Source: Xiphias gladius (Eukaryota > Chordata > Actinopteri > Istiophoriformes > Xiphiidae). Taken from it: a stretch of DNA of 64,000 nt. The position numbers and the translations under genes were made by a program. How positions within the stretch are numbered: the stretch's first letter is position 1; each line of letters begins with the position of its first letter. Below the pieces are notes generated by a model. That model ran no database searches. It saw only the letters and a program-made list of their open reading frames with translations, and was not told where the DNA came from. Where the stretch lies: contig NC_053422.1 in NCBI RefSeq assembly GCF_016859285.1, forward strand, positions 12,757,501-12,821,500. Reading direction: 5' to 3'. Shown piece by piece: positions 1-64,000 of the stretch.

Positions 1-588
1 AGACCTGAACTTTAGTTTTGTTGTGATTGAAGTGCAGGAAATTATGAGACATTAAGGCACTAAGCTCCTTAAAACAATTATGTAAAATGATTTTAAAGGT
101 CCCCAGGTTTGCATAAAGCTATAAATCAAATGTTTTATACCTTATGAAACCCAGTGTATACACAGTGATTCATTGAATAACACAAAAACAGCAATCTTCT
201 GTTCTACGCTCCCTAACCTAATAAATAATGTGAGTATTTTCAAGCTAATCGTTCATTAGCAGGGTAAAGTGGTAGTGACTGATTCCCTGTTGTTTGAACA
301 GAGCACAACTCTTAGTCTTCTGCGCCACATGTGAATGTCATTTTCACTGAATTTGTGACTAAGCACACATCACTGTCTTCAAGATGTAGTGTTTTTCAGA
401 GATTGCCTTTAAAAAAAACTGCACTGCCAGACTTTCTCTGGGCAAAAATAGCACACATCTTTATGCAGGAGCTCCCAGAACAAAAACACTCAAAGTTGTT
501 TGTTGTTTTTTTGTTTTATATTTTTTTCCATCCAGCAGTCTCGTAGGTACTTAAGCTGTCCCGGTGTCCCACACACTCTGTTGTCTCA
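1..588. other. Gene-free sequence at left edge
   Basis: AT-rich sequence with only short open frames lacking family resemblance. If the weak candidate terminal exon just to the right (minus strand) is real, this stretch would be its 3' UTR or downstream flank. No clear repeat family, RNA gene or promoter was recognised. Confidence 0.4.
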
Positions 589-745
589 AGCGCTGCCATT
601 GTTGCGGTTGTCATGATCATCCCTGCCATTATGAGACACGGTTGTGTTGGTGCCATAGGTGGGTGGCGGAGAAGAACATGGCTGTGGAGAGGCGGATGGG
701 TGAAGAGCGAGGGGTCGGAGGGATGAGTGCCTCGTCTCCCTGACA
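589..745 (-). CDS. Possible 3'-terminal coding exon of an unidentified minus-strand gene
   Basis: Read on the minus strand, an acceptor-like tttgctgtcag is followed by an open frame of about 50 codons rich in Ser, Pro, His and Asn. It includes SSPPPTYGTNTT and ends HDNRNNGSA before a TGA near 589-591. The stretch is more GC-rich than its surroundings, which is why it stands out. Against it: the pyrimidine tract is weak, no partner exons were found up to efemp2, and the composition is low-complexity. It could be the tail of a neighbouring gene with large introns or a chance frame. I do not recognise a family. Confidence 0.18.
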
Positions 746-760
746 GCAAATGGACTCAAA

Positions 761-2235
761 TGAATCCAATTAGTGGGTCGTCTTTGTGCCAGAAACTCCT
801 GTTTGTGTCAGTATACACTTGGAGGCTCATTTAGTCTTATAACCCTCTTAAGCACAATCACTCATGCAGGCACATTAACTCGGGCGCTCACTCATTCACT
901 CACTTATTCTCCCACTCATTGATCTGTTTTTTCGGGCATTAACTCCCTCATTCAATTGCTCACTCATTAATTTGTTCACTCAGTCACCCTTTTACTCAGC
1001 CGCTCATTCACTGGGGCATGTCTGTTACATTTTGAATGGTATGACCTTTCCGGTTTGGTTATTTTCAAGTGTAGTTTATTAATAAATTTCTCTTTTTCTC
1101 TCTCGTACTGTCCAAATTATCTCTTCTTGTGTGTCATGTTTTAAGTAGACACATGATACCCTGCGAGAAGAGGCCAAGAGATAGTGTTGTTGCATTAGTA
1201 TGGGGAACTGACGGACAGTAATGTATTCCTGGGTCAGGTTCTGGTCTTAAATTTGGCAGTAGTGATGTAGTCGAGACTTATACTTGCTTTGACTGATTGA
1301 TCATTGATTTATTGATTGATGGAAACAAGCTGTAAAGAGAACACAGGCATATTATTACTTTTTTTTTTTGGCATAATTTACTGAGTCTTGATAACTGTTT
1401 ACCTTTGAAATTGGCAAACATGTTAGCAAACAGTGGCTGATTTACTCACCCTGCAGATACAGAGCAACATTATCATTCATTTGGTGTCGTGTTTCTGTTC
1501 CCCTGAATGTAAAGTCCGTTATTCGCTCTCTTTTAGCTCTGTTTTGGTCTCTACCAACTGTTTATAAAAAGGTTTACAGGTGCAACCCTTCAGCTATCAC
1601 TTCTCAAAAGACACTTACACCAAAGAGGGAAAAACTGAGTATTTCAAAGGTACCGCAGTTACTGGACACGGAGCAGGCAGGGATCATAGAGGGCAAGCAT
1701 ACAGAGTAAGATGTAAAAGTAGCATAAATGTGTCAATTTGGTCAGAGGAAGAGGTGGACACAGATGAGGAGACAGAAGGAGGACAGAGGCAACATGCTTC
1801 TGTGAGAACATCATGGCAAAGACATGTAGGAACAGGTTGTACCACGCAAAAAGATTTTTTAGTGTGTTATAAGGCCAAATATCGGATAAAATACTGTGAC
1901 TAGATAGACAGTAGTGTTTGGATTGCCAAAAGACGCTGGAGCAGATTTACATTTTGTTTTTCATTTCTAAGTAGTTCCTGATTTACACTGTTTTTTTGTT
2001 TTTTTCATTTTTCTATTTTCTGTTTTTCATTTCTGTCATACAAGGGCCTTCTGTGAACAGGGACCATACCCGAAAGGTGAAGACTAACAGTGTGACACCT
2101 GTGAACAGTCTGTTGAAACTGCTGTTTCTATGACAGGAGTTTATTCAGTTGGCTCTGGAGAATGTTTGACTTCATAATTCTGTTATTATATGTAAGTCTC
2201 AATGAGAAATGACATAAAAGAAATTGTTTTATTGT
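761..2235. other. Gene-free spacer
   Basis: No convincing exon on either strand. There is a run of imperfect cactcattcactcactta-like repeats at about 860-1015. The rest is AT-rich with short homopolymers. A 107-codon frame at 1580-1903 has no recognisable domain and no splice context. Confidence 0.5.
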
Positions 2236-2241
2236 CTATAT

Positions 2242-2285
<44 letters not shown>
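2236..2285. repeat. (TA)n microsatellite
   Basis: Nearly pure alternating TA for about 50 bases, with a tacata interruption near its left end. Confidence 0.9.
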
Positions 2286-2291
<6 letters not shown>

Positions 2292-5200
2292 AGCTCTAAA
2301 AACCCACTGTACACCACCTGCTCAGTACCAAACAGCAGACAGACATAGTTAGCACAAGCTGGTAAACACAGTGGAGCATTTAGCAGCTAAAGAGCCAGAG
2401 ATTTCCCTCAGGAGTTGGTAGAGACCAAAAACAGAGCTAAAGGAAGAGTGAATTTTGGAATAAAAAAATTCATCAGGTGGAAAGAAACACAACACAAGGT
2501 GATGATATGTCGGTGTTGTGTTCAAAACTTGTTCCCGCTCTCCCCAAGTGGCCAAAAAAAAAAAACAACAACAACAGTTTAAGCCATTACTAAGAGAACA
2601 TTTCATTTTGGCTGCAGTGATGAACTTACTTGCAAAGTTATTTGCTTTTGACAGAGGAGTTAAATGTTCTGCGTGAGTGACAGCGTTTTGCAGGACAAAC
2701 AGGGAGTCGTGCTGCTCAGTGTAAAGTGATATGGTGATTGCTCTTAGTTTTTTTAGTATCCCAGCAGTGTTTGTGAAAATGTGCTTACGCATTGAGAAAC
2801 AACTATAATCTGCTCATGCATTCATTCTCATTCACATTCACTCATTCACTCCCCCTCATATTACTTACTTACTTGCCCTCTGTCTCTATCCTCCTCACAC
2901 ACGCACTTAGCAGATGTACAAAGGGCAGGAGAGTTCTGGCTCTTCCTGCGCACGCACGCGCGCTCACACACACACACACACACACAAATGCACACAGAAG
3001 TCGCCAACAGGTGTGACTTTCACAGCTTCGGCTGTTGGCAGCCATTGAAATTGCGGATGAGGGACGAGCAGCATGTTCCTCCACAACCTTAGTCATCACA
3101 TCACAGGGAACAGAGAGGATAGATCATAGATCAGTCTCTGCGACAGCTCCATCATACTGTTAAAATGTCAACGATTTTACTGATGATGAGAGATAGATTG
3201 TGTTTATCTCAAATGTAAATCTGGCCATAAGTAATTGTGTTATTTTTGGACCACTTCAGGGTGAAGAGTGCACTAGATGAGGAGGTAAAAGAGGCTGAGG
3301 AGGCGTGGGGTTATGTAGAAAATAATTTCAGGGTAAACAAACAGTGTGGCTCTCAGCGCAGAGGTGAAATATACTTCTCCTAAGACTAAGACTGCCTTTT
3401 CTTTTTCAGTTTATTTTTACACCCAGAGAGTCAAGGTCTGCGCTCTGCTTCTTGAAAGGAAGGAGCTAATCTGTCGCCTAGCAACACCTCCCACTCCTGC
3501 ATCGAGGCGGGAGCGAGACAGAGAGAAAGGATGTGGACGGAGTAAAGAGGAGAGATGAGGCAAAAAAGATAGACATTTAGGGACACAGAGAGGTAGAGAG
3601 GGACGACCGGGAACATGGTGAACTGACTGGGGAACTGGAAGATGGACATTAGTTTGTAAGATCTGAATAATTATGTCCTAAAAGCTGGAAGTAGGAGATT
3701 GATTATCACATGCATGTACAGCTTCATATTTTATAAATATACTTATACTTACATACACACACTCTTGTATCTATATGTGAATGCATACACAGTCATGTAT
3801 AATACATACGCACATAAACACATGAATATACACAGTCTTTGTTGTGCGATCTGTTGCTTTTATCTTGAATCTGTTGTAGAAATTCGTTTGTTTAATGGTT
3901 TTAACCTGAATTTCAGAATCCAGTCAGGAACAGGGGCTGCAAATTAGCTTCAGCGAGACACCCTAAACACAGTACATTACATCTGTTGCATAGCTTCTCC
4001 CTGTGTAACAGTGTTTATCTGCACTGTTCCTGTTAAACAATCTAACAAATACTTAAATAAAAAATTAGATTTCAATAGACAATTCAAGCATCCATATGTT
4101 GTCAAAATTAGGATTTGTTTTCATAAAATTGGCCTCAGAAATGTAACAGCTAAATCTTGATAAAGATTAATTCATATCATCTCAAAGTCTGCTGAAGTAA
4201 TAGTGAATCGAAAAGATTCTATACTTTTTGGATTTATAGAATTTTTTTTTGTAGGGCATTTTGCCTATAATAATATTATTATTATTATTATAGCAATTGT
4301 GCAGATACGGTCAGTTAAAAAAAAAAAAAAAAAAAAAGAAAAAGGAGTATGACATGCAACAAAGGTGATCGGTCGATGTTGTTATATGGTACCTATCTTA
4401 CCCACCAGGTCAATAGTAGACTCATCTAGACTGATTGTTATGTATTAACTGTATCTGCTGCTTTATTGCATTTTTACATAATTAAATCTGTCTACCAAAT
4501 GGCTACAAAGCTCAATAGGACAAAGACAATAACCAGGACAAATCAAATCAAATAAAAGTATTAATAAGAAAAAATCAAGTACAATGTGTGACGGAGTCCA
4601 TGTAGGTACAGACTGACCGACAGGGAGCCAGTTGTCTGCATGTACTTTTATATCATAATGAGTCTGTCACATTTCCCAAAATGTTTCAAGGGTGCCCTGG
4701 TGGACTCAGTGTTGACATGCTGACTATGAACGACCAGTCTCCCCGGTTTGAGTCTGGGATGGAACTTACAGTATGTTGCATGTCATTTTTCCTCTCCTCA
4801 CCTCCTGTAGCATTACTCAGGAGGTGTTAGTCAGCTTTTCTATCTCCTCGCAAGCATTTTAACCAAAAAATGTATTTTTTTCCCTTATTTTATTTGCATA
4901 ATTTTTAGAGTCCTGAGGACGTAAATGTATCCAGTGATTTACAAGAAAAAAAAAAGCAAAACTCAAAAAAATAAACGTGAAGAAAAAAAAAAGCATGACT
5001 CTGTATATCGTGAGTTTGTTTTTCCTTGTAATCCTCTCGTAACCCCTAAAATTTATCACCTGACCCTCCAGGTCGGGAAGCAATACTCTAGCTGACTCCT
5101 ACCTCTTACTCATTGCATGGTCCAGCCCCCTCATGGCCCTCAGAAGGATAAGCAGTATAAGAAATGTAAGACTCGTTAGTTCAGGCCTCAAATTGTGTCT

Positions 5201-5802
5201 CTAAATGTATCAGCAGTACCACAAACACCCAGAAAATAAAAGCAATGGCAGTTGCCATTGAACAAGACTGAAAACACCAGACGAAATAAGTACAATTCAG
5301 TCATTTTCACATTTATATAGTGGGAAAATGTGTAATAATAATACCTCAGTTCACACAGCGACACCTTGTAACTTCACCGCATGTCACTCTGTCTGATTTA
5401 AGCTTGTCGGATGCATCGACAGACAGACGCAACTTGTGAATACAAACCATACAAACACCCACGCACACAACTCCACCCACACTCCTGCTCCTCACCTCCT
5501 GCCTTTATCCATCACTCCCTGCCTCCTTCTCTCGGTTTGGCTTTGTGAGCCAGTAGCCTTGTACATTTTCTCTTCACTTTTCAATATCCAGTTTATTTTT
5601 AGCAGCCGGGGCACAGAGCAGGGGGCAGAAGTTTTTCACTAGTGCTTTTCAGTTGTGTTCGAGCTCTCTGTCTCCCCATGGTCCCCTGGATTATACTTAG
5701 ACTCACAGGAGAACATGGGGACAATAACTCGGTAAATAGCCTAGATATTTCTATTGAGGATGGAGTCCGCCATGAGAGGCTTTATTATACTGTGTAAGAT
5801 TG

Positions 5803-5805
<3 letters not shown>
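2286..5805. other. Gene-free spacer
   Basis: No supported gene. It contains a short (AC)n run near 2965-2987, an (ATT)n run near 4268-4290, poly(A) near 4318-4337, and an X-box-like site at 3473-3485 in a locally more GC-rich patch. Open frames here are short or low complexity. Confidence 0.5.
3473..3485 (+). promoter_or_regulatory. X-box-like (RFX) motif
   Basis: gtcgcctagcaac matches the RFX pattern GTNRCC-N-RGYAAC with a one-base spacer. It lies in a moderately GC-rich island of about 150 bases. No adjacent gene start is recognised, so function is inferred from the motif alone. Confidence 0.3.

Positions 5806-5862
<57 letters not shown>
5806..5862. repeat. (GT)n microsatellite
   Basis: Uninterrupted GT dinucleotides for about 57 bases. 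Confidence 0.95.
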
Positions 5863-5864
<2 letters not shown>

Positions 5865-6215
5865 CAAGGATAAGATCTGAATCAGAGTACATTTCAGATG
5901 CAGTTTTTAAGGTAAAACATGCATCACACTACCATTTGAATACAAGAAAAGCTTGCAGATGCTTCATTCGAAAATTGTCACTGCAAAGTATTTATTTAAC
6001 TTACTATTACTATACTTACTATAAAATTTCCTAATATTTATATTTATATATTTGTATTTAACATTTGTATTGTTATTATCTAGATATTTGCACCCATATG
6101 GCTTTTTGTTTTTGTGATGGACACATGCAGTTTTTGTCTCCCAGAGTACTGTACTGTAACATACCAGCACAGACACTGACTCTTTCTCCCCACAGTAAGT
6201 TGGTGCTGATGCGGG

Positions 6216-6233
6216 GTTGCCATGGTGACGTGA
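6216..6233 (+). promoter_or_regulatory. X-box-like motif overlapping a CRE-like site
   Basis: gttgccatggtgac fits the RFX half-sites GTTGCC-AT-RGYAAC with one mismatch. It runs directly into tgacgtga, a CRE-like octamer, so the two sites share bases. Combined X-box/CRE arrangements are known from vertebrate regulatory DNA. No gene start was found nearby. Confidence 0.35.
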
Positions 6234-7194
6234 TGTAGATGTGTTACATCACGAGAGACCTCCTAGCAGCAGATCTTTCATTGACACTCCCTCTCTACCT
6301 TTTCTCTCCCTGCTTCTCGCTCTATGTGTCTCGCTCCCCTCGATTAACTCTCGTTTTCAGACAAGAGGTCAAGCACAGAAATCAAATCTGGCAAAAGACA
6401 AAGACATAACACGTGGAAAATTTTGCATTTGGGGTCAACTTAAGTCTTCATTTTAATGTATATCATGAGGACATTAGTTCAGTATGAGCAGAGAGTAAGA
6501 GGTGTTGCATAACAAAAGCAGAGAGTGGGTTGATGAGAGTGAGGGAGGAACAGATGTGCTGAATGGGCTTCATATCAGCCAATAAACCACACTTGTACTT
6601 TGTTCTTTTCTCTGACTTGGTCAATTTGTCCTCTTTTTCCGTCGTTATCCTTGCGCCATCTATCCTTGTGGCTCAAAATACATCTCTATTGACATGACGT
6701 CTTGATACCGGTCACGTGACTCCGCTCACATAACCATTACAGTTTACTCCACTTTGTTCTCCCCCTCTGCGTTGTCTACTGTCCTGAGCAATTTACTGAT
6801 TCATTCATTCTGGGCTGATTCATGAATGGATGGGGGTCAATTACTTGTCAGCTGTGGCTAGTTCATTTCCTCCCATTGAGGTCTGATTTCTATCTGGAAC
6901 GCTCCAAAAATACATTAACACACAAACAAGACGTGTATGGTGTCAACAAGCTGGAAAACAGGTAACAGGCTATGGACAAGCCTTTTTCCAGGAAAGCAGC
7001 CTTTTATTGGATATTATTATTGTATTGGCTCATTAATTGAGCCGAAATTAGAAACAACTATAAAAAGCCCTGCCTAATTGTAATATTGTGATGTCTGAAT
7101 TGCCTGTTGAGAAGCGTGATCGTTGTGGATATTAGAGGTTTTTAGTGGGCAGGAGATTTCAACTATTTTAGGAGAGGTTTTACAGAGTGCTGCA

Positions 7195-7915
7195 CTTAGG
7201 TACATTTTGAGGTACTTGTAATTTACTTGGGTATTTCCATTTAATGCCACCTATACTTCCAGTCTACTGCATAAAATACAGCACATTTTTAAAGTTTAAA
7301 CCAGCCTTTTGGGCTTGTGACCACTCACAAATAGCCGTGTCTAGAAGTCCGGATCTCAGAGTTTTGAGCAGCTCAACCACAGAACTTCTCAGACGGTTTA
7401 TTCTAAATAAGTTTTTGAGGCCCAAAAAGGGAAACTTATCCTAAATTTCATGTCAAAAAAAAAGAAAGAAAAGAAAACAGATTTGCATATCAGAACTTCA
7501 TTTTTCCTTCTTTTTCTCTGCCACATGTCGTCACTCCACAGAACCCAGATTTATCTTTTGACCCTTTGAGGAGGCTGGACCCCGAGGTTGGCAACCACTG
7601 GAATAAACTATTGCACTTCTTCTAGTGACTAAAACTAGCTCCACCCCAACCAGCTACAAAGGTAAAATTCTACCTACACATTGATGCATCAGGATTAACT
7701 AGCTAATAAAGTCATTTCTAATGATATATCAGTCATAGGGGCAATTTTTTCTGTGGAAGTACTTTTACTTTTGATACTTCAACTACATTTTAATGATAAT
7801 ACTTCTGTACATAATTAGGATTTTAAATGTAGGACTTTTACTGGTAACAGAGTATTTTTACAGTGGTGTATTGGTATTTTTACTTAAGGAAAAGATGTGA
7901 GTGCTTCTTCCAGCA
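7195..7915 (+). repeat. MITE-like dispersed element with a nested repeat
   Basis: The left part (ttgaggtacttgtaatttac) and right part (acttttactggtaacag, then gtgcttcttccagcact) belong to a teleost dispersed family. Its full copies begin CAGTGGTGGAA and end TTCCACCACTG, suggesting a non-autonomous hAT-type DNA element. Between about 7305 and 7610 lies a second dispersed repeat ending near ccccgaggttggcaaccac, apparently inserted into the first. Confidence 0.55.
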
Positions 7916-7952
7916 CTACTTCCAGCACTACTGCCAGAGTCCAGCATTCAAA

Positions 7953-7956
<4 letters not shown>

Positions 7957-7994
<38 letters not shown>
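7957..7994. repeat. (TA)n microsatellite
   Basis: Alternating TA run between two MITE-like segments. Confidence 0.9.
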
Positions 7995-7997
<3 letters not shown>

Positions 7998-8286
7998 TAT
8001 AATTAGTGATGCATAAATATACATCACTGTAATGTTGCAGCTGGTAAAGTTGGGGTTAATTTTTACTACTTCATATACTGCTGGTTAGCTTAATATATAA
8101 TTATAAATCAGTTATTTGTTGATTACATTTTGTATAAATAATCTGAATCTGCAAAGTAACCGGTAACTAAAGTAGTCAAATAAATGTAGTAGAAGTATAA
8201 AGTGGAAATACTTGAGTAAAGTACCTCCAAACTGTGTTTAAGTACAGTACTTGAGTAAATGTACTTAGTTGCATTCCACCACTGGT
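7995..8286 (-). repeat. MITE-like dispersed element, reverse orientation
   Basis: It carries tatactgctggttagctta, then aatctgcaaagtaacc and acttgagtaaatgtactta, and ends ttgcattccaccactg. This is the terminal motif of the CAGTGGTGGAA family in inverse orientation. It probably pairs with the element just left of the TA tract. Confidence 0.55.
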
Positions 8287-9240
8287 TAATCCACAATGAG
8301 CTGTTCTTAATCTGGATCCTACAAAAATACAATAGCAACTAAAAGTCACAGCCCAAATAGCTGTTTCACAGTCAGTTTCTCTTCTCCAATTCACAAAATT
8401 CCTCTCCAGCTCCTGCTCCCTGGCATTCACATACCTCTCAGTTTTTTCATTTCTATTATTTTTCTCAGGGCTGAATGTCTTTTCAGCATAGGTCCCTTTT
8501 GCCGCCACCCACACCCACACACCCATAGCAACACGTTGTCGTTTCTTGGTAACCACATTTACGCAATGAGTAAAGAAATTGAAGGTAGAGCAGGCATCTA
8601 GCTTCGAGCCTTACATAAATCTAACCAAGGCTCCTGAGAGAGGGGAGAGGTGCCAGGAGGGGGGCTGTCTCAACATCTGGACCTGAAGTCTCAATAGCTC
8701 TCATGTAATTCAACAACTCAGTTTAAGTTTTGTTGGTGTGAATGACAAAGGTCAATAAATGTGTTATTCAAGTGGTTTGGGGGGCCTCTGTGTTTTTATT
8801 TGCTCTTGTATCTCTACATAGGCTTCAGTCAGAGTGCATGCTGTATATGCAGTCATGTTTTTAATTACACTGCTGTTAATCAATATCCTGCTCGCTGCCA
8901 TACCCTGCACCAAATTCCCAGGGTGTTCGTAGAGGATTATACTGACCCGAGGTAATGAACATACCCAGCAATTGAACATGTAATTGGACCAGACTGATAA
9001 TGTAATTATTTACAGAGCTAACAAGAAATGACTGCTGTTGTATTACAGGGGGGGCAGTTTAGACAACATTTTACATGTGAGCTCCTGGGTGATATGTGGA
9101 GGTCACCTCTGGTCTGACAAATGTTTGTATTAAGAAGAAGAAGAAGAAAGTCCCAGATGATTAAATTATAAAGAACAGAAAAATACGAGCAAAACTTGTT
9201 ATGTTTGCAAATATATTAAGCCTTTATTCAGCCTTGTTTA
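8287..9240. other. Gene-free spacer
   Basis: No supported exon. The open frames overlap MITE-derived sequence or are short. Confidence 0.45.
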
Positions 9241-9254
9241 AATAGTTCTTGGTA

Positions 9255-9550
9255 GTTTACTGGTTAACCCTGCTAAAACTGCCGCAGTCTAATGCAACAC
9301 CCCTGCAATAAAACCTATCTACATGATATTTATAATGTCCAGTTTCTGTTAAAACTTTTTGAGAGAGTTGCTGATTGAACTTCAAAATCATTTTGGAGGC
9401 TGCGTATTGTGGGACACAGACCTGTGTTTCTATTGTTTCGTCCACCCCATTTATATCAATGAGGGTCGGAAACACCTCTCTATATAATGCAATACGGACA
9501 GTTCCACAGCAGCACAAACGACATCCTCCAAAATGATCATAAAGTAAATT
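9255..9550. repeat. Dispersed teleost repeat (gtctaatgcaacac family)
   Basis: It contains cagtctaatgcaacacccct, then tgcaataaaacctatcta, ccagtttctgttaaaac and ctttttgagagagttgctg in series. Related shorter copies occur at about 15,160-15,245 and 48,735-48,825. A 98-codon minus-strand frame here is repeat-derived and not called a gene. Confidence 0.5.
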
Positions 9551-9559
9551 CAAAAATTA

Positions 9560-10660
9560 TTTATTGGTTATTTTGACAGTGAATGGACTAATGATCAACC
9601 TCACAACAATTTCCAGTCCTATTTGTGTTTACTTTTCTTCCTAGACACAAACATTTGGACAAATTTATATTCAAATTAGCTGATCTAATCTACAATCTTT
9701 TCAATTACCCGCCACAATTGGACACACAAGTTAGGAAACAATAATTTTAATAATGACTTCCATACAGAGAATAGTTTACTTTGAAACACAAATTGTACGT
9801 AATAATTGGTCTTTAAAAGTTGTATCAGTGTTGGTTGTGTTGTTTTTTAAACTGGACACTGATGTGACTGTTTATGTAGTTTTGTGTAACCCCCCCCCAC
9901 CATATATCTACATGTTATATATCTATATCCTTACTAATTTACACTCCCTAATCACTGGGCTCTCTTTGTATTGTGCAGCCTGTTTTTGATGTCCCATGGA
10001 TTCCACGGCCCGCTCTCTTCCTTAATGAACTAATCCCAGTGCTCGGGGGGTTCAGGTGAAGGGGAAGGACACTCCACCTCGCTCTTTCATTCATAAATAT
10101 AATAGCTGCATTGTGGTGTAGTGGAGGGGTGAGGCATTGAGAGCTTTTTGCAATGCAATAGGAAGAGATCAAAGGGGAACAGACTGCTCCTCTATCATGG
10201 CAGCATGTGTCAAACTGAGGGACAGAACAGGACTGTATAACGTGGAAAGGTGTCTTTTCCTTCCACCATGTTTGTTCCGTCGCACTGGAGTTGTTGGTGA
10301 GATCTGCCCCGCAAGAGCCTTCGTTTCTCCGCTTCCGGTCCCACGCCATCCCCCACTGCGGCCTACAGGGCACGGCTTGCCCAGAAATGAGATCATACTC
10401 GGGCGAAGGTGCCAAAAAAATGAGGCCCAGGCGTTTCAGCACTCCCCTCTGCCACCCCAAACACTCCTCCCACTCGTCTGTGTGGGCACTGCGGCTCTCA
10501 AACACATGCTCCCCTATGTAAACACCCACTCCCTGCAAACACAGACACACCAACCCAAAGACACACAAACGCAGAGAAACAAACAAACACATTAACACAG
10601 ATACAAGCAGAAGCATGCAGATACAGAGACACTGATCTACAGCACGAATGCACACATTTT
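9560..10660. other. Gene-free spacer with a GC-richer island
   Basis: The part from about 10,130 to 10,560 is noticeably more GC-rich and open in several frames on both strands, up to 235 codons on the minus strand. None of the translations shows a recognisable domain or clean splice sites. It may be conserved non-coding DNA, an old repeat or chance. Confidence 0.4.
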
Positions 10661-10734
10661 GAATGCTTCATCTGATTTCTCCAATTACATTAGTACATTC
10701 ACACACTCTCCTCTGTGACCGCTGTGCTACTACA

Positions 10735-11490
10735 GTAGTTGTTTTGCATCTCATTTTGGTTGTTTTGTGTCTATTTTTAGTCATTTTGCATCTATTTTTA
10801 GTCATTTTGCATCTCTTTGTGGTCACTTTATGTCCCTTTGTAGTCATTTTATGTCTATTTTTAGTTGTTTTGTGTATTTTTTCGTCATTTTGCATCTATC
10901 TTGAGTCATTTTTCATCTCTTTTTGGTTATTTTACATCTCTTTGTGGTCGTTTTGTGTCTCTTTTTGGTCATTTTTATGTCTCTTTGTAGTCATTTTATG
11001 TCTATTTTTTTACTTGTTTTGCATTTATTTTAAGTCATTTTTCATCTCTCTGTTGTTGTCTCTTTGTGTTTGTTTTGTCTCTGTGGTCGTCGTGCATATT
11101 TTTTAGCTGATTTTTATCTCACCCTGGTTGTTTAGCATCTATTTTTAGTCATTTTGCATCTTTTTGTGATCTTTTTACATTTCCCTTTGCAGATGTTTTA
11201 CATTTATTTGTCATATTTTTTATGTGTATTTTTAGTTGTTGTGCGTCTCATTCTGGTGCTTCGGCATCAATTTCAGTAATTTTGCGTCTCTTTGTGGTCT
11301 TGTTCTTTTTTTTTTTTGTCTCATTTTGGTTGTTTTGCGTCTATTTTGAGTCAGTATCGCTTCTCATTGTGGTAATTTTTTTGTTTGTTTCAGTGACATT
11401 TCGCAGGTGAAGCCCAGGGGCCCCCTGACTGCTTGGGCCCCTGTGTCCAGTAGGCCAGTTCAGTAATCCATCGATGACAGTGTCATCCTG
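10735..11490 (+). repeat. Minisatellite-bearing dispersed element, copy 1
   Basis: Roughly twenty degenerate units of about 28-36 bases, of the form tttgcatctctttgtggtca, run from about 10,740 to 11,400. They are followed by a GC-rich tail cccaggggccccctgactgc and then cagtaatccatc. The same unit type and tail recur near 18,420-18,600 and, inverted, near 62,755-62,965. This indicates a dispersed family with an internal minisatellite, not a single local expansion. Long open frames over it are low-complexity artefacts. Confidence 0.75.
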
Positions 11491-13635
11491 TTTCAGTCAG
11501 GTTTTTATTTCTGTCTGAATGCCAACAGGAATTGCCAGGGGACCTGTAACACTACTCTCCACTAATGTGGACACACACACCTCGTATCCGACTGCACTCT
11601 TTAACACTATCACCAGGATCTGTCATCTTCGTTTTCCATCATCTCAAGATGCCAAGTTATGCAAGTTATGTAAGAAAAAAAAAAATCTGTTCTACAACAT
11701 ATTTTCAGAGCTGGAAAAGTATTTGTACATTGTAGCCGCTGTAATGTACATTACTTGTGAGAAGTAGACAAAGTTGCCATCACTTTTTCCTCCCACAGGT
11801 GCACGACTTCATGGAAAACGGGCGAAAAAGTAGGCTCACTAGTCAATTAGGTTATAAAACCGACACTCTCTCCTCAGGTTGTTGCTACTCGTCGCTACTG
11901 CTGTGAGCGGCGATCTGTGTGATCTGCTGCCTCCTGGTGGCTGAACGCTGTCTGCTCCGATTACATAAAACGGGGCTGTGTGTGTGAGTCATCACCCCCC
12001 AGTGAGGACAGATGGGAGGTGTGTTTGTGTGTGTGTTTGTGCGTGTTTGTGTGTAGGACTGGGCGGAGCAAACAGCAGTGGACTGTGAAATAAGGGCTTT
12101 CCCCTCTCTCTTTTTTACCCCCCCTCTCTCTCTCTTTCCATAGTTTTTTTTTTTCTTTGTGGGTCAGGAGAATCAGTTAGCACGCAAGTAAAGTGCTGTG
12201 ACAGTAAAATTAGAAAAGACGGCTGCAGAGCTTCAGTCTTTCTTTAATTTAAACTGCAGCCCTTCCTAATGAATCAAGGGATGTTTGGAAGTGGATACAA
12301 GACTTCATCCGCCTCGTCCATACGCAGAAATGCAACGTTTTTAGGTCATTAGTGAAGATGACAGAAATCCAAATGGGGCAGTGATATATATATATTTTTT
12401 GTATATCTGTAAAATATTTTAGCATGGAGCTTGTTTTGGACAGGACAGAAATCATGACGATGTAGACGTGAATATAGGGTTTTAAATGTAGGAAGTGAAT
12501 ATACCCTGCTTCCAACGGGTCTGCTGAGTGTGTGGGTGCAGGTGAAGTGCAGGGAGGTGGTTCTGGGATATTTGAACACACTAGTGACCCTTCTCTGTGT
12601 CATGGGCCCCACTCAGTGAGCTACTGATAGGGGGCCCACCTGATGACCCTGTGGACTCGCCTGCACTCTTACGCTCATACTCAGCTGCATATTGAAACCA
12701 TACCAGCGGAGCTATCGGCAATACTAGTGAAACTAGCTGAACAGTGATGGTGGTTAGACTACAGCTCTCTGCTTGGATGAGAGTAGGTTTCGAAATTCAG
12801 TTTAGAGGGGCATTATGTCAGAGACTGGTTTTCGAAATGTTTCTAATACAACTGATGGCTATGTGTAGGACTAGTGGGGCTGGACAAGCGGGGATGATGG
12901 TTGGACTGCTGAGTGACCCGTGGCTGCCTGTCAAGCCAGTGGGGCCGGCTTTTGGCCCAAATAGATATGTAGATTTAAGGCCAGGTCACACCACAGAGTA
13001 TGTACTCTATGTTTGGGTGAAAGTACAATCTAGAGGGAGCTTAAAGGTACATTAGAAATTGGTGTTGCCTGTCAGAGGGTTCAGTAGGACGGCATAGTTA
13101 GCAGCGTTCGGGACGTCTCATCCCCTGCGTGGAAATCAGTCCTGGATGATCCCCTGGAAGGCATCAGGGAAGCAGCTGTGCGCTGACCTTTAGCGGACAT
13201 GGGGCGGTTAACCGGACACATGTCCGCAAAACCAACCAGTTAAGCCTTCAACTTTGAATTCTTTACTCATGTTAAGCTAAAATATACCGTTTGAAAAACA
13301 CTTCTGATAAAGCAGAAATCTCACCTCTGTTTCACTTTTCCAAGTACGTTTTCTAATGCGGAGTCTTCTTCACCTCATCGTGGAGGGTCAAGTCATAATG
13401 GGCTTGTTACTGCCCCCTGAGGCTGAGGGTGGAAAACACCCACTGGTACTTGACAGTTGGTGAGTGGCTGTTTTTTTCCCCCAATGGCCACAAGGGGCAG
13501 CACTGAGCCCATCCTACACTTGAACGTACCGTGCTAACAACCCACTGCAAGGCCTAATGATAAAACATCATATAACATTACTGAGCTTCAAACAACAGTA
13601 CTCACCCAACTTTCAAAGAATTATCAATAAAGATT
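11490..13635. other. Gene-free spacer
   Basis: No supported exon. Features seen are a (TG)n-rich stretch near 12,018-12,055, a pyrimidine tract near 12,100-12,150, and a possible repeat fragment near 13,370-13,520. A 103-codon plus-strand frame at 12,744-13,055 has no recognisable domain. Confidence 0.45.
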
Positions 13636-13639
13636 ATTA

Positions 13640-13925
13640 GGGCTATAATTAATTACTATTTCCATTATTGATTAAACTGAAAATAAATTATTTTTTGATT
13701 AATTAATTGATCATTTGGTCTATAACATGTTAAAAAAAATTAAATGTTTCAATATCTTTTACCCACAGCCAGAGGTGATGTAGTCAAAGACATTTCTTAA
13801 TGCAATCAACAGTCTTAAATCAAATTGATATAAAACAGAGAAAAAGCAGCAAATCCTGACTCTGGAGAAGCTCGAGTTAGAAAATGTTAAATAATTGCCA
13901 ATTAGTATTCTGTTGATTGACTAAT
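13640..13925. repeat. Dispersed repeat of the ttgattaatt / ggtctataaa family
   Basis: It contains ctataattaattactatttc, tgattaattaattgatca, tttggtctataacatg and aatcctgactctggagaagc. Similar sequence is found at about 39,895-40,205, with weaker relatives near 25,030-25,340 and 58,975-59,465. This is one of the most frequent dispersed motifs in percomorph genomes. It codes for nothing recognisable. Confidence 0.55.
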
Positions 13926-14744
13926 CAACAAGATGTAAAGGTATATTGTTTTATTTGGGTTCAAATCTTAGACCAAAAAAAAAAAAAAAAAAAAAAACAA
14001 CAACAAAGTACAACAACCGATCAGCAACGTGACAATCCGAAACATGGCAGTTACGGAGAGCTTGAACATAGGAATGACCAGTGGAGGGTGAAGGAGGAAC
14101 GTGGATGCTGAGGTCTTATCCGAGTGGTTACTGAATCACGTCTGTCAACAGGAAACAGGGGGCTGACAAGAATAAAGTGACAAACAGAGTGGAACTGAAG
14201 ATAAGGATGTAAACGGGTGAAAACAAATTAATCTAATGACGCTGGGCGTGACTCACTCCACCTGTCGGCAAATGGCACAGATTTGCTATCACCCTGATAC
14301 AGGTGTGAAGAAAAGAAATCCCTTTTTATACACACTAACCACAGAATGAGGCTGTCAGAGAGGTGTAAAGTAAAAAATAACTTTAAAAATGATATCCTAG
14401 AAAACAAAAAAAACTGACACATACAACTCGAGGGAACAATTTGACTGGACTAACTATTTTAAGGCTGCTTTTTATCTGTGAGACATTACTGCTACAGTAC
14501 AGTATTTCCATACTGTACTGTCTGTATATTTCTTGCAGGTAATATGGTGGGCTGACAGAATTGTGTGGCTTTCTTTGGAACAACTAAGTACAAAAAGCTA
14601 AGAGTGTAACATCACAGTGACTGGTTGAACTGCATTGACCACTTCTTTTTACAGCTTCTTTTTCCCTTTATGCATCCGTGTTTCTCCCCAGCTCTTTCTC
14701 TCCATCTTTTCTTTCTGTCCCTCCAGTCTTCTTCTCCTTCCTCT
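13926..14744 (-). other. efemp2: Probable efemp2 3' UTR and downstream flank
   Basis: This is sequence downstream of the efemp2 stop codon on the minus strand. A minus-strand AATAAA (tttatt at 13,950-13,955) could mark the transcript end, giving a 3' UTR near 0.8 kb; other sites are possible. A perfect 12-bp hairpin lies at 14,494-14,521. The window shows no other gene here. Confidence 0.4.
14494..14521. repeat. Perfect 12-bp inverted repeat (hairpin) in efemp2 3' flank
   Basis: acagtacagtat at 14,494-14,505 and its exact reverse complement at 14,510-14,521 are separated by four bases, ttcc. In an RNA from either strand this gives a stem-loop. It lies within the presumed efemp2 3' UTR. Confidence 0.8.
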
Positions 14745-17700
14745 TTAAAAGGTGTACGGCCCGACGTAGATGGAGAGTCTGAGGGCAGAGCTGCCATGGT
14801 AGCTGAGCAGAGGGTTAACCGACACCATCTCCAGGTCCAACGTGTACTCTCTGGGCCCCGACACAGCGCGGGCCAGCACCAGCATGGCACTGATATTATT
14901 GATTTGCTGGAGAAAGAAGAAACAAATATTACTAGGTACGTTTCTGCAGCAGAGGGAACTGTCATCATTGTTCGGGTGAGTTTTTGAACTTCTATACCCA
15001 AAAGCACATGTAAAGAAAGCGTTTTCGACCATCTAGAAAAATGCTTTATGAATAAAATGTATTATTATTGACAATATTGTTTTAAAATAAAGCACAGGTT
15101 CACTGTTTTTCAGCCACGACATATTCATGTTATTCACCATTACTTACACTGAGTTGCCAGTTTACGAGGTACACCTGTCTAAAAGTGATGTAGTCAAATA
15201 CAAAAGTTGTGCAATAAATCTTATTTTAAAGAGGTGTTCATTCAACTGGATGATCATGTTAGAGACAGTGTAGCCCAATCATCGGAAAAGTAGCCCAGTT
15301 TTTAATTTTCATTTTGGCCTTCCTACATTATACTCTATATATGTAACTACATATATTGAATGTGAGATTAAATATCAGTATAATCAAATGATTTTTTTTT
15401 TTTAGAGTTTTTTGTATAATGTTATATTTAACATTAAAGACTTTTAAAAGTCTTCACTTATATGAACAGAACTTTTACATGAAAAAGTAAGTATAATGAT
15501 GCCATGGATTGAGTTACTCTGTGGACTACAACTTCAGCCCCATTTTTTCTATAGCCTCTATTTGTTTACATTTTGGAAAATTAAGTACGCCGAATTCACT
15601 TTTAACAGCATCTGTTTGCTACGTACCACTGGATGTACTGACAATTATCAGTGAATTACTTTGATACTGAAGAAAACTTAAAAACCTAATGATTCTCAGA
15701 CATGTTCTGGAGTGATTAGGAGAGTGCTGTGTCTATGATTTCTAAGCGGGTTCGTGGAAGTTTATATTTGATGGACATCAGAGAAAATTGTATCCCCGGA
15801 AAGCGTGAGACACACTGAATCTAAAATAAGTGTATCTGCTAGTGCTGCAGCTGTTGATAAGTGGGCCAAACTACGATAACTAGCTTCCTGTTGTTTTGCA
15901 TGCACCTGTCCCTCTCACCGTGTGCAGCATCTTTGCCTCACCTCTCTACCTTGGCGCCTCCCTTACACATTAAACGTCTGGAGTATTGCCAAACTTTTCA
16001 TTGGTGGAAACTGCCCTAATGGTACCAAAAAAAAGTTGCCGAAATTTGAATGAGGCAGAGATATAGGAATTCAAGAACTATGACAAATCGTGTTTTCAAA
16101 AATACATAACTCACAGTACAGTTAGCCTCGCTCTCTACGACCAATTAAAAAAGTTCACAACCTATGCTTCCTGTGATGTTTAATCTACTTTATTTTTCAC
16201 AAAATCCTGCTTCTGGCACAGAATTAGGTAAGAGAATTTAATGATACTATATATAAAATTCATAAACCCTTTTTATTAATGACACTGGTGGCCATTAAGT
16301 GAATTTCGGACAGCATCCTGTTGCTCGCACTTGCCTGCCCACAACCTCGCACTCCTACACGAGACCGAAGGTGATGGACTGTCATCATGTTGATAGATGA
16401 CGTAACTAAAGCTTATCATAGTTTGACTATAAACAACATTTGAGACAATAGACCAGATCTGAATCTCCAGCACTGGCACAGTACTAAAACAAAGTGTGGA
16501 GATAGGTCTGGCTATACAAGACTATAGTTTGACTAACATTATTTTTTGTTAAATAGAATTTATAAAGCATAATGTCGTTATCAGTTTGCTAGCTAGCAAT
16601 ATATAGGCTAGTCACGTTGAACTAATCCATTCTTGTTGCATGATACGCTGACTGCATTTATTTGATACGTCAGCGTTGGCTAGCTAGCCAGCTATATCAA
16701 TCGCTGCTCGTCTAGCTTTCACAGAGAGGCTCAGCTATGTCAGCACAGCTAAATTTGCGAGATGATGAACGGTTCTACACTTGATTATTGACATGATAGT
16801 TTCCATCACATCACTCTCATTTCGCTAAATCAACGCACTCAATGTTTCAGCAATATAGAATAGACCTTTTATATTGTCGAGTATCATTACTGTACTGAAT
16901 GGGTCTGGCAGTGGATTGAGACAACAATAATCCCGAACTAACGTCAGTTATAAACACAGTATAGAGTAGGATGAGTAATGTTAGATTGGAGATAATGCAC
17001 ATAAAATATACAAAGTAATAGTTTGTACAGAACAGACATTTTGTATTGTGCTGGGAGCCAGTTGTTTATTGATGTTAGCGAGCTCCATTGCTAAGCTAAC
17101 GTTAGCTAGTGTGGTACACTGTTGGTGCTGTAGGGGAGCAGAGGAGAGGCATTTAGGCAAGGCCTGGAAAAATCGTCCCGAGTCTTTTACATATCAGTTT
17201 ACAGGCTGTTATACGCAACTGAGAAAAGTGGAGGAGGTCTCATTTTTTACGTTACGTTACAAATCGTTCACACATTAGCCATAAAAGAGTGATTAATAAA
17301 TGTAAATTTCTTTACATTGTCACATATAGTACCTTTAAATTAAAGAAAGCTGATTTTTTTTTTTTATCAATAAAGCATATAAACATGTCAGACTACTGTA
17401 TCCTGTGAGCTTCCTGTGTATACAAAAGAACATGTGTTCTTAAAGGAGTAAAGGATTGCTCAATTACACAATGTTTATGCCAAATCTTGAGCTGCAACAG
17501 TGGGTTTAGTTTCTCAATAGCAAAACTATCAGGAAGGTTAACCAATGTATGCTAGTAAATAATGGGAAAAAAACATTTTTATAAGGTCTGTGTTGAAAAA
17601 CGGTGAACCATGAACACCAAAAATCTATATCTATATCGATAGTTACACCATAATGTGACACTAAAGCTCAATTTAATGTCAATCGATTTTTTAGGTAGTT

Positions 17701-20700
17701 CAGTAGCACTTCAATGCAGTCCGACTCCCCAAATCCATTTAATACGCTTTTCACACCTATGCTTTTTCACTTTCTGGACTGTGACAAGTCAAAATGTCTG
17801 TTGTGAAAAGGGCCTGGTGGTAGAAGAAACTCTCAATACGTTTGACCAGTAAACGCAGAATTATTTGTAAAGGTGGACTGGTATGACTCAAGGTGGTGGG
17901 TAACTTGTAGCTGATGTAGCTTAAGTTGAGAGGGAACCCCCATCATATGTAGTGTACACTACCGACTGACCAGGGTTCAGTTAATAAAAAGTTTGTCCTG
18001 TTCCAATATATCCACCTAACCCCCACGAAGAACCGTTTCTTATGGTCATTGCAATTAAACATCACAAGTTTTTCAGTCTGAACACAGGTTCTGTCAACCG
18101 TTGCATAGGTAAGCTGAGCCAATCAGCATCAAGTCAGTGCGACATCGCGCTCCCCATCGTGCTCTGCCCTGTAACAGTTCTCACCCTGATGTAGAAGTCT
18201 CCGTTCTCGTCACCGGAGCGGATGCGGAAGGTGTTGTAAGCCCCCGGAGAGACGCTGGTGGCCTGAATCTGGAAGATGTCGGAGGGGACGGAGCGCTCCG
18301 AGGTGATGGTCATGTAGCGGTGGACGATGGAGAAAGGCAGATCTCGACAGGCGGGCTTGCTGACAGGACACACACAGCGGCTGGACACACACAATGGTAA
18401 AAAAAAAGAAAAAGTCAGAGTGATTTGCATCTCTTTGTAGTCATTTGTGCGTCTTTGTGATCGTTTTGCATCTCAATGTAGTTGTTTTGCGTCTTTTTGC
18501 AGTAATTGTGTAACATCGTTTAGACTTTACAACAAGAAATGTTAACAGACCCATGGGCCCCTGAGCCCTTTGGGCCCCTTCAGTAATCCATTCACGATAG
18601 TAGGAGCAGAAACGCATCAACAGTAGTTCATAAATAAGCCAGCAGAGGGAGTAATATGACCAAGAGGAAAGTTCTCCTAAAATCTAAACAAATATTGAAC
18701 AGTAGCCATTTTTTCCCTCATGTTTTTGTAAAACACAATTTATACCACCAAGTCATCTGGGATATATTAATACTGAACCACACCTGTTACCAATCCAACA
18801 CTTGTTCACAACTGTAATAGTTTTCCTATTGCACAGGACCATGTTCAAAAGAAAAGGTTGCAAAGTTGGACTCATATGTGGAAAAAAAAATTGGGGTAAT
18901 CTTGCAGTATGAGCCATACTCCATACAGGGGCTGATTATATTCCGAGTTGAGGACCCAGCACATATTTGAGTAATTGGGAAAAAGTGTGTGAAAGTGTGT
19001 GTTTGTCTATGAACACACTCGAGCTTTCATGAGGTGTCACTCACTTCTCAGACACTTGGATGTATGGGTCTTGGCATCGGTTGGTGTCCACACACTGGTA
19101 TCGTCCGTGGATATTCACACATGTCTGTGTCTCAGTACACTGGTGTTCACCTGTTTCACATTCATTTATATCTGCCGAGGGAAAAAAGCTCATGATGTTT
19201 AACTGCACAGGAACAAGACAAGACAGGCGTGTACAACAATAGAGCCGCTGTCAACGAATGAATAAGTACTGACTCAGCGGAGCATTTGCGACTCTGAGAG
19301 CAGAGAGGTGTTAGTTTTGGGAGGAAATGGAAGCAGGTGTGCTTACCCTGGCACAGTCTGGTTCCAAGCAGCTGGTATCCTTCCGGGCACACACAGGAGA
19401 ACTTCCCTGGCTCATTGACACACTGGTACTGGCACAGGTAACTGGAGTAGCTGCACTCATCGATGTCTGTCATGTTGCAAGTTCAGATTTTTATTAACTG
19501 TCCACCATCAAAGACAGAAGGGGTCAGACAGAGAGTGTCTCTTACCGTTACAAGCAAAGCCGTCAGGCCCCAGCTCGTAGCCCTGGTCACAGCGACAGAG
19601 GAAGGTCCCATATGTGTTGTAACACCTCTGAGAGCAAGGGGCACCCATGTCACATTCGTTCACATCTGAAAGGAGGTAAGGTAGATTTTATAGTACACTG
19701 TAGATGTAAACTTTAAATGCCGCATAAGGTTTTCGTTATTTTTGTGGTAATCCAGACTGGAAAGCAAACACATCCCCAAATCTTTTATAGGTTCTGGATC
19801 CAAAACTCAAACTCATGAAGGCAGAAATCTGAATGAAAGCTCCAAATACATTTAAAGTCCCTAAAAACATATTTTCTAAATCAGCTTATTACTTTGAGTG
19901 ATGGGATCCAACATGTACTATTTAACTACCAGTTGAAACACTTTTGGTTTCTTCACCATGAGAGATTTATATCTGTGCTGTTTTTCTCACTGGTTTAAAC
20001 TGAGGTGACTTCACATCCTGTACGTCCTTGCATCAGTTAGAGTTTACCGATAATAAATCAAGAAGTAATGACAATTGTGGGTTTGTTGTTAATGTTGCCA
20101 AACCACTGTAAATCAAATGTGATCAAACCACAACAGATGAAGAATATTAACAGAGGTTTTGAGCATTAAAACCTGAATAAATAATTAGATTTTACACACA
20201 AAATTTACTGTATGATTGGCTTGGGAGCTGAAATGATTTATGAAAAAAAAACTTGCTCACGAAAACAATTGGTAGTTGCAGCCCTAATTAGTTTATAGGA
20301 AATAATGTATTAGTACAGATTAAACTGCTGAACAGTATATAAAATAGTTAAAATTAACTCCACTTTGACTAACTACTACATTAATTGCTTCGGACATGAT
20401 TATACATCAGTAATAATACTCCTATTCTATACCATATAATAATATTACTCTGACAGGGACCATTCTGCTGCATAACAAGTACTTTTACTTTTGATACTTT
20501 ATATTTTGCTGTTATTAATTTTATACTTTTACGAGTGAGATTATGAAAGCAGGACTTTTACTTGTGTGGAGTAGTTTTACAGTGATGTACTGCTACTTTT
20601 AGCTAAGTGGCCTAAATGATCTTAATACTTCTTCCATTACCGGTTGCATCACTCACCAATGCAAGATCGGTTGTTTCCTGCCAGCTGGAAACCAGGTTCA

Positions 20701-22669
20701 CACTGGCAAGAGAAGGAACCGGGGACGTTGACACAACGATGTTGGCAGTATCTGTACCTGCACTCATCGATGTCTGAGAGAGAGAAATAAGAGTCAGAAG
20801 AGGTTATTAATCTCACCCCTGCCACTACAACTAACTTCACCACAGGCCATGTAGTAAAACCTTTTTTCTGAGTTGCCATATTCAAACCTACATAGCTACA
20901 CTAGTTAAAGGATAATTCAGATAATCTCACCGATACACTCTGTGCCAACCTTGCGGTAACCATCCGGACACTGGCAGGTGAAGGCACCCAGTGTGTTGAT
21001 ACACTGCTGGCTGGGCTGGCAGTCATGTTCGTCTCGCTCACACTCATCGACATCTGTGTTTGTGGGTGAAGTGAAACAGAGACACGAATGTCAAAAATGT
21101 GGTTGCTGTGAGCAAACGCAGCATCATTCAGCCTGACTGAGCGATACGCTTGTTAAGAGGGGAGACTGTGGCGATTCTGCTCCCCTCATTTACACCCAAC
21201 AGCTGATATTATCACATCATGTTGAATCATGTTTGCTGTCTCATGCAGACCAAGATGAACACCTCACTGTCCTCTGAGCGCAAGTAGGTTTCTCGGCCCT
21301 TAAAACACAGCAGCTGTCCTGGTGTGAAATCTTCCACATTCCTACACTGTCTGTCTGCCCCATGTGGACTCATACTCATTCACACCCACACAGATTGAGC
21401 CAACACGCTGCCTCCAGTCCCGACACCTGCTACGGCCACCTGTCCCTCACAATCTGTGGCCACTAACAATAAATTTACACAATCACACACACACACACAC
21501 AAAGGTGCTTTATAATCATTCATCCTGTTGCCACCTGTCCACCAGACACCCACCGACACAGCTCTCTCCCTGCGGCTCATAGCCCAGAGGGCAGGGGTTA
21601 AAGGGCTCGGTGGGCGTGATGGGAGGCTCCGGAGCTGGGATGACTGACGCAGAGCGAGGGAGGCACAGGTACCCTCCGTAGTGGTTGAAACACTTCATTT
21701 CCCCCTTGCAGGCATCTGGAATGGTCTCACACTCGTTTATATCTGACGGGAGATGCAGAGAGGGAATATTTAATTACTGAGCGTGAAGTACAGACAGTGG
21801 GCAGAGACAAATCAAGACAGGACAGGGCTTGGAGAGCAAGAGGACAATCAAAGCTGTTACTGTACATGAGAACTTGGCGTTGAGGGGGAATAACTATAGG
21901 TGAAAGAGAGCTTTACCTTTACAGTGCTCAGTCTGAGGGTCCCAGTGATACCCATCTGTGCATTCCTAAAAGCAGCAGAGAGAAAAAGAGAGTGTGAGAA
22001 AACGATGGAAAGAAAGATGTGAACAGTACCTCTGAGCCATAAAGTTGCATAATAAATTCATAATACATAATAAATTCCCCAGTAGTGGGACATAAAAAAA
22101 GAAGCAGCGATAGAAAAACTTGTTTCCATGTAGGAGTGCTGGGCCAAAAAGACAAGAAGTCTGCTGCTGTTAAAGGAAGTATGACAGTTTAAACTGCTTT
22201 CCTTAAGCCAAATGTCATTTCAAAAACAAAGAGTGTAAGATCAGTGTTTGGAAAAAGGGTGAATATCATTCTGGGAGAAAATATATTGATGTGAGCTGCA
22301 TGGAAAGAAAAAGTGAGGTCTAAAGAAACATGGAATTAAAACTAAAATTACCCCCAGCTAGGATTACTATAAAATGTTGGACGTGGAAAACTGCTGTGGA
22401 CTATTAAAGCAGAAGAAGAAGAGCTAGTAAAAAAGGAGAGCTAAGAGAGGGGAATTGAGGCCAACATTTCAACACAAAAATATCAACCGACAGTTGTAAT
22501 ATACAGAAAAAGAAAGGAATAAGAGAGAAGAGAAGAGAAGGAGGGAGAGAGATTCATCCATCCTTACCGTGTAGGTGTCACTTTCTGTAGGTGGCTGTGA
22601 AATAGCAGTGCGGAGGAGCACTGACACACATATGCACACGCACAGGTTTGACACACAAGCACCCTGCAT
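14745..22669 (-). CDS. efemp2: EGF-containing fibulin-like extracellular matrix protein 2 (fibulin-4)
   Basis: Secreted matrix glycoprotein; family members bind lysyl oxidase and tropoelastin and are needed for elastic-fibre assembly. Coding exons (minus order): 22669-22568, 21965-21917, 21742-21554, 21053-20931, 20773-20657, 19665-19546, 19466-19347, 19171-19045, 18380-18185, 14906-14745. They join in frame to 434 residues (human about 443). Residues 1-34 hold a signal peptide (hydrophobic core VCICVSVLL). An atypical calcium-binding EGF module with a Pro-rich linker spans 51-113. Five further modules begin DVDEC, DIDEC, DVNEC, DIDEC and DINEC at 114, 155, 194, 234 and 274, each essentially one exon. 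The fibulin C-terminal domain spans about 319-434 ([20 protein letters not shown]; ends YVGPYTF). [16 protein letters not shown] and [16 protein letters not shown] match EFEMP2 rather than EFEMP1. A probable non-coding first exon lies near 26.8-27.0 kb. Fish can keep two copies; which one this is cannot be told here. Confidence 0.95.
14907..18184. other. Large last intron of efemp2
   Basis: A 3.3-kb intron before the final exon. It includes a short copy of the gtctaatgcaacac repeat family at about 15,160-15,245. Otherwise it is AT-rich with no supported nested gene. Confidence 0.6.
18420..18602 (+). repeat. Minisatellite-bearing dispersed element, copy 2
   Basis: Inside an efemp2 intron. Three to four units like tgcatctctttgtagtcatt are followed by gggcccctgagccctttggg and cagtaatccattc. 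It has the same architecture as copy 1 at 10.7-11.5 kb but is much shorter. Confidence 0.7.
20285..20640 (+). repeat. MITE-like dispersed element fragment in efemp2 intron
   Basis: acaagtacttttacttttga, aggacttttacttgtgtgga and aatacttcttccattacc follow the order of the CAGTGGTGGAA-ended family. The left end is indistinct. Confidence 0.45.
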
Positions 22670-23384
22670 ACTAATGCATTAATTGGCGGGAGATGGGACA
22701 GGAACACACGTACAACATGCACACGAACACACACACACGCACACACACAACTATCGGACAGGTAGCAGTGCCTTGAAGATGAGACTTTGGGATGTACAGA
22801 GCAGCCAAGAAGTGGTATCTGTATTTCAGAGACACATAGAGGGAAAGAGAGGTGGAAAAAAGACATAAAAGAAACTATGTTAGAACCCAGAAATCACAAA
22901 ATGGTTCGATTCAGTCTCAAAAGGCACTGGTGCTGTAAGCTGTTCCCACAGCTGAAATGGATAAATCAACTCAAGTTCAGTGTTTGTCAACCAAACAGTT
23001 CTCCCTTGATTGGAGCAAGAATAAATGGAATAAATCAGTCTGCCAGGTAAAAACATAAACATTGTGACGTACTCCATCCTTCAGCTGAAAATAACAAAGT
23101 CAACATCACAGAAATACTCTCATATTAGCTGCTCACAGAAAGCCCTCTGTGTCTGCAGACTGGCAGACTACAACTCGCTGGAATGATAGTCTCGCTGAGC
23201 GCTGCCTCCAGAGGTTCAGTTTACTGTGAATCAGGGCAGCGTCGGTGGGAGCACATAAATGCTGGCTATTACTTGCATATTTTACAACAGCATCTCCTGC
23301 TTAGCTGCCCCAGTTCCCGAGCTAAACTTCAAGTTAATTTGTCTCTGTGACAAGGACTCTCCTTCTCTTCAGATGCTGTGTTGT

Positions 23385-23965
23385 GTGGAAAGTAGCTAAG
23401 TACATTTACTCAAGTTACTTAAGTACAAGATTATATAAGTACAATTTTAGGAACTTTACTTCCATTTTATGGTACTTTACACATCTAGAGTCATTATTTA
23501 CTTTGATTTTACATACAGAACATATGATTAACTTATAAAATATGATGTATCATTATAGATTAAAGGCCCTGGGCACCCACTCGACTGGGTGTACTCATAA
23601 GATGTTGGAGTTTGATCAAAGCTCTGCAGGTATTTATGTGAGCTCACCAATAAGAACGACAAAGCTGCAACTTGTCCTGCAACAAAACTAACAGAAGAAA
23701 AATTAGTAAATTGGAACTTGTTTTACAAGATCATAACTGCACCCAAAATGATATCTTGTGCGAATAAGATGAATTAAAATCATAATCTTTCAGGACCTTG
23801 GGATCTGCATAATTTTACACTTAAGGATAGGACATAAAGGATACTTTTAGTTTTTGTTTTTTTCAGGACTTTTGATTATCATATATTATTATATTTATAG
23901 TAGAGTATTTTGACATTGAGACATTGCTACTTTTACTTAAGGGTCTGAGTACATCTGCCACCAGA
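23385..23965 (+). repeat. MITE-like dispersed element
   Basis: It begins gtggaaagtagctaagtaca and tttactcaagttacttaagt, continues with tttacttccattttatggta, and ends tacttttacttaagggtctg then catctgccaccagag. This is the CAGTGGTGGAA family, with a central segment that differs from the usual one. Confidence 0.55.
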
Positions 23966-25632
23966 GGTCTTTTCTGCAGTGTTCTGTAGAGTGTTGTGTA
24001 TTTTTGAGGTAGATTTATAGTGTATTATGCTTGCCGAGTGCTCTGATGGACTTGGCTTTTCTCCCAGCAGGGACACAACCATCCCTCAGTTAATGTTCCT
24101 GGAGAGGAGGTATAAGTGTTTCAGCTGACTCTTAACATAAACAAATCACCTATTCCAGTTGCCATAGACAAAAAAAAAAAAAAAATGCAGAGAAAATCAG
24201 GCTGGTTGAAGGAATAAAAACATTCTAAGCAAGTGTTGTTTTCAAAGTCAGTGAGCTCCAGTTAAAATGCATGACAGGAAAGTTATAATCACCGCCTGTC
24301 TACGTGCATAGACACACGCTCTGATATAAAACTCCAGACGCCACATTTACAGGCATTGCTTATTGTTTTTTGTGTTGAGACAAACAGAAATCCGCAGGGT
24401 GACGTGGACACCATCAGATATTCAGTGGATGACATCACAGGCCATTTGTGACCTTTGTGCGGTGAACAGCAGCAAAACACGACAGTAACACATACCACCA
24501 TGCAGTCAGACTACCGCAGGACGTGACCTCTTTGAACTGGCCGAGCAGCCACTTACATCCAGCAAGACGTTGACCCAAAACCACCCAAAAACAAACTGAC
24601 CATCGGTCCGGGGTCCAGCCACTCACTGGCTACTGAGTGTGGGCAGCAGGGATGCATGGGTGTTGCCCTGCTGCCGCTGGAGATCAAGTGGCGGTGGACC
24701 TCTGGAATGCCCGTGGCAAGGATGTGGGCGCCAGTTCTCAGCTGGGATGCCCTGCCACGGCAGTGTTTCCCAGAGTATCAGGTTCTGGGAAACCCCCCGT
24801 GGTTCACAAAAGAGGACAGCTGGTGCCAAACCTCCGGCCATCGCTCCCCCAACCTCTCATCTCTCCTCATTGTGTATCAGAGAATGTGGACCTAGTGCAG
24901 AAGTTCTTGGTCTGGGTTTGGACGACCACAGAGAGTCACAGGTTCACTGTAACATCGCCTTACTAATGCTGCTGCTCTAACACCTGCTGTGTGTCATGTC
25001 CACATTACCTGCATTGATAAAATGATTACAATCTAATCTAATTACTAGGGTAAAGTGATAAGTTGATTAATCGATTATGTGATCGACAGAAAATTAATCA
25101 GCGTTAATTTTTTATAATTGTTTAATTGGTTAAGTAGTTTTTTTTAAGCAAAAATGGATAAAATTCATTGGTTCCGGCTTCAAAAATGTGAATAACTGAT
25201 AGTTTTCTAAATCTTCTAAGAAAGTAAACTTTATTTATTTGGATTTTGGACTCTTGGAAGGACAAAACAATCAACGTCACCTTGGATTTTAAGATTCTGT
25301 GTAGGGCACTTTTCACTGTTTCCTTACATTTTATAGACATTTTATAGATTTTATAGATATCAAGAAATATTAGATGAATAAATAATGAAAATAATTTTTA
25401 TTTGAAAGGAGATGCAGTTCATACCTCAAAAAACATCTGTCGTGCATTTTGTTTACGTTACATCTCATGATAAAATAATTATAATCTAATATAATTACCA
25501 TTTGGAGCTTGGCCTCAGTAACAGCAGGCTGACCCATTTTTGAATTCACAAAGTCAGAACAATTTAACAAGCAAAATGTCAGGCGGCTTATAAAAGTGAC
25601 CACATGGGGACCAGGAAAAACACACAGTTGGA

Positions 25633-25684
<52 letters not shown>

Positions 25685-25728
25685 AGACAGACACAGACAC
25701 ACAGACACAGACAGACACAGACACACAA
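25633..25728. repeat. (AC)n microsatellite with CAGA-containing extension
   Basis: Pure AC for about 47 bases, then a mixed array of acacagacag units. Long minus-strand frames across it are pure repeat translation. Confidence 0.9.
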
Positions 25729-26813
25729 AGTGTTAACTGCAGGATGGTCATGTCTTGAAGTGTATACATAGCCAGCTTTGTGTTGTTCTGCTCTGTTGTG
25801 CGTGGAGCAGCCTGAGAACATGGTGGCCCAGCGCTCCAGCTGCGCTCTGTTACCATTGTGGCAGTGAACCTGCAAATCCACAATCAGGGGGTCTCTACCT
25901 CACACACACCCTAACCCCTGTTGTGAGAAACTCCTCAGTCAGTGATGTGTAGTGGCCTGCAGGGGAAATTCACACACTATAACTGTAACAAATCCTTCCT
26001 GAGGTGCTCTGTCTCGCTCTGTGAAGACCATTAAAGGGCTGTGATGTATTAGCATATGCAGACAATGTGGCAAAAGATTGATGGGCTGTTCTCAGGGGAA
26101 CAGCACTCCTTCCTGTTGCCTTTATAATCCCACGTGAGTCAATAGAGTGATGGTGGAGCTGTCACGTGTTAGCTATTAGGAGTGTACTGTATAAACTGTG
26201 ATAAAATACACTGTCAAATAGAATAGTGAGGCAGCATCTGTCTGAGATGTCATCCAGGTTTCAAGATTGTTTCTGTGTGTGTTTAATGCTGCCACCTGTT
26301 CCTCCTGTTCGATAGAAGCTGCTGCTTTCTCTCAGAAATTTGACTTAAAACTTAACCCAAATTGTCTTACTGTAGTTTTCCCTGAGTGACTAGAGAAACT
26401 AAGACTGTGACACTGACTCGAAATGTTATACAAGAGGGATGAGCTGGAAGAATTTTGCAACATACTGTACAATAATACATGCCCTGTGACTCATTGCCTC
26501 TCTTCCTGTCTACCCCCCTATTACAGTCTCTGAAACACCGAGCCAAGAAGCGAACTACACAGACTGTGGGACACATTATCTTGGCTCTCGTCAGGAGCCA
26601 AGTGTAGCTGGGAGAGCAGAGCAGACAGCAGAGCAGTGGTGCAACTGTGACGTGTATGGCCTGTACCAGAAAAGTGGATAAGAGGTACATCTCACCTCCA
26701 TTACGTCTCCCCAAACCTCTCGCAAACATGATAAGTCATCCACCAGTCCTCTGTATGACACAAATCTCTTTTTACTTTCGCATAAGACATTGAAGAAACA
26801 CGGGAAAACTCAC

Positions 26814-27060
26814 GGATTAATCTTTTCCAGACGATCTTCTGTCTCTCAGTCTCCCTCTGACCAGTGTGTCCTTCTGCTGGCTGCGGTCGTCCCGGCTGAG
26901 TTGGCGTACAGAAGTGGTCCCTTAAACTCCTGCCTGTATGACCCTGAGAGAGTGAGTGGAGAGACCGACAGCTGGAGCAGCTGAACACATGCAAAGGGAG
27001 GGAGAGAGAGAGCGAGAGCGAGAGCCGGAGAGGAGAGAGAGAGAGCGAGGGACAGCCCAT
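26814..27060 (-). promoter_or_regulatory. efemp2: Putative efemp2 first (non-coding) exon and promoter
   Basis: On the minus strand a good donor, attaatcc|gtgagt, ends at 26,814. Upstream lies a locally GC-rich segment with a purine/pyrimidine tract (26,995-27,051). Human EFEMP2 also has a non-coding first exon with the ATG in exon 2. The exact transcription start cannot be read. The link to the coding exons 4 kb away is inferred from strand, spacing and family gene structure. Confidence 0.35.
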
Positions 27061-28569
27061 TCTTACCCCCCCCCCCCCGGCCCCCTGCACTGCCATCCTC
27101 CACTCTCCAAACCCCCTCTCCCTGACCCCCCAGGATGCAAATTCCTGGTCTGCAGCCCAAATTCCAAAATTCCAAATCCGTCCGAATCGCAGGCGGAACA
27201 ACAACTCACAGATTCACACATCCCCCCCCCCATTCTGTAAAACCAATGCCCCTCTTTCTGGTCCCACAACACACCTGGTTTCATTTAAACTAAAACCCCG
27301 CAAAAGCCCCAAGCTCTCCCACCCTTTCCTCCCTCCCTTTCCCCATTTACCCCCCATCTATCTATACTTACCTCCCCCATCTTGTCCTCTTTTTTTTCCA
27401 TAAAGCAACCAAAGCCCTTGCTTTCGTCCAATATGACATCCAGGATATTTATAGCCAAGAAGAGAGAAGTTAATGGAATGTGTACAAAAATTAGAGAGTG
27501 GAGAAGAGAGTGTGTGTGGAGAGCTACTTGGAAAATTTGTCAGCTTATTTCACAGAGTAAACTGGTGGCGCTTTTGGGATAAAATACTGAAAATAAACGT
27601 TCTAACTTCGCTGCTTTGTGTTTGTACATGACTAATCCGCTACTGCACTTGGAATCCTTTAAAAAAAAAATTTTTCTTGCAAAATTTGCAGCCTGTTATG
27701 TTACAAACTGGTTAAGATATTGCTTAACCCACGTTAGTCCTACAAGTTTAAGCCGGACTCAACTTAAAGCCAAACTTTAAGGTCACCCTTTTGCTTTCCA
27801 CAAAATAAAAGCCTCTTCGAAATTAAATGAGCAGCATCCACATTAGTATAATTGCAGACTTCTTTCCAAGACACTTAAGAAATGTAACACCCATTACAAA
27901 ATGATTGCCTGTATTAAAGTTTGCAATTGAACTTTTTTTATTTTTTATAGAAATACTAGTCATTATATTTTTAGAAAGCACAATCTTGCTATTTTTAAAA
28001 TTATGGGCAAAATTACTGTATTTTTATGCTGCTTTTTCAAAGTAAACCTCCAGTGTGCAGGTTTAAAAAACCTTTACTTAACCTCTGAATGCCTATCTGT
28101 CCTGTGTTCCTGGGTGGTGGCAGAGATGGCAGCTGTCATTACAAGGGATGTTGTTGAAAGTCACACTGACAACCCCCTAGCTGGACCAACTGTGCCCCCC
28201 TGGTTGGTCCCTTATTCCCATGGCCACACACAGACATCCCCACACACTGCAGAGCTCCTAATTCACGACACATGTAATCTGCTGGGTATATTTAAAATCT
28301 AAAACACTTGTAATCTGCTGGTCATATTTAAAATCTAAAACACATAGTTTCCTCTGCACAGTGGTTGAAGACTGCTGACAATCTGCCATCTTCACTTTAG
28401 CAGTTTGATTTATCTCTCCCTCTTGCTCTGTTTCCAATCTTCATCCACCACTCACAAGATCAGTAAATCTTGCCTCTGGAATGGCTTAATCATGACATCT
28501 CTCCTATATAACATGGCAGATAAAATTATAACAAAAAACACAATGGCATTTTGATGTAAATATGTTCAT
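27061..28569. other. Spacer between efemp2 promoter and fibp 3' end
   Basis: It begins with a C-rich region, including a 13-C run near 27,066-27,078, and is then AT-rich. A 30-base unit around gtaatctgctggtcatattt is directly repeated at about 28,272-28,342. No supported gene. Confidence 0.5.
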
Positions 28570-28575
28570 TTTATT
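28570..28575 (-). other. fibp: Likely poly(A) signal of fibp
   Basis: Minus-strand AATAAA about 185 bases past the fibp stop codon, at a typical position for a short 3' UTR. Confidence 0.55.
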
Positions 28576-28757
28576 TACAAACCAAATTTACAGACGTTAC
28601 AGGGGATACTGGGGGGGTAATGAAGCTTGAGAAGAAAAATTCATCAGCAAACACAGACAGCACAATCCAAGGGCCTATGAGAACGGCTCCAGCATGGGGG
28701 AAAACAAACCAGAAGATGACTGGGGAGAAGAGAGGGGCGAGCTGCAACAACAACGCT

Positions 28758-31700
28758 TCAGTCATGATACATTTTGAAGATACAGCTTTTGATGACGCCC
28801 ATGTATCTGTCCCACACACCCTGGTGTCTGAGGGGCAGAAAACAGAGACAGAAAGAGAGTAAACTGTAAGTAAATGGAGCAAAGAGGTACTGTAAGTCTC
28901 ATGACAAACTGTAATTGTGAAATCTGGGTGAAGAAAGTAAATGAGGCAATCTTTGTCCACTCTGTGTAATGGGGGGGGGTTACATTTCTTTTTATGAATA
29001 TCTCTTTGTTAAGCATGTCGTGGTGCAGGGCTGTGTAAACCCTTAACTACATTCCTCAGTGTTTGCATGAGAAACAAGGTAACTACAGTTTAAGGAATCG
29101 GGGCGAGATAGGGTGACACCCACTGGTAGAACAGGGACGTCAATATTAGAGAGGATTTTAACATACCAACTTTATGCTTGAGCAGTATTAAATGACTGCC
29201 AAAGCTTACTGTATATCCTTATTTGGTTACTGGTTAGTTTTCCCAAAGCTCTCCACGAAATCATGACTGTATTTTTAGCTTTGGTCACCCGCTTGGGAAT
29301 TGATTACCCTGGCATGGTTGGTGCCATGCTCTGCCTGATAAGTTTTGCAGAATAAAAGCACATTAACTCACTTGAATGTGTCAAGTATGTGTGCAGAGTT
29401 GGTGTAGTGAGTGAGGTAGAGTCTCATGTCCGCAGCTGTCCATCGGTCTGAACGGCACGGCTCAATAAACTGGAGGAGGAAAGGAGGGGAGGAGACGTTA
29501 CATCACACCGTCTCAAAGGCAGACTTTGAAGTTGGCACAGGCCTCAGAAAATCTGGGCCGGAAGATCTGTCTTTGCTTACGTTTGAAAAAAGAAACCTTT
29601 TTAAAAAAGCACAAACCTTCTCCACAAGATCAATGAAGAAATCTCTGACATCTTTTGTGTGGGTTAACTTTGCGGCAATGTTGACAAGGCCCCTGGAAAG
29701 ATTCTACAAAAAGAATTACATTCAAAAAGTATTAGCTTGTTTGACCGTGGCAGGTCCTGACCGATTATATTTAGGCTATGACGGCGGTATAATGTTTCTA
29801 ACCTTGAAATTAGCCTCCATCTCATTAAAAGCTTTAGTCTTTCCTCTGAGAGCTGTACAGACCAGACTGGACCGAGCGGAGAGAACATAAACAGATGAAT
29901 TAGAGATAAAAGAGAATGTTTGGATAAAATTATGTTAGGAAACCAGTACATTTTTCGGTAATCAGCAAAAATGTGTAGATCTGTCTGTGTGTTCCTGTTA
30001 CCTTTTGTGTTGATCCAGCAGATCTTTGTCCGTTATTAAAATCTTCAGCTCCTTCAGCTCTTGTAAAAACTCTTTATCAAGATCGACGTCCATGTCTTCC
30101 ACCATGTTATCTGCAAAGAATATTCAAGTCAGCCACTGTCAAATCAGCTTAAAGGATGATTTTTCTTGATACTATTATCACTACTTAGTCTTTTTTCTTA
30201 AAATTATTCAATTATTATGCCATTACTCAGATTCTGCCTAATCCGGTTAACCTTTTCACCTTCTTATTCGGTAACTTAAAAATTTAAAATTCACCCCTAT
30301 TCTAAAGAGGACCAGGAAAACCTCTTCCTTATTCATAAAACATAACCAACATCAGCGTACATTTTGTTCTCAAGTGAGCCATTTATTTTTACTATTTTCG
30401 CATAGTTTCAAATGTTTCTTTTTTACATTTTGTTGTTTTTGGATTTACCATTAATGTTTTATCGCTCTGCAACCATCAAACTAAGACAAATTAAGTTCAA
30501 TTTGATTAGCGGGTTATATAACTGTTAAAAAATGGTATACGTGCCCCTCACATCGTCTGTCAGCAAAATGGCCAAAGGAAACAACAGAAATCGCTCACCA
30601 ACGGCCCCAACGGTCCAGTTGTTGATAAGCTGCCCAGCACAGAAAGCAAAGTCCTGGAAAGTGAGATATTGTAGCTTTCTTTTCCCTGTCTCAAAGCGAT
30701 TGTTGGCAAAGAAAACAATGGCGGCATAATCCCTGAAACAAGCAGAGGAAGAATTATAGGAGATAACAAAATAGAACAAGACAATCAGGTTGAACTTTGT
30801 TGTTTTCCTTGGTTTGGATATCCTGAACACCTGCCTTTCATGCGGTATTTTAACAGAATTAGTAAACACTAGAAAAACCATGTAGTAATTCAGGATAAAA
30901 ACTACAACAAAACACGACTGAAGCAATACCAGTTTTTGAGGAATAAGCCCGAGGAAGGACAGCTTGTACTCTTTTCTTCTCACTGATTACCTTGCAAGCT
31001 TGTCAGAGAGAAGAAAATGCTGACGTATGTTCTCCACCAGGGGTCCCTTCAGCTCTTCCACAACTTTGAAAACACGTTTGAAGTTGTCAAACTGAAATTA
31101 AACACACGAAGCAAGAGATTTACTGACAAAACGTGACTTTTGTAAAACCTGTACGAATATTTATTCTGCAGGCATTCAGCTGCCCCTTTGTAACTGATAT
31201 ACCGTACACAGCGCTAGAAAAATTTTAGAAAAATTTTAGAAAATAAGCTTGTTGAAATGTTGAAACTTGCTATTCACAGATAACAAATATAGAGCAATGC
31301 ATGAGGTAACAACAAAAAAATGACAGTTCCAGAACTGCTATGTATCAAAACTGCTGCAGACTTCTCTGGTAAAAAATGTGCACTTCCAATTTTAAAACTG
31401 ATAATGCAGATGAACAGTCATTGTGGAGCTCAGAATGTATTTACCTGCCGTCTGCAGCTTTTCAGTGTGACACCTGTCTTGGCACTGATATCGTCTAAGT
31501 CTTTCTTGGTTCCTTTAGACAGTTTCTTTCCCAGGACCTCACGAACAAATGCATCATCAAAAGCATAGTATCTAAACAAAGAAACACACGTAACACGTTT
31601 AAGAATATATTCTCATCTACAATGTCAGGAAACAAGAATAAAGTACTGGGTTTAATAACAAATACATGTCATGGTAGCATCTGCCTTGAGAGGAGGATAA

Positions 31701-32673
31701 CCTAGTTCAAGGAAGATGCATATCCCAGAGATGGAAAAGAGAAAAAAACACAAATCCTTTTGTTTAAATGATGACAGCCAGATACTAGAAACACATCAAA
31801 TAATTTGATGCACATACATGAGAGCATCATTACTGTACCTGTCTATGAGGATGGCTTGTCGATGAGGTGGAATCTGGAACAGGAGCTGGTTGGCTAGTTT
31901 GGCTGGACTGTACAGCAGACGCTCACACATCTGGAAAGTCCTGTACTGGTCCATGGTGTCGCTCAGTAGGACATCTGCGCTCGCCTCACACTCCTCCAGC
32001 ACCCCTCCCTCCATTCGTGCCTTCACCGCATCATTCACTATTGGACAAGCATAGTTCAAAGGTTATATGTAATAACCTGAACTAACATAGCTACTGGTGT
32101 GCGGTGAACAAAGAGCAGGACTAAACCTACTACTGCTACTTCACAATTCACATTGGTTGCTACTGGTGTGCAGGATGTGGAGGCATATGCTGTAGTATTT
32201 GTGCAGGTAATTATAGGTTTCATTATGTGTTTACCAATTTGTTTCCCACATTTGATCACTGGTTACCTAACTTTTTTGATACCTATATTTTAATTCACAA
32301 ATTCATATGTTGCCACCCGTTCAACCAATGAGGAGTGTTTCATTTTAACCGTTTTTAGACGCCCAAAGAGGTGAAACTACAAACTATTTCACAATAGGCC
32401 CCTAAGATTTACCATGCAACCACTTGGGATTGTAAAACCCAGATAGTTCTCAACTTTGTAAAAAAAAAAAAAATACCTTGAATACATCCTGACTCTGTAG
32501 AAGTACCTGCATATTCATCATTATGTCCACAGTCACCTGGAGCACACTGTGACCAAGAGACCCCTTAAATCTATGGTGTGCCCCATACCTGTGTATCCAT
32601 CCAACCAGAGCCGATAAACCTTCTCGTCCATGATGGTGGTGTTACCCACGAACACATCCAGCTCCACTGCCAT
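28758..32673 (-). CDS. fibp: FGF1 intracellular-binding protein (FIBP)
   Basis: Family members bind internalised acidic FGF and act in its mitogenic signalling; human loss causes overgrowth. Coding exons (minus order): 32673-32589, 32037-31839, 31571-31445, 31091-30991, 30732-30599, 30110-30002, 29866-29803, 29703-29617, 29469-29372, 28827-28758. They give 357 residues, equal to the shorter human isoform. Diagnostic blocks: [20 protein letters not shown] near the N-terminus; [17 protein letters not shown] at 172-188; [17 protein letters not shown] near 222-238; C-terminus [18 protein letters not shown]. No signal peptide, membrane segment or catalytic motif is evident. The start ATG sits right after a pyrimidine tract and cag, so a non-coding first exon is likely; a fitting donor is at 32,792/32,791. 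Length and every splice phase agree, so the assignment is secure. Confidence 0.96.
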
Positions 32674-32791
32674 CTGCGTGCAGACAAAGGAGCAAAAGCA
32701 AGGGGGTCAGAAGGTGAATAACAACTAAGTGTTTAGCTTAAGTAACCATCAACAATCACCTGCCAAACACAGACGCCAGGGTGACATTTAC

Positions 32792-33180
32792 CTTGTGTGG
32801 AGCGTTGCCCCAACCAGTTTTAAGCAGCAAGCTCAAATAAAACGCGCAAAGTAAATCGTTAACTTGTATTATCTGAATTTAAACTGACTTTCCATGGCTC
32901 ACTAATTAGCTAACTTCCTCCATTGAAACTTAGCTTCTTGCGCTAGCTGCGTCGCAAAGTTATCCGCCGAGACTACACTGACAGCCGGACAACGAAACGG
33001 TTAAAACCAAATTAATATGACGGCATAATCGGGGGAATGGCGCAGGTTTTAAAGTTCGTATTCAAAGCACGAACATCTGCTAAATGGTGATATCACGGTA
33101 TTGTCGTGGGCCCGCGGTGTCAACAACAGCAGTCGTCCAACACGAACTTCCGCTTTAGTGGCGTCACAGGAAAGGCTCTA
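32792..33180 (-). promoter_or_regulatory. fibp: Putative fibp 5' non-coding exon and promoter
   Basis: On the minus strand, cacaag|gtaaat gives a donor at 32,792 that could splice to the acceptor directly before the fibp ATG. Upstream sequence to about 33,170 is richer in CpG and contains a minus-strand GCGGAAGTT ETS-type site near 33,145-33,153, common in housekeeping promoters. The transcription start was not determined. Confidence 0.4.
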
Positions 33181-33189
33181 CGTCTTTAC

Positions 33190-33788
33190 GCAGTGGTAGA
33201 AAATAACTGAGTAGCCTGCATTTGATCAAGCACTGTGCTTACGCACAGGTTTGAGGTACTTGTACTTTACTTGAACATTTCTATTTTCTGCTGCTTTACA
33301 CCTCTATTTAACTACAGTTCAGGGGCAAATATTGAACTTTTTACTCCGCTGTAGTTACTTTGCAGGTGTAGACTGCAAACACAAAATGTGATCAACAAAT
33401 GAATTTGGATGTATTTTATAAGTTAAGATAAGAGTCCATTAGTCCCTGTGGGCAGATTCACAGGGTACTCAGAGGTATATGACGTAATTAAAAGGATCGC
33501 CACCTTTACCAGCTGCAACATTAAAGTGATGACATCAATGACGTACACATTAATGCATCAATAATTTTAATCCAATAATAAAATATATATTATTTGTAAA
33601 TGTGCCATTCTGCATAACCATTAACTTTTGATTTTTGGTACTCTAAGTACATTTTAATGCTAAAACATTTGTACTTTTACTTAAGTAAAACTTTGGATGT
33701 ATGACTTTTACTTGTAACAGAGGATTTCTACACTGTGGTATTGCTAATTTCACTTAAGTAAGATATCTGAGTACTTCTTCCACCACTG
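33190..33788 (+). repeat. Near-complete MITE-like element
   Basis: It starts cagtggtagaaaataact and ends agtacttcttccaccactg, so the ends form imperfect inverted repeats of the CAGTGGTGGAA type. Internal motifs ggtacttgtactttacttga and cacttaagtaagatatctga match the other copies. It is non-coding. The short ends fit a non-autonomous hAT-type DNA transposon, but the target-site duplication is not clear. Confidence 0.6.
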
Positions 33789-34536
33789 CTCCTACATCGT
33801 TTCCTGATCACACAACAAAAAAAGGTGTGAAAATATATGAATTATTTCCTTTTAATATTTTATATATTTACTTTTTTCAATACATTTTTGATAATGTGTC
33901 TACAGGCAATATACTTTATTATGATGAAAATTATTTCATTTTCATATTTGATTTATTTACTTTGTTTATTCAGTTTTTCATAATGTGTGTGCATGTGTGT
34001 GTTTGAACTTTTGTTATTTAATGTTTATTGTGTTTGTGTCCCTGAATGTTTAACAGTAAAGAACATTTTTTTAATGCACAACAGGGTTATCATAAGTTTT
34101 ATATTCAATTCTTATATATCGTTTAAGTGTGGATCAGAAGCAGTGAGTGTAGTAAACCAAAAACCTGTACTCGTGTACACATTTTTTTTTTAATTATTAC
34201 AAATTGCTCAGAATCCATAAAGATTTTTTTTTTTTTTGTATTATGTGTGTTTTGTTTGTTTGTCGATTAACCAATTTGCGGAGATGATACTTTTATTCTG
34301 AAACAACCACACCGGAAATGTCATTTGTGTTCCTGCAAGTACTTTCCCTCAGTGTTCCCGTTTATCTACAGTTGCCTTTTAATACCTGCGTTCCTTTCCC
34401 GCCTCTCATTCGCTACATTGTAACACTGAACGTTCCAGTGCAGCGTTCTAACGTTGCGACAATGTTACCCGTGATTCTGCGCGAGACTGAAGCGTGTTCG
34501 CTGTTGCTATAGTTGCCGTTGAGCCAAAAAAAAAGC

Positions 34537-34544
34537 TGACGTCA
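34537..34544. promoter_or_regulatory. Consensus CRE palindrome
   Basis: TGACGTCA, the full CREB/ATF site, lies in a GC-richer stretch at about 34,310-34,600. Whether it serves fibp, ccdc85b or nothing is unknown. Confidence 0.35.
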
Positions 34545-35147
34545 CCTCCATCAATTTTTGGGAACAGCCTGGCACAATTTCAAGACGAGTAGCGATCTAT
34601 AGTGACATCTAATCATAATGTGCATTCATATATGTCATCCTTCCGGTTTTGGGTCCTGGTTGTATAAACTGGACGTAACTTGCCTAAAAAAAAGGGGGTG
34701 ACTTTGATGATTGGTGAATAATATGGATGCAGACAATATTACCACCAATCTCAGAGAAAGCGAAGGACACTGTTGTTGTTTTTTTGTGACATTCATGAGT
34801 GTTAGTGCATTGATAAGACAGCAGTTGGTTACATTATTACGGAGAGCAAGATTCACCATATGGTACCTAGCTTGATTGTTTCAGGTAGTTCTCATGGTTG
34901 TACGGGGTTGGGGTTTTTTTGTTTTTGTTTTTGTTTTTATATGTTTGAATTGAAAAACCCCCCAGTCGTCATTGTGTCCCCCCACCCCTGAAACCAAACC
35001 TCTGTGGTGACTTACAGGAAGCTGGCGGTGGCAGCGTGTAATAAACCTACCAGACTCCATAACTGAGACCTATCTCTTTACAGTGGACCCAAGTCCCATC
35101 ATTCCACTCCAGCGTCCCATTAATTTGAAGCAAGACACTCATTACTA

Positions 35148-35148
<1 letters not shown>

Positions 35149-35193
<45 letters not shown>
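35149..35193. repeat. (AC)n microsatellite
   Basis: Pure AC dinucleotides for about 45 bases. Confidence 0.95.
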
Positions 35194-35195
<2 letters not shown>

Positions 35196-36329
35196 TCAAA
35201 CGACAACGGACGATTATGTGAGGACTCGAATTACAACAGTGCGCTTGGCAGCCAGGCAGCAGCCTATTGTTGATCTCTGCCCTTTCATTTGTGCTGTTAG
35301 TCATTTTAAAATGTGTCAGATCAGAGATGGGCTTCTGTGTGCGCACCGGGCCTCTACAGCATGCGCTTCGCTCGCTGCCTGCGTGTACACAATCTGCTCT
35401 CTTTTCCTCCAGCGATTAATCTAAATAAATCCCCGTAAATCCCTCTCCTCGCCCTCCCTTTCTGTTTTTTTCCGAAATGTGTCCTTCAAAATCACAACAT
35501 GGGAGAAAACGACTCAGTCAACATGTCTTTTTGTCGGATCTCTCGCTGCGCATCGACACTCATTTCTAACCTCACATGACACCCTGATTCCGTCCCCGGC
35601 TCCCCCTTGCACGGTTAACACCCTACATTGTTTTGGCCTCAGTGAAACAATGGAGGTGGGACAGAGGGCGGAAGGATGTGGCTGAATGCCTCAGCATAAA
35701 CCCATGGAAAAAAGCCTGCAGTCACACTTTCCGCCAGTGTTCTTTGAAAAGAAACGATTACAACCAGGAGTCACTCATGATACAACTGCACTGCACTGTG
35801 GCCCACATCTTTCGCCGCGGTGAGCGCCACGGGCATGTAGGACGCTGATGTATCGCTCATGTTTCGTAAAGATGTGGAGGGCGAAGGTCTGGTTATATGT
35901 CCTCAGTCTTCTGAGGGCGAGATCGGTCCAATGAACAGAAAATCCCAGAGGAAGTGGCTTCACACAGGCCTTTCCTACTCACTTCCTCTGTATCTCGTGC
36001 CTATCCATGTTGTTTTGTTTTCACAGTGTGATAGGGGTAAAAAAAAACAAACACATTTTTGAATCCAAATGGGGGCGCGCAAATTCTTCACTGAGAAAGT
36101 GCATGGAAGCAGATCCTCATCCCCACATCTTGCTGTTTTTTTGTTTTTTTTGTTTTTTTTTCGTAATTTAAACGAGATGACCAGGGTCAGTCCAGAGTGG
36201 GATCGGGGAGCTGGTCGATTCTATTCTGCCACATACGATCATGCCATAACATGGTGGGTCGAGGAGTCACTGGAAACCTTAGAGGAAACCATAAATATTT
36301 CGGATTACAATCTAACCGACGTGTCAAGT

Positions 36330-37439
36330 GAGCGGCCACCGTAAAAAGTACAATTTCCGGAACAAGCGCGCAAAGTAAAACGCGCGTTGTTGAGGGACAG
36401 GAAACGAGAGTAACGCGCAATCGATGAAAGTAAACGCTGCGATAAGCAAGAAATATATTTTGTAGTTAAATACATTCCCAAAGTATATTTCGCAACGATT
36501 CCTCGCTTCTTTCACGAAAGGGTCACGAGTCGCGGCTTTTATCTTGAAGGCCGCAGAGATCGTTTTCCGGCAGTGCTTCAGCTTGCTGCCTAGCGGAGTC
36601 ACAGCCGTGAAAGTGGTGGAGGCGGACATTGTTGTGGTAACAGTCCAGCTCCAGAGGATGAGCAGAGAAGGTGCGCGTATTTTGAGGTGATGAAGGGTGA
36701 GATTGGATTGTGATTTATTATATTTTTCGTTTTTTTTTAATCCAGAAAACGAATCGTTTGTTAAAAAAAAAAAAAAAAAACAAAATTAATGAAATAAATA
36801 AATAGATAAATAAATAAAGCTGCTACACGGACCCTTCCAACGGCCACCAGGGAAGTGAGTTCATTGAGCCGAGGCGAGCGGAGCACAGCCTGATGAGACG
36901 ATGCCAGCGACGTAAAAATCACAACATCTGCAGGGTGTGCGTCCGAGGCTGCTGGATTAAGCCTCCGTGGATCGACGGGGCCTTTGTACGTACAGTGCAG
37001 AAAAGCCCACGGGGGCGACTGTTGCCTTCAAAATACTGCGAGAGGAGGTAAAATAAGAGCGGTTGTGTTCCCGGAGGCCTTTGGAGAACACAGCCTGCCG
37101 TCGGCGAGGAGGACAGATTGACATTAATGAGGGTTTGCTGTGCATTTTCATACTCGGCCTCATTAAGGCATTGTCCACAGAGAGACAGACATTGGGTTCG
37201 GCATAAAACGGGACTGAAGTCGCAGCGCCTTGCAGAAAGCCATCTAAATAAAGATATCACATGTTTCTGCCTTGATTTGGCCTCTGGTGCTTTAGTGATC
37301 GCATACATGATATCTGGCAAACACTGAATGAGGATGAAGACGGGGATGTGATGCCTCCGTGTTGAGCACCGAAGTATCGTCATCTCGGCGCTTTTAATAG
37401 ATTCTCAGGTACCCTCTGGGTGTGGGTTTTTAATAGAAA
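36330..37439 (+). promoter_or_regulatory. ccdc85b: ccdc85b promoter / 5' UTR region
   Basis: A CpG-containing segment directly upstream of the ccdc85b ATG, with cgcgcgttgttg-like elements near 36,380 and GC-rich sequence at 36,840-37,380. A donor-like gaagg|gtgaga at 36,696/36,697 and an acceptor-like ttttaatag two codons before the ATG would allow a 5' UTR intron. An unspliced 5' UTR is equally possible. Confidence 0.35.
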
Positions 37440-38042
37440 ATGGGCAGCGAGGGGGAGATAATAAATAGAGAACTGTCAAAGATGTCTGACGAGGATCTGC
37501 TGGCGTGCTCCAAAGAGGAGCTGGTGAGCCGGCTGCGTAAAGAGGAGTCCGAGAAAATAGCAGCGCTCATCCAGCGAGGACGTCTGATCAAGGAGGTAAA
37601 TAAACAGCTGCAGGGACACCTCCTCGAAATCAGGGAACTGAAAGTCATCAATCAGCGCCTGCAGGAGGAAAACGTGGAGCTGCGGGACCTTTGCTGCTTC
37701 CTGGACGACGACCGGCTCAAAGTGAAGAAGCTGGCCAGGGAATGGCAGCTGTTCGGGCACCACGCAGCCAAAGTGATGCGGGAGGACCTGGGCGGGTACT
37801 TGAAAAAGCTCGCCGACCTGGAGCGCATGCAGGACGGGCTGGTGAAGGAGAATTTGGACCTGAAGGAGCTCTGCCTGGTCCTGGAGGAGGAGTGCGTCAG
37901 CAGGAGTGACTCCAGCCCCGGCGGGTCCACCGAGCTCAACCTGCCCTGCATGGTGGCCCGGGACCTCGGGGACGGAAGCTCAAGCACAGGCAGCGTGGGA
38001 AGTCCAGACCAGCTTCACCTGGTGTGCTCACCTGATGACTGA
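37440..38042 (+). CDS. ccdc85b: Coiled-coil domain-containing protein 85B (delta-interacting protein A)
   Basis: Single-exon gene of 200 residues (human 202). Family members are adaptor-like coiled-coil proteins reported to bind transcription factors and catenins. The N-terminal third is acidic-basic helical (DEDLLACSKEELVSRLRKEE). Conserved cores are LIQRGRLIKEVNKQLQGHL, ELRDLCCFLDDDR and EWQLFGHHAAKVMREDLGGY, then NLDLKELCLVLEEEC. The two coiled-coil segments span roughly 25-90 and 115-150. The C-terminal motif DLGDGSSSTGSVGSPDQL and the ending CSPDD are the hallmark of the family and nearly identical to human. The start follows aaa before ATGG, a good initiation context, and no upstream in-frame start extends it. 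Human CCDC85B is likewise intronless and lies between FIBP and FOSL1. Confidence 0.97.
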   Translation: MGSEGEIINRELSKMSDEDLLACSKEELVSRLRKEESEKIAALIQRGRLIKEVNKQLQGHLLEIRELKVINQRLQEENVELRDLCCFLDDDRLKVKKLAREWQLFGHHAAKVMREDLGGYLKKLADLERMQDGLVKENLDLKELCLVLEEECVSRSDSSPGGSTELNLPCMVARDLGDGSSSTGSVGSPDQLHLVCSPDD

Positions 38043-40706
38043 TGACAGGTTTATGTGAGCAGTCAGGGCTTCTCCGACCTGAATAACGAGTCTGTAGACT
38101 ATATGGGTGATGTGATTGACAGAATGGAGACACAGAAGCTTTCTCAGACAATACAAATTAAATTGGTGCAAAAGCATTAGGGCCTTCTGAATGCTGCAAA
38201 GATTTGTGTGCCACTAGGTTTTGACTTGACAAAGATTCTTCACTAAGGACATTGTCAGGACTTTACAAAGACATTTACTAGATGTTTGCCAGATGATTAT
38301 GTATCTAAATTTTACAGTGTTTTTCTAAAGACTCGTCAGTTTTTGGGGAAATTCTCTTTTTTCAGTGGTCTGTTGTTGAAAAAAAAAAATGGGACCAAAA
38401 AAGTGGGTCACATCTATAAATTTATCTCATGCACTGGACTAGCCTACACTGGTAGAAGCCTTTCTTTCTATTGCACTGGACAGCGTTATCGTGGATCTTT
38501 AAATCACAGATCTAAAGATTCATTTCAATCCAGTTTTGAGCCATATTTAGTCCACTGAATTCCACTAGCACTGAAATAGATGAGTTCTGATAAAAGGAAA
38601 ATAGAAAACTATTTGATATTTGCTTTTGCTAGATACCCAATAATGTATAATGTTTTATGCACTCTCTTCCTCAGGACAGGATTGGAGTGCCATATGTGCA
38701 TGATGATGATTGTCACAATTTGTACAGGCCTGTGAACCAGTCTGATGTGAAGGCCCCTCAGGTTTACTGCGGGTGGGGCTGCTGCGCTAATTGTAACATG
38801 TGCTAGAGCCTGGGCAGAGCCAGCACACTTGTTAGGGTTTCGGATCAGACACGATAATTGTCCTTGGACCTTACTCAGAGCTGAACTGAATAAGTTCTGT
38901 CACTTTTTTAAAATCCAACTGGAAACTCTTTATATCAAACTGGAAGGTCTAAAAGTTTTAATGATTTCTGTTCTATCCTATTCAAGCAAAGCTGTTGGAT
39001 TTTTCAATTGTAGGACATTTTTTTTATCACCTTGTTGTTGATGTTAAATTAGCGTATCACAGAGTTTGTTTCAGTTGGACGATAGTCAGCTTTCTCCTCT
39101 GTAACTCATGCTTTGTAATTACCCTGTAACATTAGGGATCTGAACATTCTTCACTTTGACCCTTCTTTCTCTTGATTTATCTGTATTAACTAGCATTACT
39201 TAATGATTTCAGTTTAAAATCATAGATAATGCCCATGGATTAGAAAAGCTTTCTTTTGTTGTTAGCTGTTTATTGGTGGGCTATGCTCGTAGTGCATTGA
39301 AGAGCTTTAAATACAGTGGGTATGACACCTTATGTCACTGTTCTGACCTTTCTTCATGTGTTTGACTTTGCAGAAACAAGCATTTACATTTACATGACAC
39401 AGAATGAAGGATTGATTTCTGCATTTGTTGTTTTGACCTTCATGTCTGAACCAACTGCACTTGATTGATGTTCTCTTTATGTCATACAGACTGACTTTAT
39501 GGATGTTCATCAGTTTTATTTTTGGATCCCTATTTGCACAGTCTGGAGAGCTGAAGAGGACAGTGATGCTTTTACCCCCCTAGTGATGCACAGGCATCCT
39601 TTGACAGTAGCATACACACAGATTTGTTTTTCTCCCCCATGCTCACTAGCGCTCAATCTGACTCTTTCCATCTCTATCTCTCTCACTAACCCCATTTTAG
39701 CAGAGTGATCCAACGCCCTCTCAGCCATGTATGTATTAGCAAGAGATTCGCTTCGTTTTTGGGAAATGGAGCAACAGAGAACACAGTGTTCACAGTTGAG
39801 GGGCATAAAGCAGTCATTAGAGTTTTGTCAGTATATATATTGCAGCCATCAAACCCTTTTAATGAGAGTCAGTAAAAAAGGCTTCAATTTATGAGTGTTT
39901 TCATTATCGATTATTCTTCTGATTATTTTCTCGATTGGGTGTTTAATCTGTAAAATGTCACAAAATAATGAAATAAGACAATTGTAACTTCCCAGAGTTA
40001 AAGGTCATGTTTCAAATTGTTTTGTTTTTTGTTTTGTTTTTTTTTCTGACCCAAGGTCCAAAACTCAAAGATATTCACTTTACATTGAGTCAAAACACAG
40101 AAGAGCAGCAAATCCTCACTTTGGAGAAGCTGCAACCACAGAATATTTCATATTTTTTCTTGATTAAATGCATGAAACAATTGAAGCACTAATCAAAACT
40201 AATCATTTTATTGACTATGTGTTTCATTCCTACTGTATTTAATTCCAGTTTGGGTTAATCTGGTGTCTCAGTGTTCACCATACAAAATTTTAAAATCTTT
40301 TTTTTCACACTTTAAGTGATCCATTCTCAACTGAATCTATTGAATCTGTTGTTTTTAAGTTGCGTTTCATTCTACTCATCCTGTTGTTTGTTTGTTTTTA
40401 TCAATAACTTTACATCATTACAATTTCCACACAGTTATGAAAGTTTTTTTTGTTTTTTTTTTTTATTATCTGTGAAGCAATTCAGCTTTGACAAAAGATA
40501 AAAGTAAGGCACTGCCCACCAAAACAGTTTCTCTGTCAACAATTTGACAGAGAGAATAAAAAACAATACCAAAAATATATTACACTTTAAAAAATAAATA
40601 CATGACTATGTAATCTATATTAACTCCTATGGTCCAGCCTTAGTGGTCAATAATTTGCATCGACTACATTAGAATTCTTAAAAGATTCATACAAAAATAA
40701 GGACCA
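38043..40706. other. ccdc85b 3' UTR and convergent spacer to fosl1
   Basis: ccdc85b (plus) and fosl1 (minus) converge here. A plus-strand AATAAA at 40,555-40,560 is one possible ccdc85b end, though an earlier non-canonical site is likely. A dispersed repeat occupies about 39,895-40,205. No additional gene is supported. Confidence 0.4.
39895..40205. repeat. Dispersed repeat of the ttgattaatt / ggtctataaa family
   Basis: It contains cattatcgattattcttctg, gattattttctcgattggg, caaaactcaaagatattcac and cctcactttggagaagctgc, matching the copy at 13,640-13,925. Confidence 0.6.
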
Positions 40707-40712
40707 TTTATT
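40707..40712 (-). other. fosl1: Candidate poly(A) signal of fosl1
   Basis: Minus-strand AATAAA about 525 bases beyond the fosl1 stop codon. Other candidates exist further along, for example near 40,462. Confidence 0.35.
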
Positions 40713-41235
40713 GTAAGTACTCTACTTCCCTTGATGAGGACATTTATAAAGTGTTACATTACATGGCATAACAATGTAACAAGTCATTACATTCAATATT
40801 ATATGAATGTATAATTATTATATAGGAATTATTACCATTATTTATCATTAGATGGTATTATCACAGTTCTTTCTAGAAGGCTTGTAAAATCTTTTAGAGA
40901 ATATATTTTGCATGCAATTCTTAGTAAACCTCAAACATACTAGTTTCAACTCACAGCTTTTAAAATTAGAAATATAAAGTCTGTATATTAATATCAAATG
41001 TAAAAAAAAGTGTAACATTCATATCTGATAATGCCACTAATTTGCACGTTATCTAAGTACAGAATCAACTTTCTAAAGAAATTAAATGAAGCAGAGGCAC
41101 GTAGTTCATTTTGAAAGGGTTATTACAATCATCATTTTCATTTCCGCCAGGTTTCCCAGAGATCCTTTTTGTCATACACACAATGACTGCGTCGAAATGA
41201 ACATTAGTGTTTTGCCAGGATCACGGGGCCGCCAA

Positions 41236-43937
41236 TCACAGTGTGAGGATGGTCGGGGAGTGCAGGGAGTGATCCGATTGGTCACCACTGCTGCTGCTGC
41301 GGCGGTAAGCTATGCCACAGGGCTGTGGGGCTTGAGACTGTTGGACATTTCCCTGATGTGATGTAGTATGGGGCATGGTGGAGGCGCTGGTGTCTGAAGA
41401 GGCAGAGGGATAGGTGAAAACCATACCGGCTGCGAATGGCATTAGCGAGGGGGTAGATGTGAGAACCGGGGTGTGGAGCGACTCTGATTCAATGGCAACA
41501 GCAGAGGCAGACGATGTCACAGGCTTGGTGGGGATAGTTATCTTTGGCTTGGCTTTCTCAATCTTTGTTGGGAGTTTGGTTGAAGGTCCAGGTCTGCTGG
41601 AGTCCTCTGGCTCTTTTTTGATGCCTCCGAAAGAGGAAATTGAAGGATTTGGGTCAGAATCCGAATCGGAGTCGTCTATTTTACAGATGGGACGGTGAGC
41701 TTCCAGGACCAGCTCAAGCTTTTCTTTCTCCTTTTGTAATTCAGCTATTTCCTTCTGTAAGCGGGACTTTTCATCCTCCAGCTGGTCGGTCTCCTACAAC
41801 AGAGGAAAGCAGAGAGAGACAGACACAGACGTTAATTCTCTCATGCCTGACTGAGATCAATACACTGCCTTTCTAGTACTAATGTTATGACATTTTGTAC
41901 AATGTTCACTCACATTTTGCAGTGAGTCAGTGAGCTCCCGTCGGCGATTGCGACATTTTGCTGCTGCCAATTTGTTCCGCTCCCTTCTTATTCTGCGTCT
42001 TTCCAACTCTTCCTGGGATAACTTTGATGAGAAAGAGAAGAAAAAAAAAAAATTAAAATACATAAAACAGGTTGACCCGATGGAATGAATCGTGTAGCCT
42101 TCTTGCTTTGGGCAGACAAGTAATTTCAAAATATCAGACATACAGGGAGACATGTTGAGAGTCCACCTTAGGCAGCACGACACAGGAGAAATACTACCAC
42201 CATGTGTGTGCTCTGAGTCATCACAGTCAGGGCGGTTGAAAGATTTTGAAATATCTGAGCTTTTGTGCCTTTGTAACACCCTAACTCTGACTTCACCCGG
42301 GGCCTTAATGAACAATTACTGTTTCATCCCATATTTCCCGCTCTTTCGAGATGATGAGTCACACTCAGACCCCAACGGTGACTCGGGTGTGAGTCACAGA
42401 AAATGACTTGCCCCTGTGAGTCACATGACAGTCCACTTCCTGTACCATGAAATTTTCTCCCACAACCAAAACTGTCACAGGGATTTGTGCCAATGTGTGC
42501 CTGATAAACCCAAAAAACGATTTACGGAGGTGACAAAAATGATGACGGTTCCTGAGGTTAAAGCTGTGCTGAACTGGGTCATTTTAACGTCTGTGCTATC
42601 TTGTTTTGACACGTAATATTGCTCTGCTAACAAAAACCAGATAATTGCAAACACTGTGTCCCAAGTGATAATTTTACTGAGTCAACATTGACTCAAAGTA
42701 AACACAGAAAAAGAACACAAATACTGTGCATTTGCCTCCAGAGATCCATATATTCAATGAGCCTTCTTTAAATGATCTGCCAAGAATAATTTAAATAACA
42801 TCTATATTAAATAACATTTCAAAATAATCTTCCTATCCCTAAATGGGTTCATCTGATGTGCAAGTCTAAAGGAAATGAAACAGTTGTCCCACAGAGTATA
42901 ACAGGATATTACACACCATTTACGCAGAAATGACTGAGCCACTCTCCACACCTCAGTATCTGCATCTCCTCTGGGGAAAATATGAATCCCAAGAGGGCTC
43001 CTTTCATTTTCTCTCATCGACAACTCTCATTTTTCAAACAATAGAAAGGCAACACATCCACAATCACCGGTTTCTCTTCAAAAGATGTTTTTTGGCACTA
43101 CATATCTCAGTACTATTTTCTTACAAGTTCATCATTCCTGCGTCTTGGCGAAGCAGTAGTGTTTGTGGCGGCTCTTATTACCCCCGGTCTGAGAAGATGG
43201 GACTGGGAAGGAGGTGGACCCAGCGGCCGTGCCCCTGAGAAGGTTGCGTAAGGAGGTACCGGTGACCTTGAAGGGCCCGGTGGATGCATGAGGGAGGGTT
43301 GTACCAGCCACTGGAGGTCCTGGCTGGTCGTGATGGCATTGAGGCTCGGTACGAACTGACTGGTGCCTGCCATGGCATATTTCTATAAAAACAGATTAAA
43401 AAAAAAAAAAAAAAAAAAATTAGGGATAAAGTTAGTGGACAAGATAAAAGTATTGAAACAGAAGGCCTAAATTCAACATGTAACCAATACTAAAACACAT
43501 TGTGTCTGAGGTATAAATCAAAAGTTATTACAGTAAACGATGACTGATGATGAAGATTATCATTATTATGTTCATAAACAACGAGTTTAACGTTTTATTA
43601 CATACACAAACAGTATAATAACATGCATAACTACACTAAAATACATATAAGTGAACAGTGTTAACAGCATTACAGGTTTTCTACAATATTATAACTTGAA
43701 ATTCACTTTTTAAAACAGAAAAAAAGTTTTACAGTTTAATTCTTATTCTATCGTACTGATTTTACTCCCAGCTGTCAGGGGTAACCTGTAGCCTGGTCTA
43801 ACGAAAGGGACACCTACCTGCTCCTGTTGTGTCGCTCCAGAGGTGCTAGTGCTCCCCAGGGATCCAGTGTTGGACCCAGAGACGCTGCCTGTGTACGCCG
43901 GGCTGCCTCGTCCTTGACTCCCAAAGTTTCGATACAT
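41236..43937 (-). CDS. fosl1: Fos-like antigen 1 (Fra-1), bZIP AP-1 subunit
   Basis: Nuclear Fos-family factor that pairs with Jun proteins on TGAGTCA sites; an immediate-early gene in the family. Coding exons (minus order): 43937-43818, 43382-43125, 42021-41914, 41793-41236. They give 347 residues, longer than human FOSL1 (271), mainly through the last exon. The N-terminus MYRNFG fits the family's M-[FY]-R-[DN]-F start, so an upstream in-frame ATG at 43,991 was not chosen. Residues 53-74 include [15 protein letters not shown]. The basic region [19 protein letters not shown] is encoded by exon 3, and the leucine zipper has heptad leucines at 160, 167, 174, 181 and 188. The tail ends [10 protein letters not shown], the Fos-family C-terminal motif. 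Exon 3 starts exactly where Fos genes split, before LSxEE. Fosl2 is less likely given position beside ccdc85b. Confidence 0.95.
42214..42695. promoter_or_regulatory. fosl1: Cluster of six AP-1 (TRE) sites in fosl1 intron 2
   Basis: Exact TGAGTCA/TGACTCA heptamers occur at 42,214-42,220, 42,355-42,361, 42,390-42,396, 42,417-42,423, 42,678-42,684 and 42,689-42,695. Six perfect sites in under 0.5 kb is far above chance. Mammalian FOSL1 is known to be autoregulated through intronic AP-1 elements, so an intronic autoregulatory enhancer is the natural reading. Confidence 0.65.
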
Positions 43938-44323
43938 CCTTTCCTTTTCAAACGAAGAGAAAATCGGACTCAGCTGGGGCTGATATAGCATTCAGGCCTC
44001 ACGACAATACTGTCGGGTTGAGTCTCGTGTGTCAATTCAAACTCGGGGTAAACCCACCTTATTGCGGTAAATCGGTAGAGTCCAAACGGGTAGGTCTTCA
44101 AGGGGGGGACAAGGAAGAAAATATCGCCTCGCCTTTTTTTTCAAGCCGCGCGAAAACGTCCGGAAACCACCTTCAGTACATCTTCGGCGTTAGTCACACA
44201 CCTAGAATCCAGAGTCTGGCAATGATCGTGAGGTTGTAAAGTCTTAAAGCGGGACTATAGGTTTACCACGCCCCTCCGTAATTACGGGAAATAGTGTTGT
44301 CTGGAATCTCTCACGAATCTTAC

Positions 44324-44365
44324 CACGTGTCGTGACGTCGTTGACCATATTTGGTGAGAGTTTCC
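44324..44365 (-). promoter_or_regulatory. fosl1: SRE/ETS, CRE-like and E-box module upstream of fosl1
   Basis: A perfect CArG box (CCATATTTGG, 44,345-44,354) has a GGAA ETS core a few bases away on its fosl1-distal side, near 44,358-44,363. A CRE-like tgacgtcg lies at 44,333-44,340 and an E-box CACGTG at 44,324-44,329. SRE plus ETS plus CRE is the classical serum- and calcium-responsive arrangement of immediate-early Fos genes. The module lies about 0.4 kb upstream of the fosl1 ATG. Confidence 0.6.
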
Positions 44366-44369
44366 TCCA

Positions 44370-47220
44370 GAGAGCAACACCCGGGATTCCTCAGACGGCT
44401 TCACCTCATGGTCTGATACTAGTAGATTTCTGTTCCGTGTTTTCTGGTTTCTTTTGTAGTGGGGGGAATAGCCTGCTACTACTATTTCCTACTCCGGGGG
44501 AAGCACTAATATTTTGTTTACTCAAAGGCTAAATTTGTTGTGTAAAAACTGAACTTGGGCACATAAAATTTTTTTTTAAAAAGGATGTTGTTTTTTTTAA
44601 ATTGCACTTTACTGCTATTTTTGTATTTACTGAACTTTTTGGAGACAAGAAAACTATTGGATGTGATCATGACCATTTCAACCAGCTAAGAAGATCAGAT
44701 CACACCAGACTAGTTTCAGAAAACTGAACGGACAGGGTTTATTACTGTTAAAAACGTAATTTTATGAAACTACAAAATAAAGAAGGATTAGTCTTCTCTT
44801 TATGGCTTTATATAGACACAGTTATGTTGTGTTTCTTTTCCATTTCCAATGCTTACGGAGAGCTAACAACATTTGCACTTAGTAATAAATCTAATTTTAA
44901 CTGCAGTACACCATTTAGTAAAGCCATGTATCAAAGTGAAATTACTGACTTCACACTGTAAAGCATCATACAGGAATTTAATGAAATGGACTAATCTTTA
45001 ATCTTTTTTTAAACTAATACATTTGATTAATTTTAAATTAAGTCAACAGAAAATTTCCACTTTTCATTTTCACATCAATTTCAGATCTTATCTTAAAATT
45101 ATGAATACATTTGTATTCAGTGATGGATGTCATTTTAACTGCAGTAACGAGTACTAATAACTTATGTTAACATGAAATTGCGGACTTTAAATTGCTCTCC
45201 AAAATGTACAAACACTTTCTACATAACAAGAGGAAATTCCACCATTTCTTTCATCATGTACACGCAGCTGTCAGGTTTAATGACAATACTCTTATCATGA
45301 GAAAAACAGCAGGAAGACAAAAAAAATGCTCCTCTGTGAATGATCATGAATCAATATCAAGGTTGCATATATACTACATTTATGAAATAGATTATAAAGT
45401 GTTGGCAAAGTTGGGTGCATGTGCCTAATTGTGTTGGGGTTTTTCGCAGCCACTCTTACTTTACAAACCACATCAATGTGCACGCATGCCTGTGGAAATG
45501 AGTCAGTTGATTTTCACAAAGCTGCTCATTTATTTCACCATCCATTTCAATGACTATTTTCTACTTGCAAGCACAATATAGCACGTAGTAAAGATTCAAA
45601 AAATGCATGCTGTAGATTCGGTAAGCTTAGTCTGTCACAACAGCTGCTGACCTTGCAGTCCCTGAGGACAGAGTTCCCGGCAAAGGCTGGTCTCTCCTGG
45701 CTGCTGACTGTTGCACCAGTGTCTCACATTACTGCTAATACTACTCCTGGGAATAAGGATTGTCGTTTAAAAAAAACAAAAAAAACCCTAAATTAATGGA
45801 AAAGACTGTTTCTAGTCCACTCGAAAAAAAGTCTCCTGTTGGGAGTTAAATGAGAAAAAAAATACTGAGGATTAATGATCTCATCTGTGTAGGAATTGAG
45901 ACATTGCACTTCTGGTTTCTTCATAATGTACGAGTGACATAAAAACCTTAAGCAACCAGGAGCATGTCATTTCACAAGGCCTATACCTGCTGCTCACTGA
46001 CCCATTCAACTGCTTAGTCTAATATTTCAGATTTCAACAATATCACTCTCTGAGAATGAGGATGTTTTTTTTCCTGTGTGGTTAATGGTATCACAAGAAG
46101 GGAATATGGGGTAAAGATGAGTGTCAGATGACTAAGGCTTCAGGAATGCAATGATGACACACTTGCTGCTTCTTTAACAGTAACATGCCACTACATGTTG
46201 CCCCCCCATCACCCCCCCAAATTACACCTATATTCATCCGCCTGTTGTTTCTTTTGTCTTTTATTTGACCAGGAAAAGTCTGCTCAACACATATTCCCAT
46301 TTTGCCATTTAAACATGTTTTTTTCATTTATGTTTACTCATATTCACATCTGAGAGTGTGAGTAAGTTGTTGTTTTCTGTTTTACTCCATGTTTTCCCTC
46401 CAAAAGTTAACACTTTCTGTGGGGGGGGGGTGAAGGCGAAGGCAGTGTAGATTCCATTACATTTTACTCACCCTAAAAATCTCCGCATGTACTCACATAA
46501 CTGTACTCACACTCATCCACACCCACACACTCATCCCACACACAAGTGCTTATAACAGCATCCTCATGCCACATACACTTGAATTTATTTGTTTTAGTGG
46601 GTTTTGCAGTACCATCCTTGTCAAGTCAGGCTTAATGGATAGATATTCTTAGTGTGACTGTACAGTGCAGTTTTGAATATCACTGTACCGAGACTATGCT
46701 GATTGTCTCAATCATGGTTTATTGAGGTAATATTGACATACTGTATGTATGTATAATATAATATAATATAATATAATATAATATAATATAATATAATATA
46801 ATATAATATAATATAATATAATATATCTTATTGTATAGATTTATTAGCAGTACAATGTACTCAGGTACTCATTCTGAAGCATTGTCCGGCCTGTAAAGTA
46901 AAACTGTGTTTGAGGAATTAGCAACCAAATGTTGTCAAGGAGTGAAAGTTTAAGTAGCCCCAGGGCCCCCTAGAAGGTTAATCTGGTCATGTGCTTTTGC
47001 CTTTAAGTTATGATTCAATCAGTGCAAAACCATATTTTATAAAGTGGAAAATAATCAGAGTGAAAGTAAATATAAAATGAGCAATGTAGTTTTCCCCTAA
47101 GCCTATCACCCAGTGTGACAGTGTACCTTATTTATTGTAAAATAAACCCTTTACATTTTTTTTCAATAATTCGGTCAACATTTTTTCTTATGCTCTTATG
47201 CTGCTGTCATAGTACGTTTG
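44370..47220. other. Spacer between fosl1 promoter and yif1a
   Basis: No supported gene on either strand. Short frames lack domains. It contains the (TAATA)n tract near 46,752-46,825 and scattered homopolymers. Confidence 0.5.
46752..46825. repeat. (TAATA)n pentanucleotide microsatellite
   Basis: About fifteen nearly perfect tandem taata units, an unusual unit length compared with the dinucleotide tracts elsewhere in the window. Confidence 0.95.
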
Positions 47221-47224
47221 GTGT

Positions 47225-47765
47225 TCTGTCAGTGTAGCACATATTTACTCACGTAATGCCCTGAAGTACAATTTTGAGGTACTTGTGCTTTACTCATTTT
47301 CTGCTACTTTGTGATGCTACTTCTCTGAGTACTTCTTCCACCACTGGTAAGGAGTGTCATAAAAAATGTAGTATCACAAGTTGTCATTAGGCAGCATAAT
47401 GATCCATGTCATTGTTATATATTACACAACTGTAGTGTCATTAATGCTGCACAGGAATCTATGCAGCATTTTCATTTTATAACAGGCTGAGGTGAGGCCA
47501 GTTCTAACTTTTTGTGTACTTTCAAACGAGCTATTCCTTACAGGCTAATCCTTTGTGTGTAAAATCTGAATCTGAAAAGTAACAAGTGACTGTAATGTTT
47601 AAACAAAAGAAGTGAATTAAGTAACTTAAAATAATGGAAAGTAAAGTAATTGAGTTAGTATACTATAGGTAAATTTCACCACAGCAAATAGCCTACTGAG
47701 GACTAATTTCAGTTCTAGCAATGCATCATGTTTTATGAGCCTACTATAACGTGTTGCCTGTAACG
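47225..47765. repeat. Repeat block, left arm of an inverted pair flanking yif1a
   Basis: A MITE end (gagtacttcttccaccactg, to 47,346) is followed by about 400 bases that reappear in reverse complement at 55,658-56,133. Shared landmarks include tcacaagttgtcattaggca, gcataatgatccatgtcatt, ttaatgctgcacaggaatct and gcatcatgttttatgagcct. Confidence 0.7.
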
Positions 47766-47799
47766 CCGTCTACTGCATCCATATACTGCAATGACTTGT

Positions 47800-48106
47800 T
47801 TTATTTACTGAAGTAGAAGATCTCGGTACTTGTCGCGCCGCTGTACTGCGCGGCTGTGTAAAGTTTGAGGCTCCTCGAAGTTGAGCGCAACCCGCCCGGC
47901 TGTCCCCCACAAAACAGAGCAGTAACACGTAGAAGTACTGGTTATTATCCCCTGGCTGCGTGCATCGGCGTAGCTGTGTACTCTGTTTAGTACTGACTTG
48001 TTCCTGCCACGCAGGCACAGGGAAGCCGGCCAATCGCAGTGGATGGGTGGGATCAGCCCGAGCAGTCTGATAGCCACGTAGCTAGCTACCAACGTTAGCT
48101 GTGTAG
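47800..48106 (+). promoter_or_regulatory. yif1a: Putative yif1a promoter and non-coding first exon
   Basis: A CpG-rich segment ending in a donor, gtgtag|gtaaga, at 48,106/48,107. An acceptor ttttattttaag at 48,507 precedes the start-codon exon by 21 bases of leader. This implies one 5' UTR intron of about 400 bases. The transcription start was not determined. Confidence 0.45.
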
Positions 48107-48528
48107 GTAAGAGCTCTTATCCTCGGCATTTTCTTCATAATCGTAATATTACTCCCCAGACAAGCTCTGTGGACATTTACAAAGCTACTCGTGAAAAGCA
48201 TTTACATCGTCTGTCCCGATCCGCAGAGAACGAGCTGAAAATATGATGTTATTAACTTCGCTTGTCTGGCTAGGTAGCTAGCATTAGATGGCAGTAACAG
48301 TGGCTCCGTTAAATAAGTTTATACGAATGGGAGCTGGGGAGCTAGCAAGTGTTGGCATAAAGGTGTTGCGAGCTAGACTCTTACTGGTATCAAGTCCGTG
48401 TTAGCTGTGCCATAACGTCCCAGAGCGTCATTTATTTAGATGACCAAGATGAAGAGAGCGTTCAATAAGCCGAAATGTTGCTAATGTGTCATTGTTTTTA
48501 TTTTAAGCTAACGTCAGCGAACGTTACA

Positions 48529-51500
48529 ATGGACTTGCCACAACATGGGTACCGAGCAAGTAAGTGTTAAGATGAATCACCTTGTTACCAACATTCATCG
48601 TTTTGGGGGAAAAATTTGCGTAATATCTACCAAGAGTAGCTACTTCCCATTTTTTACTAAAACATACGCACGCAGCTCAACTAATTCAACTCGTGCTGTA
48701 ACCCGGCTGGTGATGCGCACTAAAAGATGCCAGTTTATTAGGTACAGCTAACCAGAACCGGTGCAGTCTAATATACCAGTTTTTCAATAGATCCTACCTT
48801 CATGAGGGTGAATGTTTGCCCCCCCTCGCCCCCCACCAGTGATATACAGTACTGTGCAAAAGGTTGAGGCACTAAAAGTAAAGTGAGGAGGCTTTTTCGA
48901 AAATAATGCAGTAAAGTAAAGCTAAAGTAAAGAGCAGTTAACGGAATAAAAACTAATTAAAATCTGTGTTTGGTGTGATCACACTTTGCCTTTAAAACAG
49001 CACAACTTCTCCTCTTGAACACAGTTTTTCAATGTACTTGGCAGGTAGGTTGTTCCATGCATCTTGGATGCAATAAGCAAGCAAGCAAGCAAGCTCTTCT
49101 GTCAGAGTGTCTTCTGTCTCTTCCTGTAATCCCAGACTGACTCCATGATGTTGAGATCAGGGCTCTGTGGGGGCCAGACCATCTGTTGCAGGCATCCTTG
49201 TTTTTGCACCGAAGACAGTTCTTTATGAATCTGGGTTTATGTTTTGGGTCGTTGTCATACTGCAGAATGAATCTAGGACCAGTCAGACGCCTCCTTGATG
49301 GTATTATTTGATGGATAGGAATCTAAACATCTGGAGTGCCTAAAACTTTTGCACAGCACTTGACGTGGGACAACAGCAGCAAAAAACTGAATCTTCCAAA
49401 ATGTCTGTGAACACCTCCTCTATAAAATTTTGACCAAAAACTGAAAATTGTAATTTTTGTGAAGGCAGAGCGGCATTATTTCTTTTTTTTAAACTACATT
49501 AGTCTTAGCTAAAGGTACCTATCAAACTGGCAACTGAGTGTAAGCCTTGGATGACTTTAAGTGAAACATTCAATATGTTTGGAATATCTAAAATGATGGG
49601 ATTAACATATTAGCCAATTAGGGTGGGTTTCAGTAAATGTGTGTATTTGATCATGGGGATAATAAGTTAGCAACTCCATAAAATATCATCCTGCATATTC
49701 TCTGTTGTGTCCATCTTTTCCACAGCTAAGCCAAGAGCACGCGCAGCTCCCCCCACAGCAGATTCTGTCCTGTTTGAAGACACCAGCTCTGCAGCACCGG
49801 CAGTGAACAGTCAGGGATACTACACCCCTGGGTACAATATGGGAGGACCCTCAAATGACATGCAAGGAGGTGCTGGTGTGAATAACATGTTTACTGACCC
49901 AATGGCCAATGCTGCAATGATGTATGGCTCCTCCTTAGCCAACCAAGGAAAGGATATGGTAAACAAAGAGGTGAGGAAAAGCTGGATATTCATAGGATTC
50001 CTTCAAATATGTTATACAGTGCTTAATGTATTTGGATGGAGGATAGGGCTGCTAACCCATAAATCTATAAATAAGGTCAAGGCCTGGATTGGGTTAATTG
50101 GCACCACTTTACACTGAATGTGCCTTGGGCGATTCAAATCACAAGTTAACAGTACAAAATACAGGTTTAAATGTACCCAAAACACTTTTCTCTGTTTTCA
50201 AAAGGTTTTGAAGTTTCTCTGTAGTATGACCAAGAGTAGAGATCTAGACCCGGCCTGATTCTTAAAACTGTTATATGTCATAAGATATTAGGACTAAACA
50301 GGAGTTTAGAGTCATCTGGAATGCAGCTGTGAAAAAAAACGTTTTCTTCAATGCAGGTGGTTATTTTTGTGCCATTTTATTTAATTTTTGTCCGATAAAC
50401 TGACTCTTGCTTTCACAAGTTGAGTTTTTTCAGCATAAAGAACCACGCAGATGTGTTCTTCCACTGACATAGTCTCTCTCCAGGAGCGGCCTGATACTTT
50501 CTGCTGTTCAGCTTCTCTCTAATGATCCATTGCTTGATCTTAGTCACATCTACAGCCTTTTCACAGTTGAAACTTCAATGCCAAGGGATGTCATTTTTTA
50601 GTGGACAGGTTTTCAATCAAGCAGACCCTCTTCTGATCTGCTGTCTAATGTAAAATAAACACACTTTCCTCACCCTGGATTAAGGAAGAACCATTTAAGT
50701 AAATGCATTTCCCGTGGATGGCAGCCAAATAATACTGATGTTTTTCTACTGGTTTGGCAGCTTTGATATGCAGGTGGTTCAGAATACATAGACTTGGTGT
50801 CAGGCCAAAGTGATGTACAATCTTCAGGGCAGGCACAGCCTTCTTTAAAAGTGACAGACTCAACAGTATTTATTAACTTTGGCAGACTGCTGCACCTCAT
50901 TTGTTAACTTAATGTTTGCACTTCCTCTGCATTTCAGATCAGCAGATTCATGTCTGTGAACAAGCTGAAATACTTCTTTGCCGTCGATACCAGATATGTA
51001 CTGAAGAAACTTATGATCCTCATGTTCCCTTATACACATCAGGTAATCAAAACCTTTTCGTCCTGTCAGACTTCGTCCCACATCAATGTACGTTATGACA
51101 CAAAACATTTAATAGTTGAGGACTGGGTGATAATGTTCTCTCATACCATATTTTTAATCACTCATCACTTTTAAACCACACAAACAAGATAATCAGCCAC
51201 TATTCCAGCTTTATTTATAAACAACACAATGCTGTGATTGCCTGTAAGGATATAAAAGCATACTGAGCTCCCACAAATTCCCACAAACTTTAACTTATGC
51301 AGATTGTAAATTAAATCACCACTCCAGACATTCTGTGCCCTGATAATGTACAATTACACAGAGTTCAAACTCTCCTTACAAGAACAGGGTCACATAGATT
51401 TTACAGATTAACCCTAAAAACTATTTACTACTACATAGTATTTACAATTATTAAAGTTTGGTTGTAATGTTTGTTAGTTCTGTCTGCATAGAGTACCTCA

Positions 51501-54500
51501 TAGCTGGGGTTTACTTAAAAGAGTAAGTCTGGTGATATTCTGTATTTTTCTTGTTGTCAACAAATCTTATGAAACGACCAAATCCGACAATGAGTTGATC
51601 TTAATAACAAGTATCATCCGTGAAGCCAAAGGCTGATATATCTTATTCCTTTCTGCCATAGAGGTCTTCTGTTCTAATAAAGCTATTGAAAGCACATCAT
51701 TGAGCCACCCCCTTGCAGCAGGTGGCATGTTCCTTCAAAACCATGAACATGGACATTTTAGTTACTTTGATTCAATCCCACATACACATGCCTGCTGCTG
51801 TAAATACCCAGTAGTGCACCAAGCTCCTCAGCTAACCTTCTTATAAACTAATTTACCACAGACAGGGTCAGAAGGAGTATTAGTAGGAGAGTATTGAGAG
51901 TCAGACTAATACAATGTTGGTTTTGTCTTTTCATGGAATTTCATGATTGTAACAAAAATGATAGAATATTGCTAGGCTCATCCTTCAGTGAGGGCATTCT
52001 TCTAAACACAAGACACAAATTAATCCAGTTTAATATCTTATATCGTACTTATTATTCTCCTTTTGAATTACATCAACTCGAGCCATCCGTATCTTTTAAA
52101 TGTCCGAGATGCCAAAAAAATGGTGCAGATTTGTTTCATGTGCTATGGAACTGTGAGATATTGGAAAGCTAGTAAAAATCAATACATCAACAGTTCAGTA
52201 ACACACTACAGAGAGAAATTAAACTGGACTCAATTGTGGCTCTTTTTGGGGGATTTTGATATTGTTGTCCCACAGTGGTTTAGATCTGTTGCAGAGTAAA
52301 ATGTACTTACTTGTACAGCGTCAGGAAACTGTTAAAAAGTACTAAAGACTAAACACCTGTTTTGTTGTACTTGTTCACAACATGTTATTTTGCTGTTATG
52401 TAATATCTTATACTGTATTTACCCCATTCTTACTTTTGCAAGATTTGATCAGCTACCACTGTTGTTACCCCTAATTTATCATTGAGCTTTTGTTTTAATC
52501 AATTAATTCACATTTCTCACCAAGTGTAAGGTAACTTCCACATCGCGGGTGTCTAAACCATTTTATTGTTTGACGTAAGCTAAGTTTTTCCACCTAGTAG
52601 ACTCTTAAGCTGGGAAAAAAAGCACAGAGAATCATTTGTATGGAGCTCTGTTTGACTCTGCAGGGTGATTCATATTATATTTGTGTATTCTTGGTAGGAC
52701 TGGGAGGTTCGTTATCATCGGGACACTCCACTGACTCCAAGACAGGATGTGAACGCGCCTGATCTTTATATACCAAGTAAGTTTTCTATAAATACAAAAG
52801 TATTAATAGGGAGTATTTTGAGATGCTTGTATAATGTATGAACTGTCCTTTTTGTGTTTTAGCAATGGCTTTCATTACCTACATTTTACTTGCTGGAATG
52901 GCCCTCGGCATTCAGAAAAGGTGAGTAACTCCTCTTCATCAAATTTATTTTATGACTCACAATACATAGGCATGTATCAGATAAAGTTAAATAGAATTCT
53001 GCGTTGTCCTTGTGTGAAGGTTCAGTCCAGAGGTTCTTGGACTGTGTGCCAGCACTGCCCTGGTGTGGATCATCATCGAGGTATTGGTGATGCTGTTGAG
53101 TTTGTACCTGCTGACTGTACACAGCGACCTCTCAACCTTTGATCTCATCGCCTACAGTGGATACAAATATGTTGGGTAAATAGACCTTAGATGCAAATAT
53201 TTTAAAATTAATTAATGATTCATTATTGACAAAGCAAAAGAGTTTGATGATTAGTTTCAGGCCAAAGCTGCTCCTCATTTTTGTAAGCGAACAAATCAAG
53301 TGCTAAATAAAAGATTTGACAACTTGATTATGATTTAACTCAGTGGTTGAAATGTAATTTTGTAAATAAGGAAATTTTGAAATGTACTTTGGTCCATGTG
53401 AATGGTGTTAATGTTTTTGTTTATTTCTTTCCTCCAGGATGATCTTCACAGTGTTGAGCGGCTTACTCTTTGGCAGTGACGGATATTTTGTGGCCCTTGC
53501 CTGGTCCTCTTGTGCCCTTATGTTCTTCATTGTAAGTTTTTTCAGTCTTTATTGACATCAACCACTACATTTATAAACTGAACTGAATAATAGAGGAAAT
53601 GTTTTCTTAAACACAAACCAAATCACTTCACTGACTAATTTCTGCTCAATCTGACTCAGAAAATGTGATTACACATGTGTATTACGCTACTACAAACTTA
53701 TTTAACTCCACACAAGCAAATTTCTAAGCTTAAAACTTTGTAATTCTCTCTCCAGTGCAGTATTATGTTTGTTTACTGTGGCATAATTTTAGTTTAGAAA
53801 AGGTGCTGATTGTCTCTGTAATAATAATTACTTATATTCCATAAGTAGGTCAGATATTTACATATTTAGATGCAGTTTTCCATTTCTATTGTTCTTTCCT
53901 GGGGTGTTTAAAAAGAGAATTCTAAAGAAGCAAACGTGCAGAACACAAACAAAAGAGGAAAGCTAATACAAACAAAACTTAAATCAATATCTGTATGTAA
54001 AATATAATGAGGTGTGTAAACCCTTATCAGGTTCAGGCTTTACGGCGCAGCCACCAAGTGTTATAAATACACTTTGTAATGTTTAGTGCAACATCAAAAT
54101 ATATCAGCCTTTAGCATTATTCAGTTTTGTAGGATGGTTAGCTTAGCTTAGCACTAAGACTTGGGGAAACGGCTAGTATGAAGTATTGATTTAAAGGTGA
54201 ATTTTCCAGGCGTCGAACGTAGACTCTAGGAAGTTACTGGGTGGTCAAGAAATAGCCCGCCACAAAAACCTCCATTAAACTGCAACATGTTGTTCTTCCT
54301 CTTTAGTTTTTGCGCAGATTAAATAGGAGATGTAACGTGAAAAAGTGAACTTTCGAGGTGGTGGCAGATAGATTTTGGTACTTTTAGGCAGAACCAGGCT
54401 ACCTTTTCCCTCCTGTTTTCAATCTTTATGCTAAACTAAGCTAACCAGCTGCTGGTTGTAGCTTCATATTTACTGCACAGACATGAGAGTTGTATGAGTC

Positions 54501-54801
54501 TTCTCATGTAACTCTCGACAAGAAAGTGAATAAATGTATTTCCCAAAATCCTGAGCTTTTCTTTATCTAAATCCGCTTTGTAACTTCCATATTATTTATG
54601 TTAGTCTGAATTGTGGGTTTAAATATGTTCCTATCTCTGCAGGTTCGATCTCTGAAAATGAAAATCCTTCCCTCGCTCACCTCGGATTCCATGGGAACAG
54701 GATCAAGTGCCAAACCTCAATTCCGCCTTTATATCACAGTGGCCACTGCAGTCTTTCAGCCAATCATTATATATTGGTTAACCTCTCACTTGGTCAGGTG
54801 A
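48529..54801 (+). CDS. yif1a: Yip1-interacting factor A, ER-Golgi multi-pass membrane protein
   Basis: YIF1 proteins pair with YIPF5-type proteins in ER-Golgi and ERGIC membranes and take part in vesicle transport and Golgi structure. Coding exons: 48529-48559, 49726-49970, 50938-51042, 52698-52776, 52863-52920, 53020-53175, 53438-53531, 54643-54801. They give 308 residues (human YIF1A 293). A hydrophilic cytosolic N-terminus (1-130) carries [28 protein letters not shown] and [17 protein letters not shown]. Hydrophobic segments follow at about 154-170, 178-207, 226-256 and 285-307. YIF1A-specific features are [16 protein letters not shown], then SGYKYVGMIF and the C-terminus [12 protein letters not shown]1B has different residues at these places. 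Every exon joins in phase. Introns 2, 3 and 7 carry a fossil LINE piece and dispersed repeats without disturbing the coding exons. Confidence 0.96.
48735..48825. repeat. Short copy of the gtctaatgcaacac repeat family
   Basis: gtttattaggtacagctaac, cagtctaatataccag and gatcctaccttcatgagggt match the start of the copy at 9,255. It sits directly beside the Tc1 remnant in the yif1a intron. Confidence 0.5.
48847..49360 (-). mobile_element. Short Tc1/mariner-type DNA transposon remnant with terminal inverted repeats
   Basis: The left end cagtactgtgcaaaaggttg and right end acttttgcacagcact are inverted copies of each other, about 26 bases each. Between them the minus strand still encodes recognisable pieces of a Tc1 transposase C-terminus, such as [19 protein letters not shown] and [16 protein letters not shown] full element is about 1.3-1.6 kb, so this copy is internally deleted and cannot make an enzyme. 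It lies in the second yif1a intron counting the 5' UTR intron. Confidence 0.8.
51880..52300 (+). mobile_element. LINE fragment (L1/Tx1-like ORF2 C-terminus)
   Basis: In yif1a intron 3. The plus strand reads [20 protein letters not shown], then [19 protein letters not shown], the C-terminal region and zinc-knuckle-like block of L1-like fish LINEs. A second frame continues with [18 protein letters not shown], so a frameshift separates the parts. The copy is 5'-truncated and inactive; the clade is assigned only approximately. Confidence 0.6.
54120..54560. repeat. Dispersed teleost repeat (ttagcttagcac family)
   Basis: In yif1a intron 7. It starts atggttagcttagcttagc, contains ggcagaaccaggctaccttt, and ends near taagctaaccagctgctggt and gtaactctcgacaagaaagt. 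This is a very common fish repeat and is non-coding. Confidence 0.55.
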
Positions 54802-55360
54802 CCTTGAGGTATTTAATAACCTGAAGTCCATGTTTATGGAGCCAAAAAAATGTGGTTGTTGAGTGTTTGTACACCTACCTTTATACGCTCTTTTGTCAGT
54901 AAACTCAAAACATATGTAGACAGTGTTGAGCTGCAGCTTGTCAGATGGACATGTTCATAATGCAGTCGCTTCATTGATTTAACGAAATTGTGACACAGAA
55001 AATGTCTCACTGGAAGACTGTTGTTTTCTGTTGTTGTGTACAGTAACACTGACAAATGCTTATTTTTGGCCACCTAACTTTGAACACAAGGGCTTTCATT
55101 GAGATTTCTTTGATCATAACTTGGATTCAGTTTAAGTTCGGTTTTTATGTAATGTCAATGGACACGCTTTCCAGCATTTCAACCCCAGAGCCAGACAGTA
55201 CACACCACACAGACAGAAACGCACATTCCACGCGTGATTCTAGTACCGTGGTTCTGGTATGGTAGTGTTGCTGCATTACTTCCCCACTCTTGTGAGTCTT
55301 TCATTTTATTTATCTACATTTGAAAAGCATGATGGTGTTTGGATTTTTTGTAGAAAAAAA

Positions 55361-55366
55361 AATAAA
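55361..55366 (+). other. yif1a: Likely poly(A) signal of yif1a
   Basis: AATAAA about 560 bases past the yif1a stop codon, giving a 3' UTR of ordinary length. Confidence 0.55.
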
Positions 55367-55657
55367 TTTATTGAGCCTTGTGTATTCAATTTTAATAGTT
55401 TCTGAGACTTTTTTTGTTCAATGCCAAAAAGCTACATACGTACGGAACAAATTCTTGTATTTGCTGTATCTGATTCATTTATTTCTGAAAAACATTGATT
55501 TATTTCAGTTACTAAGATTTAATTTGTAAAGACGGTGTCAGAATTGTGTAAAAATTTTACATTTCAGAGGCAATTTTTACTCTACTGTATTAAGAGCAAG
55601 TGCCATCTTTAGTTATATGTCAGTATAAAGTCATTATAGTATATAAGTGCAGTATAC

Positions 55658-56133
55658 AGTGTTTCATGCAACGCATTATAGTAAGCTCATAAAACATGAT
55701 GCATTACTACAGCTGAAATTAGTTTGCTGTGGTGAAATTTACTTAGCACATTACAAGTACATTAACTCAAGTACTTTACTTTGTATTGTTTTAAGTTAAT
55801 TGTACTTTTTCCTGACTATTTCCATTTTATGCTAATTTATACTTCTACTTCACTACCTTTCAGAGAAAAATATTCTTTTAAATTCATTTCATTTGTTTGA
55901 CAAAGTCACTAGTTACTTTGCAGATTCAGATTTTACACACAAATGATTAGCTTGTAAAATATATATTGATAAAACCACTTGAAAGTATACCTCAACCTGC
56001 TATTAAAATGCTGCATAGATTCCTGTGCAGCATTAATGAAACTACAGTTGTATAATGTATAACAATGACATGGATCATTATGCTGCATAATGACAACTTG
56101 TGATACTATATTTTTCTGACACTCCTTTCCAGT
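55658..56133. repeat. Repeat block, right arm of the inverted pair flanking yif1a
   Basis: Reverse complement of the block at 47,340-47,765, including the junction to the adjoining MITE end. The arms show the same succession of landmarks, with small indels and substitutions. Confidence 0.7.
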
Positions 56134-56636
56134 GGTGGAAAAAGTACATCTTTTACTTAGGTAAAAGTAGCAGTGCCAGCAGTGTAGAAATACTCTGGTA
56201 CAAGTAAAAGTCCTGTATTCAAAATTATTACTTAAGTAAAAGTACATAAGTCTTAGCATCAAAATCAAAAGTACCAAAATTAAAAGTACTCACTATGCAT
56301 AACTGCCAGTTTCAGAATAATATATGTTATGTGACTGGATTGTAAGTTTTGATTAATTAATGTGTCCATCACTTTAATGCTGCAGCGGACAAAGGTGTAG
56401 CTAATTTTAACTACTTTATGAACTTTTGGGTAGTTTAAATGATGATCATGCATAATAATTTATTTTATATTAATAATCAGAATCTGCAGAGTAACCTGTC
56501 AAATAAATGTAGGGGCATTAAAAGTATAAAGTACTAAAAATTAAATACATTGAATTAAAGTACAAGTACTTCAAATTTGTACTTAAGTACAATATAGTAG
56601 TTGAGTACATGTATTCGGTTACTCTCCACCGCTGCC
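56134..56636. repeat. MITE-like dispersed element
   Basis: It starts cagtggtggaaaaagtacat, contains gtaaaagtcctgtattcaaa and gtaggggcattaaaagtata, and ends ggttactctccaccgctg. Both ends show the family's inverted termini. Confidence 0.65.
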
Positions 56637-56739
56637 GCTTACAAACCTCAGGACTTCTTGCATTTTTTACCTGAGTTAAAACTGGCACTGCCCACCCTTT
56701 TACCACCGTTGCCACTCGTTCACTTATTACTTGACGAGC

Positions 56740-57010
56740 TGTCTTACGTTGAGCGCTGTTTCACCGCTGGTTGGTCGGGAGGCTGCGGACTTGGAGCGGG
56801 AGCGCGCACGGGAGCGCGGAACAGTGGAGAGCGTCGTTTTTGCGTTGCCACGGAAACCGCGGACGGCAGCGGAGCTCGGAGGGAGCGCGGTCTCCGACTC
56901 CGACTCTGGTTGTTTCCACCACCACGGTCTCACCTTTGACTTTTCAGCGACGGGTTCCGGACATTTAAGGGAGCTCCGGATTCGGCCGGAATTACCGTTT
57001 TGGTATTTTG
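56740..57010 (+). promoter_or_regulatory. Promoter and non-coding first exon of the FOXN2/3-like gene
   Basis: A strongly GC/CpG-rich segment ending in a clear donor, tattttg|gtgagt, at 57,010/57,011. An open frame runs through it, but joined to the next exon it would not enter the forkhead frame, and an in-frame stop precedes the chosen ATG. This exon is therefore best read as 5' UTR, as in FOXN2 and FOXN3. Confidence 0.55.
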
Positions 57011-57893
57011 GTGAGTAACTAGTCAATATTTTGAGGTGAAACACCAGCTAATATCACCGAGCGGGTTACCTGTGGAAGGGGGCGGCTTTCTTGACTAAAT
57101 GAAACTTTATATTGTTCCGCCATTTGCCTACTGAACTGCTCCGTAAAGCCATGTGGCATCGCATTGGCGTGATAAATTCAATTCCACGCGGAGGTCAGTC
57201 AGTTTAGTTTATTAAAAAGCATTTAATCGATGCCAGCGCACCTCCTGTACAGCTACGAGCGACAACACCTGGGCACGTTTTGCGTTTGATAAGACGGGAG
57301 GTGGTACTGTAAGGGTGTACACACAGTGGACTTTGAAAGTCTTGCGGATGCTCATCTGAGGGGAACGCATAGCTAACATTTAACTGAATCGAGCCGTTTA
57401 GCTTTTTGCTTTTTCTCAACCTCTTTTTTGGTCTAAAACTTTGGAGTTTCAACGAACCTGGATTGGTTTACCCCATGTGTTTGAATTGGTGTTTTTGTTT
57501 TGAAAGGTAGGCTACTTTTGAAAATTTGGTTTACCATTCCTTAAAAAAAATGTAACTGGAAAAAAAAACAATAAAAATTCAAGTTTAATTTCACTGTTTT
57601 TTGTTCCGTTTACTCTGCACAAAAGACGTGTTTTGAATGCATGGACGTGGGTTCTTTGGGGGTTTTTCCTTAGGTTGTTGTAGACTATATTTTTAAGCTC
57701 TTTGAGGCAAATTTATGATTTTAGGCTATCTAAATAAAATAATATTTGACTTCAGTTCATTGTGCAAAGTTGCTCACTTTTAATTCTGATTTACACGAAT
57801 CACTCCTTGCAGCAGTAACTTTGGTTAATTTCTGTCATATATTTCAGCAGTGGTACAGCTGAATGACCCTGGAAGTTTCCTCCTGGGAGAGAG

Positions 57894-60800
57894 ATGGAGA
57901 ATAGCTCTCAAACACTGCCACCCTCGTCCCCATGTCCCACCACTTTTGGAGGGTCCGTGCCTTTCTCCTCCTCACCACAGCGGACCTGCTCCAACGGCCA
58001 TGTTTCACTCCCACTTTCACCCATTTCATTCCCCCCGTCCCCTACCTCACTTTCTCCAGCAACAGCAGAGTCCATTCACTCTTCCTCCCCTCTTTCACAC
58101 TGCGCAGCATCTCAGTGCCTTGAAGGACAAAACATACAATGCCTCAGCCCGGCAAACATATCTGACCAGGACGACCTGACGTGCCTCAGCTGGCTGCATC
58201 AGAGAGGCGACCTGCTACCACTGCAGCCCCTTCCCAAAATGACACCACTGCCTCAGCTAGAGTCCTCCGCACCTACACGGCCTCTTCCTCCGGCCTTGTC
58301 CAAGCCGCCGTACTCCTTCAGTAGTCTGATTTTCATGGCAATAGAAGATTCACCAGACAAGAGGCTTCCAGTGAAGGACATCTACGAATGGATTGTGAAC
58401 AATTTCCCCTACTACAGGACAGCCTCTGCTGGCTGGAGGAACTCTGTTAGACACAACCTGTCCCTGAGCAAGAGCTTCTGTCGCATTCAGAGGGACAAGA
58501 GCCAGGTGGGGACATGGCTCCCAGTTTCCACATTAAGAGTAACAGGGTCATGTAGCAAGTAAAGCGACTGTGATTTAAATTATAGGGGAGAAGTGAGAGA
58601 AGTGAGAGAAATGTTCTCCAGCATCACACTGAATCCAGATGTGCTGCTCTGTAGTGAAGTCATTAATCAAACTGCCCTCCAGGGAAACTATTATAATCTC
58701 CTCCACACGTGTTCAGTTTGTAGTATGGTCTAATGTGTCACTGTTGCTTAAGACGAACATCTTTGCATGGGTTGTTGCTGTTTCAGTGTTCTAAGAAGTT
58801 TTGTGTTACTGTTTCAGTCAGTGGGGAAGGGATCCCTGTGGTGTGTTTGTCCAGAGTATCAGCCGGCGCTGCTCGAGGTGCTGAGGAAGACCCACAGTTA
58901 TCACAGCACCAACAGCAATCTGATAAACAAGCCTGCACTGTGAGTATAGTCACACAGTTTAAATATGTGCAACAGGGCTGCACGATTTTCATGATCAGTT
59001 TATCCTTTTTTGATTAATGTTCAACTCCATAAATTCAAAGTTAAAAAATGCTTATTATGCTTATGCTACATTTTTCTGTATTTATTTAATGACTAAAATA
59101 TGTGATTACTAAAGGTGGAGTAGATAAAATGTTCTGTTCATTGAATCCTTGTTAGATCATTGATTAGACGTCAATACTAAATGTTAGCGGTGATACAACA
59201 GTTTTGATAATCAGTTAATCAGACACAAACATTTCTTGGCCCCAGCTAAAACAATGTGAGAATTTGCTGCTTTTCATTGTTTTTTAATACATTTAAATTG
59301 AATATATTTGGATTTTGGGCCATTGATCACACCAAAGATGCAATTTGAATATTTTTCCTTGGGTTCTGGCAGATTGCAATGGGCATCTTTAAGAATTTTC
59401 TGGTTTTTATAGATAACTGATCTGATCTAACTGATAAGAAAGACAAATAATCATTAGTTGCATTCCAACAAAATGGTTGGTTTCTTTCTAAATTTGCTGC
59501 ATTTTTTTCTTGATAACATTCTAACCAGAGCAGTTGAATGTGATTTCCCTGTAGTGGGTGAGGTGTTTCTGCATAATTTTACATTTGAATGACACTGTTT
59601 CTGAGGGGTATTTCAAACACACAAACAAACAAACCGTATTTATTTAGTTGTCTAACCATCTTGCCATGTTGTATGCAGGTTGGAAGGAGCTGACTATGGG
59701 TCGCCTGCAGTGTGTGACTCTATGGAAATCTCAGGTTCGTGCTGAGGGGACTAACAGCAGGCTCATGTAACTTAATTAGCATAGGAACTTACATATTTGA
59801 CCCTTTATGAATATCTTTGAGTCTACAATATATTTCATCAGTGGAGTAACAGCTCTCTGTGACACTTTTATTACATGCAGCTTTTCTCCGTCTCTGCAGC
59901 TTTCGCAGCATGCAACATTGTTCCTGTGTTTGTGTTCAGTTGTCATGGCAACAACCTTCTATTACCGTGGCAACCCCGCAATAGTCTAGCTCGGTGTCCT
60001 TTATGTCCACTCGCCTTATTTCCGACCCTATGCACTATATTGGCCCACATGCTCACTGAAGAATCTGACAAGTGGTTGTTCAACCAGTTAATAATATTAA
60101 TGCCTTACCTTATGACTCATATTCTGCCTGTTTGTTTGTTTGTTATTTAGATCCCCATTAGTTATTGTATTGTAACAGTAGCTACTCTTCTTGGGGTCCA
60201 CATAAATGTATTTAAAAGACTTGAGCGGCAAAGAGTACACATAACATTTGACATCCATACTTACAGTGAGTCTCGACAATATATAAGACAAACACTAATA
60301 CAAAAACAACAAACAACAAGGCGACTCAAGGCTTTTTTATTACATAGATAGTTCGACATAATATTATCCCCTTAGGGAAATTAAAAAAATAATCAGTTAG
60401 CAACTTAAATCACTAAATCACAAGTGTGACAGATAATTAAAGAATAGTTAATTTTATTTAATTAAAGATAATTAAATAAAGAACAAAACAATCATATACC
60501 ATATTAAGCAACACAATTTCTTGTGTAAAAAGGTACAATCTTAACTTTTTGTTAAAACGTGTTGTGCTACTTTCTGACATCAAATAAAATAACTAGTAAT
60601 TAATTCCATGCCACTATTGCTCAATAACCGACTGTTCTCTGTATTAAACTGTCTGGAGGTAACAGAAAGTTACTCTCTGTAAAACAATGATTTCTGTCTG
60701 AGAAAAAAACCAAGAGGTTTGTATAAAGTCTTCCCGACGTTTAAGTTTATGATGATGTTTCCTCTAAAGCACGCTGAAGAGTAACGCGGGCTGTTTTTTA

Positions 60801-61434
60801 CACCAAGTAAAATGACCATTCATTGTGACTACGCATGGTCGATATGGGCAGTGAATTGTCATGCAGGCTGCTATGTTCTGTGCTACCTGTGATCTATTAT
60901 GATTACTTTTTGTTGTGTTGGACCAAATTACTGAGCAGTAGTCTAACTGTGACAATACTAATGCCATTACTCATCGTTTGGTTAAATAGCCAGGCATTAA
61001 TTTTCCACAGTGTTTTATGTTTTAACACTTTGACCTGTTATTTCTGTCTTCTTTGATTGTTTTTTTTTTTTTCTTCACATGCAGATCCTCTTTCTCAAAC
61101 CCTCCTCTCCATGCCCTCACCCCAAACCCTGACCATTGATAACCCAACTTTTGCTGAAAATCCACCGTACCTTTTGACCCCGGATCACGAGGAGCTTGTC
61201 ACAATGGAGTCGGTTGAATACCAGCAGGAGGAGGTCAGCGAGGAAATGGAAAAGGACCCCCTGTCAGACAGCGGGTACATCGAGTTACATTACTACCAGT
61301 CTCACCAGTACCAGTACCTGGTGCTGCCGGGTGACACCGAGGTGGATCTGGAGACTGTGGAGATTCTTCAGCTGGATGCTGAGGCCCAGGAGGCTGCTGG
61401 GTCGCTGCTGGACCTAGCAGGTGGTGGATATTAA
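57894..61434 (+). CDS. Forkhead transcription factor of the FOXN2/FOXN3 group
   Basis: Nuclear DNA-binding factor; FOXN3 relatives act as transcriptional repressors linked to checkpoint control. Coding exons: 57894-58505, 58818-58939, 59679-59734, 61085-61434, giving 379 residues (FOXN2 about 431, FOXN3 about 490). A Ser/Pro-rich N-terminus is followed by LTCLSWLHQRGDLL at about 95-108, resembling the LxxLxWLHE motif of the group. The forkhead domain spans about 136-230: SKPPYSFSSLIFMAIEDSPD, then DIYEWIVNNFPYY, WRNSVRHNLSLSKSF and SVGKGSLWCVCPEY. The tail has LSDSGYIELHYYQ and ends EAAGSLLDLAGGGY, matching the conserved SDSG and AAGSLLxLAG boxes of FOXN2/3. FOXN1/N4 and FOXR forkheads differ. 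It is equally distant by eye from FOXN2 and FOXN3, so it may be a third paralogue; no symbol is given. Confidence 0.9.
59939..59952 (+). promoter_or_regulatory. Canonical X-box (RFX site) in forkhead gene intron
   Basis: gttgtcatggcaac is a full RFX consensus palindrome. A second half-site, accgtggcaacc, lies about a dozen bases to its right. It sits in the intron before the last coding exon. Confidence 0.5.
60127..60967 (-). mobile_element. 5'-truncated LINE copy (3' part of reverse-transcriptase ORF plus tail)
   Basis: The minus strand reads ALVLSQLDYCSVIWSNTTK at its start, a block typical of fish Rex/L2-like LINE reverse transcriptases. Further on comes the LINE 3' end gaccccaagaagagtagct, then aatggggatctaaata and a short (AAAC)n-type tail at about 60,127-60,143. 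Only the C-terminal part remains and the frame is broken in places. It is inserted in the last intron of the forkhead gene, antisense to it. Confidence 0.7.
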
Positions 61435-62670
61435 TTTGATATCTCATTTAACAGTCACAGCCGATGCGATACTTCAGCAAATACTCAAATAGGGCGACAT
61501 AAATAGGATTTATGTTGGTTTGGATAGAGTGATGATGTTTCGTACATCGGCTGCTTCCTCCTGAGACGCTGACACTGCCCTAAGGCTTTTGTACTGTTGT
61601 GTAGTTAGATGACAATATAGATCAACTTTACTGATGGACTAACATGTATTCAGGCACTTTCAGTGCAGAAGCTGAATGTACCAGCATACCATGCCATACA
61701 ATAACAACCTGGACAAAGACTTGAGAGGGTAACATTGATCTTAGATATATAGAAAAGATTATACTCTGAGATTTTAAAACCGAGGAGAAAGTATTAATAG
61801 AGTATGGTCTTCAATACAATACGTTTTTAGGGTTTCCACTGTGATTTTTTTAACAGATTAAGTTCATTCTCAGGGAGGGAAGGAGTGCTTCCAACTCAAG
61901 CAGAAGTAGTGTTTCTTGACCAAAATATTTCCCAAATTAAAGTATGATTTATACAGGGTCGGAATTTGCACAAGAAAAGTACAAACGTAGCTCTTTTGAG
62001 GAATACACTGAGCAGCGCACTAACTCACATCCACACTGGTACTATTTCAATATGAGTATGTCTTACCAACCAGTTCTTCTCCCATTCTTCCAAATGGTAA
62101 CCGTCTTTTCTTTATAATAATGTTTTCATAGAGGTTACTTTATGTGGGGGAAAAAAACTCTCAAAATAACCTTAAGTTGAATATCTTGCCCCTTAACACT
62201 GTTACTGTAGCCTTTTCTGAAAATGCTGTTTTTCTAAAAGTAGTTAAACTTCATTAAAAAAACACTTTATTTATAATGTAATTACAATTGTAGATTGTAA
62301 AGTAGGAAAGCACTACTCAGTTATAATAATATATGTACTTCCAATTTCATTTGAAATGAATTTCTTTACACCCATTGTCACTCTTCAGATCATGTTCCCT
62401 ACAGTTGATTTTATGTTACTGAATCCCTAAATGTCTTTTAATTTTTTGTGAATTTGTAACCTTGGATATGATCTTGTAAAGCTAAGATAAGCTCTCTTCA
62501 ATCAGGAAAACAGTTTGATTGAAATGTTGAGTTAAAATGTAAGACGAACTCACTGCCATTTAAAAAAAACCTTACATTTAAGGATACACTGAATCTGTGT
62601 ATGTAAATTGTATGTATTTTCAAAAGCTCTAGATTTTATAATCTAACAAATAAAATCTGTCATGTGTTCT
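61435..62670 (+). other. 3' UTR of the FOXN2/3-like gene with poly(A) signal
   Basis: An AT-rich 1.2-kb stretch without further open frames, ending at AATAAA (62,649-62,654) and a GT-rich element shortly after. The length suits a regulatory transcription-factor 3' UTR. Confidence 0.55.
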
Positions 62671-62754
62671 TGGGAATTAAAATGGCTGGTTATTATGTTC
62701 AGACAACATATCAGTTCCATTTTAATAGCACTATAGTTTACTACAGTCCTAACA

Positions 62755-62965
62755 TGGATGGATTAGACCCAGAAGCCCAAGGGGTCAGGAGCCCCCTGGG
62801 CCAGAACCTTAATTTTTTCTGCATTTCTTGTTGGAAATACTTTTAAAAAAAAGAAGCAACATGACTACAAAGATGTACAACACCCACAAAGAGATGCAAA
62901 AGGACTGCAAAAAGGCATAATGACAACAAAGAGACTCAAAACAACCACAAAGAGACACATAACGA
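62755..62965 (-). repeat. Minisatellite-bearing dispersed element, copy 3 (inverted)
   Basis: A GC-rich head, cagaagcccaaggggtcagg then agccccctgggccagaac, is followed by units such as caaagagatgcaaaaggact and acaacaaagagactcaaaac. This is the reverse complement of the layout at 10.7-11.5 kb and 18.4-18.6 kb. Confidence 0.7.
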
Positions 62966-63299
62966 ATACAAACAAATGCAAGCAGTCTGTGTCTTTCTAT
63001 GTATAGGCTACTAGGTACCATTACAAAATTTGTTGTAGGGTAGGTTTGAGTATTTTCAGTCGCTATTGTTGCTGTTTGTGTGAATTTCACCATCAGAGGG
63101 CGTGACATTCACATCCCACAGGACCAAATACAGTCTGCCTGATATTTCCATGATATGTCCTCAAACAAAAACCCGTTGCTAAGCTACGATTACTTTTTCA
63201 CCCGCTTAAATCTTTCAGATAGGATTTGTTTACATGCAAAACACATAACTCCTGTTTTACGTTACCTGTCCGGTAGTTCCGTATTCGTAACTTTGCATC

Positions 63300-63574
63300 G
63301 AAAACTACATTTCCCGCATGTATGAGGCAGCGTAGTTGGAACGTTGGGTAACGAAGTTCATACACGGACTAATGTAGGAGCAGGAAATCACATTGAAACG
63401 ACATTTCCCTGAAGGCCCTGCGCCTGCTGAAAACGGAAGTGTGCGAGGTTCGTGTGGTTGGAAAAAAGTTTTCATGGTAGTTTTCTTGCCAGTGTTAAAA
63501 AAAAAAAAAAGTTAGGTCCCAGTCGTTTGTCGACTCTCATGAGATTGTGTTGAAGCTGTCTGAAGACACAGCAG
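63300..63574 (+). promoter_or_regulatory. Promoter-like region of a further gene at the right edge
   Basis: Two ZNF143/THAP11-like motifs, actacatttcccgcatg at 63,304-63,320 and acgacatttccctgaaggc at 63,398-63,416, precede an ETS/GABP-type cggaagtg at 63,434-63,441. A donor-like gcag|gtaaca ends at 63,574. Together these suggest a housekeeping-type promoter with a non-coding first exon on the plus strand, whose coding exons lie beyond the window. A minus-strand start cannot be excluded. Confidence 0.45.
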
Positions 63575-64000
63575 GTAACATTACACTGTTATACAGCAGC
63601 TAACGCGACGAGAGAGAAGGTATTTTCAAGCTTATTCGGTGTAAACATTTGAAAAGATTCCTGCAGCTAACATGTTTGCTTTTTACTGTTTTTTTTTGAC
63701 TACATGTAGACACACAGGCTGTTTGCTAGTAAGCTGGCCCGTCAATAGTTCTGGGCTTTAGCTGTCGAAGTTGGCTAGTTGGCTCATCAAATACAGCAAG
63801 ACAACACGCTAGAGATTTTTCTAGCTCAGTTGTCCAAGTCCAAGGGCTGCCAGCGTAGCCAACACCGCTGTCCGCGTCAAGTGGCAGCAGCTAAGACCAA
63901 GCAATGTTAATTACAGAGACGGTACTGAACAGTCTAGTTTATCTCAATCGGTACTTGCTCATAACAAAGTGCAGGCGGGATACAAAATATGTTATGGTCC
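63575..64000. other. Right edge, probable first intron of the next gene
   Basis: No open frame with recognisable content. An alternative donor-like agaag|gtattt occurs near 63,620. Confidence 0.3.

Follow-up and report, generated by a model that had tools for sequence, protein, structure and literature searches.

A forkhead gene of the FOXN2/3 class beside efemp2, ccdc85b and fosl1 in Xiphias gladius, a probable third 2R ohnologue of FOXN2 and FOXN3

The paralogon passages of PMC6298421 assign human chromosome 11/gar LG28 and chromosome 19, among others, to a single 2R quartet, an ancient quadruplicated region in which LTBP, SPTB, EHD and 12 other families occur in four related regions, human 11/gar LG28 being the first and human 19 the fourth. 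The paralogon passages of PMC3560075 describe an overlapping family set on human 14 and 20 and, less so, on 11 and 19, and the chromosome 14 block chosen there spans 23-53 Mb. These same passages place SSTR6 on gar LG28. Teleosts, gar and coelacanth have this gene, whereas tetrapods have lost it, and it was formerly misnamed SSTR1/SSTR4. They also report that after 3R teleost duplicates moved between ohnologous chromosomes of this paralogon, as in zebrafish FOXA, JAG, PYG and PAX. Neither set of passages names 2p or any FOXN gene, and foxn3, efemp2 and fosl1 are absent from PMC6298421. FOXN3 is located at human 14q31.3-q32.11 and is 490 residues long, according to the part of PMC6555274 that describes it.

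Within positions 56740..61434 of a 64-kb stretch of Xiphias gladius DNA, referred to here as the window, there is an intact forkhead gene of 379 aa, encoded on the + strand in four coding exons (Table 1). Compared with FOXN3 (CHES1, human 14q31-q32), its forkhead domain is 67% identical over 97 columns, and the two share a recognition helix of the form GWxNSVRHNLSL, a wing-2 helix stretch without proline and a C-terminal EAAGSLLxLAG box (from a provisional sequence for FOXN3). Unlike FOXN3, the 379-residue protein lacks the middle region and ends directly after the C-terminal box. FOXN2 (HTLF, which we take to lie on human 2p) has the same three boxes in a provisional sequence; the window gene does not carry the forkhead changes that this sequence shows as FOXN2's own, for example YMAIEH and KCLPVKE.

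Table 1. Mapped features of the forkhead gene and its neighbours in the window.
Feature	Position	Strand	Basis or content
Fibulin gene, taken as efemp2	14751..21764	-	Fibulin_C at 14751-14888 and 18137-18472 (2/2 ORFs); EGF_CA in 4/4 ORFs tried; outer exons outside mapped range
fibp gene	28761..32706	-	Pfam FIBP in 3/3 ORFs tried (E 1.6e-22, 1.8e-19, 2.5e-9); more exons by eye
ccdc85b, single-exon CCDC85 gene	37440..38039	+	Pfam CCDC85, E 6.9e-81
FOS-family gene, taken as fosl1	41239..42315	-	Two coding exons, bZIP
yif1 gene, taken as yif1a	49671..53552	+	Pfam YIF1, 1/3 ORFs above cut-off
Candidate promoter/CpG island and non-coding first exon	56740..57010	+	CpG richness; donor-like TTTTG|GTGAGT after 57010, acceptor-like TTTCAG before coding exon
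Forkhead gene, coding exon 1	57894..58505	+	Start codon; N-terminal box of DDLT-x-L-x-WLH type; initial three quarters of forkhead domain; frame and splice sites
Forkhead gene, coding exon 2	58818..58939	+	Remainder of forkhead domain (SVGKGSLWCVCPEY...)
Forkhead gene, coding exon 3	59679..59734	+	56 nt
Forkhead gene, coding exon 4 (last)	61085..61434	+	C-terminal box DSGY...EAAGSLLDLAG and stop codon
Candidate poly-A signals	62649..62681	+	AATAAA/ATTAAA at 62649 and 62676, with further ones at 61936 and 62253; motif only

All three introns of the forkhead gene start with GT and end with AG, and a single frame runs through to a TAA stop at 61434. The smallest exon is needed, because a model that skips it breaks the frame, yields 262 aa and loses the C-terminal box. 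Upstream, positions 56751-57000 have a G+C content of 0.63 and a CpG observed/expected ratio of 1.28; a promoter and 5′-UTR exon probably extend from about 56740, with the transcription start predicted from sequence.

Pfam Forkhead (PF00250) matches the gene at 97.3 bits against a curated cut-off of 27, and the first coding exon by itself matches profile positions 1-68 of 88 (E 5.8e-28). When the PDB was searched with phmmer, FOXN3 was the best match (148 bits, E 1.3e-42); ILF/FOXK came next at 92 bits, followed by FOXN1 at 86, and the matches did not include FOXN2, FOXN4 or FOXR1. For comparisons beyond this, the FOXN2 sequence and the parts of FOXN2 and FOXN3 outside the forkhead domain were provisional sequences rather than database records. 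Against these provisional sequences, the N-terminal DDLT/DELT-L-WLH and C-terminal DSGY...EAAGSLLxLAG boxes are present as in FOXN2 and FOXN3, and the last exon matches the two C-termini in two-sequence blastp comparisons (E 9e-7 for FOXN2, 2e-6 for FOXN3). The 379-aa model lacks a middle AMMLLN motif and a basic C-terminal tail, and an MMLLN codon pattern does not occur on the + strand at 56-62 kb; we take both elements to be FOXN2/3 features, though perhaps not class-defining ones. These comparisons support assignment of the gene to the FOXN2/3 class. The first-pass annotation had described a forkhead gene with FOXN2/3 hallmarks here, and the intact four-exon frame, the Pfam match and the best PDB match bear this out.

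The genes beside the forkhead gene follow the order fibulin (efemp2), fibp, ccdc85b, FOS-family (fosl1) and yif1. The joined bZIP of the FOS-family gene has its best PDB matches in c-Fos (E 3.5e-26) and FosB (E 2.8e-25) and scores above three Pfam bZIP cut-offs (bZIP_1, E 3.3e-9), whereas its two exons taken separately fall below them. Within the yif1 region, Pfam YIF1 matches 53018-53176 (E 9.6e-18) and, below cut-off, 49671-50114 (E 0.0011); the ORF at 53412-53552 has no Pfam match. The Pfam and PDB results confirm the families behind the earlier claim that efemp2, ccdc85b and fosl1 lie within 45 kb of the forkhead gene; the paralogue names are presumed. Specifically, the choice of EFEMP2 over EFEMP1, FOSL1 over FOS and YIF1A over YIF1B is our assumption from context, and fosl1 was presumed over other FOS genes from its LEAHRPICK stretch. 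The genes fibp and yif1 are neighbours additional to those named in the first-pass annotation. On the far side of the forkhead gene, no further gene could be named among the window ORFs or in six frames of 63.3-64 kb, and the forkhead gene sits at the far edge of the conserved block.

We take fibulin-FIBP-CCDC85-FOS-YIF1 to be the gene set of human 11q13; on that assignment, the same 64 kb links the forkhead gene to five genes of the 11q13 arm. A gene of the FOXN2/3 kind beside human-chromosome-11-type neighbours is probably an old sister of FOXN2 and FOXN3. We therefore consider it probable that the window gene is a third 2R ohnologue of these two. An ancestral FOXN2/3 gene would have been quadruplicated in 2R, with FOXN2 (2p) and FOXN3 (14q) as sister ohnologues and the window gene as the copy on the 11q13-type arm, kept in Xiphias gladius and absent from the mammalian map. 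We know of no mammalian copy of such a gene. This reading presumes that 2p, with FOXN2 and its partners, is a member of the quartet, and FOXN3 presumably lies beyond the chromosome 14 block mentioned above. For assumed values of genome size and copy number, a random FOXN2/3 copy would fall within 45 kb of the block with a probability <0.001. SSTR6 provides a precedent, and a precedent only, that counts for the third-ohnologue reading: it is an ohnologue on LG28, the chromosome 11 arm, that fish retained while tetrapods lost it; it is, however, an unrelated protein whose origin is established by trees and synteny in the SSTR6 passages of PMC3560075. The edge position, the post-3R exchange within the same paralogon and the fast forkhead evolution described below weigh against a third ohnologue, as does the absence of 2p and FOXN genes from the two sets of paralogon passages. 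Among the papers listed by searches of open-licence PubMed Central, none concerns a third FOXN2/3 gene in its title or the start of its abstract. Searches for stray vertebrate DNA among genome contigs and viral contigs gave 95 and 15 pattern matches, respectively, with 68 residues of the forkhead exon and 114 and 33 with a two-sequence forkhead alignment, none of them confirmed.

The first-pass annotation had already proposed a third ohnologue, partly from an 'intermediate sequence' between FOXN2 and FOXN3. The FOXN2/3 family and the conserved neighbourhood, both from tool results, and the 2R quartet as a frame partly support that proposal, but the intermediate sequence does not hold, as the window gene is farther from each of FOXN2 (provisional sequence) and FOXN3 than these are from one another. 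Dating by divergence was rejected: the forkhead domain has accumulated 11 changes in the window gene vs 2 in FOXN3 (Tajima p 0.013), and because rates are unequal, with this domain faster than that of FOXN3, divergence is unusable for dating the gene. With one provisional FOXN2, one FOXN3 and one FOXN1 for comparison, two informative sites group the window gene with FOXN3, none with FOXN2 and one places it outside both; with only four sequences compared, this split settles no branching order.

A different history, in which a teleost-specific foxn2 or foxn3 duplicate of 3R age or later was transferred to the ohnologous region before diverging, seems unlikely to us. It draws on the exchange between ohnologous chromosomes known for this paralogon (PMC3560075, paralogon passages), on a fast evolution that could mask recent origin and on a slightly greater likeness to FOXN3 than to the provisional FOXN2 (62 vs 58 of 93 forkhead positions). 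However, that likeness can reflect shared ancestral states, because FOXN3 is the slower gene, and chance landing in this compact conserved block would have a probability <0.001 per given block if random. An older duplicate, pre-2R or small-scale, that is in the region by coincidence is in our view distinctly improbable. At eight sites the provisional FOXN2 agrees with FOXN3 while the window gene and FOXN1 each differ, and at eight further sites the window gene alone differs from all three; the gene could therefore branch outside FOXN2 and FOXN3. Yet the quartet position calls for no extra event, and the relevant parts of surveys in hemichordates (PMC4077281) and arthropods (PMC8918179, with at least one ancestral member) name one FoxN2/3 class and no second.

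Membership in another FOXN/FOXR class, as foxr1 (formerly foxn5), foxn1 or foxn4, can scarcely be credited, although these are the nearest classes to FOXN2/3 and foxr1 lies on human chromosome 11, at 11q23. FOXN1 identity was rejected on the phmmer scores (FOXN3 148 vs FOXN1 86 bits), and foxr1 and foxn4, less firmly, on the N- and C-terminal FOXN2/3 boxes as judged from provisional sequences. The foxr1 neighbours common to gar and mammals (upk2, ccdc84, rps25, trappc4, slc37a4 and ccdc153) are not among the named window genes; some parts of the window, however, carry no gene assignment, and this argument is weak because the same neighbours are poorly kept in teleosts, according to the synteny passages of PMC6109588. 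Finally, faster change, a short C-terminus and a middle region missing relative to the provisional FOXN2 and FOXN3 sequences could indicate a decaying or silent copy; we regard this as very unlikely, given the open 379-codon frame over four exons with canonical splice borders, the retained base-contacting residues and the promoter-like CpG-rich stretch.

In FOXN1, bases are contacted by Asn317, Ser318, Arg320 and His321, and Gly314 appears to be required for FHL binding, perhaps without being sufficient alone, as described in the structural passages of PMC7062188. Counterparts of all five residues are present in the sequence of the window gene. The recognition helix is thus predicted to bind forkhead (FKH) sites and probably also alternative GACGC (FHL) sites, and the C-terminal part would recruit a repressor complex. 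The best explanation of the locus is a working transcription factor of the FOXN2/3 family, with family, frame and neighbourhood directly observed and activity predicted, and its mode of action is most likely that of FOXN3, through similar putative DNA sites and repression. More tentatively, and with doubts that outweigh our confidence, the gene could be a third jawed-vertebrate FOXN2/3 gene that was present in the bony-vertebrate ancestor and was lost toward mammals; in fish it would have dropped its middle region and basic tail and kept the residues that read DNA while evolving fast, so that it may compete with or fine-tune FOXN2 and FOXN3 at FKH and GACGC sites. Should a tree bear out the third-ohnologue reading, jawed vertebrates ancestrally possessed three FOXN2/3 regulators instead of two, SSTR6's paralogon arm would gain a second gene that fish retained and tetrapods lost, and studies of fish foxn2 or foxn3 would have to reckon with an extra gene. 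Databases may list such a gene under a foxn2-like or foxn3-like name, and gene names in the fish ones could then be corrected.

The forkhead gene near the right end of the window is real and intact, and it lies where the first-pass annotation had placed it: its four coding exons form an open frame, and all three introns have GT...AG borders. The first coding exon alone scores 97 bits against Pfam Forkhead (cut-off 27). A splice model without the 56-nt exon loses the reading frame, and the protein then ends at 262 residues, short of its C-terminal box. A CpG-rich segment coincides with the gene start proposed in that annotation.

In a search of solved structures (PDB), the forkhead domain matched FOXN3 best at 148 bits (67% identity, 97 columns), with ILF/FOXK2 and FOXG1 the next families at ~91-92 bits; FOXN2, FOXN4 and FOXR1 are absent among these matches. 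FOXN1 reached 86 bits and is excluded by this score. Outside the domain, comparison with provisional FOXN2 and FOXN3 sequences reveals two boxes common to all three proteins, DDLT-L-WLH and DSGY...EAAGSLLDLAG, although the window protein is without their middle region and basic tail. Together, the FOXN3 score and these boxes make assignment to the FOXN2/3 class well supported at the level of sequence. By these boxes, foxr1 and foxn4 seem unlikely.

From left to right, the window carries fibulin, FIBP, CCDC85, FOS-type, YIF1 and forkhead genes. Domains bear out, at family level, the neighbours previously named efemp2, ccdc85b and fosl1, the paralogue names being tentative. The FOS-type bZIP passes Pfam cut-offs once joined, whereas its two exons taken apart fell below them. 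FIBP and YIF1, new to the list of neighbours, strengthen it: on human 11q13.1, EFEMP2, FIBP, CCDC85B and FOSL1 follow one another as in the window, with YIF1A close by. FOXN2, EFEMP1, CCDC85A and FOSL2 are all on human 2p, and 11q13 is not known to carry a FOXN gene. Neither the ORFs nor a six-frame reading of 63.3-64 kb allowed a gene to be named between the forkhead gene and the right window end, so the forkhead gene stands at the edge of the proven block.

Features of the window
Feature	Position	Strand	Evidence
Minisatellite	10711-11218		unit ~21 nt
Fibulin gene	14751-21764	-	Fibulin_C in 2/2 and EGF_CA in 4/4 ORFs given
Coding-like segment	24545-24868	+	scores in several frames
FIBP gene	28761-32706	-	Pfam FIBP in 3/3 ORFs
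CCDC85 gene	37440-38039	+	Pfam CCDC85, E 6.9e-81
FOS-type bZIP gene	41239-42315	-	best PDB match c-Fos, E 3.5e-26, joined bZIP
Coding-like segment	43200-43376	-	scores in several frames
Inverted-arm pairs	47362-47797, 55628-56115		arms 114 nt at 95%, 96 nt at 83%
Transposase C-terminus remnant	49120-49221	-	Pfam DDE_3, E 1.4e-4, below cut-off
YIF1 gene	49671-53552	+	Pfam YIF1; three ORFs given: E 9.6e-18; E 0.0011, below cut-off; no match
CpG-rich segment	56751-57000		G+C 0.63, CpG o/e 1.28
Forkhead gene, coding exons	57894-58505, 58818-58939, 59679-59734, 61085-61434	+	joined frame 379 residues

These neighbours bear on the gene's origin. We prefer to read it as a third FOXN2/FOXN3 ohnologue that goes back to the two rounds of whole-genome duplication early in vertebrate history (2R), on the 11q13-type arm; this is plausible and, in our judgement, rather probable, while unproven. 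The main rival, a duplicate of foxn2 or foxn3 from the teleost doubling (3R) or later that was exchanged between ohnologous chromosomes, draws on such exchange in teleosts having been reported for this paralogon (PMC3560075). It is less probable, given how closely the genes are linked: random landing has a probability below 0.001 if the genome is assumed to measure 400-1000 Mb and the family to have 4-8 copies. A duplication before 2R could also explain the gene, at the cost of additional events.

Published work describes the setting of the proposed 2R ohnologue. An analysis of 15 gene families around CHRM1/3/5, LTBP, SPTB and EHD among them, traces four related regions to 2R, the first being human chromosome 11 with gar LG28 and the fourth human 19 (PMC6298421). 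The same paralogon had been examined earlier around somatostatin receptors, with human chromosomes 14 and 20 named as members and 11 and 19 with less clarity; SSTR6, formerly misnamed, is on gar LG28, is present in teleosts, gar and coelacanth, and was lost in tetrapods (PMC3560075). FOXN3 is located at 14q31.3-q32.11 (PMC6555274), and the chromosome 14 block chosen in PMC3560075 is 23-53 Mb. The words foxn3, efemp2 and fosl1 do not occur in PMC6298421, the passages on the paralogon in both papers name neither 2p nor any FOXN gene, and a search of the PMC3560075 main text shows FOXA as the only Fox genes. Searches of an open-licence library listed no paper on a third FOXN2/3 gene; the gene may well already be in fish databases as foxn2-like or foxn3-like. 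On the human map, the chosen chromosome 14 block presumably stops short of FOXN3.

The sequence had been described as intermediate, which the identities contradict: over 93 positions, with a provisional FOXN2 sequence, window-FOXN3 is 62 and window-FOXN2 58, versus 71 for FOXN2-FOXN3. Neither affinity is well supported. Across 92 sites in the window gene, FOXN3 and FOXN1 (the latter two checked against PDB), 11 changes are unique to the window gene versus 2 to FOXN3 (Tajima chi-square 6.2, p 0.013; exact binomial p 0.022). By this comparison the window gene evolves faster than FOXN3, so distance tells little about its age. Informative sites among four sequences (FOXN2 provisional) place it with FOXN3 at two, with FOXN2 at none and outside both at one, a split that speaks neither for nor against a separate clade.

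FOXN1 contacts bases through Asn317, Ser318, Arg320 and His321 and appears to need Gly314 to bind GACGC. FOXN3 recognises the forkhead motif as well as GACGC, and for the latter its wing-2 stretch, LIQALK, is important, apparently as a helix (PMC7062188). The corresponding positions in the window gene are AGWRNSVRHNLSL and LLEVLR, so the natural prediction is that its protein would bind both forkhead (FKH) and alternative GACGC (FHL) sites. The FOXN3 C-terminus is a repressor that binds SKIP, and SIN3A is a partner in FOXN3 action (PMC6555274). Relative to FOXN3, the window protein retains the C-terminal box but is missing the middle region and tail; it could therefore plausibly act as a repressor, perhaps less strongly or in another way.

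Elsewhere in the window lies a minisatellite. Two coding-like segments gave no match in a Pfam search. The transposase remnant looks Tc1-like by eye. Two inverted-arm pairs flank yif1 and probably represent a single mobile element present twice, in opposite orientations.
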